Below are positions 1-64,000 of a stretch of DNA of 64,000 bases, piece after piece. Origin of the DNA: Nonlabens antarcticus (GTDB taxonomy: Bacteria; Bacteroidota; Bacteroidia; Flavobacteriales; Flavobacteriaceae). The notes under the pieces are model-generated. The model was given only the letters and a program-made list of their open reading frames with translations. It was not told the origin of the DNA and made no database searches. Every line of letters starts with the position of its first letter. Positions within the stretch are counted from its first letter, which is position 1. The stretch spans positions 310,001-374,000 of the forward strand of contig NZ_JADFCO010000066.1 in assembly GCF_015356755.1 (NCBI RefSeq), in the 5' to 3' direction. The position numbers and the translations under genes are program-made.

Positions 1-474
1 AGAATTAAAAATACAGGTACTCTAAACCGTCAATTTACCAGTGTGGATCTTAATGCCGAGTTTACCATATTACCTTATGAAAAGTTCAGTCCTTATGTAT
101 ATGCTGGACCAGGACTTAATTTTGCCGATGGCTTTAATACTATTGATTTCAAGGCGCAAGCCGGAATAGGACTTGAATACCTTGTTTCTCCCAGTGTGGG
201 GATCAAGGTTTATGGTGATTATAATGCAGTATTTTCAGATGAGATGGACGGCATTGTTTCGGGTAAAAGGGATGATCAGTACTATAAATTCGGCGCTGGT
301 ATCAATGTTTATTTTGGAAATAATCAAGCTAAAGAAAACTCACCCAACTTCATAAGAAGAAGGGAAGCTAAGGAACTCAAACGATTCAACAAATTAGAAA
401 AACAGAATAGAGGCAGTAGGCAGGTGGCTGATACGCTTTTGCAAAAGCAAACTAATATTAATACTCAACAATAA
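1..474 (+). CDS. CsgG-like protein, C-terminal beta-barrel part (5' end outside window)
   Basis: The frame is open from base 1, so this is the 3' part of a longer gene; the GTG at 43 is not a convincing start. The visible ~157 residues contain alternating hydrophobic/aromatic strands (PYVYAGPGL, AGIGLEYLV, GIKVYGDY, YYKFGAGINVYFG) typical of a small outer-membrane barrel, then a charged, Arg/Lys/Gln-rich tail. The pattern around FSDEMDG and GKRDDQYY resembles the barrel domain that follows CsgG in flavobacterial curli-secretion proteins, from my memory of that family. The CsgG domain itself is outside the window, so the assignment is tentative. The lipoprotein gene at 480 starts 5 bases after the stop, so the two are probably co-transcribed. 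A generic OmpA-like porin barrel is the alternative. Confidence 0.5.
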   Translation, partial: RIKNTGTLNRQFTSVDLNAEFTILPYEKFSPYVYAGPGLNFADGFNTIDFKAQAGIGLEYLVSPSVGIKVYGDYNAVFSDEMDGIVSGKRDDQYYKFGAGINVYFGNNQAKENSPNFIRRREAKELKRFNKLEKQNRGSRQVADTLLQKQTNINTQQ

Positions 475-479
475 GAATC

Positions 480-1952
480 ATGAGAATTATAACATACTTC
501 ATCATTGTTGCATTTGCACTTATACTCTCAGGTTGTACGGAAGAAACCTTGGACGTAAACGGCAAAGGAACTATAAGTGGAACCGTAGTTCAAGACGAAA
601 ATTTCCAACCATTATCAAATGTGAAAATTTCCACAAATCCGAACACAAGTACTGTTTTTACAGACGAAGAAGGGAAATTTACCTTAAGCGTTGAAAAAGG
701 AACTTATGCCGTGCGAGCTGAAAAGGACGGTTTTCTAGTAAAGTTTGAATCGGCAGATGTGGAGACAGACGAAGAAACCTTAGTAGTTCTTGAATTAAAA
801 ATATCAACGGCTAATAATAAGCCTCCGCCAGCAGCAACTTTAAAACTTCCTGTAGATAAATCAACTAATGTTCCCTTTGATGTCACCTTTGATTGGGAAG
901 CGATGGATGTAGATGGAGACTCATTGGTTTATAATCTACAGCTGAGAAATGCCAATACAAATGAAATACAAAACTTTCCTGAACTTGAAACAAGCGAGTT
1001 TAAAACTACATTGAATTTTGGGACTACGTATTTTTGGCAAATTACAGCTAACGATGGTATTAATGATCCTGTTAATAGTATTATCAATAGCTTTACAACC
1101 ACTTCATTTCCTTCAAATCGTTTTCATTTCGTTCGCAAACAAGTTGACAACAACCTAATTTTTAGTGGAGACGCTGCTGGTAATCTAGTGTCGTTGACAC
1201 CACCATCCAAAAATAGCTGGCGACCTAGAGTAAATCGCACCGTTTCAAAAATTGCATTTTTAAGAAATGTAGGCGCAAATGTTCAAGTATTTACCATGGA
1301 TATGGATGGTGAAAATGTCAAGCAAGTTAGTAATTCAGTTCCAGTAAGCGGTTTCAATCTGGATGAGGTAGATATCTCCTGGTCCAATAATGGAAATGCT
1401 ATTTATTACCCAGCACTCAACAAGTTGTATCGCATCAATCCTGATGGCAGCGGGCTTAAACTTATTTATCAAACCACCAATGGCAATCTAATTACAGAAG
1501 TGGATTACAACAATGGAGTGATCGCTCTTAAAACAAATGATTTTAATGGCTACAATGTGAATATTTTTACAATCTCTGAATCTGGGCAGTTCCAACAAAT
1601 GATTTTAAGTGGTCTGGATGGTGCTGCTGGTGGTATAGAGTTGAGTATTGATAATAATCGATTGCTTTACAGCAGGGATATATCTGGATTTGAAAACCCA
1701 GCCTACAGACAGATTGACTCTAAAGTATTCGTTTACACGTTCTCAAATAATACTAATGTGGAGTCTTCTATAAATAAACCTGGAGGCACTAATGATTTAG
1801 ATCCTAGATTCTCTCCTACAGATGCTCAAATAATTGTAACTAACAGACCTAACGATGCCAATATGGGTGGAACGGTCCAAATATTAGATTCTGGAATTAC
1901 CGATCCTAGAGTGGACTTATTTCAAAACTCCTTTATGCCAGACTGGGAATAG
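480..1952 (+). CDS. Lipoprotein with carboxypeptidase-regulatory-like and TolB/WD40-like domains
   Basis: 490 residues. The N-terminus has a lipoprotein signal with lipobox LSGC (Cys19). Residues ~30-105 form a carboxypeptidase-regulatory-like beta-sandwich (GTISGTVVQDENFQPLSNVKI, then TDEEGKFTLSV). Residues ~115-205 look like an Ig/fibronectin-like module (PVDKSTNVPFDVTFDWEAMD). The rest reads as TolB/WD40-like propeller blades (VFTMDMDGENVKQVS, LYRINPDGSGLKLIY). It is probably anchored in the outer membrane or faces the periplasm. It follows the CsgG-like gene by 5 bases and may be an accessory of that secretion unit. No catalytic motif was seen. The domain calls are by eye and the exact role is unknown. 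Confidence 0.75.
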   Translation: MRIITYFIIVAFALILSGCTEETLDVNGKGTISGTVVQDENFQPLSNVKISTNPNTSTVFTDEEGKFTLSVEKGTYAVRAEKDGFLVKFESADVETDEETLVVLELKISTANNKPPPAATLKLPVDKSTNVPFDVTFDWEAMDVDGDSLVYNLQLRNANTNEIQNFPELETSEFKTTLNFGTTYFWQITANDGINDPVNSIINSFTTTSFPSNRFHFVRKQVDNNLIFSGDAAGNLVSLTPPSKNSWRPRVNRTVSKIAFLRNVGANVQVFTMDMDGENVKQVSNSVPVSGFNLDEVDISWSNNGNAIYYPALNKLYRINPDGSGLKLIYQTTNGNLITEVDYNNGVIALKTNDFNGYNVNIFTISESGQFQQMILSGLDGAAGGIELSIDNNRLLYSRDISGFENPAYRQIDSKVFVYTFSNNTNVESSINKPGGTNDLDPRFSPTDAQIIVTNRPNDANMGGTVQILDSGITDPRVDLFQNSFMPDWE

Positions 1953-1967
1953 CAGCCTTTTATCTAT

Positions 1968-1989
1968 GAAAGAGATGCGTATCTCTTTC
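1968..1989 (+). terminator. Hairpin after the 480-1952 lipoprotein gene
   Basis: A perfect 9-bp stem, GAAAGAGAT / ATCTCTTTC, with loop GCGT, begins 15 bases after the stop codon. It is followed by only a weak T/C tract, so termination may be partial. Confidence 0.5.
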
Positions 1990-2093
1990 TTCAAATTCGA
2001 ATCTCTGAGCAAGATTCAATGAATATGGATAACTGAATATGGTACTTACGCGCATCAATATTTGTGGTGCTATTCCCTTACTGGTACAAAAAG

Positions 2094-2134
2094 AAAGCCA
2101 AGCTTGAGATTTAGGGAATCTCTGCTTGGCTTTT
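2094..2134 (+). terminator. Rho-independent terminator
   Basis: The 10-bp outer stem is AAAGCCAAGC / GCTTGGCTTT, with an inner AGATT / AATCT stem, followed by TTTTATTATT. It lies between convergent genes and can serve the upstream plus-strand unit. The A-rich left flank could help it act on the minus strand as well. Confidence 0.7.
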
Positions 2135-2321
2135 ATTATTCTAAATATAATAGTAAATATAAGTACATACAATTACTTTAAGCGTAAAACTGGCTAATTT
2201 AACCATTATTGGCACTGATAAACAGATTATCGATCGTTTAAATGTTGAAATTAATGTTTTTGGTGTTGATGATAGTGCGTTTTTTAGACTAAAGATTATA
2301 ACTATGAACGTCTGTGATTAC

Positions 2322-3857
2322 CTAAAAGTCGATTTTCACACTTTCATAGGCACCTATGTCGGGTATATTAGATCTCAAAACGCCTAAGATATCTTTTGTA
2401 GAGCTAGTTGTAGGATTTGCTATACCATTTGCACCTCCATCATTATCAATTTGCAGCATGTTTAAAGTTGGATTTTTAAATAAAGGATCTTCATTTAATA
2501 CCACGTTTTTATAAAGGGCTGTATTCATAAAATCATATTGTGGATTTGAAATAAAATTATCGAATTTATCGTCAAATTTTATTATCGAATTTTCAAATTT
2601 TAAGTTAAAGGGTTTATCTTCTATCTTCAATAAACCCAACTCCAGATTACGATCTCCGTAAATAATGCAATTGGTAAATAACGCTTGACTTAAAGGCTCG
2701 CTCAACCCTGAATCTGGAATGGTGTTAGAGATAAATAGGGTAGGTTCGTTTCTAAACCCGCTGTTCCAGTAATTTGTGATGGTGCAATTATTAAATTGGT
2801 AAGAACCGCCTAATCTAGCAACTAGAGCAGATTGACCCGCATTGTGTATGACTAGGTTTTCAGCTTCTATATTTCCATTTGTTGCCAAAAGTCCCACATT
2901 TGAAGAATTATAAATTTGACTGTTATTGATCTTTAAAGTAGCACCGCCAGAATCAGGGTTCTGGCTATCCATAAGAATGCCAATACTTGCATTTTTAATA
3001 GTAGCATGAGTTATTTCATGATTTTTACTTCCAGCAGTCAGCCAGATACCAAACCACTGTCCCGCGATATTATTAAACCCAGGCTCTAATCGGTCGCCTT
3101 CAAAGATGACCTCGTTTTCTAAATCTTTCGTATTAGACAAAGAGCCGTTAATTTTTAGAGAGGCCTCGTTAGCTGCAATAATGCCACTTTGAGAATGAAA
3201 GAATAAGCGGGAACCAGCCGCTATGTTTAATATCTTGGCTGGAGGGATTCCAGCAAAGCCATAGATGACGTAAGGTTTATCGCTGGTAAATTGCAATTGA
3301 TCATCGTCTAAAAAGAATCCCGAAACTCTAATTTCATTATTTTCATCATCAGTTCCTAACAATAGGGTTTCTTCAATTCCTTGACTGTCGCGCTTAGGGA
3401 ATAGGAAAACGGCATCTTTAACTAGAGTTACCAGTTGAATTTCTTGCAGATTCCCACCACGATCAAATTCAATGACATCCTCATAAAGAAACTCGGTTGC
3501 ACTAGAGAAATCTTTGATATCCACAGTGGTTTCAACAAAAATATAGAGTGAATCGCGAGCTAATATTTCAACGTTTTCAAAAATTTGTCCTGGTACACCA
3601 TCAACGGCCAGTCGGTATCTCGAATTGCTGCCTTGTGCAAGAGCTACGTTTTGGATCACTATATCTTTGCTGCTGCGATTATATACTTTGAAAGTTCTCG
3701 TGCTACTACCAATAGTATTGAAAACGGTATCTAAGAAAATAGTATCTTGAGAGAACTCTAAATTACCGGTGCTCTCGCTAAACTCAAAATCGTTGCGACA
3801 GGAAGACAAGGCTATAAATAAAATACTTGTTAAGCATGCGATGAATATTTGTTTCAT
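2322..3857 (-). CDS. Lipoprotein with right-handed beta-helix region
   Basis: 511 residues, with a signal peptide ending in lipobox LSSC (Cys20). Residues ~30-150 form an Ig-like/choice-of-anchor sandwich (LEFSQDTIFLDTVFNTIGSS). From ~210 on there are repeated short strands with Asn/Gly turns (HEITHATIKNASIGILMDS, LKINNSQIYNSSNVGLLAT, YQFNNCTITNYWNSGF), as in parallel beta-helix proteins. Such proteins in Bacteroidota are usually surface or periplasmic and of unknown substrate. No lyase catalytic motif is evident. The start codon overlaps the stop of the thioesterase gene by four bases, so the genes are translationally coupled in a three-gene minus-strand operon. Confidence 0.75.
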   Translation of the reverse strand: MKQIFIACLTSILFIALSSCRNDFEFSESTGNLEFSQDTIFLDTVFNTIGSSTRTFKVYNRSSKDIVIQNVALAQGSNSRYRLAVDGVPGQIFENVEILARDSLYIFVETTVDIKDFSSATEFLYEDVIEFDRGGNLQEIQLVTLVKDAVFLFPKRDSQGIEETLLLGTDDENNEIRVSGFFLDDDQLQFTSDKPYVIYGFAGIPPAKILNIAAGSRLFFHSQSGIIAANEASLKINGSLSNTKDLENEVIFEGDRLEPGFNNIAGQWFGIWLTAGSKNHEITHATIKNASIGILMDSQNPDSGGATLKINNSQIYNSSNVGLLATNGNIEAENLVIHNAGQSALVARLGGSYQFNNCTITNYWNSGFRNEPTLFISNTIPDSGLSEPLSQALFTNCIIYGDRNLELGLLKIEDKPFNLKFENSIIKFDDKFDNFISNPQYDFMNTALYKNVVLNEDPLFKNPTLNMLQIDNDGGANGIANPTTSSTKDILGVLRSNIPDIGAYESVKIDF

Positions 3858-4261
3858 GTTGCTATTTCAAATAAATCCCGCAGCTCTTGAGAAATGCGCA
3901 CAGGTTTTCCATTCTTATCAATGGCACACCAGTCCGAAGTAGTTTTGGCTAAAAGCTTATTCGTATCCTTGTCGTAAATCTCAATAAAGCGCTCGTAGCG
4001 AACGTTTGTAGCGCGACCTACCTGAGTTTTTATAAGAATATTATCTCCCAGCATAGCAGATTGTTTGTATTCAATACAGTGCTTAATCATTACCCAGTCG
4101 TAAGTATGTAGCATATCTTCAGAAGCTACACTCGTCCAGTGGTGCATAGCGATATCATTTGCCCACTGCACGTAAACCACATTATTAACATGATCTAAAT
4201 AATCAATTTCGTCTTTAGAAACCTTTCTGACAACTTCAAAAATGGGGAGCTTGGAATTCAC
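3854..4261 (-). CDS. Hotdog-fold acyl-CoA thioesterase (4HBT/FadM-YbgC type)
   Basis: 135 residues, the usual length for the single-domain 4HBT family. The N-terminal motif IDYLDHVNNVVYVQWAND carries the catalytic Asp (Asp23) and the H-x-N-N-x-x-Y-x-x-W signature of the YbgC/FadM group. Members hydrolyse acyl-CoA thioesters in the cytoplasm; the chain-length preference cannot be read from the sequence. It is packed between the cyclotransferase (which ends at the base adjacent to this start) and the beta-helix lipoprotein, in one operon. Confidence 0.88.
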   Translation of the reverse strand: MNSKLPIFEVVRKVSKDEIDYLDHVNNVVYVQWANDIAMHHWTSVASEDMLHTYDWVMIKHCIEYKQSAMLGDNILIKTQVGRATNVRYERFIEIYDKDTNKLLAKTTSDWCAIDKNGKPVRISQELRDLFEIAT

Positions 4262-5311
4262 TTATTTCTTAATTTCAATTTCAAACATTTTATTCCATCG
4301 CTTTCCTGTTACAAAAAGTCTATTGTTTTGTTTGTCATAAGCAATGCCGTTAAGTACGTTATCATCCTTAGACCAGTTAGGTATTTGATCCTTTAAATCA
4401 CTCAGATTTATAACTGACTCCAGCGCACCAGTTTTAGGATTGACTATCATTACGGCATTTTCTTGATAGATATTAGCATAGATTTTACCATCAACCCATT
4501 CTAACTCATTGATTTCAGTAAAAGATTTTTTATTAGAAACGATCTGTATATACTCAAGTTCTTCAAAAGTTTCTGGATCTAGCTTCCAGATCTTGTCCGT
4601 TCCATCACTTTTGTACAAGAACTCTCCATCATTGCATAATCCCCATCCTTCTTTACTGCTGTTATATTTGAAACGATCAATTTCATTCAGATCTAGGTCA
4701 TAAACGTAACCAAAACGTCCTTTCCAAGTCAATTGATAAACTTTATTTTTTAGAATGGTTAACCCTTCGGCAAATACGGTTTTAGGCAATGTATTTTTCT
4801 TTAGTATATCCCCAGTTTCAACCTGAGTAATGAGAACTTTTGACTCACCGTATTGACCTACACTTTCGTATAATTTACCCTCATGAAATTCAAGTCCTTG
4901 GGTGTAAGAAGAATCTGAGTGAGGATAAACATTTACCAGGTCATAGCCATAAATTTTAGGCGCTGTAGGATTCGATTTCTTAATTTCTGTGGACGTATGG
5001 GTAACTTTTCCATCCTTATATATAGTAGCTTTATAGGTTAGGACACCATACGGTTGGTCAGTCAGCTTTCGCGAAAGCGTGTTTCCCTCTACATTATCAA
5101 TTACACGAGCATTCTGTCTCCATATAATGCTATCTGCACCTATGGATTGTGCATCTATCAGGGTAATTTTTACCGTGTCATCATCGTTCCATTGCTTTTT
5201 ATCGTTAGAAATTTCTAAAGAATAATTACTACGGAATTTTTCTAAATCGGTTTTACAACTTGATAATGAGATTACTAGAATCAGTAAAAAAATGGAATTT
5301 TTCCAGTTCAT
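4262..5311 (-). CDS. Glutaminyl-peptide cyclotransferase (glutamine cyclotransferase family), lipoprotein
   Basis: 349 residues. The lipoprotein signal has lipobox LSSC (Cys19). An Ig-like N-terminal part (~25-110) is followed by a five-bladed propeller of the plant/bacterial glutamine cyclotransferase family from ~120 on (YTQGLEFHEGKLYESVGQYG, FAEGLTILKNKVYQLTWK, NDGEFLYKSDGTDKIWKLD, INELEWVDGKIYANIYQ, LNGIAYDKQNNRLFVTGKRW). The family cyclises N-terminal Gln to pyroglutamate. It is first gene of a three-gene minus-strand operon. The 14-bp palindrome lies inside the coding sequence at 5065-5078 and is read as part of NTLSRKL in the linker before the propeller. Confidence 0.87.
   Translation of the reverse strand: MNWKNSIFLLILVISLSSCKTDLEKFRSNYSLEISNDKKQWNDDDTVKITLIDAQSIGADSIIWRQNARVIDNVEGNTLSRKLTDQPYGVLTYKATIYKDGKVTHTSTEIKKSNPTAPKIYGYDLVNVYPHSDSSYTQGLEFHEGKLYESVGQYGESKVLITQVETGDILKKNTLPKTVFAEGLTILKNKVYQLTWKGRFGYVYDLDLNEIDRFKYNSSKEGWGLCNDGEFLYKSDGTDKIWKLDPETFEELEYIQIVSNKKSFTEINELEWVDGKIYANIYQENAVMIVNPKTGALESVINLSDLKDQIPNWSKDDNVLNGIAYDKQNNRLFVTGKRWNKMFEIEIKK
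5065..5078. repeat. GCTTTCGCGAAAGC palindrome (intragenic)
   Basis: A perfect copy of the window-wide 14-bp palindrome, here inside the glutaminyl cyclotransferase gene. It is one of two copies that fall within a well-supported coding sequence. Confidence 0.95.
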
Positions 5312-5364
5312 GAGAATGAATTATAAAGTGGAAATATACTAAGAAAAAAGCGGCGTAGAAAACC

Positions 5365-5394
5365 TTGCAAGATCAGAACAAGACCTTATATTTG
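5365..5394 (+). promoter_or_regulatory. Bacteroidota-type promoter of the SRP RNA gene
   Basis: TTG at 5365-5367 and TATATTTG at 5387-5394 match the Bacteroidota vegetative sigma consensus (TTG, about 19 bases, TAnnTTTG). Transcription would begin about 5-7 bases downstream, exactly where the SRP RNA 5' strand (GGGCAAG) starts. Confidence 0.85.
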
Positions 5395-5398
5395 CACC

Positions 5399-5494
5399 GG
5401 GCAAGTCCTACACAACCAGCTCCTGCTGAACTCCTCCAGGGCGGGAACGCAGCAAAGGTAAGTGGTCGTAGCGGTGTGATGTAGGTAGCTTGCC
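5399..5494 (+). ncRNA. ffs: Signal recognition particle RNA (small bacterial type)
   Basis: About 96 bases that fold into one long hairpin. Terminal strands GGCAAG / CTTGCC pair, CCTACA pairs with TGTAGG, and the apical part has the conserved GCGGGAACGC with a GGAA tetraloop, followed by AGCA. This is the Ffh-binding domain of the 4.5S-type RNA. The RNA guides membrane and secreted proteins to the translocon with Ffh and FtsY. A run of seven T follows directly (5495-5501) and serves as terminator. Its own promoter lies just upstream. Confidence 0.93.
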
Positions 5495-5501
5495 TTTTTT
5501 T
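5495..5501 (+). terminator. T-tract terminator of the SRP RNA
   Basis: The closing stem of the SRP RNA (GGCAAG / CTTGCC) followed immediately by TTTTTTT forms an intrinsic terminator. Confidence 0.75.
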
Positions 5502-5544
5502 CTTTCCTTATAATTAAATGCTTGTATTCGATATTTAAAGGTTT

Positions 5545-6345
5545 ATGAAAAAAGTTATTTTGGTTACTGGCGGTTCATCTGGAATCGGCAAATCAATTGC
5601 TGAATATCTCAACACAGCAGGCTACCAGGTTTACGGAACCAGTAGAAATCCAGAAAATTACGAAAGTATTATTCCATTAATAGCAATGGATGTTCAAGAC
5701 GACTCTTCTATAGCTCTGGCAATTAAAACGCTACTCGCGAAAGAATCAACGATAGATATCTTAATCAATAATGCAGGTGTAGGCATTACAGGTCCTATGG
5801 AGGAAACTCCCATGGATGCTGTAGAGCATGCAATGAATACTAATTTCTATGGACCTCTCAGAGTGATTCAGGCGGTTTTGCCTGTGATGAGAAATCAACG
5901 ATCCGGACGCATTATTAATATAACCAGTATTGCGGGATACATGGGGTTGCCTTATCGAGGGATTTATAGCGCTAGTAAGGGCGCACTTGAGATTGCAACA
6001 GAAGCATACCGAATGGAATGTGCGCATTTAAATATACATTTTAGCAATGTTGCGCCAGGAGATTTTGCCACAAATATCGCCTCAGGAAGGTTCCATGCAC
6101 CGGTCATCGATGGTAGTGACTATGCTCAAGGTTATTCTCACACCTTAAAATTAATAAATGATCATGTGGACGAAGGCCACGATCCCATTGAGGTTGCCCA
6201 TAAAATTAAGCAGATAATTGAAGCAAAAAATCCTGGTATACATTACAAGGTTGGAAGTTTCATGCAAAAGTTTTCCATAGTTTTGAAAAAAATCCTACCT
6301 GAAAAAACTTACGAAAAGATGCTCAAGAAGCATTACGGATTATAA
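5545..6345 (+). CDS. Short-chain dehydrogenase/reductase (SDR)
   Basis: 266 residues, normal for classical SDRs. The Rossmann motif TGGSSGIG is at 8-15, NNAG at 75-78, the conserved Ser in ITSIAG at ~128 and the catalytic YSASK at 141-145. TSR after the second strand suggests NADPH preference, by inference. The substrate is unknown. The LuxR-type membrane regulator begins 13 bases after the stop, so both are probably in one transcript. Confidence 0.9.
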   Translation: MKKVILVTGGSSGIGKSIAEYLNTAGYQVYGTSRNPENYESIIPLIAMDVQDDSSIALAIKTLLAKESTIDILINNAGVGITGPMEETPMDAVEHAMNTNFYGPLRVIQAVLPVMRNQRSGRIINITSIAGYMGLPYRGIYSASKGALEIATEAYRMECAHLNIHFSNVAPGDFATNIASGRFHAPVIDGSDYAQGYSHTLKLINDHVDEGHDPIEVAHKIKQIIEAKNPGIHYKVGSFMQKFSIVLKKILPEKTYEKMLKKHYGL

Positions 6346-6358
6346 AACGAACTATAGC

Positions 6359-7714
6359 TTGAATTCTTTCATTACTCTAAGTATTCGCTATCTAAGCCTT
6401 GTTTTGTTTTTTTCTTCCAGTATTTTCTCCGTGGCTCAGAATGTTTCTATCTTATATGATGAAACGGGAGAATTAAACCTACTTGACATACCGTTTGAAT
6501 CCTTTGAAACGATAGAAAGCGGATATTCTAACGGTTTAAATCGTGGAGTTTATTGGTTGCAAATAGATGCAGTAGCTGAGGTTTCTAATTTCCAATTAGA
6601 AAACAATCATATTCATGATGTTCAAGTCTATCAAAGTTTTACAGAAGTAAAAACTTCTAATAATAACGGTTTTATAAGTTTTGTTTTAAAGCCCAGTACA
6701 CCTGTATTTGTAAGGCTAGGCGTTCAAAAAGAGGCTTACTTCCCCTTTACTATCGCTACCCAAAATATCTATGAGCGGCTGAAAATTCAGAAAGCTGTAG
6801 GTTTAGGAATGTTTTATGGTTTTGCGCTTGTGGTCTTTTTGCTCAACCTAGGATTGTTTGTTACTTCCAGGGACAAGGCGTTTTTGTATTACAGTGTTTT
6901 TCTAGTGTTTATCCTTGCCGTCTTTGCTCACAGAGACGGATTTGCAGAGATTTTGGGAATGACACCTGCAGTTAAAGATATAACAGAGCCTCTTTGTCTT
7001 TCCATAGGAGGTCTCATGTGCGCTGTTTTTACGGTTAAAAGCTTACGGTTGCATACACATTATCCATTTATTGCATTCACATATTGGGGAGCAGCTGTTA
7101 TAAGTGCATTGTTCCTGTCGTTGTATTTTGCGTTACATGATTATGCTTATGTGGTAGGCATTTATTTTGTATGCTTATACATTTTCGTGTCTAGCTGGCT
7201 GTGTTCTTTGCTTCTAATTAGAGTGCAGCGTTTTGCGTATATCTTTTGTTTAGCCTATTTCTTTATGATGATCACGGCTATTTTATTTTATCTAGGCCCG
7301 ACTTTGAACTTACAGATTTTTGAGGTGAAGCAGATACATCTTAAAATAAGTGCTTTTGTTGAGATGATAATTATAACGTTTGCTATTGTTTATCGTATGA
7401 AAACTTTAGACCGGAAACAACGTAAAATGAGAAAGGAGATGACTCAATACCTTTCAGAAATTGCCTTCCTAAGCGACGAGTTAGAAAAAAACCAGCATGG
7501 TCAGGAAAATATATTTACCAAGTTTAACCTGACCAACCGGGAAAATGAAATACTGGACTTAATTGCTGATGGGAAATCGAACAAGCAAATTGCAGATGAG
7601 CTCTTTATTTCCATAAATACAGTAAAATATCACGTTAAGAAAATCTACGAAAAGCTCGAGGTCTCGAACCGAAAAGAGGCGTCTAAACTAATGCACCAAC
7701 AAGAATTAGGTTAG
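6359..7714 (+). CDS. 7TMR-DISM membrane protein with C-terminal LuxR-type HTH
   Basis: 451 residues from a TTG start. No in-frame ATG gives a better signal peptide, and the TTG yields a clean one ending FSVAQN. Residues ~30-135 form a beta-rich periplasmic sensor (7TMR-DISM extracellular type). Residues ~150-355 hold about seven hydrophobic helices (VGLGMFYGFALVVFLLNLGL onward), followed by a coiled-coil linker (~360-390) and a GerE/LuxR helix-turn-helix at ~392-446 (LTNRENEILDLIADGKSNKQ, INTVKYHVKKIYEKLEVSNR). It is thus a one-component, membrane-anchored transcription factor. It lacks kinase or receiver domains. It lies 13 bases downstream of the SDR gene. Targets are unknown. Confidence 0.86.
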   Translation: MNSFITLSIRYLSLVLFFSSSIFSVAQNVSILYDETGELNLLDIPFESFETIESGYSNGLNRGVYWLQIDAVAEVSNFQLENNHIHDVQVYQSFTEVKTSNNNGFISFVLKPSTPVFVRLGVQKEAYFPFTIATQNIYERLKIQKAVGLGMFYGFALVVFLLNLGLFVTSRDKAFLYYSVFLVFILAVFAHRDGFAEILGMTPAVKDITEPLCLSIGGLMCAVFTVKSLRLHTHYPFIAFTYWGAAVISALFLSLYFALHDYAYVVGIYFVCLYIFVSSWLCSLLLIRVQRFAYIFCLAYFFMMITAILFYLGPTLNLQIFEVKQIHLKISAFVEMIIITFAIVYRMKTLDRKQRKMRKEMTQYLSEIAFLSDELEKNQHGQENIFTKFNLTNRENEILDLIADGKSNKQIADELFISINTVKYHVKKIYEKLEVSNRKEASKLMHQQELG

Positions 7715-7920
7715 AAAGTAATTATTTTAGGACAATAGTCATTCAGCCTATAAACAAGTATTACAACGACTATTATCTCATGATTTGTCTCAGACTACCC
7801 GTTTACTACCCGGTATTTTTATACGCTTTTGCTCAGGACCTATGTAAATTTGATCACCAAATAAAATTAAGGGGTTTATTTGAAAGTGGGACTGCAAAAC
7901 AACAAACGTAGGGTACGTTG

Positions 7921-8808
7921 TTAAGCATCCCACTTTTTAGTTGGTTTAAACGGAGCAAGCATTTGTTTGCCTAAATCCTCAGGAAAGTCTTCATCACCTG
8001 GAAAACCTAATTCTAGATTTGCGTCGTGATAAGGAACATGAGCTGTTCCAAAAAGGTAATCCCAGATGCTCAAGGATAATCCATAATTCATCCCGTATTT
8101 GTATCCTTTCGGTAATTCTCTTGCATGATGCCACAAATGCATTTTGGGATTGTTCAATATGTATTTGAAAGGTCCATAATCCCAGTTTAGGTTTGCGTGG
8201 TTCAAATGTCCTATAAACACACCTATCATGTGAACAATGAAGAATTGTTGAATACCAAATCCAATCATAGCTAATGGCGCATATTGGAGTGTTTTATAGA
8301 CAATTGTTTCCATAAAGTGAAAACGAAACTGCGCTGCAAACCCCATTTCTTTGACACTGTGATGAACTTTATGAAACTCCCATAACCAGGGAACTCTATG
8401 TAACAATCTGTGGATATTCCATTGTATAAAGTCTGCAATAACAAACATGATTAGCAATTGAGACCACACGGGCAATGTTTGTACCTCTAAAGCAATAATA
8501 TTATCTATACCTATACTATTAAGTCCATCCGTAAAAATCCTTACGCCTATATTAGAAATGGCATTGTAACCTACGAGTGAAAAAAGAAAGAAATTAAAAA
8601 ACAGATAAAATAGATCTAACCAAAAGTCCTTTCTCAATAATTTCTGATCTTTTCGCCAAGGCAACCAAATTTCTAGTGCAAAAACCAACAAAGACAAACC
8701 CACCAACCAATAGAAGTAGTTGTCCCATGCAGGTTGTGTAATTTCCTGCCATAGGTAATTCCCGTAATCTGTAAAGGAATTTAAAAAGAGATCTTTATAG
8801 GTTTCCAT
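7921..8808 (-). CDS. Sterol desaturase / fatty acid hydroxylase family protein
   Basis: 295 residues of a membrane di-iron enzyme. The histidine clusters are visible in order: HRLLH (~134), HKVHH (~146), HLNHANL (~197) and HLWHH (~220). These match the HX3H / HX2HH pattern of the sterol desaturase superfamily. About four hydrophobic helices lie before the first cluster. It would use O2 to hydroxylate or desaturate a lipid in the inner membrane; the substrate is not predictable. It is divergent from the GH13 gene, with a 110-bp shared upstream region. Confidence 0.9.
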   Translation of the reverse strand: METYKDLFLNSFTDYGNYLWQEITQPAWDNYFYWLVGLSLLVFALEIWLPWRKDQKLLRKDFWLDLFYLFFNFFLFSLVGYNAISNIGVRIFTDGLNSIGIDNIIALEVQTLPVWSQLLIMFVIADFIQWNIHRLLHRVPWLWEFHKVHHSVKEMGFAAQFRFHFMETIVYKTLQYAPLAMIGFGIQQFFIVHMIGVFIGHLNHANLNWDYGPFKYILNNPKMHLWHHARELPKGYKYGMNYGLSLSIWDYLFGTAHVPYHDANLELGFPGDEDFPEDLGKQMLAPFKPTKKWDA

Positions 8809-8918
8809 GTTTCTTTAAGTCGGTTAAAGCTACGCAGGTTTACGATGGCTTTATTGTTTACGTTATAGGAAGTATTAATGGCTTCACTATTTTTGATGAT
8901 ACCTTATAATAAAGATTC

Positions 8919-10589
8919 ATGAGAAATATTCTTGTCCTCATCCTCATTTGTTGTTCACTCAATAGCTGTAAAAACATAAAACCTATTTCAAGTAAAACCT
9001 CATTGGAGACAAAACCACATTTTGACTGGCAAGCGGCAAACGTGTACTTCTTACTTACAGATCGTTTTGCTAATGGTGATACCAGCAATGATAATTTGGT
9101 AAAACGAGATAAGGAAACCGGGACTTTACGTGGATTTGAAGGCGGTGATTTTGCAGGAATTGAGCAAAGAATAGAGGATGGATATTTTACAGACCTAGGT
9201 GTGAACGCCATCTGGCTAACTCCCATTTTTGAACAGATTCATGATGGTGTTGATGAAGGCACTGGCTTCACGTATGCCTATCATGGTTACTGGGCAAAGG
9301 ACTGGACGGCAGTAGAGCCAGCCTATGGAACCATAGGAGAATTTAAAAACCTAGTACAGCTTGCGCACAGTAAAGGCATAAGAATATTGCTGGATGTGGT
9401 TATCAATCACACGGGTCCAGTAACACAAATGGATCCACAATGGCCAGAGAGCTGGGTTCGCACAGGGCCTACTTGCTCCTATCAGGATCAGGAATCTGCA
9501 GTGAGCTGTACATTGACAAATAATCTTCCAGATATTAGAACGGATAGTAAAGAAGAAGTTGATTTGCCTGAAATTCTAGTAAACAAATGGAAGGCAGAAG
9601 GTAGGTATGAACAAGAAGTTAAGGAATTGAATTTATTTTTTGAAACTTCTAAACTACCACGAACACCCGCAAATTATCTTATAAAATGGGTCACTGACTA
9701 TGCTAGGGAAACCGGTGTTGATGGGTTTAGGGTCGATACGGTGAAGCATGTGGAAGAATCTGTATGGGCGACTTTTAATGAGCAGGCTAAACTGGCTTTT
9801 AATGAATGGAAAGAAAATAATCCAGAGAAGAAAATCCATGACGACGAGTTTTTTATTATGGGTGAGCTATATGGCTACAGCGCAGCTAGTGGTCGCGGCT
9901 ATGATTTTGGCGATGCAGTAGTAGATTATTTTGATTTCGGTTATGATGCGATGATTAATTTTAGTTTTAAAAGCGATGCACAAAGCGACTACAAAACGCT
10001 GTTTAAAAAATATGATCAGATAAGAAGTAATTTGTTATCAGAAAAAGAAGATACTGCCGTATTTGTGAACTACATAAGCTCTCATGACGATGGTCAACCA
10101 TTTGATCCTGCAAGAGAAAAAATGATGGAATCTGGATCCAAATTATTGCTGACTCCAGGGATCTCGCAAATTTATTATGGTGATGAAACGGCAAGATCGT
10201 TAGAGGCAGAAAATGCTAACGGCGATGCTAATCTCCGTACAAACATGAATTGGGATAATGTAGATCAGGGAACGCTGGCGCACTGGCAGAAACTGGGACG
10301 TTTCCGCCGCGATCACCCAGCGGTGGGTGCTGGTGAGGTTCTCCCAAGTAATTATAAGGGTTCAGGTTCTGTAACAACACGCTCCTATAGTAAAGATGGG
10401 TACAGTGATAAAGTCATCATAGGCGCAGGGCTGCCCAATGGTTTATTGACTCTTAACGTTTCTGAGACTTTCAAAAACAGGATGCAGTTGCGCAATTACT
10501 ACACAGGCGAGCGGGTTGCTATGAAAAACGGAATGGTTCAAATACAGGTGGAAAATGGTATAATTCTTCTTGAATCTATTAATGAGTAA
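8919..10589 (+). CDS. GH13 alpha-amylase family lipoprotein
   Basis: 556 residues with a lipoprotein signal (LNSC, Cys17). The four GH13 regions are clear: DVVINH (region I), GFRVDTVKH with the nucleophile Asp (II), FIMGELYG with the acid/base Glu (III) and SSHDDG with the transition-state Asp (IV). The N-terminal VYFLLTDRFANGD is typical of alpha-amylase and cyclomaltodextrinase-like enzymes. A C-terminal beta domain covers ~470-556. It should cleave alpha-1,4-glucans at the cell surface or in the periplasm. No SusC/SusD partner is nearby, so this is not a complete polysaccharide-utilisation locus. Confidence 0.92.
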   Translation: MRNILVLILICCSLNSCKNIKPISSKTSLETKPHFDWQAANVYFLLTDRFANGDTSNDNLVKRDKETGTLRGFEGGDFAGIEQRIEDGYFTDLGVNAIWLTPIFEQIHDGVDEGTGFTYAYHGYWAKDWTAVEPAYGTIGEFKNLVQLAHSKGIRILLDVVINHTGPVTQMDPQWPESWVRTGPTCSYQDQESAVSCTLTNNLPDIRTDSKEEVDLPEILVNKWKAEGRYEQEVKELNLFFETSKLPRTPANYLIKWVTDYARETGVDGFRVDTVKHVEESVWATFNEQAKLAFNEWKENNPEKKIHDDEFFIMGELYGYSAASGRGYDFGDAVVDYFDFGYDAMINFSFKSDAQSDYKTLFKKYDQIRSNLLSEKEDTAVFVNYISSHDDGQPFDPAREKMMESGSKLLLTPGISQIYYGDETARSLEAENANGDANLRTNMNWDNVDQGTLAHWQKLGRFRRDHPAVGAGEVLPSNYKGSGSVTTRSYSKDGYSDKVIIGAGLPNGLLTLNVSETFKNRMQLRNYYTGERVAMKNGMVQIQVENGIILLESINE

Positions 10590-10606
10590 AAAGGTGGCAA
10601 TTATTC

Positions 10607-10622
10607 CGCTTTCGCGAAAGCG
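10607..10622. repeat. CGCTTTCGCGAAAGCG palindrome
   Basis: A perfect 16-bp copy, 17 bases after the GH13 stop codon, in the spacer before the stress-protein gene. It has no T-tract. Confidence 0.95.
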
Positions 10623-10734
10623 AAATACTTATTAGCCCGTTAACATAAATTGGCACTTTTCAATTAAAATTGATATTTCATTAGCTTAATAGCATTGATT
10701 TGCACAATATCTTTAAATAAATAAAAAATTAAAG

Positions 10735-11238
10735 ATGAGCACAAACAACCTAAATAACGCAGACGCCCAAAAAAAATATAAGGAACTAGCTTCCAGTATT
10801 AATTTTGCAATGATGCTAACGCACCTAGATCAAACGCCGTTGCACGCAATCCCAATGAGCACTAAAAAGGTGGACGACAATGGGACAACTTACTTTTTGA
10901 GTAATCAAAACAGCGAGCATAATGCTAATATTGAAAACGACTCTAGATGCCAGCTTCTATATTCTGAAAAGCACAGCATGGAGTTCTTGAGTGCTTACGG
11001 TAAAGCGGTAATTTCTAAGGATAGAAAAATTATTGATGAGCTTTATGGCAGCGCAGATGATAACTGGTTTGAAGGAAAAGATGACCCTAATATTACGGTA
11101 ATCACCTTTCATCCAGAAGAAGGACAGTATTGGGATTCTAAATCTAACGCTCTAGTCAGTTTATTTAAAATGGGCTATGGCGCTATAACAGGAGAAAAAA
11201 CGGATGTAGGTCAAACAGGAAGTTTAGATAGCCTATAA
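10735..11238 (+). CDS. Pyridoxamine 5'-phosphate oxidase-like general stress protein
   Basis: 167 residues with the split-barrel FMN-binding fold of the general stress protein 26 type: LHAIPMSTKKVDDNGTTYFL, then CQLLYS, then FLSAYGKAVISKDR and ITVITFHPEEGQYWDSKSN. The acidic and aromatic motif WFEGKDDPN before the last strands is usual in this group. It probably binds FMN or F420-like flavins in the cytoplasm; the substrate is unknown. It stands alone, with a terminator at 11388. Confidence 0.87.
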   Translation: MSTNNLNNADAQKKYKELASSINFAMMLTHLDQTPLHAIPMSTKKVDDNGTTYFLSNQNSEHNANIENDSRCQLLYSEKHSMEFLSAYGKAVISKDRKIIDELYGSADDNWFEGKDDPNITVITFHPEEGQYWDSKSNALVSLFKMGYGAITGEKTDVGQTGSLDSL

Positions 11239-11387
11239 TATTTTTAAACTTGATTTCTGTTGCTTCATTTTATGAGCAACCTTAGTTAAAAACATCATAT
11301 GAGTTGAGTCCAGGATCATATATTTCAATTTGAGAAAAACTTTGATTGATTTAATATTCTGAATTTCATGAAGTACCTAATAACACA

Positions 11388-11415
11388 AAACCGATCTGAA
11401 AAGATCGGTTTTTTT
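11388..11415 (+). terminator. Rho-independent terminator between convergent genes
   Basis: The stem AAACCGATCT / AGATCGGTTT has loop GAAA and a run of T to 11415. The A-rich left flank lets it work on the minus strand for selO as well. Confidence 0.8.
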
Positions 11416-11517
11416 ATGCCAATGGTTCAGTTTTCATTCGAGCCGAGTAAAGAACCCATGCTTTTTAATGATGCAGTAATATATTTTAATATTCCTAGGG
11501 ATTAGTTTCAAATGAAA

Positions 11518-13083
11518 TTAACTGCTGCAACTTAGTTGCGAGGAACCTGGTTTATTTCTAGCCCAGTCCGGACGTTTTGCGTACCACTTATCATTATTGG
11601 GCTGCTCTTTATAAGGATCTTTTAGCATTTCATGAATCTGTTCCAGTAGGGTATAATCTCCTTTTTCTGCATCATTAATAATCAGTTGCGCCATATAATT
11701 GCGCAGCACATACTTGGGATTAGTGCTGTTCATTAACTCAACTCTTTTAATCGCATAGGCAGATTCCTGTTTCAACCTTATTATATAAACACTGATCCAG
11801 TCCTGCCATTCTTTAGATTCATTTATTGATAAATTATCTAGATCATAAAATGCAACGGAAAGAATTTCGAACGCGTCGGCATCGTTGATTGTAGAATTTA
11901 ATCGCGCTAGTTCCCTAAAAAATAGTGTCATATCAACCTCTACTTTAGGAAGTAATTCCATTAAATCTGCAATAATGTCAACATCTGAATCGTGCGGAAC
12001 CGTTAGACCTAATTTGCACCGCATCATTTCCAGATGTTTCTTAACAAATTGTGTTTTGTAATCATTCAGAATCGCTTCCAGTGGTTTAGAATCATCAATC
12101 AACGAGAACAACGCATTAGCAAGTTGCCACAAATTCCAAAGCCCTATTTCAGGCTGCGCACTATATCTATATCTTTTATGCTGATTGTCTGTAGTGTTAG
12201 GCGTCCAGTCTGGATCATAATCATCAATCCAGCCGTACGGTCCATAATCGATCGTAAGTCCTAGAATAGACATATTATCTGTATTCATAACTCCATGAAC
12301 AAAACCTACCCGCTGCCAGTGAATCATCAACTCTAAAGTGCTTTCTGAAACCTCTTTAAAGAATTCTAAGTACTTTTCTTTTCCTTCTGATTTAATTTGA
12401 GGAAAATGATGTTTTATGGTAAAATCGGTTATTTGACGTAATAAGGAATCATTACCATTTGCGGAAGGAAGTTGAAAGTTTCCAAATCTTAAAAAAGATG
12501 GGGCTACCCGGCAGACGACAGCTCCTTTTTCATAGGCAGCATTTCCATCATAAAATGCATCGCGCATTACTTGCTCCCCTGTTAACGCCAGTGATAAAGA
12601 TCTGGTTGTGGGAATTCCCAAATGATGCATTGCCTCGCTACACAAGTGTTCTCTAATACTTGATCTCAATACAGCATAACCATCGCCTCGCCTGGAATAG
12701 GGAGTGGGTCCCGCACCTTTAAGTTGTAATTGTTGGGAAGCATCATCAATCTCAATTTGACCTATATTAATCGCTCTGCCATCGCCCAATTGACCTGCCC
12801 ATTGACCAAATTGATGACCACCATAATTCATGGCAAAAGATGGGTTTTTAGAATCAACCCATCCACCTGTCACCATCTTTTTGAATTCTTCCAATTCAAG
12901 GTATTCTTCTGTAAACCCTAGATATTTTGCAACCTCTAGAGTCACGTGAATAATTTCACGATTTTTGAATATGATAGGTTCGACGAGACTGTAAGCAGCA
13001 TCAGGAACTTGTCTGGGAACATTGTTAAGAACAGGGTCAGGTTTTAATGCAGTAGTTAGTAAAGAAGCTTTAAGTTTTTCCAT
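11518..13083 (-). CDS. selO: Protein adenylyltransferase SelO (YdiU family), Cys form
   Basis: 521 residues, the full length of the family. Conserved pseudokinase-fold motifs include NYGGHQFGQWAGQLGDGRA, QLQLKGAGPTPYSRRGDG, RDAFYDGN and GVMNTDNMSILGLTIDYGPY. SelO transfers AMP from ATP to Ser/Thr/Tyr of target proteins and is linked to redox stress. The C-terminus ends QLSCSS, so Cys stands where eukaryotic SelO has selenocysteine, keeping the C-terminal redox motif. It is a single gene on the minus strand, divergent from the 141-residue gene at 13256. Confidence 0.93.
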   Translation of the reverse strand: MEKLKASLLTTALKPDPVLNNVPRQVPDAAYSLVEPIIFKNREIIHVTLEVAKYLGFTEEYLELEEFKKMVTGGWVDSKNPSFAMNYGGHQFGQWAGQLGDGRAINIGQIEIDDASQQLQLKGAGPTPYSRRGDGYAVLRSSIREHLCSEAMHHLGIPTTRSLSLALTGEQVMRDAFYDGNAAYEKGAVVCRVAPSFLRFGNFQLPSANGNDSLLRQITDFTIKHHFPQIKSEGKEKYLEFFKEVSESTLELMIHWQRVGFVHGVMNTDNMSILGLTIDYGPYGWIDDYDPDWTPNTTDNQHKRYRYSAQPEIGLWNLWQLANALFSLIDDSKPLEAILNDYKTQFVKKHLEMMRCKLGLTVPHDSDVDIIADLMELLPKVEVDMTLFFRELARLNSTINDADAFEILSVAFYDLDNLSINESKEWQDWISVYIIRLKQESAYAIKRVELMNSTNPKYVLRNYMAQLIINDAEKGDYTLLEQIHEMLKDPYKEQPNNDKWYAKRPDWARNKPGSSQLSCSS

Positions 13084-13255
13084 TGAACGTTATGTTTGAA
13101 GAGCAGTAAAGTATAGTTACGTTTTAACTGGGGACTGTTAATTTTAAGTAAACTTATCTGTATATTTAGTTCGTTTGTAGTGATTTTAGGTTTTTAATAG
13201 ATAAAAACTATTTTGGCACAATGAATGTAATCCCTTCTCATTCAATATTTCCCCT

Positions 13256-13681
13256 ATGAAAGTCCTTGAGTCTTTATTAAATATCCAAAGTATAACAAAC
13301 CTACCTTGTGCAGATTTATATTTTACGGATGACATCGTTATAGCTGAAGTTAATCAACATGTTATTATCGGCGTTGAAGAAGCTCAGGTAATTATGAAAG
13401 CTATTGAGGATGAAATAGGAGATATCTCCAGAGTCCACTACATTTCAAATAGGGTTTACGATTATTCCCTCAAACCCGCCGAACTTACAAACATTAAAAA
13501 TAGGTTAGATAAATTTAAGTCGTATTCTGTTGTGACTTACACAAAGGCAGGAATGACGATTCTAGTTTTTGAGCGCATGTTCCTCAAAAAAACTATTGCA
13601 AGATACAGCTCCCTAAAAATGGCAATTGAGGCAGCGGGTGTTTTAAATTCTGTCAACGACAATAAAACTTCAGTAGCATAA
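13256..13681 (+). CDS. Small conserved-looking protein, possible STAS/SpoIIAA-like fold
   Basis: 141 residues, not recognised with certainty. The alternation of strands and helices (LYFTDDIVIAEVNQHVIIGVEEAQVIMKAIEDEIGD, VHYISNRV, YSVVTYTKAGMTILVFERMF) resembles the STAS-like or SpoIIAA-like small domains common in flavobacteria. No signal peptide or membrane segment was seen, so it is likely cytosolic. It is monocistronic, divergent from selO. Confidence 0.6.
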   Translation: MKVLESLLNIQSITNLPCADLYFTDDIVIAEVNQHVIIGVEEAQVIMKAIEDEIGDISRVHYISNRVYDYSLKPAELTNIKNRLDKFKSYSVVTYTKAGMTILVFERMFLKKTIARYSSLKMAIEAAGVLNSVNDNKTSVA

Positions 13682-14123
13682 TTATTTTTTATTTTCTCAC
13701 TTTTTTATTACTGGCCTCAAGTTGGATAGGTTACCAGGGTTGCTGTGCGTCGATTTAAAGATTTCCTATATAACAACAATGCTGTGTGTTCATTTTTTTA
13801 ATGGAAATTGAATTAATGATAAGATCAAATAGGATTTGCAAAACCACAATTAAGGGATTAGTAATCTGTTCAATTACGTCGTTTTCATAATTACTATTGT
13901 CTATCCAGAGGAATTGCGAACTGTAAACTTTGAGTCTAACAACAAATTCAATGTGTTTTTCAAACAGAATATTTTAAAACCACACAACATGGGTTCTTAA
14001 TTGGCTTACTTTACGGTAAACCTCAGTGACAATCGAGTGTAAAATGTGCATAATACCCTTCGAGGTCGTTAATCTTATGGGAAGCACCACATTCAATTGC
14101 TGATAATTGATTTATTTCGAACC
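13682..14123. other. Intergenic region without recognisable gene
   Basis: AT-rich. I found no credible coding frame, terminator hairpin or canonical promoter. It presumably carries the promoter of the YihY gene. Confidence 0.5.
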
Positions 14124-15053
14124 ATGAACACCACAATTACTCCTCAACCTAAAGAACAGTTTAAACTCGCGCATCTACCTAAATTATTGTGGGAAAGTGC
14201 CAAAGAGTGGAATAATGATGATGTGTGGCAATTAAGTGCCAGCATTGCTTACTATGCGATCTTATCGTTACCAGGATTATTGATCATAATCATAAATATT
14301 GTTGGCATTATATGGGATCAAGAAATCGCAACGGGTCGATTGACTAATGATCTTGCTGGGTTTATAGGTCGGGATGCAGCAGAAGGTATTAATGACATGT
14401 TACAAACGGCAAGCTATGATAATGGAGTAGTAGCAGCACTTGTGGGTATAGGAACCCTCATATTTGGAGCTACTGGATTGTTTTATCAACTCCAGGTTTC
14501 TCTCAACAAAATATGGCGTTTGAAGATAAATCCAGATACACCTTGGTGGAAAATTCTCACCGACCGTGCTAAGAGTTTTGGCTTTATTCTGGTAGTGGGT
14601 TTTTTAATCCTTGTAAGTTTTGTGCTCTCTACCGTCATAAATATGTTGCAAGAAGTAATTAAGGATAATCTTCCAGAGTACTTGATCTATCTCGCGCTGG
14701 GTCTTAATTTTTTAATATCCGTGGGTATTGTGAGTGTCCTTTTTGGATTGATGTTTCGGTACCTACCTGATGCTGAAATGCACTGGAAAATTATCTGGCC
14801 CGGTGCTGTGTTAACCGCATTGCTGTTTGAACTTGGTAAATTTTTATTAGAGTTATACTTTTCAAACTCCTCTCCCGCAAGTGCTTACGGTGCAGCTGGA
14901 ATTGTCGTGTTGCTGCTACTTTGGGTTTCTTACAGCGCACTTATCCTCTTTTATGGAGCAGAGTTTGTGAAGGTTTACGCGCAGCATTATTTTAATGGAA
15001 TCGAGCCTAATAGTAAAGCGCTCAAGTACCGGGAGGAGATTATAGAAATGTAA
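14124..15053 (+). CDS. YihY/BrkB family inner-membrane protein
   Basis: 309 residues from the ATG at 14124; an in-frame TTG at 14097 would add nine residues and is less likely. Family hallmarks are the start DDVWQLSASIAYYAILSLPG, a long loop GVVAALVGIGTLIFGATGLF, RYLPDAEMHWKIIWPGAVLTA and the C-terminal YGAAGIVVLLLLWVSYSALI followed by LFYGAEF. It has about six transmembrane helices. The family was once called ribonuclease BN in error; its transport role is not established. The palindrome follows at 15097. Confidence 0.9.
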   Translation: MNTTITPQPKEQFKLAHLPKLLWESAKEWNNDDVWQLSASIAYYAILSLPGLLIIIINIVGIIWDQEIATGRLTNDLAGFIGRDAAEGINDMLQTASYDNGVVAALVGIGTLIFGATGLFYQLQVSLNKIWRLKINPDTPWWKILTDRAKSFGFILVVGFLILVSFVLSTVINMLQEVIKDNLPEYLIYLALGLNFLISVGIVSVLFGLMFRYLPDAEMHWKIIWPGAVLTALLFELGKFLLELYFSNSSPASAYGAAGIVVLLLLWVSYSALILFYGAEFVKVYAQHYFNGIEPNSKALKYREEIIEM

Positions 15054-15096
15054 TCTAAATTAAAAATGTGCTTTAAAGTTGTGATGATGATTAGAA

Positions 15097-15118
15097 GTTC
15101 GCTTTCGCGAAAGCGAAC
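15097..15118. repeat. Extended 22-bp copy of the palindrome
   Basis: The core GCTTTCGCGAAAGC is extended by GTTC / GAAC arms into a perfect 22-bp palindrome. It lies between the convergent YihY and nhaD genes. Confidence 0.95.
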
Positions 15119-15140
15119 CATCCACCACATTATACTTCCA

Positions 15141-16436
15141 TCAATTCAATGCAATAAAGGTTAGAATTCCAGCTACATAACCAGCGATCGCCAGCAAACT
15201 GATATTTTTTACATACCACATAAAGTCTATGTTTAAAATACCCATTATCGCCACTCCTGCGGCAGAACCTATAATCAAAATACTACCACCGGTTCCCGCA
15301 CAAAATGCCAGAAGCTCCCAAAAAGTGTCATCGACGGGATACGTTTCTAGAGAGTACATTCCCATTGCACCAGCCACTAAAGGAACGTTGTCCACAATGG
15401 ATGATAGTACTCCTATCGCACTGTTCACCAGATATATATTGTTGAGGTTGTTATCTAAAATTTGTGCAAGATCTACCAGGTGACCGGCAGATTGCAAACT
15501 GCCTACCGCTATAAGGATCCCGAGGAAAAACAAAATGCTGGGTGTATCAATTCGCTGTAAAACGCCAGCTATTGTTAATGGTTTTTTTAATTTTGGCGAC
15601 TTAGATTTATGGATGAGTTCTGTCAAAATCCATACGACTCCTAATCCCATAAGAATTCCCATGAATGGAGGTAAACCGGTGATACTTTTAAAAATAGGTA
15701 CAAATAGTAGTGCGCCTATCCCGACAGAAAAAACGAGTTTTTTTTCATAATGGGTGACTGGAATCGAATGTTCTGAATGCGGGCTTATACTTTCAATATT
15801 TCCTTTAAACCTAAATGTCATAATAATTAACGGCACGAGTAGGCACACTAAACTGGGAATAAATATTTGAGTAATAATATTTCCAGCAGTAATTTGACCA
15901 CCTATCCACAACATAATTGTTGTAACATCGCCTATAGGTGACCAGGCGCCACCAGCATTAGCAGCGATGATTAGGATCCCAGCAAACATCCAAAGGTCTT
16001 CTTTGTTCTTAATCATTTTGCGCAGCAGTGCTGCCATTACAATCGCGGTAGTGAGGTTGTCCAGTGCAGCTGATAAGAAGAAAGTCAAAACTCCGAGAAT
16101 CCACACGAGCTTGACACGGTTAGTGGTTTTTATTCGATCTGTAATGATGGAAAATCCCTCATGGGCATCTATGATTTCTACAATGGTCATCGCACCCATT
16201 AAAAAGAAAAGTATTTCTGCAATATCTCCTAGGTGCTCCTTCAGTCGTTCATCAATCCAGCCCGCAGATTCACCAGAAGCGATCTGTGGAATCAAACTAT
16301 CGCTACCGTACATAAAAAGTACCCAACAAATAGTTCCAGTTAATAACGCGATAGCAGCTTTATCGATCTTAAGAGTATGTTCAAAAGCGATACAAGCGTA
16401 TCCTATAATGAAAACTATGATGATAGCGATGTACAT
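15141..16436 (-). CDS. nhaD: Na+/H+ antiporter NhaD
   Basis: 431 residues with about 12 membrane helices. NhaD/ArsB-superfamily motifs include ALDNLTTAIVMAALLRKMI, NAGGAWSPIGDVTTIMLW and SSIVDNVPLVAGAMGMY, with the paired conserved Asn/Asp residues thought to bind the cation. It exchanges Na+ (or Li+) for H+ across the inner membrane, fitting a marine bacterium. A 660-bp region separates it from the divergent TrkA-C protein gene. Confidence 0.92.
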   Translation of the reverse strand: MYIAIIIVFIIGYACIAFEHTLKIDKAAIALLTGTICWVLFMYGSDSLIPQIASGESAGWIDERLKEHLGDIAEILFFLMGAMTIVEIIDAHEGFSIITDRIKTTNRVKLVWILGVLTFFLSAALDNLTTAIVMAALLRKMIKNKEDLWMFAGILIIAANAGGAWSPIGDVTTIMLWIGGQITAGNIITQIFIPSLVCLLVPLIIMTFRFKGNIESISPHSEHSIPVTHYEKKLVFSVGIGALLFVPIFKSITGLPPFMGILMGLGVVWILTELIHKSKSPKLKKPLTIAGVLQRIDTPSILFFLGILIAVGSLQSAGHLVDLAQILDNNLNNIYLVNSAIGVLSSIVDNVPLVAGAMGMYSLETYPVDDTFWELLAFCAGTGGSILIIGSAAGVAIMGILNIDFMWYVKNISLLAIAGYVAGILTFIALN

Positions 16437-17097
16437 ATTAATTGCTCAATTTAAGGGATCAAATATGCATTTAAAATTAGCAGATGAGGAAATCCTATCC
16501 TAATTATTTGACGGTTTTCACGAATATTTTTTGAATTTTCTAAAGCGCTCGATTCGTTTGATTTTTACATCTCTGGCTTGTTGCATAAAAAGATGTCAGC
16601 ATGAGTTGATGAAGGAATATCAGTAGTTTGATAACTAGTGATTTGAGCATAATCAATAAAATTATCATTTTACACAACTAGTGGTTTGATGGAGTTCATG
16701 TAAATGAGAAAATTTGTTCTTAATCATGTTGACGTCTCATACCTTACGAGCATAGAGTAAATCTAACTCCAGAAAAGCTGTAAAAAGTAAAGTGGAAAAA
16801 GTGAAATAGTTTAGGCGCTTTTTAAGAACACTAATTTTGAGTTATGATGATGCATCGTAAACAGACCTCATTTGTATTTTTTACAAACTTGAAGACTGTA
16901 GACCTCATTAAGTGAAGGCGATCATCAAATCTTATAGTGGTCTCAATCAATATCAAACGTAAAACTTGAGACACTTTAACATCAATTGTGTAAAGATTTG
17001 ACCAAGTGTTTAGTTTGTGCTAACTCATCTATCGATCTTAATGTAGTCTATGAATCCCAAAGAGATGTTTAAATTTACATTTTATTAGAATCACCAT
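16437..17097. other. Long divergent intergenic region
   Basis: 661 bases between divergent nhaD and the TrkA-C gene. No coding frame convinces. A near-duplicate AACTAGTGATTTGA / AACTAGTGGTTTGA occurs near 16631 and 16677 and may be a regulator site. No terminator or known riboswitch was recognised. Confidence 0.45.
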
Positions 17098-17871
17098 ATG
17101 ATAGCAGCAGTCACCCTTTTTTTAATAGTTACTCTATCTGCTTTAATTACCAGAGTTGCAACAATTGCTTTGGTGCACACTGGGCTTTCTAGGGATAGCG
17201 CAAAATTCCAATCCAGATCTGCATATACTGGCGCGGGTTTGAGTACTATGGAAACGGAAAAAATAATGAGCCATCCGGTACGGCGTAAAATTATATTCCA
17301 TCTCATGCTCATAGGGAATGCTGGGATCGTGACAGTTATGTCATCTTTGATTTTGACATTTGTTCTTCCTGACTCTGTTACCTCAAAATTATATGGATTA
17401 ATGATCATTGTAGTGGGATTGAGCGCACTGTGGTGGGCAGTAAAAAGTGACTGGGTTGATCGTGGATTATCTAGGTTGATCAATCGCATGTTGAAAAAAT
17501 ATACTGATCTGGACGTGAATGATTATGCCGCTGTTTTACACCTTAAAGATAATTTTAAAATTATTGAATCAACTGTAGATGACGATGGATGGATGTGCCA
17601 CCGTACGCTGCAGGAACTGAACCTGCGCGAAGAAGGAATTACCATACTGGGAGTAGATCGTGTGGGTTCTGGTTATTTTGGATCTCCATCGGGTAATTTC
17701 AAGCTTCTACCGGCTGACATTATAACGATGTACGGCAAGGCAGAAGGAATGGTAAGTCTCAACAACCGCAAAAAAGATTTCTTCGCAGATTTAGAGCATG
17801 AAAAGTTTGTAGAACAAGAAGCGAGCAGAAAAGAACAGGAGCAGGAAAAAACATCTTCTTCCCAAGATTAA
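17098..17871 (+). CDS. Membrane protein with TrkA C-terminal (RCK-C) domain
   Basis: 257 residues. There is one hydrophobic helix at the N-terminus (~2-23) and two near 65-87 and 98-118, with no full ion-channel or transporter body. Residues ~150-215 resemble the RCK-C/TrkA-C ligand-binding domain (MCHRTLQELNLREEGITILG, then LLPADIITMYGKAEGM). The C-terminal ~30 residues are highly charged and Glu/Lys/Gln-rich. Such proteins are likely regulators or accessory subunits of ion transport. Divergence from nhaD suggests, but does not prove, a link with cation homeostasis. Confidence 0.75.
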   Translation: MIAAVTLFLIVTLSALITRVATIALVHTGLSRDSAKFQSRSAYTGAGLSTMETEKIMSHPVRRKIIFHLMLIGNAGIVTVMSSLILTFVLPDSVTSKLYGLMIIVVGLSALWWAVKSDWVDRGLSRLINRMLKKYTDLDVNDYAAVLHLKDNFKIIESTVDDDGWMCHRTLQELNLREEGITILGVDRVGSGYFGSPSGNFKLLPADIITMYGKAEGMVSLNNRKKDFFADLEHEKFVEQEASRKEQEQEKTSSSQD

Positions 17872-18201
17872 AATTTCATTCCGGGTTCTATGACAAACAA
17901 TTTAAAAGGAGTTCTAGTAAATACAAAATAATAGCAATCATGGTTCTTAAGGTTTTAGCGGTGAGTCTTTGAGTTTATAGTATTTAATGTTTTGTCAAGC
18001 CAATTATAGATTCATTGGTTTCTTAGTTTGATCTAGAAGGTTCTGAGGAGGCAAGAGTTACCTCATTACCCACTTCGTCTACATTCCTTGAAAACAGTAC
18101 ATAATTCCATGGGAGAGAAACGATTCTTAATTCAAACAGGTTTATCATAAGTGCGGTAGTGGTTATTTTCCAAAATCGTTATCTAGCTTCGGATCTCTTG
18201 A
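17872..18201. other. Convergent intergenic region, nothing recognised
   Basis: 330 bases between the convergent TrkA-C gene and the second ABC ATPase. No hairpin with T-tract and no credible open frame was found. Confidence 0.5.
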
Positions 18202-18879
18202 CTATTTTTCCTTTTTTGAATCACGGCATCCATCCAGCAAATGGATCGTGCGTGTTCCATAAGAAGCATTTTTATCAGAATGTGTGGCTTGAATGATGGT
18301 CACTCCCTCCTTGTTCAAATCCTGAAAAAGCTGCATAATCTCATCACTTTGTGCGCTGTTTAGATTTCCGGTGGGTTCGTCTGCCAGAATCAATTTGGGC
18401 TTTGCAATCAAAGCTCTAGCAACGCCTACAAGCTGCTGCTGACCGCCTGAAAGTTGGCTGGGAAATAGATCTTTTTTACCGACGATGTTGAAACGGTCCA
18501 GCATGTCTGCTACCAGTGCTTTACGCTCTGAAGATTTGACTCCTTTATAAAGTAACGGTGTTTCTATATTTTCATAAACGGTCAGCTCATCAATCAAGTG
18601 ATAAGCTTGAAAAACGAAGCCTATGGTTTCTTTATAGAGTTTGGATTTTTGTTTTTCTTTTAAATTGTGAACCGGTTCATCCAGAAATAGGTACTCACCT
18701 TCTTGGAATCCGTCGAGCATCCCGATGATATTCAGCAACGTAGATTTTCCAGATCCTGAAGGTCCCATGATGGAGATGAATTCGCCCTGCTCGACGTCGA
18801 GCGATAAGTCATTAAGCAGGAAGACCCGTCTGCCTCCTTGATTGACCCATTTGTAGATGTTTTTAAGTTGTAGTAGCAT
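18202..18879 (-). CDS. ABC transporter ATP-binding protein (LolD/MacB type), second copy
   Basis: 225 residues. Walker A GPSGSGKST is at 39-47, then the Q-loop (GFVFQAYHL), signature LSGGQQQ, Walker B LILADEPTG with the catalytic Glu, and the switch His in ATHSD. Two positions differ from the sister ATPase at 37243: Leu instead of Arg after LSGGQQQ, and Asn instead of Asp in the D-loop (GNLNS). It should energise a FtsX-type permease, most likely the one encoded upstream at 19461-21860. The two genes are separated by the 53-bp repeat array and share the promoter module at 21.9-22.0 kb. Confidence 0.88.
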   Translation of the reverse strand: MLLQLKNIYKWVNQGGRRVFLLNDLSLDVEQGEFISIMGPSGSGKSTLLNIIGMLDGFQEGEYLFLDEPVHNLKEKQKSKLYKETIGFVFQAYHLIDELTVYENIETPLLYKGVKSSERKALVADMLDRFNIVGKKDLFPSQLSGGQQQLVGVARALIAKPKLILADEPTGNLNSAQSDEIMQLFQDLNKEGVTIIQATHSDKNASYGTRTIHLLDGCRDSKKEK

Positions 18880-18895
18880 TGTTTTTGTTTTTCTG

Positions 18896-19419
18896 TTTTC
18901 GGCGCAACGCTTGCGCCTTCCTCTGACGGATGCGATCCGCCCTCACCGTTTTCGGCGCAACGCTTGCGCCTTCCTCTGACGGATGCGATCTGCCCTCACC
19001 GTTTTCGGCGCAACGCTTGCGCCTTCCTCTGACGGATGCGATCTGCCCTCACCTTTCTAGGCGCAACGCTTGCGCCTTCCTCTGACGGATGCGATCTGCC
19101 CTCACCGTTCTCGGCGCAACGCTTGCGCCTTCCTCTGGCGGATGCGATCTGCCCTCACCGTTCTAGGCGCAACGCTTGCGCCTTCCTCTGACGGATGCGA
19201 TCCGCGCTCACCGTTTTCTGCGCAACGCTTGCGCCTTCCTCTGGCGACTGCGATCCGCCCTTACGGTTCTAAGCGCAACGCTTGCGCCTTCCTCTGGCGG
19301 ATGCAATCTGCCCTCACCGTTTTCGGCGCAACGCTTGCGCCTTCCTCTGACGGATGCGATCTGCCCTCACCGTTTTCGGCGCAACGCTTGCGCCTTCTTC
19401 TGGCGGATGCGATCTGCCT
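18896..19419. repeat. Ten-copy 53-bp tandem repeat array with hairpin core
   Basis: The unit begins GGCGCAACGCTTGCGCC (stem GGCGCAA / TTGCGCC, 3-base loop). Units start at 18901, 18954, 19007, 19060, 19113, 19166, 19219, 19272, 19325 and 19378, an exact 53-base period; the last unit is truncated. Units differ by a few substitutions (e.g. GTTTTCGG / GTTCTAGG) and no indels. The array is much richer in G+C than its surroundings. It lies between the stop of permease G and the start of the second ATPase, so it would be transcribed as ten successive hairpins. Confidence 0.95.
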
Positions 19420-19423
19420 TTCA

Positions 19424-19435
19424 CTTTCGCGAAAG
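19424..19435. repeat. CTTTCGCGAAAG, shortened copy of the palindrome
   Basis: A 12-bp perfect palindrome with one outer pair lost relative to the 14-bp core. It sits between the 53-bp array and the stop codon of permease G. Confidence 0.85.
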
Positions 19436-19460
19436 CGATATTGGGTTCTATCCACCACTT

Positions 19461-21860
19461 TTATTCCATTTTCAAACTATCAATGGGGTTTGCAACAGCG
19501 GCTTTTATTGCTTGAAAACTAACGGTAAGCAAAGCGATCAATAGAGCGGCAATACCTGCAAAAGCAAATACCCAAATATTGATTTCGGTACGGTATGCAA
19601 AATCCAGCAGCCACTCGTGCATCAACCAGTAAGCGACCGGTGCTGCGATAACAAAGGCAATAATGATGAGTTTTAGAAAATCTTTAGACAATAGCTGTGT
19701 TATTCCAGCAACTGTGGCGCCCAGCACTTTACGCATTCCTATTTCTTTGGTGCGCTGTTCTGCCGTGAAAGCAGCCAAACCAAACAGACCCAGGCACGCG
19801 ATGAAAATAGCGATGATGGAAAAAACGGTAATAGTTTTGGCAGTCTTTTCTTCAGAAGCGTATAACTGCGCGACATGCCGGTCTAGAAACTGATAATCAA
19901 AGGCGGTGCTGGGCAGGTTATCAGTAAAAGATTTTTCTATTTGCTCCATGAATTGTGGCAGATTCTGGGAATTGTAGCGCACTAACAACGTACGGATTCC
20001 CTCTGGAGCTCTGGTAGATTTGTAATACATATAACCGCCCACATCTTCCTTGAGCGAATTAAAATTAAAATCATCGACCACGCCTGTGATGATGGCTCGG
20101 TTTCCCAGCTCTGTGTTTATAATTTTACCTATGGCATCATCTGGTGTTTTATAGCCCAGATAGTTCAAAATATTTTCATTGATCAGCGTGTAGATCGTAG
20201 AATCGCCTGCGGCGATGGTTTCAGGAAGCTCGCTCCCTGCAAGAATTTTGAGTTTTAATGTCTCTACGACATTACCGTAAGTACGGCAGCTTGCAATAGG
20301 CATTCCGGTAATATCTGTAGCAAGTTTGCGCACTGCCCTGCCGCTTTCAACGCCTCCTGGTATGGACTGCACAGCTGATAAGCTTTCCACGCTTGTTTGA
20401 CCTTGCAAATTTTGAATCAGGTTTTGAACCTGCTGATCACTCTGGGCAGACTTGATCGAGATAGCGACAATGCCATTGGGGTCGTAGCCTAGATTTTTAT
20501 TTTTCATAAAATCCATTTGCTGCAAGATGATCGTGACTGAAATGATCAGCACGATAGAGGCGGCAAACTGAAATACCACAAGTCCTTTACGTATAAATTC
20601 TGATGCAGCCCCAGCCGACTTTGATTTGTTGACCAAAACCAACGGCGAGATTCCCGACATCGAGATTGCCGGATAACTTCCCGCAATAATGGTAACCACT
20701 ATCCAGATAACCATTAAACCGAGTAGTAAAGGCGTGGCCACTAAACTGGAAACAGCAAGTTCATTACCTGTGACGCTTTCAAAATAGGGCAGTGCAATAA
20801 ATGAACCCGCATAGCCCAGGACCATTGAAATGAATACCAGAACTGCCGTTTCTACGTAGAATAACGTTAGCATCTGACTACGGTTTGCGCCCAGCACTTT
20901 GTTCATTCCTATTCCTTTGGCACGTTTGCGGGACTTTGCAGTGGCGAGGTTCATATAATTGATACAGGCAATGAATAGAATGAGTAGAGAAAGAAAAAGT
21001 AGACTTTTTACAGTATTGCCATTTCCCAGTTTAGTACTGTAACCCTCTCTAACATCTGTAGAGTATAAATGAATATCAGTCAACGGCTGAAAAATAAATT
21101 CTGTAAAATACTGGTATTCTTTATCTACATTTTTATCGATTAAGGCCGTTGCGTTTTTTTCTGAATTGGCCACGTCGGCTCCTTCCTGCAACTGTACATA
21201 AGTTTCAAAACTGGCATTGCTCCAGGAAACATCAGTTCCCATCCAGGAATCCATAATATTAGACACCATCGCATAATCCATTACGCTATTTTCAGGCATA
21301 TCTGCATAAATACCGGCTACTTGAAGAGTATCTCTGTTATTGACCGTGATCAGTTCGTCCATGGCGTCCTGCTCGCCGAATAAGCGCTGCTTTGCCGTTT
21401 GAGATAGCACGATGGTGTTCGGTTTTGAAAACGCAGACTCCCCAGTTCCTTGCAGGAATTCAAAATCAAACATATCAAATAGCGCGGCATCTGCTAGATA
21501 ATGGTTGGTTTCGGTAAAATTTTTATCGCCTACTTTGAGAGAAGCGGTGGCGCCAAAATCATTTTTAATAAGCCGTGCCATGCGCTCTACCTGAGGAAGG
21601 TCTTGCTGGATGGCAGGGCCCACGGCGTTGGGCATGGTCGCCCAGACCTCATAATCATATTCTTCGGTCGTTTCCATATTGACCCGGTATATCTGGTCTG
21701 CATGAGTGTACATTTTATCAAAACCCAGTTCCTTATTGATGAAGGCAAAAAGGAGGATGCAAACGCCCACACCTATGGCAAGTCCAGCAATATTGAGCAT
21801 TGTGAACGTTTTATCCTTCCACAGGTTTCTAAATGCCATTTTGATATAATTCCTGATCAT
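19461..21860 (-). CDS. ABC transporter permease G (MacB/FtsX type)
   Basis: 799 residues with the double-FtsX layout: N-terminal helix (~20-42), a large periplasmic MacB-like domain with the conserved TDIHLYS, three helices of FtsX domain 1 (~285-405), a middle helix (~425-450), a second periplasmic domain, and three C-terminal helices (FtsX domain 2, EIGMRKVLGA) ending NPIDSLKME. The first cytoplasmic motif reads RAKGIGMNKVLGAN where the sister proteins have KEIG/REVG-x-RK, so this coupling loop has diverged. It is first gene after the internal promoter module at 21918-22023 and probably pairs with the ATPase at 18202. Confidence 0.92.
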   Translation of the reverse strand: MIRNYIKMAFRNLWKDKTFTMLNIAGLAIGVGVCILLFAFINKELGFDKMYTHADQIYRVNMETTEEYDYEVWATMPNAVGPAIQQDLPQVERMARLIKNDFGATASLKVGDKNFTETNHYLADAALFDMFDFEFLQGTGESAFSKPNTIVLSQTAKQRLFGEQDAMDELITVNNRDTLQVAGIYADMPENSVMDYAMVSNIMDSWMGTDVSWSNASFETYVQLQEGADVANSEKNATALIDKNVDKEYQYFTEFIFQPLTDIHLYSTDVREGYSTKLGNGNTVKSLLFLSLLILFIACINYMNLATAKSRKRAKGIGMNKVLGANRSQMLTLFYVETAVLVFISMVLGYAGSFIALPYFESVTGNELAVSSLVATPLLLGLMVIWIVVTIIAGSYPAISMSGISPLVLVNKSKSAGAASEFIRKGLVVFQFAASIVLIISVTIILQQMDFMKNKNLGYDPNGIVAISIKSAQSDQQVQNLIQNLQGQTSVESLSAVQSIPGGVESGRAVRKLATDITGMPIASCRTYGNVVETLKLKILAGSELPETIAAGDSTIYTLINENILNYLGYKTPDDAIGKIINTELGNRAIITGVVDDFNFNSLKEDVGGYMYYKSTRAPEGIRTLLVRYNSQNLPQFMEQIEKSFTDNLPSTAFDYQFLDRHVAQLYASEEKTAKTITVFSIIAIFIACLGLFGLAAFTAEQRTKEIGMRKVLGATVAGITQLLSKDFLKLIIIAFVIAAPVAYWLMHEWLLDFAYRTEINIWVFAFAGIAALLIALLTVSFQAIKAAVANPIDSLKME

Positions 21861-21917
21861 TGTTTTTAGTATTTGTCCCGATGGCTGTCGGGATTAATTT
21901 CATGTTAAGTTTAATGT

Positions 21918-21932
21918 CACAATAATGCCATA
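21918..21932 (-). promoter_or_regulatory. Conserved promoter-like box upstream of permease G
   Basis: The minus strand reads TATGGCATTATTGTG, 58 bases before the permease G start codon. It matches the box in front of the adaptor gene (39475-39489) at 14 of 15 positions. TGGCA resembles the -24 element of sigma-54 promoters, but the -12 GC is not at the canonical distance, so the sigma factor is uncertain. Confidence 0.6.
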
Positions 21933-21983
21933 AAAATAATTATCTGTAAATCAATTACTTGACAATGATTTGCCGTGGTTTAA

Positions 21984-22002
21984 GTGTACGGTTTTGATAC
22001 AG
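21984..22002 (-). promoter_or_regulatory. Regulator binding site, proximal copy (permease G promoter)
   Basis: The minus strand reads CTGTATCAAAACCGTACAC, an imperfect inverted repeat (TGTA-N9-TACA). It matches 17 of 19 positions of the proximal site at 39540-39558. It is 51 bases from the promoter-like box, against 50 there. Confidence 0.7.
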
Positions 22003-22004
22003 TA

Positions 22005-22023
22005 GCGTACGGTATCGGGACAG
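22005..22023 (-). promoter_or_regulatory. Regulator binding site, distal copy (permease G promoter)
   Basis: The minus strand reads CTGTCCCGATACCGTACGC and matches 14 of 19 positions of the proximal site. The centre-to-centre offset is 21 bases, two helical turns, as expected for cooperative binding of an enhancer-binding regulator. Confidence 0.55.
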
Positions 22024-22083
22024 AATCTGTGCTTTAATGCAATGCTTTTCCTACTATTTACAGATGTGATCTGTATAGTTATC

Positions 22084-22178
22084 GGCGCAATGCTTGCGCC
22101 TAGTGATGAGGTGCAATGCTTGCGCCTAGTGATGAGGCGCAACGCTTGCGCCTAATGATGAGGCGCAACGCTTGCTCT
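22084..22178. repeat. Four-copy 26-bp hairpin repeat
   Basis: Units start at 22084, 22110, 22136 and 22162. Each begins with GGCGCAACGCTTGCGCC or a near variant, followed by TAGTGATGA or TAATGATGA; the fourth unit decays after CGCTTGC. The hairpin core equals that of the 53-bp array at 18.9 kb, but the spacer and period differ. Confidence 0.9.
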
Positions 22179-22186
22179 TGATTTTC

Positions 22187-22202
22187 CGCTTTCGCGAAAG
22201 CG
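22187..22202. repeat. CGCTTTCGCGAAAGCG palindrome
   Basis: A perfect copy six bases after the stop codon of permease F (minus strand). Confidence 0.95.
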
Positions 22203-22207
22203 AACCC

Positions 22208-24652
22208 TTACTCAGTTTTCAGACTATCCACGGGATTTTTCATCGCTGTGGTAATGGTTTTAAAACTCATGATCAACATCGCGATTATAATCATACTAAT
22301 GCCTGCTGCGAGAAAAATCCACAAGCTGACGTCCGTTTTATAAGCAAAGTCTGTCAGCCATAAATCCAGCGCGTAATAAGCGATGGGAGTGGCAATCACA
22401 AAAGCAACCAGCACCAAAACCAGGAATTCCCGACATAACAAATTATTGATTTGCAACACCGTTGCACCCAATACCTTGCGGATTCCTATTTCCTTTGTCC
22501 GGCGCTCTGTGCTATGAATAACAAGGCCCAGCAACCCCAGGCAACTTATCAATATCGCAAGTCCCGTTGCCCAGTTGAGTAAAGTAGAGATACGTTGTTC
22601 TTCCACATAAAAGCGAGCGATGGACTCATCTACAAAAGTTGCTTGAAACGTTTCACCAGGATAAACCTTATTAAATTTTTGTTTTACCAAGGCTAGAGTT
22701 TCTTGCCAGCTGGTTGTATGTCTAGCAAGGGTTATATGTGCATATGTAAATTTTGTTCTACGCTTCCTACTTGTATCACCGGTAAACGCAAGCGGAACAA
22801 TTTCTGACTTAAGGGATCGCTGATTAAAATCCCCCATCACGCCCACGACTAATTTTTCTTTACCACTAAATTCAATGTATTTGTCAATGGCATCCTCAGG
22901 GTTTTTAAATCCGAAAGCATGCATAGCAGTTTCATTGATGACATACTCCTCAATAGTGTCATTTCTAATGGTTCTTCCTGCTAGTAGCGGTATTTTATAT
23001 ATCTCGAGGTAATTTGTATCTCCATTAAGAACTTGTATGTCTTTAATGATCTCCTCTTTTCCGGTTTTGTAAACGGCACTGCGTGTAGCCATATTTTGGG
23101 AGGCTGGTGGCATGCCGCCCAGACTTATTTGAGATATGCTGGGAATACTTTGGATACTGGTTTCCAATACTTGTCTGCTAGCAAATTGGTCATCTGTCCA
23201 TGGTGTCTGAACATAAGCAATTGCATCAGTCTGAAAACCCAAGTCCTTATTCATCATGAAATGAATCTGCTTACCTACCAACAGCGTCGCGATGATAAAT
23301 ACCTGCGCTATTGTAAATTGAAATACGGTAAGAACCTTGCGCGTCTCACTGTTTTTATTAGATAAGAATGTATCACCCTTTAAAACTTTTACAGGCTTCA
23401 ATTGAGATAGCACAAGGCTGGGATAAATTCCAGAAAGAAATGCTACTACCATAAATGTGAGGACGATGAACAAAATTATTTGAGGTTGCAGCATAATGGA
23501 TGCATTTAGACCTCTAGGGATATATTCATCAAAAACGTCTAGCATCCAAATGGATAACCCTATGGAGACCACTGCGGCAACTCCTGTAATTAAAAACGTT
23601 TCCGTTAGAAATTGAAAGAAGAGTTGTTTTCTGGAACTCCCCAAGGTTTTACGCACTCCTATTTCTTTAGCTCTTTGCGTTGCTTGTGCCGTGTTCAGAT
23701 TGATAAAATTGATACTTCCCAGTAGTAATAGAAAAAGGGCGATCACAGCGAGTGCAATGAGAACTTCCTTACTGGATTGAAGTTCTGTATAGTCATAAAC
23801 ACCATAATCGGCATTTAAGTGAATATCTGATAAGGGCTGCATTTTGAAATGACGTGTCTGCCCAAATTGTTCTGAATACTCATCTTTATGCGCTATGGCT
23901 AGTTGATCCAACTGTGACTGGATGGATCCAACACTTGTGTTTTCTTGAAGTTTAATAAACAGCTGACTTGCAGAGCTCGTCATGCCCCAGTCGTCGGTAA
24001 AAATCTGATCGGCATCCTCAGTCTGTCTCGCGGTTTCAAGGGAAACAAATTCGTTAAAAACAATATCTGTCCGCTCATCAAAATCTGCTACGATACCTTT
24101 TACTTGTGCTGTGATAGTTTCATTATAGATAATATTCTTACCAATGATATCTTCAGGAAGTAAGGTTGGAAAATATTCTTTGGCGCGTTTTGCTGTGAGG
24201 ACGACTTCGTTGGGCCGGTTCAATATGTCATTCTTGGATCCAGCGATCCATTTATACTCAAAAAGCTCAAAATAAGCCTGATCTGTAAGAATAATTTTCT
24301 CTGGATCCATAAATATTTGATCAGAGGAGTCTGCTTTTACTTTACCTACCCACCACTTATAAAAGAAGGCAGACTGCTCGATTCCAGTGATACTTGTATT
24401 TGTAGCAAGACGCAAGGTAGCGGTAATGCCACTATTGTAATCTATGCCTTGCGCATCTTCAATATCAGTTACTAACCTGTATATTCTATCGCCGTCTTCA
24501 TGGAATTTATCAAACGTAAAATCATAATACACCATCATCCCAATCACAAATGATGCGCTCAGCCCTATGGAAAGACTAATGATGTTGATCATGGAAAACG
24601 TTTTGCTTTTCCATAAACTTCTCCACGCTATTTTGATATAGTTTCTAAACAT
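22208..24652 (-). CDS. ABC transporter permease F (MacB/FtsX type)
   Basis: 814 residues with the same double-FtsX architecture. The N-terminal helix follows MFRNYIKIAWRSLWKSKTFS. The periplasmic domain has LSDIHLNADYG, FtsX-1 has RAKEIGVRKTLGSSR and FtsX-2 has RTKEIGIRKVLGATV, with C-terminus NPVDSLKTE. It is the last gene of the long adaptor-led series; a 347-bp regulatory spacer follows. Substrate is unknown; homologues move lipids, peptides or antibiotics or act as mechanotransmission pumps from the periplasm. Confidence 0.92.
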   Translation of the reverse strand: MFRNYIKIAWRSLWKSKTFSMINIISLSIGLSASFVIGMMVYYDFTFDKFHEDGDRIYRLVTDIEDAQGIDYNSGITATLRLATNTSITGIEQSAFFYKWWVGKVKADSSDQIFMDPEKIILTDQAYFELFEYKWIAGSKNDILNRPNEVVLTAKRAKEYFPTLLPEDIIGKNIIYNETITAQVKGIVADFDERTDIVFNEFVSLETARQTEDADQIFTDDWGMTSSASQLFIKLQENTSVGSIQSQLDQLAIAHKDEYSEQFGQTRHFKMQPLSDIHLNADYGVYDYTELQSSKEVLIALAVIALFLLLLGSINFINLNTAQATQRAKEIGVRKTLGSSRKQLFFQFLTETFLITGVAAVVSIGLSIWMLDVFDEYIPRGLNASIMLQPQIILFIVLTFMVVAFLSGIYPSLVLSQLKPVKVLKGDTFLSNKNSETRKVLTVFQFTIAQVFIIATLLVGKQIHFMMNKDLGFQTDAIAYVQTPWTDDQFASRQVLETSIQSIPSISQISLGGMPPASQNMATRSAVYKTGKEEIIKDIQVLNGDTNYLEIYKIPLLAGRTIRNDTIEEYVINETAMHAFGFKNPEDAIDKYIEFSGKEKLVVGVMGDFNQRSLKSEIVPLAFTGDTSRKRRTKFTYAHITLARHTTSWQETLALVKQKFNKVYPGETFQATFVDESIARFYVEEQRISTLLNWATGLAILISCLGLLGLVIHSTERRTKEIGIRKVLGATVLQINNLLCREFLVLVLVAFVIATPIAYYALDLWLTDFAYKTDVSLWIFLAAGISMIIIAMLIMSFKTITTAMKNPVDSLKTE

Positions 24653-24676
24653 AATTCTTGTTGTTAGGTTCCTAGT

Positions 24677-24702
24677 AAGTCCGCTTTCGCGAAAGCGGAC
24701 TT
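24677..24702. repeat. Extended 26-bp copy of the palindrome
   Basis: The core GCTTTCGCGAAAGC at 24683-24696 is flanked by perfectly complementary AAGTCC / GGACTT arms, making this the longest copy in the window. It lies between permeases E and F. Confidence 0.95.
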
Positions 24703-24720
24703 TACAGAAGCTCTATTGCT

Positions 24721-27132
24721 TTATTCGGTCTTCAAACTATTTATAGGATTTGCCATTGCTGCTTTGATGGCTTGAAAGCTTACCGAAAGCAGCGCTATCG
24801 ATAAAGCGGCCAGACCTGCAATCGCAAAAACCCACCAGCTCAATGTGGTCTTATAAGCAAACTCCTGCAACCATTGCGTCATGATATACCATGATATAGG
24901 CACGGCGACCAAAAATGCAATGATCACCAACTTTAAAAAATCTTTATTGAGTAACGTCAAGATCTGTAGAACACTAGCGCCACTTACCTTGCGGATTCCG
25001 ATTTCCTTTTTGCGCTGTAAAATGGTATATGAAGTCAGGCCAAATAATCCCAGTCCAGCAATAAAAATAGCAAGTCCCGTAAAGAGTTGAAACGCCTGGC
25101 CAAACTGCTTATCCTCCCGATACTGCGCTTCAAACTTTTGGTCTAGGAACGTATATTTCAACGTGCTGTTTGGAAAAATTTCCTTCCATTTTGAACTTAG
25201 CTCATCCAGATGTTGCTCCATACCAGTGATGGAGGTATTTGTATCATCAAACTTCACTAGAATAGTTTTCATTCCCTTATAGGAGCTTATGATGAGTGGC
25301 GCAATTTGCTCTTTGAGTCCAAAATGGTGGTAATCTTCCATCACGCCAGAAATCGTGGAGGTACTCCCCCAGAATTTTACACTTTTACCAATGATCTCCT
25401 GAGCATTTTGATAACCCATAATTCTTGCAAAAGTCTCATTGATCACGATGTCTTCACGTTCTTCTGTATTTTTGAAAAAGGGCTTTCCTGCCAGAATTTT
25501 TATATCGAGCAGGTCAAAATATTCTGGTTGTGCACCATAGATGTAAAATAGTTGTTGTGGGCGCTCGATACCATCGGGATAAATGATGCCAACTGTAGAG
25601 GATAGGTTGTCATAACCGTCACCAGGATAGGTTCTTGTACGACTCACATTTTTAACAAATGGCAATTGTAGCAGCTCCGCCTGAAGAACATCCGCTTTTT
25701 GAATGATAAGCGAGTCCCGAACATTTCCCAGCAATTCGCTTTTCAATGCAACAACATTGGAAAGTTCTGCACCTATGGGTTGTTCTCGCAAATAATCGAT
25801 TTGCTTACTAACTACTAAGGTACCGATGATCAGAATTGCAGTTGCCATAAACTGGACTGTTATCAAGACTTTTCTTATTCCTATACCACCTTTAGCTACT
25901 CGTATTTTTCCCTTGAGTGCGCGCAAGGGAGAAAACCCGCTTATCACTACAGCAGGATAAATGCCGGAGAGTAAGGTTCCCGCTAGAATGAATAATAAAA
26001 AGGGTATGATGGTGGAAAAGTTGGACAGACCTAGAATTAGTTCTTTACCGACAAACTGGTTGAAAAGTGGCAGTAATAAAAAAACCATTCCTAATCCCAC
26101 CAAAATGGCAAATACATTGAGCAACAAAGATTCACCAAAGGATTGAAAGATCAACTGATAACGGTGTGCTCCAGCGACTTTTCTTATCCCAACCTCACGG
26201 GAACGTTCTAGGGATTTGGCTGTGGCGAGATTGACATAATTGAGCCAAGAAAGCACTAAAATAATAAATGCTATGGCAGATAGAAAACGTATGCGGCTAA
26301 TGCTACCATTAGCCTCTGCTTCGTAAGGTTTGTTTGAATATAGATGGATATCTGTAAGCGCTTCAATATTGTGTCGCTCGTCGGGATCATCCTCAAAATC
26401 GGTATTTTTTATTTTCTCCCGTAACGCAGCGACATCAACATTGGGATCAAGTTTTATGTAGGTAAAAAAATTATTTGCCCTCCAGTTGGGCTCTTCATTG
26501 CCAAACTTTGACGCCCAGGTATTCATAGTAGAAAATGAAATAAAATAGGTGGTTTTAAAATGCGTATTATCTGCAATATCATTGACCAGACCTACCACTT
26601 CTAGCGTTGCCTCACTACCGTCATAAACGGAAATACGCTTGCCTATGGCTTGTTGGTCACCAAAAATTTTATCGGCCAGACTTTGAGTTAGGATTATGGT
26701 ATTGGGCTTTTCAAAATCGGTTAGGTTTCCAGCGATTAATGAGGTATTGAAAATATCAAAATAAGTGGCGTCTGCCAGCGCGCCATTATGCTGCTCCATA
26801 ACCTTCTCGCCATGGACAAAGGTTACTTTATCTAAACGAAACAAACGTACCTGTTCTATAATCTCTGGAAATTCTTTTTTAAAGGTCGGGCCGGAGAGGT
26901 TATAGGTTTGGGCATCACCAGGACTAAAAGTATCTCCTATTTTGTAGTCCATAAAAATGCGATATACTTGAGAAGAACCGTCAAAATGGTCATAACTGCG
27001 CTCATAACTCACGTATAGCGAGATAATCACAAAGGCAGCGATTCCCAATGCTAATCCCATGATGTTGAGTATAGAATACAACTTATTCTTCATCAGGTAA
27101 CGAAGCGCTATTTTAAAGTTGTTTTTGAACAT
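24721..27132 (-). CDS. ABC transporter permease E (MacB/FtsX type)
   Basis: 803 residues from the ATG at 27132, which gives the family N-terminus MFKNNFKIALRYLMKNKLYS. An in-frame ATG 66 bases upstream would add 22 residues with no family match. The periplasmic domain contains LTDIHLYSNKPY. FtsX-1 has RSREVGIRKVAGAHR, FtsX-2 has RKKEIGIRKVSGASV, and the C-terminus is NPINSLKTE. It has eight predicted helices. It is in the middle of the permease series, preceded and followed by palindrome copies. Confidence 0.92.
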   Translation of the reverse strand: MFKNNFKIALRYLMKNKLYSILNIMGLALGIAAFVIISLYVSYERSYDHFDGSSQVYRIFMDYKIGDTFSPGDAQTYNLSGPTFKKEFPEIIEQVRLFRLDKVTFVHGEKVMEQHNGALADATYFDIFNTSLIAGNLTDFEKPNTIILTQSLADKIFGDQQAIGKRISVYDGSEATLEVVGLVNDIADNTHFKTTYFISFSTMNTWASKFGNEEPNWRANNFFTYIKLDPNVDVAALREKIKNTDFEDDPDERHNIEALTDIHLYSNKPYEAEANGSISRIRFLSAIAFIILVLSWLNYVNLATAKSLERSREVGIRKVAGAHRYQLIFQSFGESLLLNVFAILVGLGMVFLLLPLFNQFVGKELILGLSNFSTIIPFLLFILAGTLLSGIYPAVVISGFSPLRALKGKIRVAKGGIGIRKVLITVQFMATAILIIGTLVVSKQIDYLREQPIGAELSNVVALKSELLGNVRDSLIIQKADVLQAELLQLPFVKNVSRTRTYPGDGYDNLSSTVGIIYPDGIERPQQLFYIYGAQPEYFDLLDIKILAGKPFFKNTEEREDIVINETFARIMGYQNAQEIIGKSVKFWGSTSTISGVMEDYHHFGLKEQIAPLIISSYKGMKTILVKFDDTNTSITGMEQHLDELSSKWKEIFPNSTLKYTFLDQKFEAQYREDKQFGQAFQLFTGLAIFIAGLGLFGLTSYTILQRKKEIGIRKVSGASVLQILTLLNKDFLKLVIIAFLVAVPISWYIMTQWLQEFAYKTTLSWWVFAIAGLAALSIALLSVSFQAIKAAMANPINSLKTE

Positions 27133-27209
27133 GGTTTCTTTGGTTAGGTTATCAATTTTATTGAGGTTGCTTTCGAACCCCATTGAGTGCGGTATCAACT
27201 TCCTTTAGA

Positions 27210-27227
27210 TCGCTTTCGCGAAAGCGA
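27210..27227. repeat. Palindrome copy, 18 bp
   Basis: Perfect TCGCTTTCGCGAAAGCGA between permeases D and E. Confidence 0.95.
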
Positions 27228-27332
27228 AAACATCTCAAATCTTTCATTTACCTTCTAGCTTTTCGTCTCTTTTGCTAAACTCTTTCTTCTTTCCTTTCTA
27301 TTCTATTTCCAGAGTGCTACTCGTCTTTTAAA

Positions 27333-29750
27333 TCACTCCGTTTTCAAACTATCCACAGGATTTGCAACCGCCGCCGCAATAGTTCGCACGCTGATGGTTA
27401 GAATGGCGATGAATAAAGCTATTAAACCCGCAGCGCCAAAAATCCAAATACTCAAATCAATGCGATACGTATAGCCTTGCAGCCATTGGTTTGCAAAGTA
27501 GTAGGCGAGTGGTGCTGCGATAACAAAGGCTATGGCCACCAGTTTTAAAAAGTCCTTAGTCAATAAAACCGTGATGGTAGAAATACTCGCACCCACCACC
27601 TTGCGGATTCCTATTTCCTTCCTGCGCTGCGCCACTACTAATAATGAAATGGCAAACAGACCTATACAACTAAGAACGATTGCGAGGACAGAACCACTGG
27701 AAATCATCGTGGTCATATACCGTTCTTTCATAAGCGTGCGATCAATATTTTCATCCAGAAAGGAACCTATAAACTCATGGTCTGGCTCAATGGTTTCCCA
27801 GGCAGATTTTACGGTATTATAAGATGCCTGTAAATTCCCTGGAGCTACTTTTATATAAGCATATCTCATAATGGCATCGTTATTCATAAACAAGGTAAGA
27901 GGTTCAATGGATTGATTTAAATCCTGAAAGTTGTAATCCTTAACGACCCCTATAACATTGAATTTTGCCACATCCAGATCTACCACAATATCCAGCGGAT
28001 TCTCCACATCAAACTGTTTGGCCATGCTTTCATTTATGACTACAGACAGGCTGTCTGCTGCATATGCCCGATTGTGGGTACGTCCGGCAACTAAGTGAAT
28101 ATCCAGCGTTTCTGGGTAATCAAAATCTACACTTAGCATATTTGTTTTTACCTCGCGGCCTTCATATTCAAAGCCCAAAACACTGGTGGATCGGGAACGG
28201 TCCTTGCCCATCCCCAATATATTATTTGCAGCGGTAATGCTCAGGATATTTGGTTTACTGGACAACTCATCCCTCAATAATTGCATCAATTTTTCAGGAT
28301 CCTTGGTGCTTTTTAAGGGTACAGCGATAACTTGGTCTTTATTAAATCCTAAATCCTTAGACCTCAAATAATCTAACTGATTCCATAAAACAAGCGTACC
28401 ACTGATCAAAACAATGGCAATAGAAAACTGAACGATCATCAACACATCCCGTACATAGTTTTTTCCCGTAACCTGCAATTTTCCCTTTAACGCCTGTAGC
28501 GTTTCCAGCCTGCTCATCAATAGCGCTGGGTAGCCGCCGGCAACAAGCGTGATGATTAAAAAGCTAGCGACGGCAGCAACAATAATCGCAGGGTTTGCAA
28601 AGGCACTAAAGGTAGCTTTAGTGCGGAATAATTCCTGGAAAGAGGGGAGCAGTAGTAGCGCGATGCCGTAAGCGAATAGCAATGATCCTACAAAAACGAG
28701 CATGCTCTCACCCCAAAACTGAAAGAACAACTGCTTCTTACTGGCGCCTAACGTTTTACGCATTCCTATTTCCTTCAAACGCTTCGTTCCCTTACCGATG
28801 CTCATGTTGATAAAATTCACGCTGGCGATAAAGATGATGAGTAAAGCAATCCCTAAAATCAGATAGTGCATGGTCTTGTCAACTTCTAGAATCCCGTTGG
28901 AGATACTGGTAAAATTGATATCGGTGAGGGGTAATAATTTGATTTGTTGGTACAGCCCGTCTGCATTAGGCTGCGCACCATCGCGTTTTGCATCGTTAAT
29001 GTCACCTCCATAATGCAGCGACGTAAATGCGATTGTGGACTTCTCAAAGGCTTCTGGATTGATTCCATTTTCTAATTGGATATACACCTCGTGGTTGTGG
29101 CGGTCCCATCGGTCCAGGTTGTCACCATAAACACGATTGGGCAAATTCTTAAAATTGAAGACTACGTCAAACGCCATACTGCTATTGTCTGGAAAATCCT
29201 TTACCACAGCGGTTATCGTGACGGGCGATTGCTCACCATCCTGGAGCAATACAAAGGTTTTTCCGACTGGATTTTCTTCTCCGTAAAAGCGTTTTGCAGC
29301 GTGCTCAGTAATAACAGCAGCATTTTTATCCTGAAGAATTTTATCGCGGCTTCCCTTTACCACTGGAAAAGAGAACATCTTAAAGAAATCCCGATCTGCC
29401 CAGGTGGCACTTATGCTAAAACTCTTATCGTCCAGGATGATGGATGATCCTCCCGTCATAATTCGTGTGATGTTTTCAATTCCAGGAACTTCTGCGCGCA
29501 AAGCGTCTGCAAACGGTACTGGATTTGAGATGCTGGATTCCATGCCCTGTGGTGTTTCAGAGTTTGTGTATACCTGATAGATCGAACTATTGTTCTCGTG
29601 AAATTTATCGTAGGATAATTCGAACAGGGCATAGGTGCACAATAGGAATGCGACACTAAACGCAGCGGTTAATCCTACCACATTCAAAGCGGTGAATGTG
29701 CGCTCCTTCCATAAATTCCTGAAGGCTAGCTTTAAATAATTCCTGATCAT
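27333..29750 (-). CDS. ABC transporter permease D (MacB/FtsX type)
   Basis: 805 residues with the double-FtsX layout. The N-terminus is MIRNYLKLAFRNLWKERTFT, followed by the first helix. The periplasmic domain replaces the usual DIHLYS with LTDINFTSISNG. FtsX-1 has RLKEIGMRKTLGASK, FtsX-2 has RRKEIGIRKVVGASI and the C-terminus is NPVDSLKTE. The sequence differs from its neighbours over most of the periplasmic regions, so its ligand is probably different. It is an interior gene of the series. Confidence 0.92.
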   Translation of the reverse strand: MIRNYLKLAFRNLWKERTFTALNVVGLTAAFSVAFLLCTYALFELSYDKFHENNSSIYQVYTNSETPQGMESSISNPVPFADALRAEVPGIENITRIMTGGSSIILDDKSFSISATWADRDFFKMFSFPVVKGSRDKILQDKNAAVITEHAAKRFYGEENPVGKTFVLLQDGEQSPVTITAVVKDFPDNSSMAFDVVFNFKNLPNRVYGDNLDRWDRHNHEVYIQLENGINPEAFEKSTIAFTSLHYGGDINDAKRDGAQPNADGLYQQIKLLPLTDINFTSISNGILEVDKTMHYLILGIALLIIFIASVNFINMSIGKGTKRLKEIGMRKTLGASKKQLFFQFWGESMLVFVGSLLFAYGIALLLLPSFQELFRTKATFSAFANPAIIVAAVASFLIITLVAGGYPALLMSRLETLQALKGKLQVTGKNYVRDVLMIVQFSIAIVLISGTLVLWNQLDYLRSKDLGFNKDQVIAVPLKSTKDPEKLMQLLRDELSSKPNILSITAANNILGMGKDRSRSTSVLGFEYEGREVKTNMLSVDFDYPETLDIHLVAGRTHNRAYAADSLSVVINESMAKQFDVENPLDIVVDLDVAKFNVIGVVKDYNFQDLNQSIEPLTLFMNNDAIMRYAYIKVAPGNLQASYNTVKSAWETIEPDHEFIGSFLDENIDRTLMKERYMTTMISSGSVLAIVLSCIGLFAISLLVVAQRRKEIGIRKVVGASISTITVLLTKDFLKLVAIAFVIAAPLAYYFANQWLQGYTYRIDLSIWIFGAAGLIALFIAILTISVRTIAAAVANPVDSLKTE

Positions 29751-29780
29751 GATGGTTGTTTTAAGGTGTTAGTTTTATAC

Positions 29781-29796
29781 CGCTTTCGCGAAAGCG
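29781..29796. repeat. CGCTTTCGCGAAAGCG palindrome
   Basis: A perfect copy between permeases C and D. Confidence 0.95.
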
Positions 29797-29819
29797 AAAA
29801 TGTTATAATACCAATGCTA

Positions 29820-32183
29820 CTATTCGGTTTTTAAACTATTTACAGGATTTGCAATTGCAGCCTTGACCGCCTGGAAACTCACGGTCAGTAGTGCAATCGC
29901 AAGGGCAATAACCGCTGCAAATAAAAATATCCAGAAATTAAACTCAATACGATATGCATAATCCTGAAGCCAATTATCCATCAAGAAATAACCTACTGGT
30001 ATCGCAATAATTACAGAAATCAATACCAGTTTTAGAAAATCTCGAGATAAAAGTTTAACGATGTTTGTCACACTGGAGCCCAGCACTTTGCGCACACCTA
30101 TTTCCTTGCGACGCTGCTCTGCAGTGTAAGCTGATAACCCGAACAGCCCTAAACAGGAAATAATTACCGCAATAAGCGCAAAAATCTGGGAGAGTTTACC
30201 TACCAAGTTTTCGCTCTTGAATTGCGCGTCAAAACCAGCATCTACAAACTCGTATTCTAACGGGAAAGCTGGATTGTATTTTGTTAAGGTCTGTTCGATC
30301 TGGTGTAATGCAGCTGTTACATCTGCTTCTCGAGGAAATCGCAGGTAAAGAAACCGTGCCTGATCTGGAGCATTTAGAAACAATACGGGATCGCTGGTGC
30401 CGTACATATCACCATAGAGGTAATCTTCTGCAACGGCTATTACCGTAAAGTCGTCTCCCCAACGATTGATTTTTTTGCCTACGGCGCTGCCTTCACCCAT
30501 AAGCCTTGCAAAGGTCTCACTAATGATGGCGCTGGTGCTATCTTTAGCAATGTCAGTACTGAACGGCCTTCCATCTATAAGTTTTATTCCTACAGTTTGA
30601 AAAAAATCATTACTCACATGGCGATAGCTGACTAAAATATTTTCAGTATCGTTTCCACCTTGCCAGGTTAACCCAGATCCATTATTCCCGCCATTCAGGA
30701 TTTGGGAATCACATAAGGCGATGTTCTTTATCTGGTTACCAGCCAATAATTCCTGCTGGATAGGTTCAAAATTTTTGACAATATCGCCATTCACGGGAAC
30801 TCGTAAGAGGTTTTCCTTGTTATAACCTAAGTCGCGGCCTTTCACATATTGTATCTGCTCATAAACCGTAAACGTGCAAATAATAAACACGATGGAAATA
30901 GCAAACTGACCTATTACCAGTCCCTTTCTAATAAAACTGGCACTTCCAGATGTCGTTCGAACCCCCTTTAATACATCCACGGGCTTGAAGGAAGATAAAT
31001 AAAAGGCGGGATACAGTCCCGCAAGAATCCCTAAACCTAGCGTTATGACGACCAGGCCTATAATATGCATAGGGTTGTCCCAACCTATAGTCAACTGTTT
31101 TTCAATCAATGTGTTGTAGAAAGGTAAAAGAATGGTGATAAATGCAATGCTAAATAATGACGCGATCGCGGTCGTCATTACCGCTTCTGTAATGAATTGA
31201 TTTATCAGGCTTCTTTTGTCAGATCCCAAAGCTTTTCTAACGCCTACTTCATTGGCTCTTTTTTCACTGCGAGCCGTGGATAGATTCATGAAATTAATAC
31301 ATGCAATCAATAATATGAAAAGCGCAACAACGGTGAATAGCCTCACGTAAAGAATACGGCCACCGGCCGGCTCCCCATTTTCATAGCTCTCTGTGCCGCG
31401 CAAGTGCCAGTCTTTCATGGCGTGCAAGAAGAAAACGGAGTCGTCCTCCCCAAATTTATTCATTACAAAATCACGCACGCCCTGATCCACTGTTTCAAAA
31501 TCTGAATTGGGAGCTAATTTTACAAAGGTGTTGGCAAAGTTGGCACCATATTCCTTCGTCCATGGATTATCCACTTCAAAGTTTCTAAAGGGCAGCAAAC
31601 AATCGAAATCATAGGTGACGTTAGGAGGAAGATCTGCTACAACACCAGTGATTTTAAAGATTTCTTGATTGTTGAGTTTGATGCTTTCACCTAGTACATG
31701 AACATCCTCCCCAAAAAGCTGATCTGCCATGGTTCTGGTAATCACAATAGATTTAATGTCTTTTAATGCCGTGCTGGCATCACCTTCTAGAAAGTCAAAT
31801 TTGAAAATGTTTAAATACTCTGGATCCACATAAGAACCCGTTTTATTAATTGATTTATCATTAGCATTAAGCAGGAACCCGCTTTCTCGCACACGAGATG
31901 TAAAATCGATTCCCGGAACGTTTCTTTTAAGATCTGCGGCAAGTGGTCCAGGTGTCGCCTGTTTAAAAGTTCTCCATTCCCCATCATATTCTTGATTGCT
32001 GGGAACCTCATAAATTAATTCAGAGTCGGCAAAATAGGTGTTGTAGTTCAGCTCGTCTTCCACCCATAGAAAGATCAAGGCCGCACAAGTTATCCCTATC
32101 GCAAGACCGAAAATATTCAGTGCGCTATATCCCTTGCTTTTCCAAAGGTTTCTCCAGGCTATTTTAATATAATTTCTGATCAT
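29820..32183 (-). CDS. ABC transporter permease C (MacB/FtsX type)
   Basis: 787 residues, the shortest of the seven. The N-terminus is MIRNYIKIAWRNLWKSKGYS. The first periplasmic domain has MKDWHLRGTESYENGEPAGG in place of the DIHLYS motif. FtsX-1 has RANEVGVRKALGSDK, FtsX-2 has RRKEIGVRKVLGSSV, and the C-terminus is NPVNSLKTE. Eight hydrophobic helices are in the expected places. The DWHLRG variant marks a different subfamily from A, E and G, which keep DIHLYS. Confidence 0.92.
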   Translation of the reverse strand: MIRNYIKIAWRNLWKSKGYSALNIFGLAIGITCAALIFLWVEDELNYNTYFADSELIYEVPSNQEYDGEWRTFKQATPGPLAADLKRNVPGIDFTSRVRESGFLLNANDKSINKTGSYVDPEYLNIFKFDFLEGDASTALKDIKSIVITRTMADQLFGEDVHVLGESIKLNNQEIFKITGVVADLPPNVTYDFDCLLPFRNFEVDNPWTKEYGANFANTFVKLAPNSDFETVDQGVRDFVMNKFGEDDSVFFLHAMKDWHLRGTESYENGEPAGGRILYVRLFTVVALFILLIACINFMNLSTARSEKRANEVGVRKALGSDKRSLINQFITEAVMTTAIASLFSIAFITILLPFYNTLIEKQLTIGWDNPMHIIGLVVITLGLGILAGLYPAFYLSSFKPVDVLKGVRTTSGSASFIRKGLVIGQFAISIVFIICTFTVYEQIQYVKGRDLGYNKENLLRVPVNGDIVKNFEPIQQELLAGNQIKNIALCDSQILNGGNNGSGLTWQGGNDTENILVSYRHVSNDFFQTVGIKLIDGRPFSTDIAKDSTSAIISETFARLMGEGSAVGKKINRWGDDFTVIAVAEDYLYGDMYGTSDPVLFLNAPDQARFLYLRFPREADVTAALHQIEQTLTKYNPAFPLEYEFVDAGFDAQFKSENLVGKLSQIFALIAVIISCLGLFGLSAYTAEQRRKEIGVRKVLGSSVTNIVKLLSRDFLKLVLISVIIAIPVGYFLMDNWLQDYAYRIEFNFWIFLFAAVIALAIALLTVSFQAVKAAIANPVNSLKTE

Positions 32184-32232
32184 GATTTATAATTTTTTGG
32201 CGGTATTGTTGCCTTTATATTTAATAGAGTCC

Positions 32233-32246
32233 GCTTTCGCGAAAGC
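32233..32246. repeat. GCTTTCGCGAAAGC palindrome
   Basis: A perfect 14-bp copy between permeases B and C. Confidence 0.95.
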
Positions 32247-32267
32247 TTAATGAAACCCATAACTGTT

Positions 32268-34697
32268 TTACGCATCAATTTTTAAACTATCTACCGGATT
32301 TGCAATGGCCGCTTTTATGGTTTGAACCGCAATGGTTAAAAGAGCAACTATTAAGGTGATCGCTGCCGCAGCTACAAAAACCCACCAGGAAACGCTTGTG
32401 CGATAAGCAAAACCTAGAAGCCATTCATTTACAAAATAGTACGAAATAGGAGCTCCTATAAGAGCTGCAATACCTATCAGTTTTATAAAATCTTTAGAGA
32501 ATAGCAATACGATATTGCTCACTGAAGCACCCAGAACTTTGCGTATTCCTATTTCCTTCATGCGCAAGGCGGTGGCCTGTGCGATTAATCCTAAAATCCC
32601 TAAAGCCGCCAGTAACATGCTCAGTCCGCTAAAAAAGCTGAAAAACTGTTGCAATCTGGTTTCCTTGAGATATTGCCTTTGCACGGTTTCATCAACCCAA
32701 TTCAAATCCAATAGTTTAACTGGATATATTTCCTTCCAAAGTGTCTGTAATTGTGGTAGTGCCTGCTGAATTGCTTCTGGATCCAAACGAATCAACATAC
32801 CGCCATACTGCGGATTAGATTCTGCTATGATAACAGTGGGCGACATGGATTGACGTAAAGATTCGTTATGAAAATCTTTTAGAATACCGATTGGATTAGT
32901 TTCAACACTATGAATAGGAGTGTTCAGGTTTTTAATATCTAAAGCCTTTGAGGTATATTCCGAAATTAAAGATGATTGCAGGTTGATCTCCTGTTCATCA
33001 TCATCAAAAACGATTTCACTTTCTGATGCTGGAGTATCTGTCGATATCTCTTTATTAAAAAGACGGCCTGTCTTCAATTTTAGTCCTAATGTAACGGGTA
33101 GATCTGCATCACCTCTTATAAAATCTACTTCCAAAAACTGATCTTTGTTAAATGGATCCTCTGCTTTTTTTGTCATGTAAGTAGAGCTAGTTCCAGGTAA
33201 AAATGAGGTGATGCTGGCATTTGTAATTCCAGGAATCCTGAGCAACCTGTCTTTAAATGTATCTGCCTTATTATCCCAAGAAATATTAGAAACGGCCAAG
33301 AGGTTTTCGGTATTATAACCCAGATCTTTATTCTTCATAAAGCTCACCTGATTGTCCACCACAATCAGGGCAATCAAAACCACCGTGGAGATGGCAAATT
33401 GGAACGTGACCAGTCCTTTCTGAACAATAGACTGAAAGTTTGCGCCAGATGTTTTCAAAGACCCCTTTAAACTTGCTGCCGCCTTAAGTTTAGACATTAA
33501 CAACGCAGGATATAAGCCTACAAAAATGCTGACTAATAACACGACCCCATATCCCATTGCTAATAATTGCAGGTCACTCGCAAATGTTTGTTGTAGTTCA
33601 TGACCTATAAAAGACTCCAATAGCGGTAACGTGAGGTAATAGACGATGGTTGCCATGATGGTTGATATAGCAAAGTATAGGATAGCTTCCACTAAAAATT
33701 GTCTGATAATAGCTCGGTTTCCAGCTCCCAATATTTTGCGAACACCTACTTCTTTAATGCGTTGCATACTGCGGGATGCGCTTAGGTTGATAAAGTTGAT
33801 GCATGCAATGATTAACAATAAGATAGAGATACCTGAAAGGATAAATATCGTGTTATAATCTCCCTGAACTTCTTGTGCGGTTTCAAAATCTGAATGCAGA
33901 TAGACATCTTCAATGGGTTGAAAATCATATTCCCACGCTCTTTCGGTTGCTATAAAATCTTTGTACCAAGCATTTACTTTTTTTGTCAAAGCTGTAATGT
34001 CCGTTCCAGCTTTGGTAGTCATATAATATTGTCGGGTTGTACCGTATTGTTCCTTGACCAGTTGTTCTACTCTGGATTTTTTTATGACAATGGCCTGCGC
34101 TCTTAAATGAGTGTTAGCGGGTATATCTTCAATTATTCCCGTGATCAAATATTCATCAGGAGTAGCACCGTAAGTAGGCGCATCATTAATAATTATCCCA
34201 ACGGGATCACTATTTGGAAAATAGGTGTCTTTAAAAGTTTTGGTAATGACAAGATTCGTCGTTCCCTCGACAAAATTTTGCGGACTTCCTTGTAGAATGT
34301 TAAAATCAAGCACATCCCAAATCTTGATGCTTGTATCTAAAATGGTTGTAGAAGTGGTATCATCATTTTCTTTACTGATTTTAAAATTGGTCGTGCCGGA
34401 ACGAAGATTAACAACTGTTTTAATCTCTGGAAAATTTTCTGGAAGTGCATATTCCAATCCAGCAAAAGAAGACGCCATTTTATCGCCAGAGCCTCCATTT
34501 GTGGGTCTTATGCTAAGCAAACGATAAATATTGTCCTTATTTTTCCAGTGGCTATCATATGATAAATCATCGACAACGACAGTTGCAACGCTCAAACAGG
34601 CGCAAAGTCCCACAGATAGTCCTAAAATATTGATTACCGAGAAAAGTTTGTTTTTTCTCAAAGCTCTCCAAGCCATTTTTATATCGTTTCTTATCAT
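32268..34697 (-). CDS. ABC transporter permease B (MacB/FtsX type)
   Basis: 809 residues. The N-terminus is MIRNDIKMAWRALRKNKLFS. The periplasmic domain has IEDVYLHSDFETAQ where others have DIHLYS. FtsX-1 has RIKEVGVRKILGAGN, FtsX-2 has RMKEIGIRKVLGASV, and the C-terminus NPVDSLKIDA carries two extra residues. The second periplasmic domain contains an acidic stretch (VFDDDEQEIN) not seen in the others, which may reflect a cation- or peptide-binding feature or simply drift. Confidence 0.92.
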   Translation of the reverse strand: MIRNDIKMAWRALRKNKLFSVINILGLSVGLCACLSVATVVVDDLSYDSHWKNKDNIYRLLSIRPTNGGSGDKMASSFAGLEYALPENFPEIKTVVNLRSGTTNFKISKENDDTTSTTILDTSIKIWDVLDFNILQGSPQNFVEGTTNLVITKTFKDTYFPNSDPVGIIINDAPTYGATPDEYLITGIIEDIPANTHLRAQAIVIKKSRVEQLVKEQYGTTRQYYMTTKAGTDITALTKKVNAWYKDFIATERAWEYDFQPIEDVYLHSDFETAQEVQGDYNTIFILSGISILLLIIACINFINLSASRSMQRIKEVGVRKILGAGNRAIIRQFLVEAILYFAISTIMATIVYYLTLPLLESFIGHELQQTFASDLQLLAMGYGVVLLVSIFVGLYPALLMSKLKAAASLKGSLKTSGANFQSIVQKGLVTFQFAISTVVLIALIVVDNQVSFMKNKDLGYNTENLLAVSNISWDNKADTFKDRLLRIPGITNASITSFLPGTSSTYMTKKAEDPFNKDQFLEVDFIRGDADLPVTLGLKLKTGRLFNKEISTDTPASESEIVFDDDEQEINLQSSLISEYTSKALDIKNLNTPIHSVETNPIGILKDFHNESLRQSMSPTVIIAESNPQYGGMLIRLDPEAIQQALPQLQTLWKEIYPVKLLDLNWVDETVQRQYLKETRLQQFFSFFSGLSMLLAALGILGLIAQATALRMKEIGIRKVLGASVSNIVLLFSKDFIKLIGIAALIGAPISYYFVNEWLLGFAYRTSVSWWVFVAAAAITLIVALLTIAVQTIKAAIANPVDSLKIDA

Positions 34698-34726
34698 CTT
34701 CTATGTTATAATACTGGTAATTATTC

Positions 34727-34742
34727 CGCTTTCGCGAAAGCG
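34727..34742. repeat. CGCTTTCGCGAAAGCG palindrome
   Basis: A perfect copy three bases beyond the stop codon of permease A. Confidence 0.95.
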
Positions 34743-34745
34743 AAA

Positions 34746-37178
34746 TTATTCTGACCTTAAACTTTTAACGGGATTAGCAATGGCAGCTTTTATACTTTGG
34801 TAGCTTACTGTGAGTATGGCGACAACGCTCACAAGCACGGCTGAGAAACCTAATATTTCCCAACTGATTTCTATGCGGTATGAAAAGTCCTGCAACCACA
34901 AGTTCATAAAATACCAGCCCAATGGTAGGGCGATTACTGTAGCAATGGCTACTAGTTTCAGGAAGTCGGTAGTCAAGTCAACTGTGATCTGACGCACGCT
35001 TGCTCCCAGTACCTTTCTAACTCCTATTTCCTTAGTTCTTTTCTGTGCATTAAATGCGGCTAAACCAAATAATCCTAAACACGCGATAAAAATGGATAAG
35101 CTGGTAAATACCATAAAAATGCTACCCAGTCGCAGTTCCTCTTTATAGGAAGTGTCAAAAGCATCATCCATGAATCTATAATTGAAAGGCTGTCCAGGAG
35201 CTTGCTTGTTCCATATACTTTGGATTCCTGCAATGGCACTGGCATAGTCATCGGTATTCAATTTAACTGCCATTGAACCTGGGGAGTCTTTTAGGAATAA
35301 TCCCAGAGCACCTATATTCTCTCTCAGTGATTCAAAATGAAAATCTTTGATTACACCAATTACGTTATAGAAAACTGGACTTCCACGTTCTACTTCTTCA
35401 GTAACTCTTTTACCCAATGCTTCTTCTGCACTTAAGCCCATGGTTGTGAGCGTGGATTCATTGATAATAACGGCAGCAGAATCTGCAACAGATCCGCTAG
35501 TAAAACCTCGTCCTGCGATGAGTTCCAGTCCAAAGGTTTTCATGTAATCCGTATCCACATCCCAGGTTTGCATCTGTATGGCATATTGTTGGTCCATGGC
35601 ATCTTCTCTAAAAAAAGAACTGTTAGACCTGAGAGATGAAATAGGCATAAAGCTGCTTATCGTGGCGCTTTTTACCGCACTCAGCTTGAGAACCTCTTCC
35701 TTAAAAGTATTTATTTGATCGCCTGCCGCATAGGTGTCATTTATGACTAGAATTTGCTCTTTATTATATCCCAGATCTTTATTCTGTATGAATTTCAATT
35801 GCTCAAAAATTACAAGCGTTCCCACAATCAGGAAAACAGCAATCCCAAATTGAAAAACAACCAGCATGCTTCTGACATTCCATTTGCTGCCATTTTTAAA
35901 CCCGTTACCCTTAAGAGTGTCCACGGGAATGAAACGAGAAATTACAAAGGCTGGATAGCTGCCGGATAAAAGCCCCAGCAATAAGGTAAATAGCAGAATT
36001 GCTACATAGAATAATGGATCTGTAAAAGGAATGGTAATACTTCTACCGGCTAAATCGTTGAAATAGGGAAGTGCAATTACTGCAACGATTACGGCTATAA
36101 TCATGGATGCAAAGGATATCAAACTAGATTCTGTCAGAAATTGAACGATCAGTTGGAATCTATTTGATCCTAGTGTTTTACGTATTCCTACTTCTTTGGC
36201 TCTTTTAAGAGAATGTGCCGTGGATAGGTTCATGAAATTTACACAGGCTAGGAAAATCAGAAAAAAGCCTATAAAAGATAAAATATAGACGTTTTGGATC
36301 GTTCCTCGTTCGCCCATTTCATTCTGATTATCAGAATAAAGGTGAATGTCTGTTAGTGGTATGGTGTGGTATCTTATATAATTTCCAGAAGCAGCAAAAG
36401 ATTCTGCGGTCATACCGGGAAATGTTCTTTGAGCCCATGGCAGTACGTACTTTTCCAGGAGCCCATCCAATTGAACCTGAAATTGATCCATGCGCGTTTC
36501 TGGCATTAGCTTTACAAAAGTGTAATAGTTGTTGCTGCCCCAGATGTTTTCTCTGGAAGCTACATTCCCTGCCATTGCCATGAATATGCTGTAATCTTTC
36601 AAAAGGGAGTTTTTAGGTAAATCCTCCATGACGCCGGTAACGATATACGTATCCTCATTATTCAATAAGAGACTTTTTCCAACCACCTCAATACTGCCAA
36701 AATGATTTTCAGCAGCCGTTCTTGTCATCACTAATGTGTTGGTTTCTTTTAGCGCTGTTTTTTCATTACCATCAATAAGTTGAAGACCGAACATTTCAAA
36801 AAATGTAGAATCTACATAAGTTGTTGAAAGCTCTTTAATGTTGGCCGTTTTATCAGTACTTCTAAATAAATTGCTGCCTAGAGTTCTAAAGCGCACTGTG
36901 TTTTCAACTTCAGCAAAATCTCTTTGTAGAGCCTCGGCCATTGGTGGAGCAGCTTCGGCACTTTTTACTTCTGCACCGCCAAATTTGATTTCCATATCAA
37001 TACGGTAAATCCGGTCTGAGTCGGCATACATATTGTCATAGTTCAGTTCTTCATGGATGTATAGAGCGATCAATAAACTACCCGCCATACCTATTGCTAG
37101 TCCCATTGTGTTGATCAGGGAAAAGAAAGGTTGTTTCTTCAAGCTTCTAAATGCGATTTTGATATAATTCTTGAACAT
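34746..37178 (-). CDS. ABC transporter permease A (MacB/FtsX type)
   Basis: 810 residues. First helix at ~19-41, periplasmic domain with LTDIHLYSDNQNEMG, FtsX-1 helices ~285-405 with RAKEVGIRKTLGSNR, middle helix ~425-450, second periplasmic domain, FtsX-2 ~680-800 with RTKEIGVRKVLGASV, and C-terminus NPVKSLRSE. It is the first permease after the ATPase at 37243 and the most likely core partner of that ATPase and the adaptor. Mechanistically these type-VII ABC permeases act on periplasmic or inner-membrane outer-leaflet substrates, coupling ATP hydrolysis to periplasmic motion. Confidence 0.92.
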   Translation of the reverse strand: MFKNYIKIAFRSLKKQPFFSLINTMGLAIGMAGSLLIALYIHEELNYDNMYADSDRIYRIDMEIKFGGAEVKSAEAAPPMAEALQRDFAEVENTVRFRTLGSNLFRSTDKTANIKELSTTYVDSTFFEMFGLQLIDGNEKTALKETNTLVMTRTAAENHFGSIEVVGKSLLLNNEDTYIVTGVMEDLPKNSLLKDYSIFMAMAGNVASRENIWGSNNYYTFVKLMPETRMDQFQVQLDGLLEKYVLPWAQRTFPGMTAESFAASGNYIRYHTIPLTDIHLYSDNQNEMGERGTIQNVYILSFIGFFLIFLACVNFMNLSTAHSLKRAKEVGIRKTLGSNRFQLIVQFLTESSLISFASMIIAVIVAVIALPYFNDLAGRSITIPFTDPLFYVAILLFTLLLGLLSGSYPAFVISRFIPVDTLKGNGFKNGSKWNVRSMLVVFQFGIAVFLIVGTLVIFEQLKFIQNKDLGYNKEQILVINDTYAAGDQINTFKEEVLKLSAVKSATISSFMPISSLRSNSSFFREDAMDQQYAIQMQTWDVDTDYMKTFGLELIAGRGFTSGSVADSAAVIINESTLTTMGLSAEEALGKRVTEEVERGSPVFYNVIGVIKDFHFESLRENIGALGLFLKDSPGSMAVKLNTDDYASAIAGIQSIWNKQAPGQPFNYRFMDDAFDTSYKEELRLGSIFMVFTSLSIFIACLGLFGLAAFNAQKRTKEIGVRKVLGASVRQITVDLTTDFLKLVAIATVIALPLGWYFMNLWLQDFSYRIEISWEILGFSAVLVSVVAILTVSYQSIKAAIANPVKSLRSE

Positions 37179-37209
37179 GGTTTATTGTTTAAATGATTGC
37201 TTCTATTCC

Positions 37210-37223
37210 GCTTTCGCGAAAGC
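37210..37223. repeat. GCTTTCGCGAAAGC palindrome
   Basis: A perfect copy between the ATPase at 37243 and permease A. Confidence 0.95.
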
Positions 37224-37242
37224 ATAATTGTACCAGACTTTC

Positions 37243-37944
37243 TTACACCTCTACTTTAGATTTGTAATCTGATAATATATTTTCTGTCACTTTCTGACCG
37301 TCCAGCATTCTGATGATTCTGTGGCTGTATTTGGCATCGTGCTCACTGTGCGTCACCATGATGATCGTGGTGCCTGCAGCATTAAGTTCTGTCAATAAAT
37401 CCATAACCTCGTTACCATTGCTGCTGTCCAGGTTTCCTGTAGGCTCATCTGCAAGAATAAGTTTAGGTTTATTAACGACCGCTCTTGCCACTGCGACTCG
37501 TTGTTGCTGTCCACCAGAAAGTTGTTGTGGGAAGTGCTTGCGACGGTGCATGATCTGCATTTTTTCCAGCACTTCTTCCACACGCTGTTTGCGCTCTGCT
37601 GTTTTAACACCGGTATAAATCAAAGGCAATTCGACATTTTCAAAAACGGTCAATTCGTCAATCAGATTAAAACTCTGAAATACAAATCCTATGTTGTGTT
37701 TTCTTAGGTCTGCCCGTTTGCGTTCATTAAAACCGGCGACTTCAATTCCATTGAATAAAAAGCTACCGCCATCTGGATCGTCCAGCAATCCTAATATATT
37801 TAGCAAGGTGGATTTTCCACAACCAGAAGGTCCCATAATAGCGACGAATTCGCCCTCATTAACAGTAAATGATAGTTTATTGAGAGCAACGGTACGCACT
37901 TCTTCTGTTGCGTAGTATTTTTCTAAGTCTGTAATTGTGATCAT
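37243..37944 (-). CDS. ABC transporter ATP-binding protein (LolD/MacB type), first copy
   Basis: 233 residues. Walker A GPSGCGKST is at 38-46, Q-loop GFVFQSFNL, signature LSGGQQQRVAVARAV, Walker B LILADEPTGNLDS and the switch His in VTHSEHD. All catalytic positions are canonical. It follows the adaptor gene and precedes permease A, the classic MacA-ATPase-permease order, and it is the best candidate to energise several of the permeases. Confidence 0.94.
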   Translation of the reverse strand: MITITDLEKYYATEEVRTVALNKLSFTVNEGEFVAIMGPSGCGKSTLLNILGLLDDPDGGSFLFNGIEVAGFNERKRADLRKHNIGFVFQSFNLIDELTVFENVELPLIYTGVKTAERKQRVEEVLEKMQIMHRRKHFPQQLSGGQQQRVAVARAVVNKPKLILADEPTGNLDSSNGNEVMDLLTELNAAGTTIIMVTHSEHDAKYSHRIIRMLDGQKVTENILSDYKSKVEV

Positions 37945-37973
37945 AAGTAATGTTTTATATTGTTTTTTAACTG

Positions 37974-38015
37974 CGAGCTGTGAGCTGTTAGCTGTTAGCT
38001 GTGAGCTGTGAGCGT
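37974..38015. repeat. Heptanucleotide tandem repeat (AGCTGTG/AGCTGTT)
   Basis: About six imperfect 7-base units in the spacer between the ATPase start codon and the adaptor gene's 3' end. Confidence 0.8.
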
Positions 38016-38039
38016 TTAGCTTGTTAATTTTTCAATTAC

Positions 38040-38084
38040 CGAGAGCCCCTTTGTCCTGCGGACATTTCCCCAGAGGGGAAAGTC
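38040..38084. repeat. Two-hairpin GC-rich element
   Basis: Two adjacent inverted repeats, GTCC-TGC-GGAC and TTTCCCC-AGA-GGGGAAA, lie in an otherwise AT-rich spacer. This looks like a dispersed non-coding repeat element of flavobacteria, recognised from general impression only. Confidence 0.5.
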
Positions 38085-38139
38085 TTGGTAATTATTTCAA
38101 GTTTTGTAATAGATTGATTATTGTTTTTTTTAAATTTTA

Positions 38140-38195
38140 CCTCATACCTCATACCTCATACCTCATACCTCATACCTCATCCCTCATCCCTCATT
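38140..38195. repeat. Heptanucleotide tandem repeat CCTCATA/CCTCATC
   Basis: Eight consecutive 7-base units (five CCTCATA, two CCTCATC, one CCTCATT). The last unit contains the stop codon of the adaptor gene (TGA on the minus strand at 38191-38193). Confidence 0.92.
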
Positions 38196-39444
38196 CTTTA
38201 AGAACCAACTCCTGTACGTCACCATAATTATCATAACTGCTAGTGATGACTTTATCTCCAGGTTGTAAACCACTTAGGACTTCATAATATTCTGTGTTTT
38301 GGCTGCCTAATCTGATGTCCACTTTGTAGGCGGTGGTGCCATCTTCACTTACTTTAAAGATCCAGTTCCCTCCAGTTTGTTGGAAGAAGCCTCCCTTAGG
38401 AATGAGCATTGCTTGTTTTTCCTGGCTTAAAGCAAGACGTATTTGTAGGGTTTGACCACGTCTTATACCTTCAGGAATCTCTTGTGTAAATTGCATATCG
38501 ACTTGAAATCGACCATTCGTCACTTGAGTAAAAACCTTTTTAATTTCTAGCGTGTAACTTTTACCATTAAATTCAAAAGATCCCGTTTGTCCATTGTAAA
38601 TACGGGAAATGTAGTGCTCGTCAATATCTGCCCGCACCTTAAAGCCGCTCAGGACATCAATTTGTCCTAGACGTTCGCCTTTGTTTTTTGATTGGCCTAT
38701 TTCTGCATCCAGCGACGTCAATTGTCCATCTACTGGAGCGCGTACAATTAGGTCTGCAACTTTTCTACGCATTAGCTCGAGGGCATTTCGAGTTCGCGCA
38801 TACGAGTTTTGAGCCTGACCGCTTTCCTGCCGCACAGATAAAGTATCCTGTTTAAGGATTTCTTTTGAAAGTCGCATGCGTTCTTTTTGATAGTTGTAAT
38901 CATTCTCTGCTTGAATAAATTCTTGTCTAGCAATGACCCCTTTTTCTACCAGCCCTTTGTTGAGATCATACAGACGTTTAGCTTCTATAAGATTACTTTC
39001 CACATCTGTAAACTGGTTGACGCGATTAATTGTATTGGTACGAGCGGCATTTTGCGAGATTTGCATTTGGGTCAAAAGGTTATATACCTGCGTTTCTTGA
39101 TTTACAAGACTCAATTCAAGATCTGTGTTAGAAAGTCTGAGAATAGGATCACCTTTTTTCATTACAGCGCCATCCTCTACAAATTTTTCCTCCACACGAC
39201 CGCCTTCCAGTGCATCTAGATAAATGGTGGTAATAGGAAGTATAATCCCATTCACGGGAATATTTTCTTGAAAAACCCCTTGAGTAGCGGTATTTATACT
39301 AATACGTTCTTTTTCTACATTCAATTTTGAGCCTCCAGAGGAAGCTAAAATCACATAAATTATAAGGGCGATCAAAACAACGGCACCAGCAATTGTCATT
39401 ATCATTTTTGTACTAAAGCGTTTTTTTTCTAATGGGATGTCCAT
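38191..39444 (-). CDS. HlyD/MacA-type periplasmic adaptor protein
   Basis: 417 residues from the ATG at 39444; an in-frame upstream start would add 11 residues without family support. A cytoplasmic start is followed by one membrane anchor (IAGAVVLIALIIYVILASSG). Then come the first lipoyl/barrel-sandwich half, an alpha-helical coiled-coil hairpin (~95-215, rich in Gln/Glu/Arg), the second lipoyl half (VDGQLTSLDAEIGQSKNKGE), a beta-barrel and a C-terminal proximal domain (GLQPGDKVITSSYDNYGD). It would bridge the ABC permeases to an outer-membrane channel; no TolC-like gene is in the window. First gene of the adaptor-ATPase-permease series. Confidence 0.92.
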   Translation of the reverse strand: MDIPLEKKRFSTKMIMTIAGAVVLIALIIYVILASSGGSKLNVEKERISINTATQGVFQENIPVNGIILPITTIYLDALEGGRVEEKFVEDGAVMKKGDPILRLSNTDLELSLVNQETQVYNLLTQMQISQNAARTNTINRVNQFTDVESNLIEAKRLYDLNKGLVEKGVIARQEFIQAENDYNYQKERMRLSKEILKQDTLSVRQESGQAQNSYARTRNALELMRRKVADLIVRAPVDGQLTSLDAEIGQSKNKGERLGQIDVLSGFKVRADIDEHYISRIYNGQTGSFEFNGKSYTLEIKKVFTQVTNGRFQVDMQFTQEIPEGIRRGQTLQIRLALSQEKQAMLIPKGGFFQQTGGNWIFKVSEDGTTAYKVDIRLGSQNTEYYEVLSGLQPGDKVITSSYDNYGDVQELVLKE

Positions 39445-39474
39445 GGAATGGTATTGGTTTTCAATAATAGATAG

Positions 39475-39489
39475 CACAATAGTGCCATA
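39475..39489 (-). promoter_or_regulatory. Conserved promoter-like box upstream of the adaptor gene
   Basis: The minus strand reads TATGGCACTATTGTG, 30 bases from the adaptor start codon. It is the same box as at 21918-21932. TGGCAC matches the sigma-54 -24 element; the following GC is one base closer than in the canonical GG-N10-GC. Confidence 0.6.
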
Positions 39490-39539
39490 ATATTAAATAA
39501 CTGATTGACAGCTAATTATGTAAGTATAAAAAATTATAG

Positions 39540-39558
39540 GTGTACGATTTTGATACAC
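39540..39558 (-). promoter_or_regulatory. Regulator binding site, proximal copy (adaptor promoter)
   Basis: The minus strand reads GTGTATCAAAATCGTACAC, an inverted repeat GTGTA-N9-TACAC. It is a likely target of the adjacent NtrC-like regulator. Confidence 0.7.
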
Positions 39559-39561
39559 ATA

Positions 39562-39580
39562 CTGTGCGCTGTTGATACAC
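39562..39580 (-). promoter_or_regulatory. Regulator binding site, distal copy (adaptor promoter)
   Basis: The minus strand reads GTGTATCAACAGCGCACAG, matching the proximal site at 14 of 19 positions and offset by 22 bases. Confidence 0.6.
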
Positions 39581-39605
39581 TGATAGGTGTTAGGAATAAA
39601 TGGGT

Positions 39606-39627
39606 TTCCGCTTTCGCGAAAGCGGAA
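39606..39627. repeat. Extended 22-bp copy of the palindrome
   Basis: The core is extended by TTCC / GGAA arms. It lies between the divergent adaptor and response-regulator genes, 23 bases before the regulator's ATG. Confidence 0.95.
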
Positions 39628-39650
39628 TAACTATTTGTATTATTGCAGGT

Positions 39651-40997
39651 ATGCAACTTAAGAACGCCTCTATTTTAGTGATTGATGATGATGAAGACGT
39701 ATTGATCGCCATGCGTCTATTACTTAAATCTAAGGTTAAAGAAGTCGTCGTGAACAAGAATCCGAACACGATCCAAAACCTCATGAAAGGCCAGAATTTT
39801 GATCTGGTAATTCTGGATATGAACTTTAACGGACTAGTGAATACGGGTAATGAGGGTATTTTCTGGCTTAACCGTATTAAGGAAGATTTCCCCCTAGTTG
39901 ACGTTATTCTATTTACCGCTTATGCTGATATCGACCTTGCTATTCGCTCCTTGAAACAAGGCGCTTCTGATTTCATGATCAAGCCCTGGAAGAACGAAAA
40001 ACTGCTGACTAATATCACGGAATTACTCAACAAAAAAAGCAGCGGCAAGCCCAAAAAGATCAAGCTGGAATCAGAAACTCAAATTGTAGGAGAAAGCAAC
40101 TCCATGCAGGAGGTTTTTATGAAAGTAACGAAAGTAGCTCCCACAGATGCTAATATTTTAATTTTGGGAGAAAATGGAACTGGCAAGGAACTAATTGCGC
40201 AAGCACTGCACGAACAGTCTCATCGCAGTCATATGCCTTTTGTGAAGGTCGATGTAGGCGCATTGACATCGAGCTTGTTTGAAAGTGAGTTGTTTGGTTA
40301 TAAAAAGGGAGCCTTTACAGACGCTCGCGAAGACCGTAAAGGAAGATTTGAATCTGCTCAGGGAGGAACACTTTTTCTGGACGAAATAGGTAATATAACC
40401 TTGCAACAACAGGCAAGATTGCTATCTGTTTTACAAAATAGAAGAGTTACTCCGCTAGGATCTAACGAGTCTATTCCTATTGATATTCGTTTGATTTGCG
40501 CTACTAACTTGAATATGCAACATCTTTCTGATGAAGAGCGGTTTCGCAAGGATTTGATGTATAGAATTAATACGGTGGATATACTGGTACCACCATTAAG
40601 AGATAGAGAGCGGGACATTGATTTATTAGCAGATCATTTTATAAATCAATATGCAGAAAAGTATGGAAAAGATGTTCCTGAAATGACTCCTAGTTTTTTG
40701 AAACGATTGCATTCCCATTCTTTTCCCGGAAATGTGCGCGAACTTCAATACGCTTTAGAACGAGCAATTATTATGTGCGATGGAGCCACGATGGATGCAG
40801 ATGATTTGACTTTCTCTGCAATGGAAGTTGAGCACAATGTGAGTGAAACTCACAAAATCAGCAATCTGGAAGAACTAGAAAAGGTCACCATTCTCAAGGT
40901 GATTGATAAGAATAATGGGAACATTTCTAAAAGTGCTAAAGAGTTAGGACTCACCAGAACGGCACTATACCGTAGATTAAATAAGTATGACTTATAA
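39651..40997 (+). CDS. NtrC-family sigma-54-dependent response regulator
   Basis: 448 residues from the ATG at 39651; a longer frame starting at 39600 would translate the palindrome and is unlikely. Receiver domain ~6-125 has acidic triad Asp12/Asp13 and phospho-acceptor Asp56 (VILDMNF). The AAA+ domain has Walker A GENGTGKE and the sigma-54 contact loop reads GAFTDA rather than GAFTGA, with Walker B GGTLFLDEIG. A Fis-type helix-turn-helix is at the C-terminus (GNISKSAKELGLTRTALYRR). It activates sigma-54 promoters after phosphorylation. The histidine kinase gene overlaps it by 11 bases, and the ABC transport genes are divergent. Confidence 0.94.
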   Translation: MQLKNASILVIDDDEDVLIAMRLLLKSKVKEVVVNKNPNTIQNLMKGQNFDLVILDMNFNGLVNTGNEGIFWLNRIKEDFPLVDVILFTAYADIDLAIRSLKQGASDFMIKPWKNEKLLTNITELLNKKSSGKPKKIKLESETQIVGESNSMQEVFMKVTKVAPTDANILILGENGTGKELIAQALHEQSHRSHMPFVKVDVGALTSSLFESELFGYKKGAFTDAREDRKGRFESAQGGTLFLDEIGNITLQQQARLLSVLQNRRVTPLGSNESIPIDIRLICATNLNMQHLSDEERFRKDLMYRINTVDILVPPLRDRERDIDLLADHFINQYAEKYGKDVPEMTPSFLKRLHSHSFPGNVRELQYALERAIIMCDGATMDADDLTFSAMEVEHNVSETHKISNLEELEKVTILKVIDKNNGNISKSAKELGLTRTALYRRLNKYDL

Positions 40998-42330
40998 AGG
41001 CTACTCATTTTCTCTTTTTTTAAGAACTCTAGCTATTGTAGGCGCAGCGTTCCTGCTATCCTATGGCTTTCTTAAAGATCATCTTTATTTTAGCATCGGC
41101 GGTTCTATAGTTTTAGTGATTGTTTCCATCAACACCTATAAATTTGTTACGCGTCGTTTTATTGAAATGGACGATTTTTTTGAATCGGTTAAATATCGAG
41201 ATTTTTCAAGATGGTTTGTGGAAGATCGAGGCTCACAGGATATCAGAAAACTTCATAAGGGATTTAACCTGGTAAATGCGACTATAAAGTCCATAAATAA
41301 CGAACGACAGGCGCAATTTGTCTACCTACAAAAAATTCTTGCTATGGTAGACGTTGGAATTATTGCCTACAACGTGGAGGATGGCGTTGTTTTATGGGCA
41401 AATGATTCTTTTTTGAAATTACTGGATTTCCCGGCTTTTAAGAATATTAGTTTTGTGGAAAGTAGAAGACCAGAAACTTATGAAGTGCTCTTTGAACAAT
41501 ATCACGCAACCGTAACTTCCACAACACTTCACCTGCGTCAGGAAGATATAAAAATCCTGATTTCAGACACATTGTTTGAAGTTTCCGAGAATTCTTTCAA
41601 GCTTATTGTTGTTCAAAATATTGATGATACACTCAATCATAATGAGAGCGAGGCTTGGAAAAAATTGTTGAGTGTCATGACTCACGAGATCATGAACAGT
41701 ATTGCACCTATATCATCCCTTGCCGAAACTTTAGAGCAGAGTCTTCTAACAGGAATAGGAGACGAGCAATGTAATACCGCAGACTATGATGATTTGCTCT
41801 CCGGAATCCAAAGTATTAAGCGTCGCAGTGAGGGACTAATGAAATTTGCTCAGACCTACCGCAGTTTGAATAAGGTTACACACATTAACAGGACAGAAAT
41901 ACGTGCAGTAGATCTTTTTTCTAGTATTGAAAACCTCCTATTGCCTTCTTTAACAGAGCGGAATATTTCATTGAATTTTAACCTGGCTGATCGGGATTTG
42001 ATTCTTAAAATAGATAGCTACCTCATCGAGCAAGTGTTGATCAATTTGATCTTGAACGCCATTGAAGCTACAGAAAAAATGACTAATCCGGAAGTGGTAG
42101 TCACTGCAAAAGCCTTTTCACAAGATAAAGTTCAAATAACTGTTGCAGATAATGGCTCTGGAATTCCCGACGAGGTTTTAGAAAAGATATTCATCCCGTT
42201 TTTTAGTACTAAAAAACGCGGTAGCGGCATAGGTTTGAGTCTTTGTAAACAGATCATGACGTTACATCAAGGTAAGATTCAATTGCGCAATATGGAATCA
42301 GGAGGAGTTGAAGCGAGACTTATGTTTTAA
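40987..42330 (+). CDS. Sensor histidine kinase (NtrB/AtoS-like)
   Basis: 447 residues. Two N-terminal membrane helices (~9-29 and ~32-53) have almost no loop between them, so it probably senses within the membrane or inside the cell. A PAS-like region is at ~105-215. The dimerisation/phospho-acceptor domain has His233 in VMTHEIMNSIAPI. The ATPase domain has the N box (NLILNAIEAT), G1 (VADNGSGIP) and G2 (KRGSGIGLSLCKQI). It is translationally coupled to the NtrC-like regulator by overlap. The partner operon appears to be the divergent ABC series. Confidence 0.93.
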   Translation: MTYKGYSFSLFLRTLAIVGAAFLLSYGFLKDHLYFSIGGSIVLVIVSINTYKFVTRRFIEMDDFFESVKYRDFSRWFVEDRGSQDIRKLHKGFNLVNATIKSINNERQAQFVYLQKILAMVDVGIIAYNVEDGVVLWANDSFLKLLDFPAFKNISFVESRRPETYEVLFEQYHATVTSTTLHLRQEDIKILISDTLFEVSENSFKLIVVQNIDDTLNHNESEAWKKLLSVMTHEIMNSIAPISSLAETLEQSLLTGIGDEQCNTADYDDLLSGIQSIKRRSEGLMKFAQTYRSLNKVTHINRTEIRAVDLFSSIENLLLPSLTERNISLNFNLADRDLILKIDSYLIEQVLINLILNAIEATEKMTNPEVVVTAKAFSQDKVQITVADNGSGIPDEVLEKIFIPFFSTKKRGSGIGLSLCKQIMTLHQGKIQLRNMESGGVEARLMF

Positions 42331-42786
42331 ATTTTTTTAGGCATGGGTTTTACCATGCTTTGGTTCCTGCGTACTTTATCTACTTATCTAAAACCTCTTT
42401 AATAGAATTAACTCAAAAAATCATTTGCAGGGATGGGATCAATACATTTCCACGCTTCTATTAATCAGATTTATCTTGAATATTATCAATTATCTAATTG
42501 GAAACCTCTCTATTGGGTATTTGGTCGATCTTTAAACAAGATTATTATTGCCATTTTAAATACATTAAACGTCTTATTTATTAAAGCTAATACATTGATA
42601 TATAGTTGATAATAAATTATGAATTTGAAAAATTCATGCATTTAAAATCTTCCAGTTATTGAATATTATATTAATTTGAGTTATGTTTAAGTAGTTTCTA
42701 GCAATTTTTGATACTCCCATAGTGAACAGTAATTGCGTGTATTCTTTTGTAGATTAAATTGAATTTATATTCTTAGAAAAAATTTG
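42331..42786. other. Intergenic region with one hairpin
   Basis: 456 bases, strongly AT-rich. It has a terminator-like hairpin at 42341-42358 and no credible gene. The rest presumably carries the promoter of the first hybrid kinase. Confidence 0.5.
42341..42358 (+). terminator. Terminator hairpin after the histidine kinase gene
   Basis: The stem GCATGG / CCATGC has loop GTTTTA and is followed by a short T run (TTTGG). It begins 11 bases after the stop codon. Confidence 0.6.
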
Positions 42787-45012
42787 ATGCGTAAACTTTT
42801 ATTATTTTTTAGTTTATCATTATTTCTGTGCGCAAATTTATTTGCTCAGGAAAAACCTCAAGAAGTAATACTTCCAGACCCACCCTACGATTATGCGTTG
42901 GAAGAAATGGATTCTATTACAGGGATTGCTATCAAATATTTCTACAACGGGAATTATGAAAAAATAGTAGATCAGGTTCCTGCACTTATAGAGAACGCTA
43001 CTGCTTTAAAATCTGATAAATATCAAAGTACTTTAAGAGGACTCTTGGGAAATGCTTTTATGCAAATTGATGAATTAGTCAGCGCGGAAGCACTTTTTAA
43101 TCTTCAACTGGAAACGGCTAAACAAAATAATGATACGGCTGAAGTTTTAAAGTCTTACAATAATTTAGGAATTGTTTATTTCTATACGGATCCACATAAA
43201 AGCATTAATTATTTTGAAAAAGGATTAGAGTTTAATGAAGAAAATATTTCTGACAAAGCATTTATCATCGTCACAATCATTAATTACAATCTAGCAGAAC
43301 TTCACGTAAATACTAAAAACCCGAATCGAGCACAGTACTATCTTAATATTGTAAAAAAGAGACTAAAAGGATCTATCCTTTCTTCTCGAGCTGAAGAGTT
43401 TGCAGCCACTTTGAACTTTGTACAAGCAGGAATTTATCTCTTAAGAAAGGAATATGAAAAGTCTATAGAGTATAGTTTATTGTCTCTAGAGACGGGAAAG
43501 GGAAACTTAGATCAAAACTATCTTACTGACAATTATAAAAACCTTATTGACGCATACGATAAAACAGGCCAGTATGAAAAGTTGAATGAAGTTCGTAAAC
43601 CTTATGACTCCCTCAGAGACATTCGCTATGAACAGGAAAAAATAAAGCAGCAACAAATTTCAAGAATACGGTTCAAGATTGAAAGTGTCGAGCAAGAGTT
43701 ACAGGAGTCAAAAATAGAAAATGAACGTGTCAAAGAAAAGGTAAAACGAGATGGCGCAACACTTCTTGTTTTTGCAATCTTGGGGATCCTTTTAATCGCT
43801 TTACTTGTCACTTTACTATATACCAGAGCAAAAAGAAACAAGTTGCTCAAAGACCTAAGAGACAAGAATACGCAATACCTAGAAGCTAAGGAGACTTCAG
43901 AAAAATTAGCTAGGAAAAACACTAAGTTCTTATCCACCATAAGTCATGAACTTCGAACTCCGCTTTACGGTATTATAGGTTTGTCATCTGTTTTTCTGAA
44001 AAATCCTAAACTTTTAGAATTTTCTGAGGATTTCAAATCACTAAAATTTTCTGCAGATTATCTGTTAGCACTTGTAAATGATGTGTTGAATATCAATAAA
44101 TATGAATCAAAACAAGGACAAGAATTGCAAGAAAGCTTTTTTAATATTAAACAGTTGAGCACTAGTATTTTACAAACCTTTGTTTTTCTAAATGAAAAGA
44201 ATAATAATGAAGTTAAATTACACATAGGTTCGTCTGTACCTCAAGTTCTTTACGGAGATAAAACAAAATTATCTCAGGTGATTATGAATTTGCTTAGCAA
44301 TGCCAGCAAGTTCACCCAGGATGGAACTATAGAATTTTCCATAAAACAGCATAACAACAACGGCAAATCTGCAGAGTTATTTTTCGAAATAAAAGATACG
44401 GGAAGGGGAATTCAACCAGAAAATCAAAACACCATCTTCGAGGAGTTTAATCAAGTACCTACGGACATTTATGAGGGTGGAACCGGTCTTGGATTGCCCA
44501 TATCAAATAAACTTTTAAAAATTTTGGGAAGTAAGTTAAATATGGAAAGCGATTACGGTACGGGTACCATATTTTCATTTCTTATCATGTTAAAAACAGG
44601 TTCCCAAAAAGATCTAAAGACAGTTGTAGACCAGGCAGATATTAAAGAATTGAAAGGCAAAAAAATTCTTGTGGTAGATGACAATAAAATCAATCAACTC
44701 GTTACTCAAAAGGTGCTGGAGCATTATTTAATGACGCATAATACTGCAAATAATGGTCAAGAAGCAGTCGATATGGTGAAAGACAATAGTTATGATTTCA
44801 TACTGATGGACATAAATATGCCTGTCATGAACGGAATACAAGCGAGTGGAATCATCCGCGAAATGAATATCGCAACTCCCATTTTAGCCCTTACAGCAGC
44901 AGATGATCTCAATCTAGAAAAAGATGTCTACGGTCATGGCATCAATGCTATTTTGGTAAAACCTTATCAGACAGAGCAATTACTTCAACTCATGTTGCAG
45001 TTCAATTCTTGA
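42787..45012 (+). CDS. TPR hybrid sensor histidine kinase 1
   Basis: 741 residues from the ATG at 42787 (a TTG lies directly before it). A signal peptide ends at ANLFAQ. Periplasmic TPR-like helices (~50-280) are followed by a coiled coil (~280-312), one membrane helix (LLVFAILGILLIALLVTLLY), HisKA with His387 (STISHELRTPLYG), ATPase domain (NLLSNASKF, DTGRGI, GGTGLGLPISNKLL) and a receiver with Asp675 (ILMDINMPVMNG). It ends with the receiver: no HTH or HPt, so phosphate must pass to another protein. It is a close paralogue of the next gene, with about the same domain boundaries. Confidence 0.92.
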   Translation: MRKLLLFFSLSLFLCANLFAQEKPQEVILPDPPYDYALEEMDSITGIAIKYFYNGNYEKIVDQVPALIENATALKSDKYQSTLRGLLGNAFMQIDELVSAEALFNLQLETAKQNNDTAEVLKSYNNLGIVYFYTDPHKSINYFEKGLEFNEENISDKAFIIVTIINYNLAELHVNTKNPNRAQYYLNIVKKRLKGSILSSRAEEFAATLNFVQAGIYLLRKEYEKSIEYSLLSLETGKGNLDQNYLTDNYKNLIDAYDKTGQYEKLNEVRKPYDSLRDIRYEQEKIKQQQISRIRFKIESVEQELQESKIENERVKEKVKRDGATLLVFAILGILLIALLVTLLYTRAKRNKLLKDLRDKNTQYLEAKETSEKLARKNTKFLSTISHELRTPLYGIIGLSSVFLKNPKLLEFSEDFKSLKFSADYLLALVNDVLNINKYESKQGQELQESFFNIKQLSTSILQTFVFLNEKNNNEVKLHIGSSVPQVLYGDKTKLSQVIMNLLSNASKFTQDGTIEFSIKQHNNNGKSAELFFEIKDTGRGIQPENQNTIFEEFNQVPTDIYEGGTGLGLPISNKLLKILGSKLNMESDYGTGTIFSFLIMLKTGSQKDLKTVVDQADIKELKGKKILVVDDNKINQLVTQKVLEHYLMTHNTANNGQEAVDMVKDNSYDFILMDINMPVMNGIQASGIIREMNIATPILALTAADDLNLEKDVYGHGINAILVKPYQTEQLLQLMLQFNS

Positions 45013-45471
45013 TTTAATCGTTCATTACGGCTGTATTCCGCTTTCGCGAAAGCGGCTTCCTAAACTCTCAGGAAAATTGACGTCAAAAACCATATTCAAG
45101 AAATCTTCAAAATTGTATGAATCAAGGGTTTTCCTACTTTAATCAATATATTTTTTTAAAAAAACCAGTCTAGAGTGTAGTTTGTCGATGCTTTGCTCTA
45201 CAAGATTTAAAATCAGTTTTACCTCAATATATAAGATTTCAATTATAACTGTTTAAGGTATAGTCTTTTGAATTGTTGGTATTTAAATTAACAGAGTCAA
45301 AACATTAAAATGATATCGTTGAGGTTGTTTATTTTTGACGCGTCCTCTTTTGATCAGCATTTGTAAAGTCTTTAAAAGGAGGATTTAACCCCTAAATGTG
45401 GCCAGACCAACAAACGTCTTCTGATACACTTAAATTGCGCCTTACTAGAAATTAAAAAATTCAAAACCCTT
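45013..45471. other. Intergenic region between the paralogous kinases
   Basis: 459 bases. It holds the palindrome at 45038-45055 and a short AAAAGGAGG at ~45374-45382, 13 bases before a 19-codon frame (45396-45455) that I do not regard as a gene. Nothing else was recognised. Confidence 0.5.
45038..45055. repeat. Palindrome copy, 18 bp
   Basis: Perfect CCGCTTTCGCGAAAGCGG, 25 bases after the stop of hybrid kinase 1. Confidence 0.95.
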
Positions 45472-47706
45472 GTGTTTTTGCGCTCGCTTATCTTATTAGT
45501 TGTGGTTATGTTTGGTTCTTGTGTATCCCTATATGCACAGAAACAAGACCTCGATAAAACTGAATTAATTCCAGACCCTCCTTATCATTTTAAAAAAGGG
45601 GAAATGGATTCAGTATACATGGTAGCGCGTAAATATTTCTATGATGGGAATTATGAGCAGGTGATTGAAAAATTTCCAGCGTTGATGGAATATGCACATA
45701 TGGTAGGTGCAGACGTTGCAGAAACGAGACTGCGAGGGACCTTGGGTGCTGCTTTTGCACAACTAAACGACACGGATAGAGCGGAAGACTTGTATCTAGG
45801 AGCCCTAGAAGAAGCAAAAAAGCGAAAAGATACTTTTGAAATATTAAGCTCTTACATCAACCTAGGAAACACTTACTTTCTAAGTGATGGAGATCGGGCG
45901 ATCAAATATTTAAATGAAGGTTTTGAATACATAGGTGAATATGAACTAGGCGATCGGGCTTTTGTAATTATGCAAAATATACTCGCATCTATCTATGTTC
46001 TAAAGGAAGAACCAGAGATGGCCCAAAAGCACGTTGACCTAGCTATGAGTAAATTGGGTATTACCTCGACGGATGCTAGAAGAGATGAAAACCTATCCAA
46101 CTCTTACCAATCTCAGGGAAGCATTTACCTACTTCAAGGATTGAACTATAAATCTATAGAAAGCACTTTAAAATCTTTAGAGTTGGGTAAGAACATTACC
46201 GAAGAAACTTACTTGATCAATAATTATAAAACCTTGATAGAAGCCTATGATAAAACCAATCAGTATGAAAAGCTCAATCAAGTTCGCAAGCCTTATGATT
46301 CATTGCGAGATAGACGCTATGAAAAAGAAAAAATCAAACAAGAGCAAATAGCTAGGTTTAAATTTAACGTTGAAAAGTACCAACAAGAACTGCGGGAATC
46401 CCAGCTTGAAAATTTACTAGTAGTACAAAAAGCAGATCAAGATAGAATGATCATTATCGGTTTTGCCATCGTTGGAATCATTTTAATTGGGTTGTTGGGG
46501 AGTTTATTATTTGCGAGAAACAAGCGAAATAAATTATTGAGAATTCTGAGACAAAAAAACTCTCAATATTTACGGGCAAAAGAAACTTCAGAGAAACTTT
46601 CACGTAAAAACACCAAGTTTCTCTCCACAATTAGTCATGAGTTGCGCACACCACTTTACGGTATTATTGGATTGTCTTCTGTGTTTTTAAAGAATCCAAA
46701 ACTTAAGGATTTTAGTGATGATTTTAATTCGCTCAAATTTTCCGCTGATTATTTATTAGCGTTAATAAACGATGTTTTGAACCTTAATAAGTATGAGTCT
46801 AAAAAAGGTCGCGAGCTACAGCCAGAGCATTTTGATTTAAGGAGTCTGGTAAATAGCATCCTACAAACTTTTCAATTTCTCAATGAAAAAAACAACAATA
46901 AGGTAGCCTTACATATTGATCCTGATGTTCCTAAGGTGCTTCACGGTGATAAAACTAAATTATCACAGGTGCTAATGAACCTGTTGAGCAATGCCAGCAA
47001 ATTTACAGTAGATGGGAATATTGATTTTTCAATTAATCAACATAATAATAATGGTAAGTTAGTTGAGTTGTTTTTCTGCATAAAGGATACGGGCAGCGGA
47101 ATCAAGGAGGAACATCAAAATGAGATTTTTGAGGAATTTATCCAGGTTCCAAATAACATTTCTGATGGCGGTACCGGTTTAGGCCTACCTATTGTAAATA
47201 AACTACTCAAGATTCTGGGCTGTCAGCTATTATTAGAGAGTGCCTATGGCGTGGGAACTACTTTTTCATTTTTACTTCCCATGCAATTGGGTTCTCAGAA
47301 AAATTTGCAGACTAAAGATGTGGAAGCTGATGTCGATCGCCTTATCAATAAGAAACTGCTCATTGTAGATGATAACAAAATCAATCAACTTGTCACCCAG
47401 AAAGTGCTTGAACAATATGGTATGACTCACGACACTGTAAATAATGGTCAAGAAGCAGTAGATATTGTGAAGCATAAAACCTATGATTTTATTCTAATGG
47501 ATATCAACATGCCTGTAATGAATGGTTTAGAAGCGAGCATGATCATTAGAGAGATGGGGATTGAGACGCCTATTCTTGCGCTGACTGCTGCACATGATCT
47601 CAATCTCAAGAAAGAGGTTCATGGCCAGAGAATCAATGATATTCTCGTAAAGCCCTACCACAACGAGCAGCTTTTGAATATGTTAGTCAGTTATTTAGAT
47701 GACTAG
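45472..47706 (+). CDS. TPR hybrid sensor histidine kinase 2 (paralogue)
   Basis: 744 residues from a GTG start that gives a complete signal peptide (ending SLYAQ). The layout is that of the preceding gene: TPR-like periplasmic helices, coiled coil, one membrane helix (MIIIGFAIVGIILIGLLGSL), HisKA with His389, ATPase domain (DTGSGI, GGTGLGLPIVNKLL) and a terminal receiver with Asp677. Long identical stretches around HisKA and the receiver point to a tandem duplication, while the sensor half has diverged more. It lacks a DNA-binding output. Confidence 0.92.
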   Translation: MFLRSLILLVVVMFGSCVSLYAQKQDLDKTELIPDPPYHFKKGEMDSVYMVARKYFYDGNYEQVIEKFPALMEYAHMVGADVAETRLRGTLGAAFAQLNDTDRAEDLYLGALEEAKKRKDTFEILSSYINLGNTYFLSDGDRAIKYLNEGFEYIGEYELGDRAFVIMQNILASIYVLKEEPEMAQKHVDLAMSKLGITSTDARRDENLSNSYQSQGSIYLLQGLNYKSIESTLKSLELGKNITEETYLINNYKTLIEAYDKTNQYEKLNQVRKPYDSLRDRRYEKEKIKQEQIARFKFNVEKYQQELRESQLENLLVVQKADQDRMIIIGFAIVGIILIGLLGSLLFARNKRNKLLRILRQKNSQYLRAKETSEKLSRKNTKFLSTISHELRTPLYGIIGLSSVFLKNPKLKDFSDDFNSLKFSADYLLALINDVLNLNKYESKKGRELQPEHFDLRSLVNSILQTFQFLNEKNNNKVALHIDPDVPKVLHGDKTKLSQVLMNLLSNASKFTVDGNIDFSINQHNNNGKLVELFFCIKDTGSGIKEEHQNEIFEEFIQVPNNISDGGTGLGLPIVNKLLKILGCQLLLESAYGVGTTFSFLLPMQLGSQKNLQTKDVEADVDRLINKKLLIVDDNKINQLVTQKVLEQYGMTHDTVNNGQEAVDIVKHKTYDFILMDINMPVMNGLEASMIIREMGIETPILALTAAHDLNLKKEVHGQRINDILVKPYHNEQLLNMLVSYLDD

Positions 47707-47726
47707 TTAAAACATTTAAATAATTC

Positions 47727-47742
47727 CGCTTTCGCGAAAGCG
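47727..47742. repeat. CGCTTTCGCGAAAGCG palindrome
   Basis: A perfect copy 20 bases after the stop of hybrid kinase 2. Confidence 0.95.
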
Positions 47743-47904
47743 AGCTCTCCTCATCACTCATCTTTGACTTCAAAATAGAGCTCATAATGACTTTTTTTGC
47801 TTTTCTATAGAGCTAAACTAGTTTCTTTGATGGAACTTTTTGTCACGAGTCACCTCTCACATTTATAGCTAAATATGTATCTTTTACTGCTTTAAAATGA
47901 TGCT

Positions 47905-50900
47905 ATGAAATTCTTTATTACCGGAATGTTATTCTGTTTAAGTTCAACACTTTTTGCGCAACAGAATGCAGGATGGTTGAGACACAACGCTATTTCACCA
48001 GATGGTTCACAGATCGTATTTACATTTAAGGGAGACCTGTATAAAGTAAACGCAAATGGAGGAAATGCTCAGCAATTGACGTTTCATGAAGCCCATGACT
48101 ACAAAGCAGTATGGAGCCATGACGGCAAGCAAATTGCATTTGCGTCTAATAGGTATGGAAACTTTGATGTGTACGTTATGGACGCAAATGGTGGCAGCGC
48201 ACAAAGATTGACCTTTCATTCTAATGATGAAGAACCATACACTTTTAATAATGATGATTCTGAGGTAATTTTTGGTGGTGTTCGCATGGATATTGCTAAT
48301 CACCGTCAGTTTCCTACAGCTTCCCAGCCAGAAGTCTATAGTGTTCCCGCTCGTGGAGGACGTATCGATCAAGTATTTGCCATTCCAGCTGAAGAGTTGA
48401 CCACTAGTAAGGATGGTAAAACGATTTTGTACCAGGATAAAAAGGGAGGTGAGAATGAATGGCGCAAGCATCATACTTCTAGTATTACCAGAGATTTGTG
48501 GTCTTATGATGTGGCTTCTAAAACCCACAAAATGCTAACTAATTTTAACGGTGAAGACCGTCAGCCTGTTTATGGTGCAGATGATAAGACAGTTTATTAT
48601 TTAAGTGAGAAAAGCGGGAGTTTTAATGTTTATAAAATGGACTTAAACAACCCGACTAAGTCCACTCAAGTTACTTATTTCAAAACACATCCAGTCCGGT
48701 TTTTATCTTATGGGAATGGTATTATAAGTTTTGGACATGATGGTAAACTCTACACTATGAAAGAAGGTGAGCAACCTGAAAAACTGATGGTGAACATAAC
48801 AACACAACAAATAAGTAATAGTGATCAATTTATCTCAGTCAATGGTGGTGTAGGAGAGATGGCCGTTTCACCTAACGGAAAAGAAATTGCATTTATCGCC
48901 AGGGGAGAGGTTTTCGTAACTTCTACAGAAGAGTCATTTACAAAGCGCATAACAAACACACCAGAAGCAGAAAAATTTGTTTCGTGGGGACCTGAAGGCA
49001 AGTCTGTAGTTTATAGCAGTGAACGCAATGGTAAATGGAGTATTTACAAAAGTGAAATAACCAGAGCTGAAGAGCCGTTCTTTTTTGCTTCAACATTAAT
49101 TAATGAAACTCCTGTAATAGAAAATGAGAAAGATAATTATCTGGCTCTCTATTCTCCAGATGGTAATAAAATGGGATTCATTGAAGATCGTCGTACTTTG
49201 AAAGTAAAGGATTTTAAAACAGGAGAGGAAGTGACTTTATTGACACCCGAGGAATTATTTCACATGAGTGATGGTGACCAGTATTTCAAATGGAGTCCTG
49301 ACAGTAAATGGTTGTTAGTAGATTGGGGAATAACGTTGAGCAATAGCGACGTTTTACTGATGGCTGCAGATGGATCTAAAAGGATGAATTTAAATGAAAG
49401 TGGATATTCTGATTTTCAACCTATCTGGGTCAATGAGGGTAAACAAATGCTATGGTTTTCTAATAGAGATGGCTTGAGATCCTATGCGACAAGCGGTTCT
49501 ACTCAAAGTGATGTTTACAGTATGTTTTTTACTCAGGATGCGTGGGATGAGTTCAATCTGAGCAAAGAGGAATATGCGTTAGTGAAGGAAATAAAAAAAC
49601 TATCTGAAAAGGAAGAAGAAGAGGAAAAAGATAAAAATGCCGACGATAAGAAAGGCAAAAAAGACAATAAAAAAGAAGAAATTAAAGAGCTAACATTTGA
49701 TTGGGAAGAAATGAAAGAGCGTGTCAAACGATTCACGATTCACTCTTCTGATATCAGTGATGCTGTTCTTTCAAAGGATGCCAGTAAACTCTACTACCTC
49801 ACGAGTTTTGAAGACAAAGTAGATTTGTGGGAAACAGATTTGCGCACAAAGGAAACAAAAATGACCATGAAATTAGGTACCTCCTCAGGAAGTCTGGAGT
49901 GGGACCAAGACCGTGAAAATCTCTATTTGTTAAGTGGTGGGAAAATTTTTAAGATTGATCCAGAAAAGCAAAAAAAGGAAGCAGTTGAGATTTCAGGCGA
50001 AATGGAATATGATGAAATAGCAGAGCGCCAGGCAATGTTCGATCATGTATGGTTGCGTACTAATAAAGTATTTTACACTTCAAATTTCCACGGTATTGAC
50101 TGGAACCTGATGAAAAGAGAGTATCAAAAACACCTGCCATACATAGGAAATAGTAATGAGTTTGCAGAGATGCTTTCTGAAATGTTAGGGGAACTCAACG
50201 TTTCACACGCTGGTGCCACCGCATCAAATTATTCTATCGATAACGAGGATGCTACGGCAACCTTGGGAATTTTTATGGATTATAATCATAAGGGTAACGG
50301 TATCAAAATTACAGAAGTTTTGAATGGCGGACCATTAGATAAAGCCAAGTTTGACATCAAACCAGGAATGATCATTGAAAAAATTGACGGTCAAGAAATA
50401 AAAGCAGATACAGATATCGCTCAGTATTTCAATAGAAAAGCTGATAAGTTCACATTACTCGAGTTAATCGATGCTAATTCAAAGAAAAACGTAGTGATTA
50501 CGGTAAAGCCTATTTCGCTAGGGGAGGAACGCGGACTCCTTTACAAACGATGGGTCAAACAGAATGAAAAAGAGGTCGAGGATAAAAGTAATGGTCAACT
50601 GGGATATGTTCACATTCCCGGTATGGGAGATGGGCCATATCGTGATGTATATGAGAAAATGATGGGTAAATATTACAACCGTAAAGGCGTTATCGTGGAT
50701 ACTAGATTCAACGGTGGAGGAGATCTTGTTGCAGACCTTGCAGCATTTTTTACTGGAACCCCTTTTATTAGTTATGAGACGGAGCAGAAAGCTGTAGGCG
50801 GTGAACCTACGTCACGATGGACAAAACCTACACTTGCTATAATTAATGAAGCGCAGTACAGCGACGGCCACTGTTTCGCATGTGGTTACACCGATCTAAA

Positions 50901-51141
50901 AATAGGAAAAACAGTGGGGATGCCTACTCCCGGAACATGTAGCTTTGCCGGGTGGGAACGTCTTCCAGATGGTTCTAGATGGGGAGTTGTTCCTATAAGT
51001 GCCAAAGATATCAACGGTAACTGGATGGAAAACAATCAGACAGAGCCTACGATTCAGGTAAAAAATATACCCGGAAAAATTGATAAAGGTATCGATCAGC
51101 AACTGGATCGCGCCATTGAGGAATTGCTTAAAGAGGTATAG
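47905..51141 (+). CDS. Tricorn-like S41 protease with N-terminal propellers
   Basis: 1078 residues with a signal peptide (SSTLFAQ). TolB/WD40-like blades fill ~25-560 (AISPDGSQIVFTFKGDLYKV, WSHDGKQIAFASNRYGNFDV). A highly charged Glu/Lys/Asp linker spans ~572-600, then a second propeller part, PDZ-like region ~790-870 and the C-terminal S41 core ~880-1060. Probable catalytic residues are His in FHGIDWN, Ser in QYSDGH and Glu in NNQTEPTIQV, by analogy with archaeal Tricorn. It should degrade peptides in the periplasm or at the cell surface. It stands alone, ended by a terminator. Confidence 0.92.
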   Translation: MKFFITGMLFCLSSTLFAQQNAGWLRHNAISPDGSQIVFTFKGDLYKVNANGGNAQQLTFHEAHDYKAVWSHDGKQIAFASNRYGNFDVYVMDANGGSAQRLTFHSNDEEPYTFNNDDSEVIFGGVRMDIANHRQFPTASQPEVYSVPARGGRIDQVFAIPAEELTTSKDGKTILYQDKKGGENEWRKHHTSSITRDLWSYDVASKTHKMLTNFNGEDRQPVYGADDKTVYYLSEKSGSFNVYKMDLNNPTKSTQVTYFKTHPVRFLSYGNGIISFGHDGKLYTMKEGEQPEKLMVNITTQQISNSDQFISVNGGVGEMAVSPNGKEIAFIARGEVFVTSTEESFTKRITNTPEAEKFVSWGPEGKSVVYSSERNGKWSIYKSEITRAEEPFFFASTLINETPVIENEKDNYLALYSPDGNKMGFIEDRRTLKVKDFKTGEEVTLLTPEELFHMSDGDQYFKWSPDSKWLLVDWGITLSNSDVLLMAADGSKRMNLNESGYSDFQPIWVNEGKQMLWFSNRDGLRSYATSGSTQSDVYSMFFTQDAWDEFNLSKEEYALVKEIKKLSEKEEEEEKDKNADDKKGKKDNKKEEIKELTFDWEEMKERVKRFTIHSSDISDAVLSKDASKLYYLTSFEDKVDLWETDLRTKETKMTMKLGTSSGSLEWDQDRENLYLLSGGKIFKIDPEKQKKEAVEISGEMEYDEIAERQAMFDHVWLRTNKVFYTSNFHGIDWNLMKREYQKHLPYIGNSNEFAEMLSEMLGELNVSHAGATASNYSIDNEDATATLGIFMDYNHKGNGIKITEVLNGGPLDKAKFDIKPGMIIEKIDGQEIKADTDIAQYFNRKADKFTLLELIDANSKKNVVITVKPISLGEERGLLYKRWVKQNEKEVEDKSNGQLGYVHIPGMGDGPYRDVYEKMMGKYYNRKGVIVDTRFNGGGDLVADLAAFFTGTPFISYETEQKAVGGEPTSRWTKPTLAIINEAQYSDGHCFACGYTDLKIGKTVGMPTPGTCSFAGWERLPDGSRWGVVPISAKDINGNWMENNQTEPTIQVKNIPGKIDKGIDQQLDRAIEELLKEV

Positions 51142-51690
51142 TAGTAATACCTCCAAAAGAGATACTTCAAATTCTCCCTGTTGGAAAGCAGGAAGAATTT
51201 TTTAATAAAAGTCTGTTGTTATACGAGTAGCGTAAAATGGATTAACCATTCCCATTGCTTTCATTCAGAGTCTTAAAATGGATAACACGACACGATGGTA
51301 TGATTCTCATCTAAAAATATACATATTTAGAGTTGATAGCGCTCATCTCGATGTTTACAATCGATACATCGGGAATGTCTTTTTTTGAACTACCCTCAAC
51401 ACTTGATTACACAACTATCGTCGTAATTACAAGTCTCATTGTTTTTAAATGATTTTAGGTTCTCAGATAATTTGCGAGGTTTTACGAGGTTATTTAATGT
51501 TTTAATTTGAAAACCTTTTAGGTCTTTATTTTATTAAGGTCACGTATTTCTTGAAATAAAACAATATATCTAAACGACCATGGTTTTATTCTAAGACAAT
51601 GTAAGTACTACCTTTATCAAACTCTAGTATATTTACGTGACTTGCTTTTATATCGTATTTCAATTATTTTAAAAAACCTCATTAATATAA
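51142..51690. other. Intergenic region with terminator
   Basis: 549 bases. A hairpin overlaps the protease stop codon (GAGGTAT / ATACCTC, 51133-51153) and a terminator lies at 51169-51203. A weak hairpin CGATGT / ACATCG occurs at 51349-51371. The rest is AT-rich and presumably holds the AraC-gene promoter. Confidence 0.5.
51169..51203 (+). terminator. Rho-independent terminator of the Tricorn-like gene
   Basis: The stem AAATTCT-C-CCTG pairs with CAGG-A-AGAATTT (one mismatch) with loop TTGGAAAG and a T tract to 51203. Confidence 0.75.
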
Positions 51691-52542
51691 ATGGATCTCA
51701 TTTACCAGAATGCTCTAGAAGAAAGTAATATTCATCTTACTGATTTTAATTGTTTACAGAGTTATAAGCTCTTAAAGGCTGGAGAATTTTACAAGATCAT
51801 ATGGGCAAAAGATAAGATAAGTGATATTGAAATTGATGGTTGTTCCTTTGACCTTGAGAAAAACCAAGTCGTATTCTGCACGCCGCTTAACCATATTTAT
51901 ATTCCAAAAAAGCAAGACGGGATTATAGCTATTATTTTTAATAGAGAGTTTTATTGTATCAGAGACAATGATGAAGAAGTTTCTTGCAACGGGTTTCTGT
52001 TTTACGGTTCGTCACATCCTGTAATAGTAGATTTAAATGAAAAAGAAATTAATGACTTTGAAATGCTTTATGGAATCTTTCAGGAGGAATTTAGAGTTAA
52101 AGATAAATCTCAAGGTGAAATGATTCGCGCAATGCTTAAACGTCTCATAATAAAAGGAACACGTTTGGCCATTATAAAAGATGATAACGAAGACTTATCT
52201 ACCGAAAAATTTGACTTGATGCGCAAAATGCATTTGCTGGTCGAAAAGAATTTTAAACAGAAACACAAAGTAAGTGAATACGCTGATCTATTGAACAAAT
52301 CACCCAAAACGCTAGCAAACGTTTTCAAAAAACATGGTAATCAAACTCCTTTGCAAATAATTAATGAACGGCTGGTACTTGAGGCACGTCGTTTATTGCT
52401 CTTCTCTGATATGAGTTCTGGGGAAATTGCATTTGAAATCGGCTTTACTGATCCAGGTCATTTTACTACATTTTTCAAAAAAAATGTTAACAGTACTCCC
52501 ATGAATTTTAAAAAGAACGCCCGCTTAGAGGGCGATTGGTAA
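51691..52542 (+). CDS. AraC-family transcriptional regulator
   Basis: 283 residues. The N-terminal ~160 residues form a cupin-like sensor region (YKIIWAKDKISDIEIDG, VVFCTPLNHIYIPKKQ). The C-terminal ~175-278 is a double helix-turn-helix (KHKVSEYADLLNKSPKTLAN and SSGEIAFEIGFTDPGHFTTF, with the AraC hallmark FKKN...P after it). It likely controls the lipoprotein and DUF417 genes downstream. A set of GAAC/GTTC half-sites at 52641-52662 in front of them is a candidate operator. Confidence 0.92.
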   Translation: MDLIYQNALEESNIHLTDFNCLQSYKLLKAGEFYKIIWAKDKISDIEIDGCSFDLEKNQVVFCTPLNHIYIPKKQDGIIAIIFNREFYCIRDNDEEVSCNGFLFYGSSHPVIVDLNEKEINDFEMLYGIFQEEFRVKDKSQGEMIRAMLKRLIIKGTRLAIIKDDNEDLSTEKFDLMRKMHLLVEKNFKQKHKVSEYADLLNKSPKTLANVFKKHGNQTPLQIINERLVLEARRLLLFSDMSSGEIAFEIGFTDPGHFTTFFKKNVNSTPMNFKKNARLEGDW

Positions 52543-52640
52543 AATCTACAATAGTTAGGGAAAGATCTTCATAAGTCCAAAAGGTTCTACTTTATACTTT
52601 TGGAAAAATTGCTATCGGAATTGAGATGAGCCGTTTAATG

Positions 52641-52662
52641 GAACAATTGTTCATAATTGAAC
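52641..52662. promoter_or_regulatory. Candidate operator of alternating GAAC/GTTC half-sites
   Basis: GAACAATTGTTC (perfect 12-bp palindrome) overlaps GTTCATAATTGAAC (second inverted repeat sharing the middle half-site). It lies 56-77 bases upstream of the lipoprotein ATG and downstream of the AraC gene. Binding by the AraC protein is an inference. Confidence 0.5.
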
Positions 52663-52717
52663 GGGAGAAATCAAATCAAATAATCTGATGGTTTAAGAAA
52701 TCTTAAAAAAAATTACC

Positions 52718-54085
52718 ATGAAAAAATCAATTCTTTCGCTATTCTGCGGGATAGCAATTGTTTTAGCAACCAGTTGTTCAAACAATGACGATTACAATGA
52801 CAATAATAGCAATACCGTTGCTGGATATCTTTACACTACTACTAACGGCCAGTCCACAAATCAGGTTATTAGGTTTGACCGAATGGATAATGGAATGTTA
52901 GCTAATGAAACAGCTTATATTACGAATAGTTTAGGAGGATCTAATGTGTCGGTCGGTGGTGATGCACATGGTGATTTTGACGCACAAGGCGCCATTAAGA
53001 TCATCGATAACTACCTTTTGAACGTCAATGCTGGCGGTAATACGGTTTCCGTTTTTTCATTGGATAAAAGTAATGGGGATTTATCATTAATAGGTAATAC
53101 AGATTCGGGTGGAACGCGTCCTGTAAGTATAACAAGTACTCCAGTCAGTGGCAGCACTACAGAGTTTTGGGTTATGGTGGGAAATCAATGGAACAATCCA
53201 AACGTTCAGAAAAATGCTCCTAATGTAGAACGTTATCCAAATGATGCATTTCACGCGATGGATCTTACACAGCCCGACGCCTCTGATGCCGAAAGAAATA
53301 TTGCTTTATTTAGATTCAATACGGCTGATGGAAGTTTGAATTTTCAAGGTGTGATGGACAACTTTGTCCGTGAAAATGGCGGGCCAGTGGAAGTTCTTTT
53401 TAGTGAGGACGGGTCAAAACTAGCCGTGTCTTTATGGGGCATCGCTCACTTTTTGAACGATGGCCCTTCATTGGAAGAGCAACATCCTAGTCGTGTTTAC
53501 ATTTATGATTTCTCAAACGGAGTGGTATCTAACCCACGATTTTTTGAAGAAGAAGGTATAGCGGGAACCATAGGTATTAGTTGGGCTCCTAATAGCAACA
53601 CTACATTATACTCTACCAACTTTAATGTTACTGCTGCAAAAGCAGAAAACAGTATGGTAGTTCTTACTGATACAGGTTCTGCTGTAAATAAAATGGCTAA
53701 TTTTAATACAGGAAATGGCAGCGATCTTGACGAAGCTTGTTGGACGGTTGTAAGTCCCACTGGCGATAGATTGTATGTTTCAAGTTTCAAAGGAAATATA
53801 GTGACTCCTTTTTCTATAGGTTCTGGTGGATCAATTACGGGAACACTTCCTTTTGAAACAAGAAAGGGAGTTATGCCACCGGGAGACTCAAAAGATGTTT
53901 ACGTGACTGCAGACAATAGGTTCTTATATAATACAGGAGCGTTCCAGTCCTTCTCTATGAATATTTTTGATGTCACAAATGGTGGACTTGAATTTAGACA
54001 ACAAATATTCTTAGACAATACTCAAAGTGGGTCAGGACAACCAGGAGCATTTAACTTTTTAGGTCTTACAGGTTTCGATTTATAA
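52718..54085 (+). CDS. Lactonase-like beta-propeller lipoprotein
   Basis: 455 residues with a lipoprotein signal (ATSC, Cys20). An acidic, Asn-rich linker is followed by propeller blades (GYLYTTTNGQSTNQVIRFDR, GGNTVSVFSLDKSNGDLSLI, VLFSEDGSKLAVSLWGIAHF, VSPTGDRLYVSSFKGNIVTP, YVTADNRFLYNTGAFQSFSM) resembling the 6-phosphogluconolactonase/YncE-like fold. It is likely outer-membrane or periplasmic. No catalytic assignment is possible. It is 28 bases before the DUF417 gene and probably co-transcribed. Confidence 0.82.
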   Translation: MKKSILSLFCGIAIVLATSCSNNDDYNDNNSNTVAGYLYTTTNGQSTNQVIRFDRMDNGMLANETAYITNSLGGSNVSVGGDAHGDFDAQGAIKIIDNYLLNVNAGGNTVSVFSLDKSNGDLSLIGNTDSGGTRPVSITSTPVSGSTTEFWVMVGNQWNNPNVQKNAPNVERYPNDAFHAMDLTQPDASDAERNIALFRFNTADGSLNFQGVMDNFVRENGGPVEVLFSEDGSKLAVSLWGIAHFLNDGPSLEEQHPSRVYIYDFSNGVVSNPRFFEEEGIAGTIGISWAPNSNTTLYSTNFNVTAAKAENSMVVLTDTGSAVNKMANFNTGNGSDLDEACWTVVSPTGDRLYVSSFKGNIVTPFSIGSGGSITGTLPFETRKGVMPPGDSKDVYVTADNRFLYNTGAFQSFSMNIFDVTNGGLEFRQQIFLDNTQSGSGQPGAFNFLGLTGFDL

Positions 54086-54113
54086 ACCTGGAAAAAAAAC
54101 AAAAATTTCAAAT

Positions 54114-54584
54114 ATGGAAAAGATAACAGGAAAACGATTAACTGAAATTGGAGCCTTTATTATCAGATATGGTTTAGTAATGGTATTGCTATATGTAGGA
54201 GCATTAAAATTCACCACCTACGAGGCGGAAGGTATTAAACCACTTATAGAAAATAGTTTTTTGATGTCTTGGGGATATGATATAATGAGCGTTCAAGGAT
54301 TTTCTATTCTAATAGGTGCCATTGAAATAGTTTTAGGATTGCTTATTGCATTAAGGGAATTTAGCCCAAAATTATCTGCTTTTGGTAGTCTGGGAGCTGC
54401 TTTAATGTTTGTGTGCACCCTGAGTTTTCTAATTACTACTCCTGCGGCATGGCAAGCAGGCTATGGTTTTCCATTTGCCTCTCCTATGCCTGGACAATTT
54501 ATTTTAAAAGATATATTGTCTATAGGGGCAGCACTTTGGACTGCTGGCGAGGCACTCATTGCTTGTAGAAAAATAAACCCCTGA
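54114..54584 (+). CDS. DUF417 (YkgB/RclC-like) membrane protein
   Basis: 156 residues with four hydrophobic helices (IIRYGLVMVLLYVGALKFT, FSILIGAIEIVLGLLIAL, LGAALMFVCTLSFLITT, DILSIGAALWTAGEALI). The sequence F-T-x-Y-E-A-E-G-I-x-P-L-I and FPFASPMPGQFILKD is typical of DUF417. The E. coli member RclC is an inner-membrane protein in the reactive-chlorine response under an AraC-type regulator. Here too an AraC-type gene is two genes upstream, with a propeller lipoprotein in between. Confidence 0.88.
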   Translation: MEKITGKRLTEIGAFIIRYGLVMVLLYVGALKFTTYEAEGIKPLIENSFLMSWGYDIMSVQGFSILIGAIEIVLGLLIALREFSPKLSAFGSLGAALMFVCTLSFLITTPAAWQAGYGFPFASPMPGQFILKDILSIGAALWTAGEALIACRKINP

Positions 54585-54638
54585 GAGTCTAGATAAATTT
54601 TGTAGATGATCTAATCTACAGTTTTCAAAATGGTAAAT

Positions 54639-54683
54639 GAGCCTGAAACAGGTGGGATTCAACCCAGCTGTTTTGGGCTCTTT
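54639..54683 (+). terminator. Strong rho-independent terminator after the DUF417 gene
   Basis: Three stacked stems, GAGCC/GGCTC, AAACAG/CTGTTT and GGG/CCC, are separated by small internal loops, with a TTT run after the stem. Confidence 0.75.
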
Positions 54684-54852
54684 GCATTTATGCGTGCTGA
54701 TAATTCACACACTTAAGTAAATTATTCTTGAGACCTAATTCACGTTCCTCATAGCCTTATTGTTTATTTTAATGAATAGATGGAGAACTGAGCACTTTAG
54801 CAGTCCAGCATTTATAGCAGTGGCTAACAATAGAATCTTTAGTATAATATCC

Positions 54853-54864
54853 GCTTTCGCGAAA
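54853..54864. repeat. Degraded copy of the palindrome
   Basis: GCTTTCGCGAAA followed by AAAT: the 3' arm has lost its last two complementary bases. Confidence 0.8.
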
Positions 54865-55081
54865 AAATAAAATTATCAAATTCTAAACGATTAATTGTCA
54901 CGAGGGATGGAAGAGAAGTTCAAATATGAAATCGTAGGATTAGTTCGACTCAATATAAACACCGTTAATCTGATTTTTAGCATGTATTTCGACGATTAAA
55001 AGCAGTAATCAGCGATTTAAAATTCTTATTAGAATAGTTTTGTGTAGATAATAAAAAACACTGCCCCCATAGTCTAACGCA

Positions 55082-57976
55082 ATGAACTTCAATCGCTTTA
55101 CAAAATCATATCTTTTTTTATGGATGCTGTCATTCTGTTTAGCGGTGGTTCCAATTGAGAAAACGATCCCAAAAGCTAAAGAGGTTACAGCCATTTCGTT
55201 GAACACTGAAAGTAAACACCCACGAATTGACGTAAATGTAAATGTTAATTCAGCAGATTTAGTTTGTCCTGAAGATATTATAGTGGATGCGGCAGCGGGA
55301 GAATGTGGAGCGGTCGTTCGGTTTGAAGATGCATTTTTTCCTGGCACTCCAGTACTAGAAGAAATCGTTATGCTATTTGATGGGCCTAACGTCAACAGCT
55401 CACCCTATATGGAGAAGGGAATGCGATTAGATGGTGTAGGGCGCAGCCATATTGATGCACCTTCCAGCGTTTGTGAAAACCGGGAAGGTGCTTTGATTCA
55501 CCAGTCTACCTCTAATACCTGGTCTTACAACGACGGACAGCCGTTTACACCCACACGGTTTTATGCATGTTCTACAAATATGCGTTTTACAACTGGAGAT
55601 TGCGGGACAGAATTTATTCCTACAGAAACTGGAGAGGTCAACTTTCCAGATACACCAGAGTGGAAAAATATCACATCGATGACCTGGGAGGAAACCAGCG
55701 GTGAGGCAGATACCAGCATGGATCTTTTTAGATTTATTCCTTCATCAATAAAACAAACCGAAGGGCTAGAGTCCAGTTGTTTCTTTCCAGTTGGAATTAC
55801 GCCGGTAACTTACACGGCTACTGATGAGAATGGTGTGGTAACCAGCTGTACTTTTAATGTCATCGTAAAAGATGTTGAAAACCCAATAGTCATAACAAAG
55901 AATTTCACAATAGCTTTAGATGAAAGCCAACTCGCAGAAATTACAATTGCCGATATAACAGAATCTCTTCCCACCGATAATTGTGGGATTGAATCTTTCA
56001 CTTTAAGTAAAAATGTTTTCACGTGTTCTAATGTTGGTATGAATACAATTACACTCACGGTAACTGATGTCAACGGTAACATAACTGAAGAAACAGTAAA
56101 TGTCGCCATAACTGGTAGCGAGACTAACTCAGGAATTGACCCGATTGATGATACAGCGGTGTGTGTGTCTCTGGAGCTGCCTATAATTACAGGTTCAAAT
56201 CTTTCTGGAAGTCAGCAATACTATACACAGCCTAATGGGGCAGGAGATACTTTTGAAGAAGGTGATGTTCTGCATTTTTCAGATTTCTCATCTTATCCCA
56301 CTACTTTATATGCATTCGATTCAAAATCTTTAGAAGATTGCAAACCTCAAACTTCATTTAAATTAACAATCAATCAAGCGCCACAGCTGGATGTTCCGTC
56401 TCCTATTGAAGCTTGTGATACCTTTACCTTTCCCGCAATTTCAGGAAGAAATCTATCTGGTGCTGAGTCTTATTATACCCAGCCTAATGGTAAGGGAATT
56501 GCTTATAATGAAGGTGATGTAATATCTAGGGATGCCTTCTCAAATTATCCCGCTACCATTTACATATACGATGTCACTGCAAAAGCTGGATGCAAAGAAG
56601 CCGTTTCCTTTGAGCTCGATCTCACTGTTTGCCCGATGCAAATAACGATTATAACAAGTCAAACAGAAATTTGTGATAATGATTTGACTCCTATAGTCTT
56701 GACCGCTATTACAAACCCTGAAAAATCAAAAGGAAGATTTAGTTATAAATGGCGAGAAGTGGGCGGTACAACTGTGCTCGCGAGCAGTAAAGCTTATGAA
56801 GTCTTACCAGAAAATTCTACAAATTATGAAGTTACCGTTATAGATGATGGTGAAAGAAATCCAATTAACACCGCTACGGCAACGTTGAATATCGTAGTAA
56901 ATGAAGCTCCCGTAGTTACAGCACCTTTTAGTATTGAAATTTGCGACAACCCTCAAGATGGTGTAGGTTTAGAATTCATAGACCTCTCCACTTATAATCA
57001 AAGAGTGTCGATGAACGCTGCTAATGTCAAAGTTTCATATCACTCCACACAAGAAGAAGCAGACTCAGGCAGCAATGCTTTACCTGATTCTCATCAATTT
57101 TCAGTGGGCGAGAGCATCATATTTGTTAGAATAGCTAGTGAATCCACTGGCTGTTTTGAAACTACATATATAAAATTCAACCTCAATGGTTTACCAGAAA
57201 TATTGTTAGAACCAGAATATGTACTTTGTAAATCAGCAAACAAAAATCAACCCGTAACCACAGCAATATCAACCGGATTAACCGTCTCTAATTATCAATT
57301 TTCATGGACTATTGATCAAGGGAACGGGCCCCAAGAACTAGAGGCAAGTCAGGGATCTATTGCCCTGACAGAAATTGGAGATTACACGGTTACCGTTATC
57401 GATCGCAACACGGGATGTAGCATTACAGCGACTACCAGCGTTAAGTCAGGCAGTGAGCCTTTAAGTTACGGCGCTACTGCAGATGTATCTGATGTATGGA
57501 ACTCGCACACGATAACCGCAACTCTAAAAAATAATTTAAACGTACAGAATACTCAATATCAGGTAAGACTGGATAATGGATTATGGTATGATATGGCTCC
57601 TAACGGTGACGGTTTAGAGTACAAGTTCCAGAGTGTGGAAACTGGTAATGGGATACATCAGGTGTACTTTAGAGACGTTGGCGGTTGCTGGTCTGACCAG
57701 GCTGAAATTATTTTAATAGGGGTTCCTCAATTTTTCACTCCTAATGGTGATGGATTCAACGATCACTGGAATGTTTATGGTCCTACAAATTTATTGCAGG
57801 ACTCCAGAATATTCATTTTTGATCGATATGGCAAACTTCTAGCACAGATTGAGGGGAATTCTGCTGGTTGGAATGGTACATTTAATGGCGAGCAACTTCC
57901 TTCCACAGATTATTGGTTTACGGTCGATCTTCCGGATGGCCATAACTTCAAAGGACATTTTGCAATGAAACGTTAA
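55082..57976 (+). CDS. Secreted HYR-domain protein with type-B T9SS C-terminal domain
   Basis: 964 residues with an N-terminal signal peptide. A HYR-like domain starts at ~60 (CPEDIIVDAAAGECGAVVRF) and ends at ~262 (PVTYTATDENGVVTSCTFNV, then VKDVENP), interrupted by a ~140-residue insertion. A further Ig-like domain follows (~275-345). Two repeats of ~75 residues (YYTQPNGAGDTFEEGDV and YYTQPNGKGIAYNEGDV) and more Ig-like segments come next. The C-terminal ~85 residues carry the gliding-motility-type sorting domain (FFTPNGDGFNDHWNVYG, IFIFDRYGKLL, GWNGTFNGEQLPSTDYWFTV). It should leave the cell by the type IX system and be surface-bound or released; an adhesin-like role is likely. Confidence 0.9.
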   Translation: MNFNRFTKSYLFLWMLSFCLAVVPIEKTIPKAKEVTAISLNTESKHPRIDVNVNVNSADLVCPEDIIVDAAAGECGAVVRFEDAFFPGTPVLEEIVMLFDGPNVNSSPYMEKGMRLDGVGRSHIDAPSSVCENREGALIHQSTSNTWSYNDGQPFTPTRFYACSTNMRFTTGDCGTEFIPTETGEVNFPDTPEWKNITSMTWEETSGEADTSMDLFRFIPSSIKQTEGLESSCFFPVGITPVTYTATDENGVVTSCTFNVIVKDVENPIVITKNFTIALDESQLAEITIADITESLPTDNCGIESFTLSKNVFTCSNVGMNTITLTVTDVNGNITEETVNVAITGSETNSGIDPIDDTAVCVSLELPIITGSNLSGSQQYYTQPNGAGDTFEEGDVLHFSDFSSYPTTLYAFDSKSLEDCKPQTSFKLTINQAPQLDVPSPIEACDTFTFPAISGRNLSGAESYYTQPNGKGIAYNEGDVISRDAFSNYPATIYIYDVTAKAGCKEAVSFELDLTVCPMQITIITSQTEICDNDLTPIVLTAITNPEKSKGRFSYKWREVGGTTVLASSKAYEVLPENSTNYEVTVIDDGERNPINTATATLNIVVNEAPVVTAPFSIEICDNPQDGVGLEFIDLSTYNQRVSMNAANVKVSYHSTQEEADSGSNALPDSHQFSVGESIIFVRIASESTGCFETTYIKFNLNGLPEILLEPEYVLCKSANKNQPVTTAISTGLTVSNYQFSWTIDQGNGPQELEASQGSIALTEIGDYTVTVIDRNTGCSITATTSVKSGSEPLSYGATADVSDVWNSHTITATLKNNLNVQNTQYQVRLDNGLWYDMAPNGDGLEYKFQSVETGNGIHQVYFRDVGGCWSDQAEIILIGVPQFFTPNGDGFNDHWNVYGPTNLLQDSRIFIFDRYGKLLAQIEGNSAGWNGTFNGEQLPSTDYWFTVDLPDGHNFKGHFAMKR

Positions 57977-58002
57977 AATGGTTTAGTAAATGAATGCTAT
58001 TC

Positions 58003-58018
58003 CGCTTTCGCGAAAGCG
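58003..58018. repeat. CGCTTTCGCGAAAGCG palindrome
   Basis: A perfect copy 26 bases after the stop of the T9SS-secreted protein gene. Confidence 0.95.
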
Positions 58019-58175
58019 TGCTTATTTAATTTTATAACGTAGATTTTATATCACGGTTACATTAAATAAATTCTACACGTTAAATGAAACCGAACGACGT
58101 TTTTTGTTAAACAGCAGATCATAGAAGTAAAGAAAAAGACTTTCATATATTTACTTCACCACCAAAACATTATTT

Positions 58176-59306
58176 GTGAAAAATTTCCTCGTTGCTTTAT
58201 TATTTACTCTATTAGGATGTCAGGAAAAATCATCAACGTTTAATATTGAAAATAAAAAGGAGGCAAGCCTAGTGGATCAAATAGATACACCGCAGCTCAC
58301 GTTAGAAGAAGCTAATAACCTTGCATTGCTGCCGCTTCATTGTGTCGATCAGGAATACCCCAACAAAATGGGGCATGTGACTGCTGCACCAGAAGATCAA
58401 AAACGTCCTACAGTTCAACATCCAGTGTTTTATGGCTGTTTTGACTGGCACAGTGCCGTTCATGGACACTGGAGCGCTGTAGCATTGCTTAAAAAGTTTC
58501 CAGAAGTAAATAATGCAGCAGCATTAATGGAAAAGCTCAAAGCAAATATTACCTCGGCAAATGTTGCAGTTGAGGTAGCTTATCTAAACACCGAAAATAA
58601 TACCACATTTGAACGCACTTATGGTTGGGCATGGCTTCTGAAGCTCCAGCAAGAACTGGATACCTGGCAAACACCAGACGGTCAGAATATGGCGGCAGAC
58701 TTACAGCCGCTGACAGATATAGTGGTGGAGCGTTATGTAGAGTATTTACCTAAACTCAATTATGCCATACGGGTAGGGGAGCATTCAAATACAGCTTTTG
58801 GGATGGTCTTTGCCTGGGATTATGCGCTACATGCAAAAGCCGACAATTTAAAAAATGCAATAGAAACCAAAGCACTGGAATTTTATAAAAATGATGTAGA
58901 CTGCCCGATTTCCTGGGAACCCAGCGGCTATGATTTTCTATCGCCTTGTCTGGAAGAAGTAGATATTATGAGGCGTATCCTTCCCGCGGCAGAATTTCAT
59001 CCTTGGCTTCAAAAGTTTTTACCTGAAATAGAAAAAGGGAAGCTCGCTATAGAAATAGGAAAAGTTAGTGATCGCAGCGATGGTAAATTAGTTCATATTG
59101 ATGGGTTAAACCTGAGCCGTTCCTGGGTTCTTTATGGTCTTGCTGCACAGTATGAGCAGTATCAACCCCTCATTGAAATTGCAGATGCACATATTACAAA
59201 TACATTACCTAATCTAGTGGCAGACGATTATGCAGGCGGTCACTGGCTGGGAAGTTTTGGTATCTATGCCTTACAACAAGCTGGAACCCTTGAAAAAAAT
59301 CTTTAA
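58176..59306 (+). CDS. DUF2891 family lipoprotein
   Basis: 376 residues from a GTG start that gives a lipoprotein signal (LLGC, Cys15). The body is alpha-helical with DUF2891 hallmarks: HPVFYGCFDWHSAVHGHWSA, FERTYGWAWLLKLQQEL, SNTAFGMVFAWDYAL, CPISWEPSGYDFLSPCLEE and GGHWLGSFGIYAL. The conserved His, Trp and Asp residues suggest an (alpha/alpha) toroid fold, perhaps glycan-related, but the function is not established. Its 3' end overlaps the Nramp gene, making it first gene of a five-gene operon. Confidence 0.9.
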   Translation: MKNFLVALLFTLLGCQEKSSTFNIENKKEASLVDQIDTPQLTLEEANNLALLPLHCVDQEYPNKMGHVTAAPEDQKRPTVQHPVFYGCFDWHSAVHGHWSAVALLKKFPEVNNAAALMEKLKANITSANVAVEVAYLNTENNTTFERTYGWAWLLKLQQELDTWQTPDGQNMAADLQPLTDIVVERYVEYLPKLNYAIRVGEHSNTAFGMVFAWDYALHAKADNLKNAIETKALEFYKNDVDCPISWEPSGYDFLSPCLEEVDIMRRILPAAEFHPWLQKFLPEIEKGKLAIEIGKVSDRSDGKLVHIDGLNLSRSWVLYGLAAQYEQYQPLIEIADAHITNTLPNLVADDYAGGHWLGSFGIYALQQAGTLEKNL

Positions 59307-60483
59307 AAATATAGGGCCAGGTACATTAGTCGCCGCTGCTTTTATAGGCCCTGGAACCATTACCATTTGTACTAAAGGCGGAGCCACATATGGTTACAGC
59401 CTACTCTGGGCCATGTTACTTTCTATGGTAGCAACGATCGTATTGCAGGAAATGGCGGCAAGACTGGGGTTGATTACTGGCAATGGCTTGTCTAAAATTG
59501 TTAGAAATAAACTGGAGAACAAAACGGCCCGTATTGCAATGATCTTATTGATGATCAGTGCCATATTTATAGGTAATGCGGCCTATGAAGCAGGTAACAT
59601 TTCAGGTGGTGTAATTGGAATACAAGTATTAACCAGCGCTGCCTGGTATCATCCTTTGATAATTGGATTGTGTGCGTTTATCCTTTTATTCATTGGGAAC
59701 TATAAAATTCTCGAAAAAGTACTGATAGGCATGGTACTATTGATGGGAATATCTTTTGTAGCTGTTGCAGTTGCCATTAAACCCGACTTTAATCTAATCC
59801 TTGACGGACTTCTTTCTCCCAGTTTTGAGGACGATCAATTATTATTAATTCTGGGATTGATTGGAACCACAGTGGTACCTTATAATTTATTTCTACACGC
59901 ATCTCTAGTTAAAGAAAAATGGAAACATAACACCGACTTAAAATATGCACGGTGGGATACTATTATTTCTGTTAATTTAGGTGGTATTGTTTCCATGGCG
60001 ATAATCATTGCCGCAACCGGTTTGCAAGGCCAGGGAATATCATCGCCTGCAGATCTCGCGATGTCGTTGGAGCCTATTTATGGTAGATTTTCCTCTTCCG
60101 TTTTTGCTGTTGGAATTATTGCTGCAGGAATCACTAGTGCTATTACAGCGCCATTAGCTGCGGCATACGTTGTTCAAGGCTGTCTAGGCTGGGAAGCTGA
60201 TCTAAAAAATTGGAAGTTCCGTGCCGTATGGATGGTGGTACTTTGTGTGGGTGTGTTGTTTTCTTCTATAGGATTTAAGCCGTTGAAGGTAATCACCTTT
60301 GCTCAAGTGGCAAATGGTTTACTACTCCCCATCATGGCAATTATACTTCTCTGGCTCGTAAATACAAATGTTTTGGGTAGGTTCAAAAACAATTGGATTC
60401 TCAACCTGATTGCAGTAGCAGTCGTTTTAATTAGCTTATTTTTAGGTGCCAAAACACTGGCAATTGTTACTGGAATGCTATGA
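59266..60483 (+). CDS. Nramp-family divalent metal transporter
   Basis: 405 residues from the ATG at 59266; a TTG at 59290 (reading MKKIFKNIGPGTL) or an upstream start at 59230 are alternatives, since all lie inside the end of the DUF2891 gene. About 11 membrane helices are visible. The metal-binding part of helix 1 reads FIGPGTITICTKGGATYGYS, where Mn/Fe transporters usually have D-P-G-N; the helix-6 region reads TTVVPYNLFLHASLV, lacking the usual M-P-H-N. The metal-binding motifs are thus those of a divergent subgroup, and substrate may not be Mn or Fe. The stop overlaps the pxpA start (ATGA). Confidence 0.87.
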   Translation: MPYNKLEPLKKIFKNIGPGTLVAAAFIGPGTITICTKGGATYGYSLLWAMLLSMVATIVLQEMAARLGLITGNGLSKIVRNKLENKTARIAMILLMISAIFIGNAAYEAGNISGGVIGIQVLTSAAWYHPLIIGLCAFILLFIGNYKILEKVLIGMVLLMGISFVAVAVAIKPDFNLILDGLLSPSFEDDQLLLILGLIGTTVVPYNLFLHASLVKEKWKHNTDLKYARWDTIISVNLGGIVSMAIIIAATGLQGQGISSPADLAMSLEPIYGRFSSSVFAVGIIAAGITSAITAPLAAAYVVQGCLGWEADLKNWKFRAVWMVVLCVGVLFSSIGFKPLKVITFAQVANGLLLPIMAIILLWLVNTNVLGRFKNNWILNLIAVAVVLISLFLGAKTLAIVTGML

Positions 60484-61217
60484 ATTATACCATTGATCTC
60501 AACTGCGATTTAGGAGAGGGAATGGGCAATGATACCCAAATCATGCCTTACATATCCTCTTGTAACATTGCTTGCGGTGGGCATTTTGGAACGATAGAAA
60601 GCATAAAGCAAGCCTTACAATTAGCATTAAAATTCAATGTAAAGGCGGGTGCTCATCCCTCTTTTGAGGATGCCAAAAATTTTGGAAGAGTACAGATGCA
60701 ATGGTCTCGAGTCCGCTTTCGCGAAAGCGTACTAAAACAACTTCAGCAATTCCAGACAGCAGCGGTAGATATAGGTTCTGAGCTGCACCATATAAAAATG
60801 CATGGCGCTTTATATCACGCCACTGCCCATGTACCTGAATATGCTAACTGGACTGTTGAATTATTGCAGGAATTTTACCCTAGTACGCCCATTTATAGTC
60901 TTCCAGATTCCTTTTTACATCAAAAGTGTAAACAGCATGGGCAACCATTTATGAAAGAAGCTTTTGCAGATCGAGCTTATAAAGCAGATGGTTTTTTAAT
61001 TCCCAGAGCTGATGCGGGCGGTGTCTTTACAACTATAAATCAGGTAAAACAGCAGTTAATAGAGCTCATCAAAAATAAAAGGATAGTTGCTAGTGATGGT
61101 ACTATTATACCGATGGTAGCAGATTCCTTTTGCATTCACGGAGATAATATTGAAATAATCAAACAATTGCCAGAGCTTATTAAGCTACTTGATCAAAATG
61201 ACATTAGCATTGCATAA
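60480..61217 (+). CDS. pxpA: 5-oxoprolinase subunit A (LamB/YcsF family)
   Basis: 245 residues. Hallmarks are DLNCDLGEGMGNDTQIMPYI, SCNIACGGHFGT, VKAGAHPSFEDAKNFGR, HIKMHGALYH, EAFADRAYKADGFLIPR and SFCIHGDN. With PxpB and PxpC it hydrolyses 5-oxo-L-proline (pyroglutamate) to glutamate with ATP. The palindrome at 60714-60729 lies in frame and encodes RVRFRES, where the E. coli protein, as I recall it, has unrelated residues in a same-length segment. The start overlaps the Nramp stop by four bases. Confidence 0.93.
   Translation: MNYTIDLNCDLGEGMGNDTQIMPYISSCNIACGGHFGTIESIKQALQLALKFNVKAGAHPSFEDAKNFGRVQMQWSRVRFRESVLKQLQQFQTAAVDIGSELHHIKMHGALYHATAHVPEYANWTVELLQEFYPSTPIYSLPDSFLHQKCKQHGQPFMKEAFADRAYKADGFLIPRADAGGVFTTINQVKQQLIELIKNKRIVASDGTIIPMVADSFCIHGDNIEIIKQLPELIKLLDQNDISIA
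60714..60729. repeat. CGCTTTCGCGAAAGCG palindrome inside pxpA
   Basis: A perfect copy in coding sequence, read in frame as part of VRFRES between the first and second conserved blocks of PxpA. Confidence 0.95.
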
Positions 61218-61224
61218 ACCCTCA

Positions 61225-61920
61225 ATGCAATACAGGTTAGTAGGTACAAAAGCAATTGAGATTTATTGGAAAGAAACCAATCAAGATCTATTATCAGAGC
61301 GGCACGCTGCCGCTCAAAGCATTCAAGATTATTATGGCCATAAAGTAGCGGTCAATGAAGGTTACCAAACGATTCTCATTTTATTATTATCTAGTAAATT
61401 GAATACAAATACTGTTATACTTGAAGTGAAGGACCTATTGAGTGTTTTGAAAACCAATTTTATATCAAAACCTCAAACCTGGAAGCTACCTGTTTATTAT
61501 GATGTAGACGGACAAGATTTAATTGAACTAAGCACCTCCTGTCATCTTTCTAGAGAATCTGTTATTGAAAAGCATTTGTTAGGATTGTATCAGGTAGAAT
61601 TTATAGGCTTTCTACCAGGATTTCCTTATTTATCAGGCTTGTCACAAGAGTTGCAGATTCCAAGAAAACAAACACCTTCCAGATCAATACCCGCAGGAAG
61701 TGTAGCCGTTGCGGCTGGGCAGTGCGGTATATATCCACAAGAATCTCCAGGTGGGTGGTATGTTTTAGGGAGAACCCCAGTATCACTTTTTGATGTAAAC
61801 AGGGCGCAACCTGGATTTTTAGAAATAGCAGATAACGTGAGTTTCTATAAAATAGATAAAGCAGAATTTGAATTTCTAAAGAGTGAAAATCTTAATCCTG
61901 AAAAATTCTTAAATGGCTAA
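61225..61920 (+). CDS. pxpB: 5-oxoprolinase subunit B
   Basis: 231 residues from the ATG at 61225, eight bases after the pxpA stop; an in-frame ATG at 61198 (adding nine residues) is possible. The C-terminal half has the family core: GLYQVEFIGFLPGFPYLSGL, IPRKQTPSRSIPAGSVAVAA, CGIYPQESPGGWYVLGRTPV. It forms the PxpBC carboxyl/phosphotransfer complex with the next gene, overlapped by 8 bases. Confidence 0.92.
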   Translation: MQYRLVGTKAIEIYWKETNQDLLSERHAAAQSIQDYYGHKVAVNEGYQTILILLLSSKLNTNTVILEVKDLLSVLKTNFISKPQTWKLPVYYDVDGQDLIELSTSCHLSRESVIEKHLLGLYQVEFIGFLPGFPYLSGLSQELQIPRKQTPSRSIPAGSVAVAAGQCGIYPQESPGGWYVLGRTPVSLFDVNRAQPGFLEIADNVSFYKIDKAEFEFLKSENLNPEKFLNG

Positions 61921-62761
61921 AGCAACTATTTTAGAAACAGGATTTTATACCAGCATACAAGATGAAGGTAGATTTCACTATAGACATTTGGGAATACCTC
62001 ATTCTGGTTGTATGGATCAAGATATGGCAGGTAACGCTAATGCTCTTTTAGGCAACCCAGCGGAATCCGCTATACTTGAAATGATTATTGAGGGCGCTAC
62101 CATAAAATTTCAAGAGCCTACTCATATAATTGTTATGGGTAAAATTGATACACTTTTATTGAATAATCTAAAAATTAATGCAAACCAACTCATCAAAATT
62201 AATGCACTTGACATTTTGAATATAGGACGCGTGACACACGGTCATTTTATCTATCTCGCGATCCAAGGAGGATGGCAAACTCAAATGGTTTTGGGTAGTA
62301 GATCCATGTATAGTGGTATTACTTCTAATGGTTTTTTAAAAAAAGATCAGACATTAGAATATCACAGTACTTTAAATACTTCAAAATCTTTTCCAATCAA
62401 AGCATTAAACGAAGGTGGTACGATTAAGGTATTTCCTGGTCCTGAATATGCGGACCTGCCAGACTCCTGGAAAGAACGTCTAAAGTTTGAAGAATTTGAA
62501 CTGTCTGCTTCATGGAACCGGATGGCTTATTCTTTTGCAACCAACGTGTCCGTTGATATTCCTCAAATTAAAACAGCGCCAGTATTGCCAGGAACAGTTC
62601 AATTAACTCCCACTGGCAATCTAAATGTTCTAATGCGAGATGCTCAATCTACAGGAGGCTATCCTAGAATTTTACAAATTGCAGATAATGATTTAAATCG
62701 TTTATGTAGAATTCAAACTGGTGATAAGATATTCTTAGAAATAGAAAATTATACGGTATAG
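61913..62761 (+). CDS. pxpC: 5-oxoprolinase subunit C
   Basis: 282 residues, the usual length. Hallmarks are LETGFYTSIQDEGRFHYRHL, GIPHSGCMDQDMAGNANALL, ILEMIIEGATIKF, YLAIQGGW, VFPGPEY, TPTGNLNVLMRDAQSTGGYP. It is the last gene of the DUF2891-Nramp-pxpABC operon; no clear terminator hairpin was found behind it. Confidence 0.93.
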   Translation: MAKATILETGFYTSIQDEGRFHYRHLGIPHSGCMDQDMAGNANALLGNPAESAILEMIIEGATIKFQEPTHIIVMGKIDTLLLNNLKINANQLIKINALDILNIGRVTHGHFIYLAIQGGWQTQMVLGSRSMYSGITSNGFLKKDQTLEYHSTLNTSKSFPIKALNEGGTIKVFPGPEYADLPDSWKERLKFEEFELSASWNRMAYSFATNVSVDIPQIKTAPVLPGTVQLTPTGNLNVLMRDAQSTGGYPRILQIADNDLNRLCRIQTGDKIFLEIENYTV

Positions 62762-63920
62762 ATTAATCAAATTTACGTAGGGTAAGTAAGATTGTAAAAC
62801 CATTAATTCAAGTATTCGCATTGTAGAATGAAATCTATCAGTATTCCCTAAATTATCAGATTACTTACTCAACTTGTCGCTTAATCATCTAACCCAACCA
62901 TCCTAATAAAACTGAATTTTAAGAAGATGATAATAGATTTGCGGTTAAGGTTTATAGAATGAAAAATGAAAATAAACCAACTCTGAAAACTACGTACGAC
63001 CTCTCATGATTTTAGGTTTTGAGTTCACATAAGGAAAAAGGTAAAATAATTGATCAACCTGAGAAATTTATTAATTGAAATCATGATAATTTAGCTAGGA
63101 GTAGAGTGCATGGTTGGTAGTTGACAGTCGGGCATCTAAGAATAGTAAAGATTATTTCTGCACTAGATTGCATGGTATAAAAATGATCTGCAACGATTAT
63201 TTTGCTGAAGCTATTTATGTTTCAAATATCTTCAATGAAAATGCAGCATACATCTTTTTTAAAGAAAATCTCTTGCCTAAAAATCAGTGAATTAGATGTG
63301 CAAATGGTAGCGACTATCTTGTGTGCGGGAATTAAAACTTTCTCTCCGTTAAATTATTGGGTAGCACAAAAGTGGATACAGTCACTATTTTAAGAATTTG
63401 CAGATTACGTCACATAGATGTGAAAATAGCAAAAGCTATGTGAGCAAAGAGCGCGGTAATTTCAATGGAAAAGTTCAAGTATTCCAACACAACTAATCAT
63501 AAATCCATAGTTTCATTGCTTCACAAGAGACGCTAGTGACGGTAAGATTTTAAGAAGTCTAAAATATCTAATCAACAATGTGAGATGTTAAAAAATTCTA
63601 GGTTAGTTACAGGTTCTATATTCGGTAGTAATAAGGAATCTCAAATAGTAATGGTTTTCAGTTCAGAGTATGATATATTTCAAGATATTGAAATGATATA
63701 GATCAATAAGTTAAAGATACTTTTCAGAAAGTCAAAGTTGACGTGAGATTCAGATATGTTATTAATATGAAATTTAGGTTTTTTGATTAGCTTTTGAATA
63801 TCAAATCAAAAGCATTAAATTGAGACAAATAAGTGGTTTAAAGTTTGACTAGTTTTTGAACTATTTTTTGCTGGTAATATATATATATTAAAATTTATAG
63901 AATTAAAAGGAGATCCGATT
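62762..63920. other. 1.16-kb region without an intact gene
   Basis: AT-rich, with many short stops. It holds a possible broken frame (63183-63393), a (TA)n run near 63878-63890 and a Shine-Dalgarno AAAAGGAGAT just before the gene at 63921. No tRNA, repeat array or known regulatory RNA was recognised. Confidence 0.55.
63183..63393 (+). pseudogene. Possible remnant of a small gene split by a frameshift
   Basis: A 35-codon frame from ATG 63183 (MICNDYFAEAIYVSNIFNEN..., stop at 63288-63290) overlaps a second frame ending at 63393 (ISELDVQMVATILCAG..., ending QKWIQSLF). Both halves read like protein and join at about 63280 if one frameshift is assumed. No family was recognised, so this could equally be chance. 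Confidence 0.22.
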
Positions 63921-64000
63921 ATGAAAGATGAAACCTATCATTTTATTGTAGTGGAAAGTTATAGACCTCACAACATGAACGGTCTTTATGGCGAGGTTTT
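63921..64000 (+). CDS. Start of an unidentified gene (runs off the window)
   Basis: The ATG at 63921 is preceded by a strong AAAAGGAGAT ribosome-binding site, six bases upstream, rare among the other genes here. The 26 visible codons begin MKDETYHFIVVESYRPHNMN and continue to the window end. No signal peptide is visible. The family cannot be named from this fragment. Confidence 0.6.
   Translation, partial: MKDETYHFIVVESYRPHNMNGLYGEV

Follow-up and report, generated by a model that had tools for sequence, protein, structure and literature searches.

An exporter cluster divergent from a two-component system

We analysed a stretch of 64 kb from Nonlabens antarcticus (the window), which is part of a 3.27-Mb genome in 66 contigs. 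On the minus strand, an HlyD-type adaptor (38191..39444) is followed by ATPase 1 (37243..37944), permeases A to F (22208..37178), a gap of 347 bp, permease G (19461..21860) and ATPase 2 (18202..18879). The genes were assigned by domain search, supplemented for the adaptor by orthologue alignments: all seven permeases, which share one adaptor in the window, are MacB_PCD/FtsX proteins, and ATPase 2 matches ABC_tran. The adaptor frame is open from a GTG at 39477, and 10 of 12 orthologous alignments start close to the ATG at 39444 (residue 11 or 12). In most clusters visible whole, the homologue of ATPase 2 is the last gene.

Divergent from the adaptor, on the plus strand, lies a two-component pair, comprising an NtrC-class response regulator (39651..40997) and an adjoining sensor histidine kinase (40987..42330), both identified by domain search. 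The regulator combines a receiver, an AAA+ domain (Sigma54_activat) and a Fis-type helix-turn-helix (HTH_8), which is the architecture of the NtrC class; its loop motif reads GAFTDA in place of GAFTGA. Its listed frame opens at 39600, and orthologues put the start at 39651. Across 49 orthologous clusters, defined below, a conserved TTGTAATATTGTA-like stretch (about 39625-39650 in the window) ends some four bases 5′ of the regulator start codon; this is perhaps a Bacteroidota housekeeping promoter giving a nearly leaderless message. Elsewhere in the window, a Bacteroidales small SRP RNA was detected at 5392-5499 (102.6 bits).

Repeats are found within the exporter cluster. The palindrome GCTTTCGCGAAAGC occurs 16 times in the window with at most one mismatch (0 expected), including intergenic copies at 22188, 24683, 27212, 29782, 32233, 34728, 37210 and 39610. 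A 53-bp unit, whose consensus includes the hairpin GGCGCAACGCTTGCGCC, is repeated 9.9 times with 92% matches at 18895-19418, between permease G and ATPase 2. The same hairpin is present in a 26-bp unit repeated 3.5 times at 22084-22175, in the gap before permease G and immediately 5′ of the module described below as P2.

Two copies of one putative control module

Two intergenic regions of the cluster, one in front of the adaptor (P1) and one in the gap before permease G (P2), share a composite layout: a pair of GTGT-N11-ACAC sites offset by 21-22 bp and, after a further 51-54 bp, a TGGCA box resembling a -24 element. All elements are read on the minus strand. P1 consists of the box TATGGCACTATTGTG (39475..39489, placed by alignment), a palindromic element TAATTAGCTGTCAATCAGTTATTTA (39494..39518, placed by the front-module model), a proximal regulator site GTGTATCAAAATCGTACAC (39540..39558) and, at an offset of 22, a distal regulator site GTGTATCAACAGCGCACAG (39562..39580), the two sites being placed by alignment and the site model. 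P2 has the box TATGGCATTATTGTG (21918..21932), with a -24-like TGGCA and a variant -12 when aligned with 51 front boxes, and an IHF-like palindromic element CAAGTAATTGATTTACAGATAATTA (21937..21961) centred 20 bp upstream of the GG, which scores 17.9 bits under a model built from 48 front modules that include the window's own front copy. Its proximal site CTGTATCAAAACCGTACAC (21984..22002) scores 24.7 bits under a model that excludes the window, and its distal site CTGTCCCGATACCGTACGC (22005..22023), at an offset of 21, scores 16.3 bits.

A preliminary description of this DNA had proposed that the front promoter module recurs inside the permease series, and the comparison bears this out in each particular. 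The boxes CACAATAATGCCATA (21918-21932) and CACAATAGTGCCATA (39475-39489) agree at 14 of 15 positions and the proximal sites at 17 of 19, the distance from box to proximal site is 51 bases in P2 and 50 in P1, and the distal sites follow at offsets of 21 and 22. The surrounding sequence is unconserved, as had been stated, with identities of 0.29 upstream, 0.27 downstream and 0.26 in the linker against 0.29, 0.34 and 0.35 for shuffles. Recent duplication is thus unlikely, and the earlier preference for selection on the sites holds within the window. It is weaker for an older duplication: across the 14 genomes with an internal copy, internal elements match their own front copy (proximal site 0.88, palindrome 0.64) somewhat better than the front copies of other genomes (0.80 and 0.52), which may reflect old duplication or concerted change.

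Genomic distribution of the module

The proximal core has two perfect matches in the whole genome, both in the window, at P1 and P2. The sole match with two mismatches, on contig C64, falls within a coding frame and was rejected; at three mismatches the core reaches background, with a total of 13 matches compared with 14 for its reversed form. When the core was combined with 53-55 bases and GGCA, a scan for further copies returned exactly two matches in 3.27 Mb, again both in the window, and none in the reversed control. The concern raised in the preliminary description, that sites and spacing might be common genomic background, is therefore answered: within the genome, the composite is unique to P1 and P2. 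A possible third copy at 16377 (15.2 bits) was discarded, as it has no GGCA at the required distance.

Of 397 family genomes, 47 (counting that of the window) have an orthologue of the kinase (E up to 1e-90), as do three further genomes of the same genus (G002, G004 and G015). Of these 50 genomes, one (G036) was set aside because its contig ends inside the regulator, leaving 49 clusters, window included. A site model trained on 19 sites from 11 of the 49 genomes, with the window and all internal copies kept out of training, identified 65 modules on the cluster strand of the 49 clusters (1.8 Mb); the opposite strand, the reversed and the complemented sequence and each of six Markov resamples gave none. 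Across the 397 family genomes the composite pattern gave 54 matches, 45 in orthologous clusters by position and 9 elsewhere, against 5 in the reversed control, and 8 of 350 genomes lacking the orthologous kinase (apparently from the same sample) have a match. Given the exact recurrence, the uniqueness in the genome and the clean controls, we regard its recurrence in the window as confirmed.

In all 49 orthologous clusters the adaptor is preceded by the module. The proximal site and the GG are separated by a nearly fixed distance of 51 (1), 52 (8), 53 (40) or 54 (2) bases in 51 front hits, and this distance is 53 bases in 39 of the 48 front modules directly preceding the HlyD gene. In a set of 80 named loci, 70 passed the front-module test; of the other ten, one (L114) ends inside the regulator and nine, three of them from Chitinophagaceae, show by eye diverged sites and a GGCA box. 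Some arrangements depart from the usual one. Two genomes (G294 and G461; loci L164 and L159) have an additional front-type module about 1.86 kb upstream of the adaptor, and in G103 (L068) the front module stands 1.2 kb from the adaptor with unassigned sequence between. In G324 (L175, L213) the exporter genes run in inverted orientation at about 24 kb from the regulator, with the module still before the adaptor; this cluster was re-oriented before counting.

Putative regulator sites and the palindromic element

The putative regulator sites are imperfect dyads, GTGT-N11-ACAC; the bases of TGT and ACA are each conserved in 61 or more of 62 proximal sites. By the score used, 46 of the 62 modules have a distal partner at a further 21 or 22 bases, roughly two turns of the helix, and inspection by eye shows a shifted distal site in some of the remainder.

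A third element, the palindrome TAAN4YTGAWWWTCARN4TTA, is found between the sites and the promoter, centred 20 bases upstream of the GG. Its consensus was derived from 48 of the 51 front hits, omitting the additional upstream module of G294, that of G461 and the distant front module of G103. The symmetry score peaks only at -20 (2.388, next 0.731), above all 2000 column shuffles, and the element is weak in some members, with a lowest left-out score of -12.2. On both strands the palindrome holds a motif like WATCARN4TTR, which we take to be the IHF core. This core is present in the consensus of columns -20 to -8 of the 48 front modules, if not in every module, and the element as a whole resembles a symmetric IHF site.

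A paralogous two-component system, with a kinase about 30% identical and different regulator sites, shows the palindrome at the same position, to within one base, in 15 of 16 loci (best of 13 offsets). Since the two systems share the palindrome and differ in their regulator sites, it is probably bound by a protein common to both. Just two genes of the HU/IHF family were found per genome in each of 10 genomes; for the pair in the window genome, the best match is IHF-alpha for one and HU-beta for the other, each below the cut-off. A single IHF-like gene would imply homodimers, which fits a symmetric site.

The promoter box and sigma-54

Both window copies and all 51 front and 14 internal hits have a TGGCA-type -24 element with GG; GGCA belonged to the search pattern, while the preceding T did not and is present in 48 of the 51 front hits (2 C, 1 N). 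The canonical -12 arrangement, GG-N10-GC, is absent from all 51 front and all 14 internal hits, and GG-N9-GC is seen in 7 and 1, respectively. Counted from the first G of the GG, front boxes have T at +10 in 51 of 51, and +12 is A in 31, C in 15, T in 5 and G in none. The 72 boxes from named loci, a set that partly overlaps the 51, give A 52, C 16, T 4 and G 0. Boxes of the paralogous system, picked by eye (among several candidates in L229 and L230; L239 was too short), have the canonical G at +12 in 16 of 16 and C next in 7 of 16. The -12 element of the front and internal boxes may have a spacing one base shorter or may simply be weak; with the canonical feature absent, we describe these promoters as working like sigma-54 promoters, not as canonical members of the class. 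Genome-wide counts of TGGCAYN3-6TTGC were uninformative (46 matches against 37 reversed), with hand-counted spacings of N3 17, N4 5, N5 5 and N6 19.

Two further observations concern boxes of other systems. Seven of the 16 paralogous loci (L231-L236 and L238) have a second GGCA box 23 or 24 bases after the first. At L245 (about 2036, minus strand), the sequence TGGCACGTGCATTGCC forms a canonical GG-N10-GC box close to a further NtrC-type regulator and kinase of the same genome, with TTGATAATCAA further upstream.

RpoN (PF04552) gave one match in the window genome and one in each of six genomes, window included. One genome (G065) carries both systems with one RpoN, and G103, also with one RpoN, has a canonical G in the box of its second cluster. 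There are 11 activator-domain matches in the window genome, of which the four with E < 1e-60 were taken as true activators; the three other than the regulator described here have G[AS]FTGA. Among the regulators of the 49 clusters, 39, window included, have GAFTDA, nine GAFTGA and one GAYTDA, and loop motifs found in 79 of the 80 named loci divide into 73 GAFTDA and 6 GAFTGA. We considered whether the odd -12 is coupled to GAFTDA and rejected the idea, because all 17 paralogous (type-2) regulators have GAFTDA or GSFTDA and yet the 16 readable loci have the canonical -12 G; moreover, 9 of 49 orthologous (type-1) regulators have plain GAFTGA.

The internal module and a proposed second transcription unit

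An internal module is present in 14 of the 49 orthologous clusters, always within the last four gaps before ATPase 2. It directly precedes ATPase 2 in four (G038, G040, G306 and G346), stands one permease before it in eight (G000, G015, G237, G256, G294, G305, G434 and G461), two permeases before it in G002 and three in G247. Among the named loci, that of Winogradskyella psychrotolerans RS-3 (L139) also has an internal copy, situated between two permeases. A probability of 1.8e-06 calculated for this placement was discarded, as it presupposes that every module falls in the last three gaps, which the fourth-gap module of G247 contradicts, and that the genomes are independent. In the 39 clusters with both ends in view, gaps with a module have a median length of 252.5 and a minimum of 149 (n=14), compared with a median of 48 for gaps without one (n=273), of which 19% also exceed 150 bases. 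An internal module is absent from 25 of these 39 clusters, all of which are in view from HlyD to ATPase 2; the closest relative, G004, is one of the 25.

Behind the internal module stand permeases of different families, which are non-orthologous. No module precedes the closest relatives of permease G, which are 67-70% identical and belong to G427, G372 and G243, and in five genomes the internal module precedes the permease closest, among the window's seven, to permease C. The module thus tracks position, at the ATPase 2 end, and not one permease. Mapped on the regulator tree, presence and absence require nine changes, at least five of them forced by well-supported branches, with gain and loss not told apart. 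Related genomes tend in part to agree in presence (as low a value arose in 7 of 500 label shuffles), so the 14 genomes with an internal module are not independent.

The preliminary description had taken permease G and ATPase 2 for a second co-regulated unit, and the comparative data support this: the module recurs in 14 of 49 clusters, near the terminal ATPase and before non-orthologous permeases. These two genes are accordingly put forward as a predicted unit 2, with permease G first and ATPase 2 at its end. The 53-bp array between them may make ATPase 2 less tightly coupled to P2. We also considered a specific terminator before P2 and found it unsupported, since GCTTTCGCGAAAGC, which lies in that gap, is also present in six others, from ATPase 1 to permease F. 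A terminator scan of 18000-37990 found 24, with 17.6 (sd 4.4) expected.

Proposed mechanism and alternatives

We consider it likely that P2 is an additional promoter within the cluster and, like P1, is of sigma-54 type and under the same regulator, so that the cluster is transcribed as two units. The module looks like a real, conserved variant of the enhancer-type control region, serving the divergent NtrC-class regulator. We infer from the sequences the binding partners, the sigma-54 dependence, the induction and the transcript ends at P1 and P2. In the proposed mechanism, the histidine kinase would phosphorylate the regulator, which would bind the two tandem dyad sites upstream of P1 and P2. 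The DNA between sites and promoter would be bent at the palindrome, most likely by a single IHF-like protein acting as a homodimer, allowing the AAA+ ring of the regulator to remodel RNA polymerase-sigma-54 at the TGGCA box. Transcription from P1 would then cover the adaptor, ATPase 1 and permeases A-F, and from P2 permease G and ATPase 2; through P2, the far end of the 21-kb series would be induced together with the front. We counted the non-canonical -12, the GAFTDA loop, the 53-bp array, the 25 of 39 clusters without an internal module, kinship and the weak palindromes against this explanation.

The internal module might instead be a leftover, either an old duplicate of the front promoter or the former promoter of a permease-ATPase unit that used to be separate; it would have survived by chance and be of little use, read-through from P1 being sufficient. 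The many clusters that do without it would suit this account, as would the closer resemblance of internal elements to their own front copy than to those of other genomes. We nevertheless regard it as unlikely, because all elements and their spacing are kept while the sequence outside them is at chance level, and because the module appears in several lineages, always near the terminal ATPase and before different permeases. The gaps that bear it are also long, and read-through is at its least certain in long gaps. A resemblance arising by chance in AT-rich intergenic DNA deserves almost no weight: we found no point in its favour, and 65 real modules against zero in every control set, together with the whole-genome uniqueness, contradict it.

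The tandem sites could also be real and the TGGCA box read by another sigma factor or a variant holoenzyme. The G that never occupies the canonical -12 place, in 51 front boxes or 72 from named loci, speaks for this reading, as does GAFTDA in 39 of 49 regulators. Its appeal is reduced by the GGCA at nearly fixed distance, by the alignment of the box with paralogous boxes that have the canonical G in 16 of 16, by GAFTDA or GSFTDA in all 17 paralogous regulators and by the single RpoN in six of six genomes; we judge it improbable. Returning to two sigma-54-type promoters under one regulator, we offer a more speculative extension, which we regard as possible, though less likely than not. The regulator family may use a separate class of Bacteroidota sigma-54 promoter, with -12 one base nearer to -24 (GG-N9-G[AC]) or without the canonical G, read by the same RpoN; if so, its regulon would be insulated from other activators. 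Combined with a bend site for a homodimeric IHF-like protein, such a promoter would form a portable module repeatedly set before the terminal ATPase of growing exporter clusters.

The predicted system is a compact regulon, with one locus in the window genome, and its geometry is strict across Flavobacteriaceae and into Chitinophagaceae. It makes three matters testable: whether Bacteroidota RpoN accepts a -12 without the canonical G, whether the promoters are bent by a homodimeric IHF-like protein, and what leads some long exporter clusters to acquire or retain a second, similar promoter near the last ATPase.

Relation to known systems

The exporter genes are like those of MacAB-like systems, the DarBCD darobactin exporter and ADOP in combining MacB_PCD/FtsX permeases, an ABC ATPase and an HlyD-like adaptor, and unlike them in having seven permeases to one adaptor in the window. 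In NCBIfam searches covering permeases D, E and G, both ATPases and the adaptor, no score for the darobactin exporter or ADOP exceeded its cut-off. Permeases G, E and D scored 269.4, 267.7 and 249.8 against the curated ADOP cut-off of 622.3, DarD scores were 297.8 and 239.4 against 375, and the DarC score was 173.6 against 450.

Sigma-54 control of ABC-type antimicrobial-peptide permeases (COG0577) is described in a broad survey (PMC12316311, PLoS One 2025), which, in the passages compared, treats Bacteroidota by prediction. The permeases there are COG0577 members, and those of the window are classed here by MacB_PCD/FtsX only. The consensus given in those passages, TGGCACN5-7TTGCT, does not fit the present boxes when read strictly, the class-specific matrices being outside the comparison, and regulator sites, palindrome and an internal copy are not treated in them. 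Among the matches listed in full-text searches, no title or abstract beginning names the module.

Binding to upstream activating sequences and IHF-assisted looping at sigma-54 promoters are described in the part of PMC7175178 consulted. The modules are like NtrC-class/sigma-54 promoters in their tandem upstream sites, the TGGCA -24 element at a nearly fixed distance, the IHF-like element between them and the adjacent kinase-regulator pair. They differ in the non-canonical -12, in a loop motif that is mostly GAFTDA and in the palindromic form of the bend element, and they further differ in that some genomes carry a second whole module inside the target cluster.
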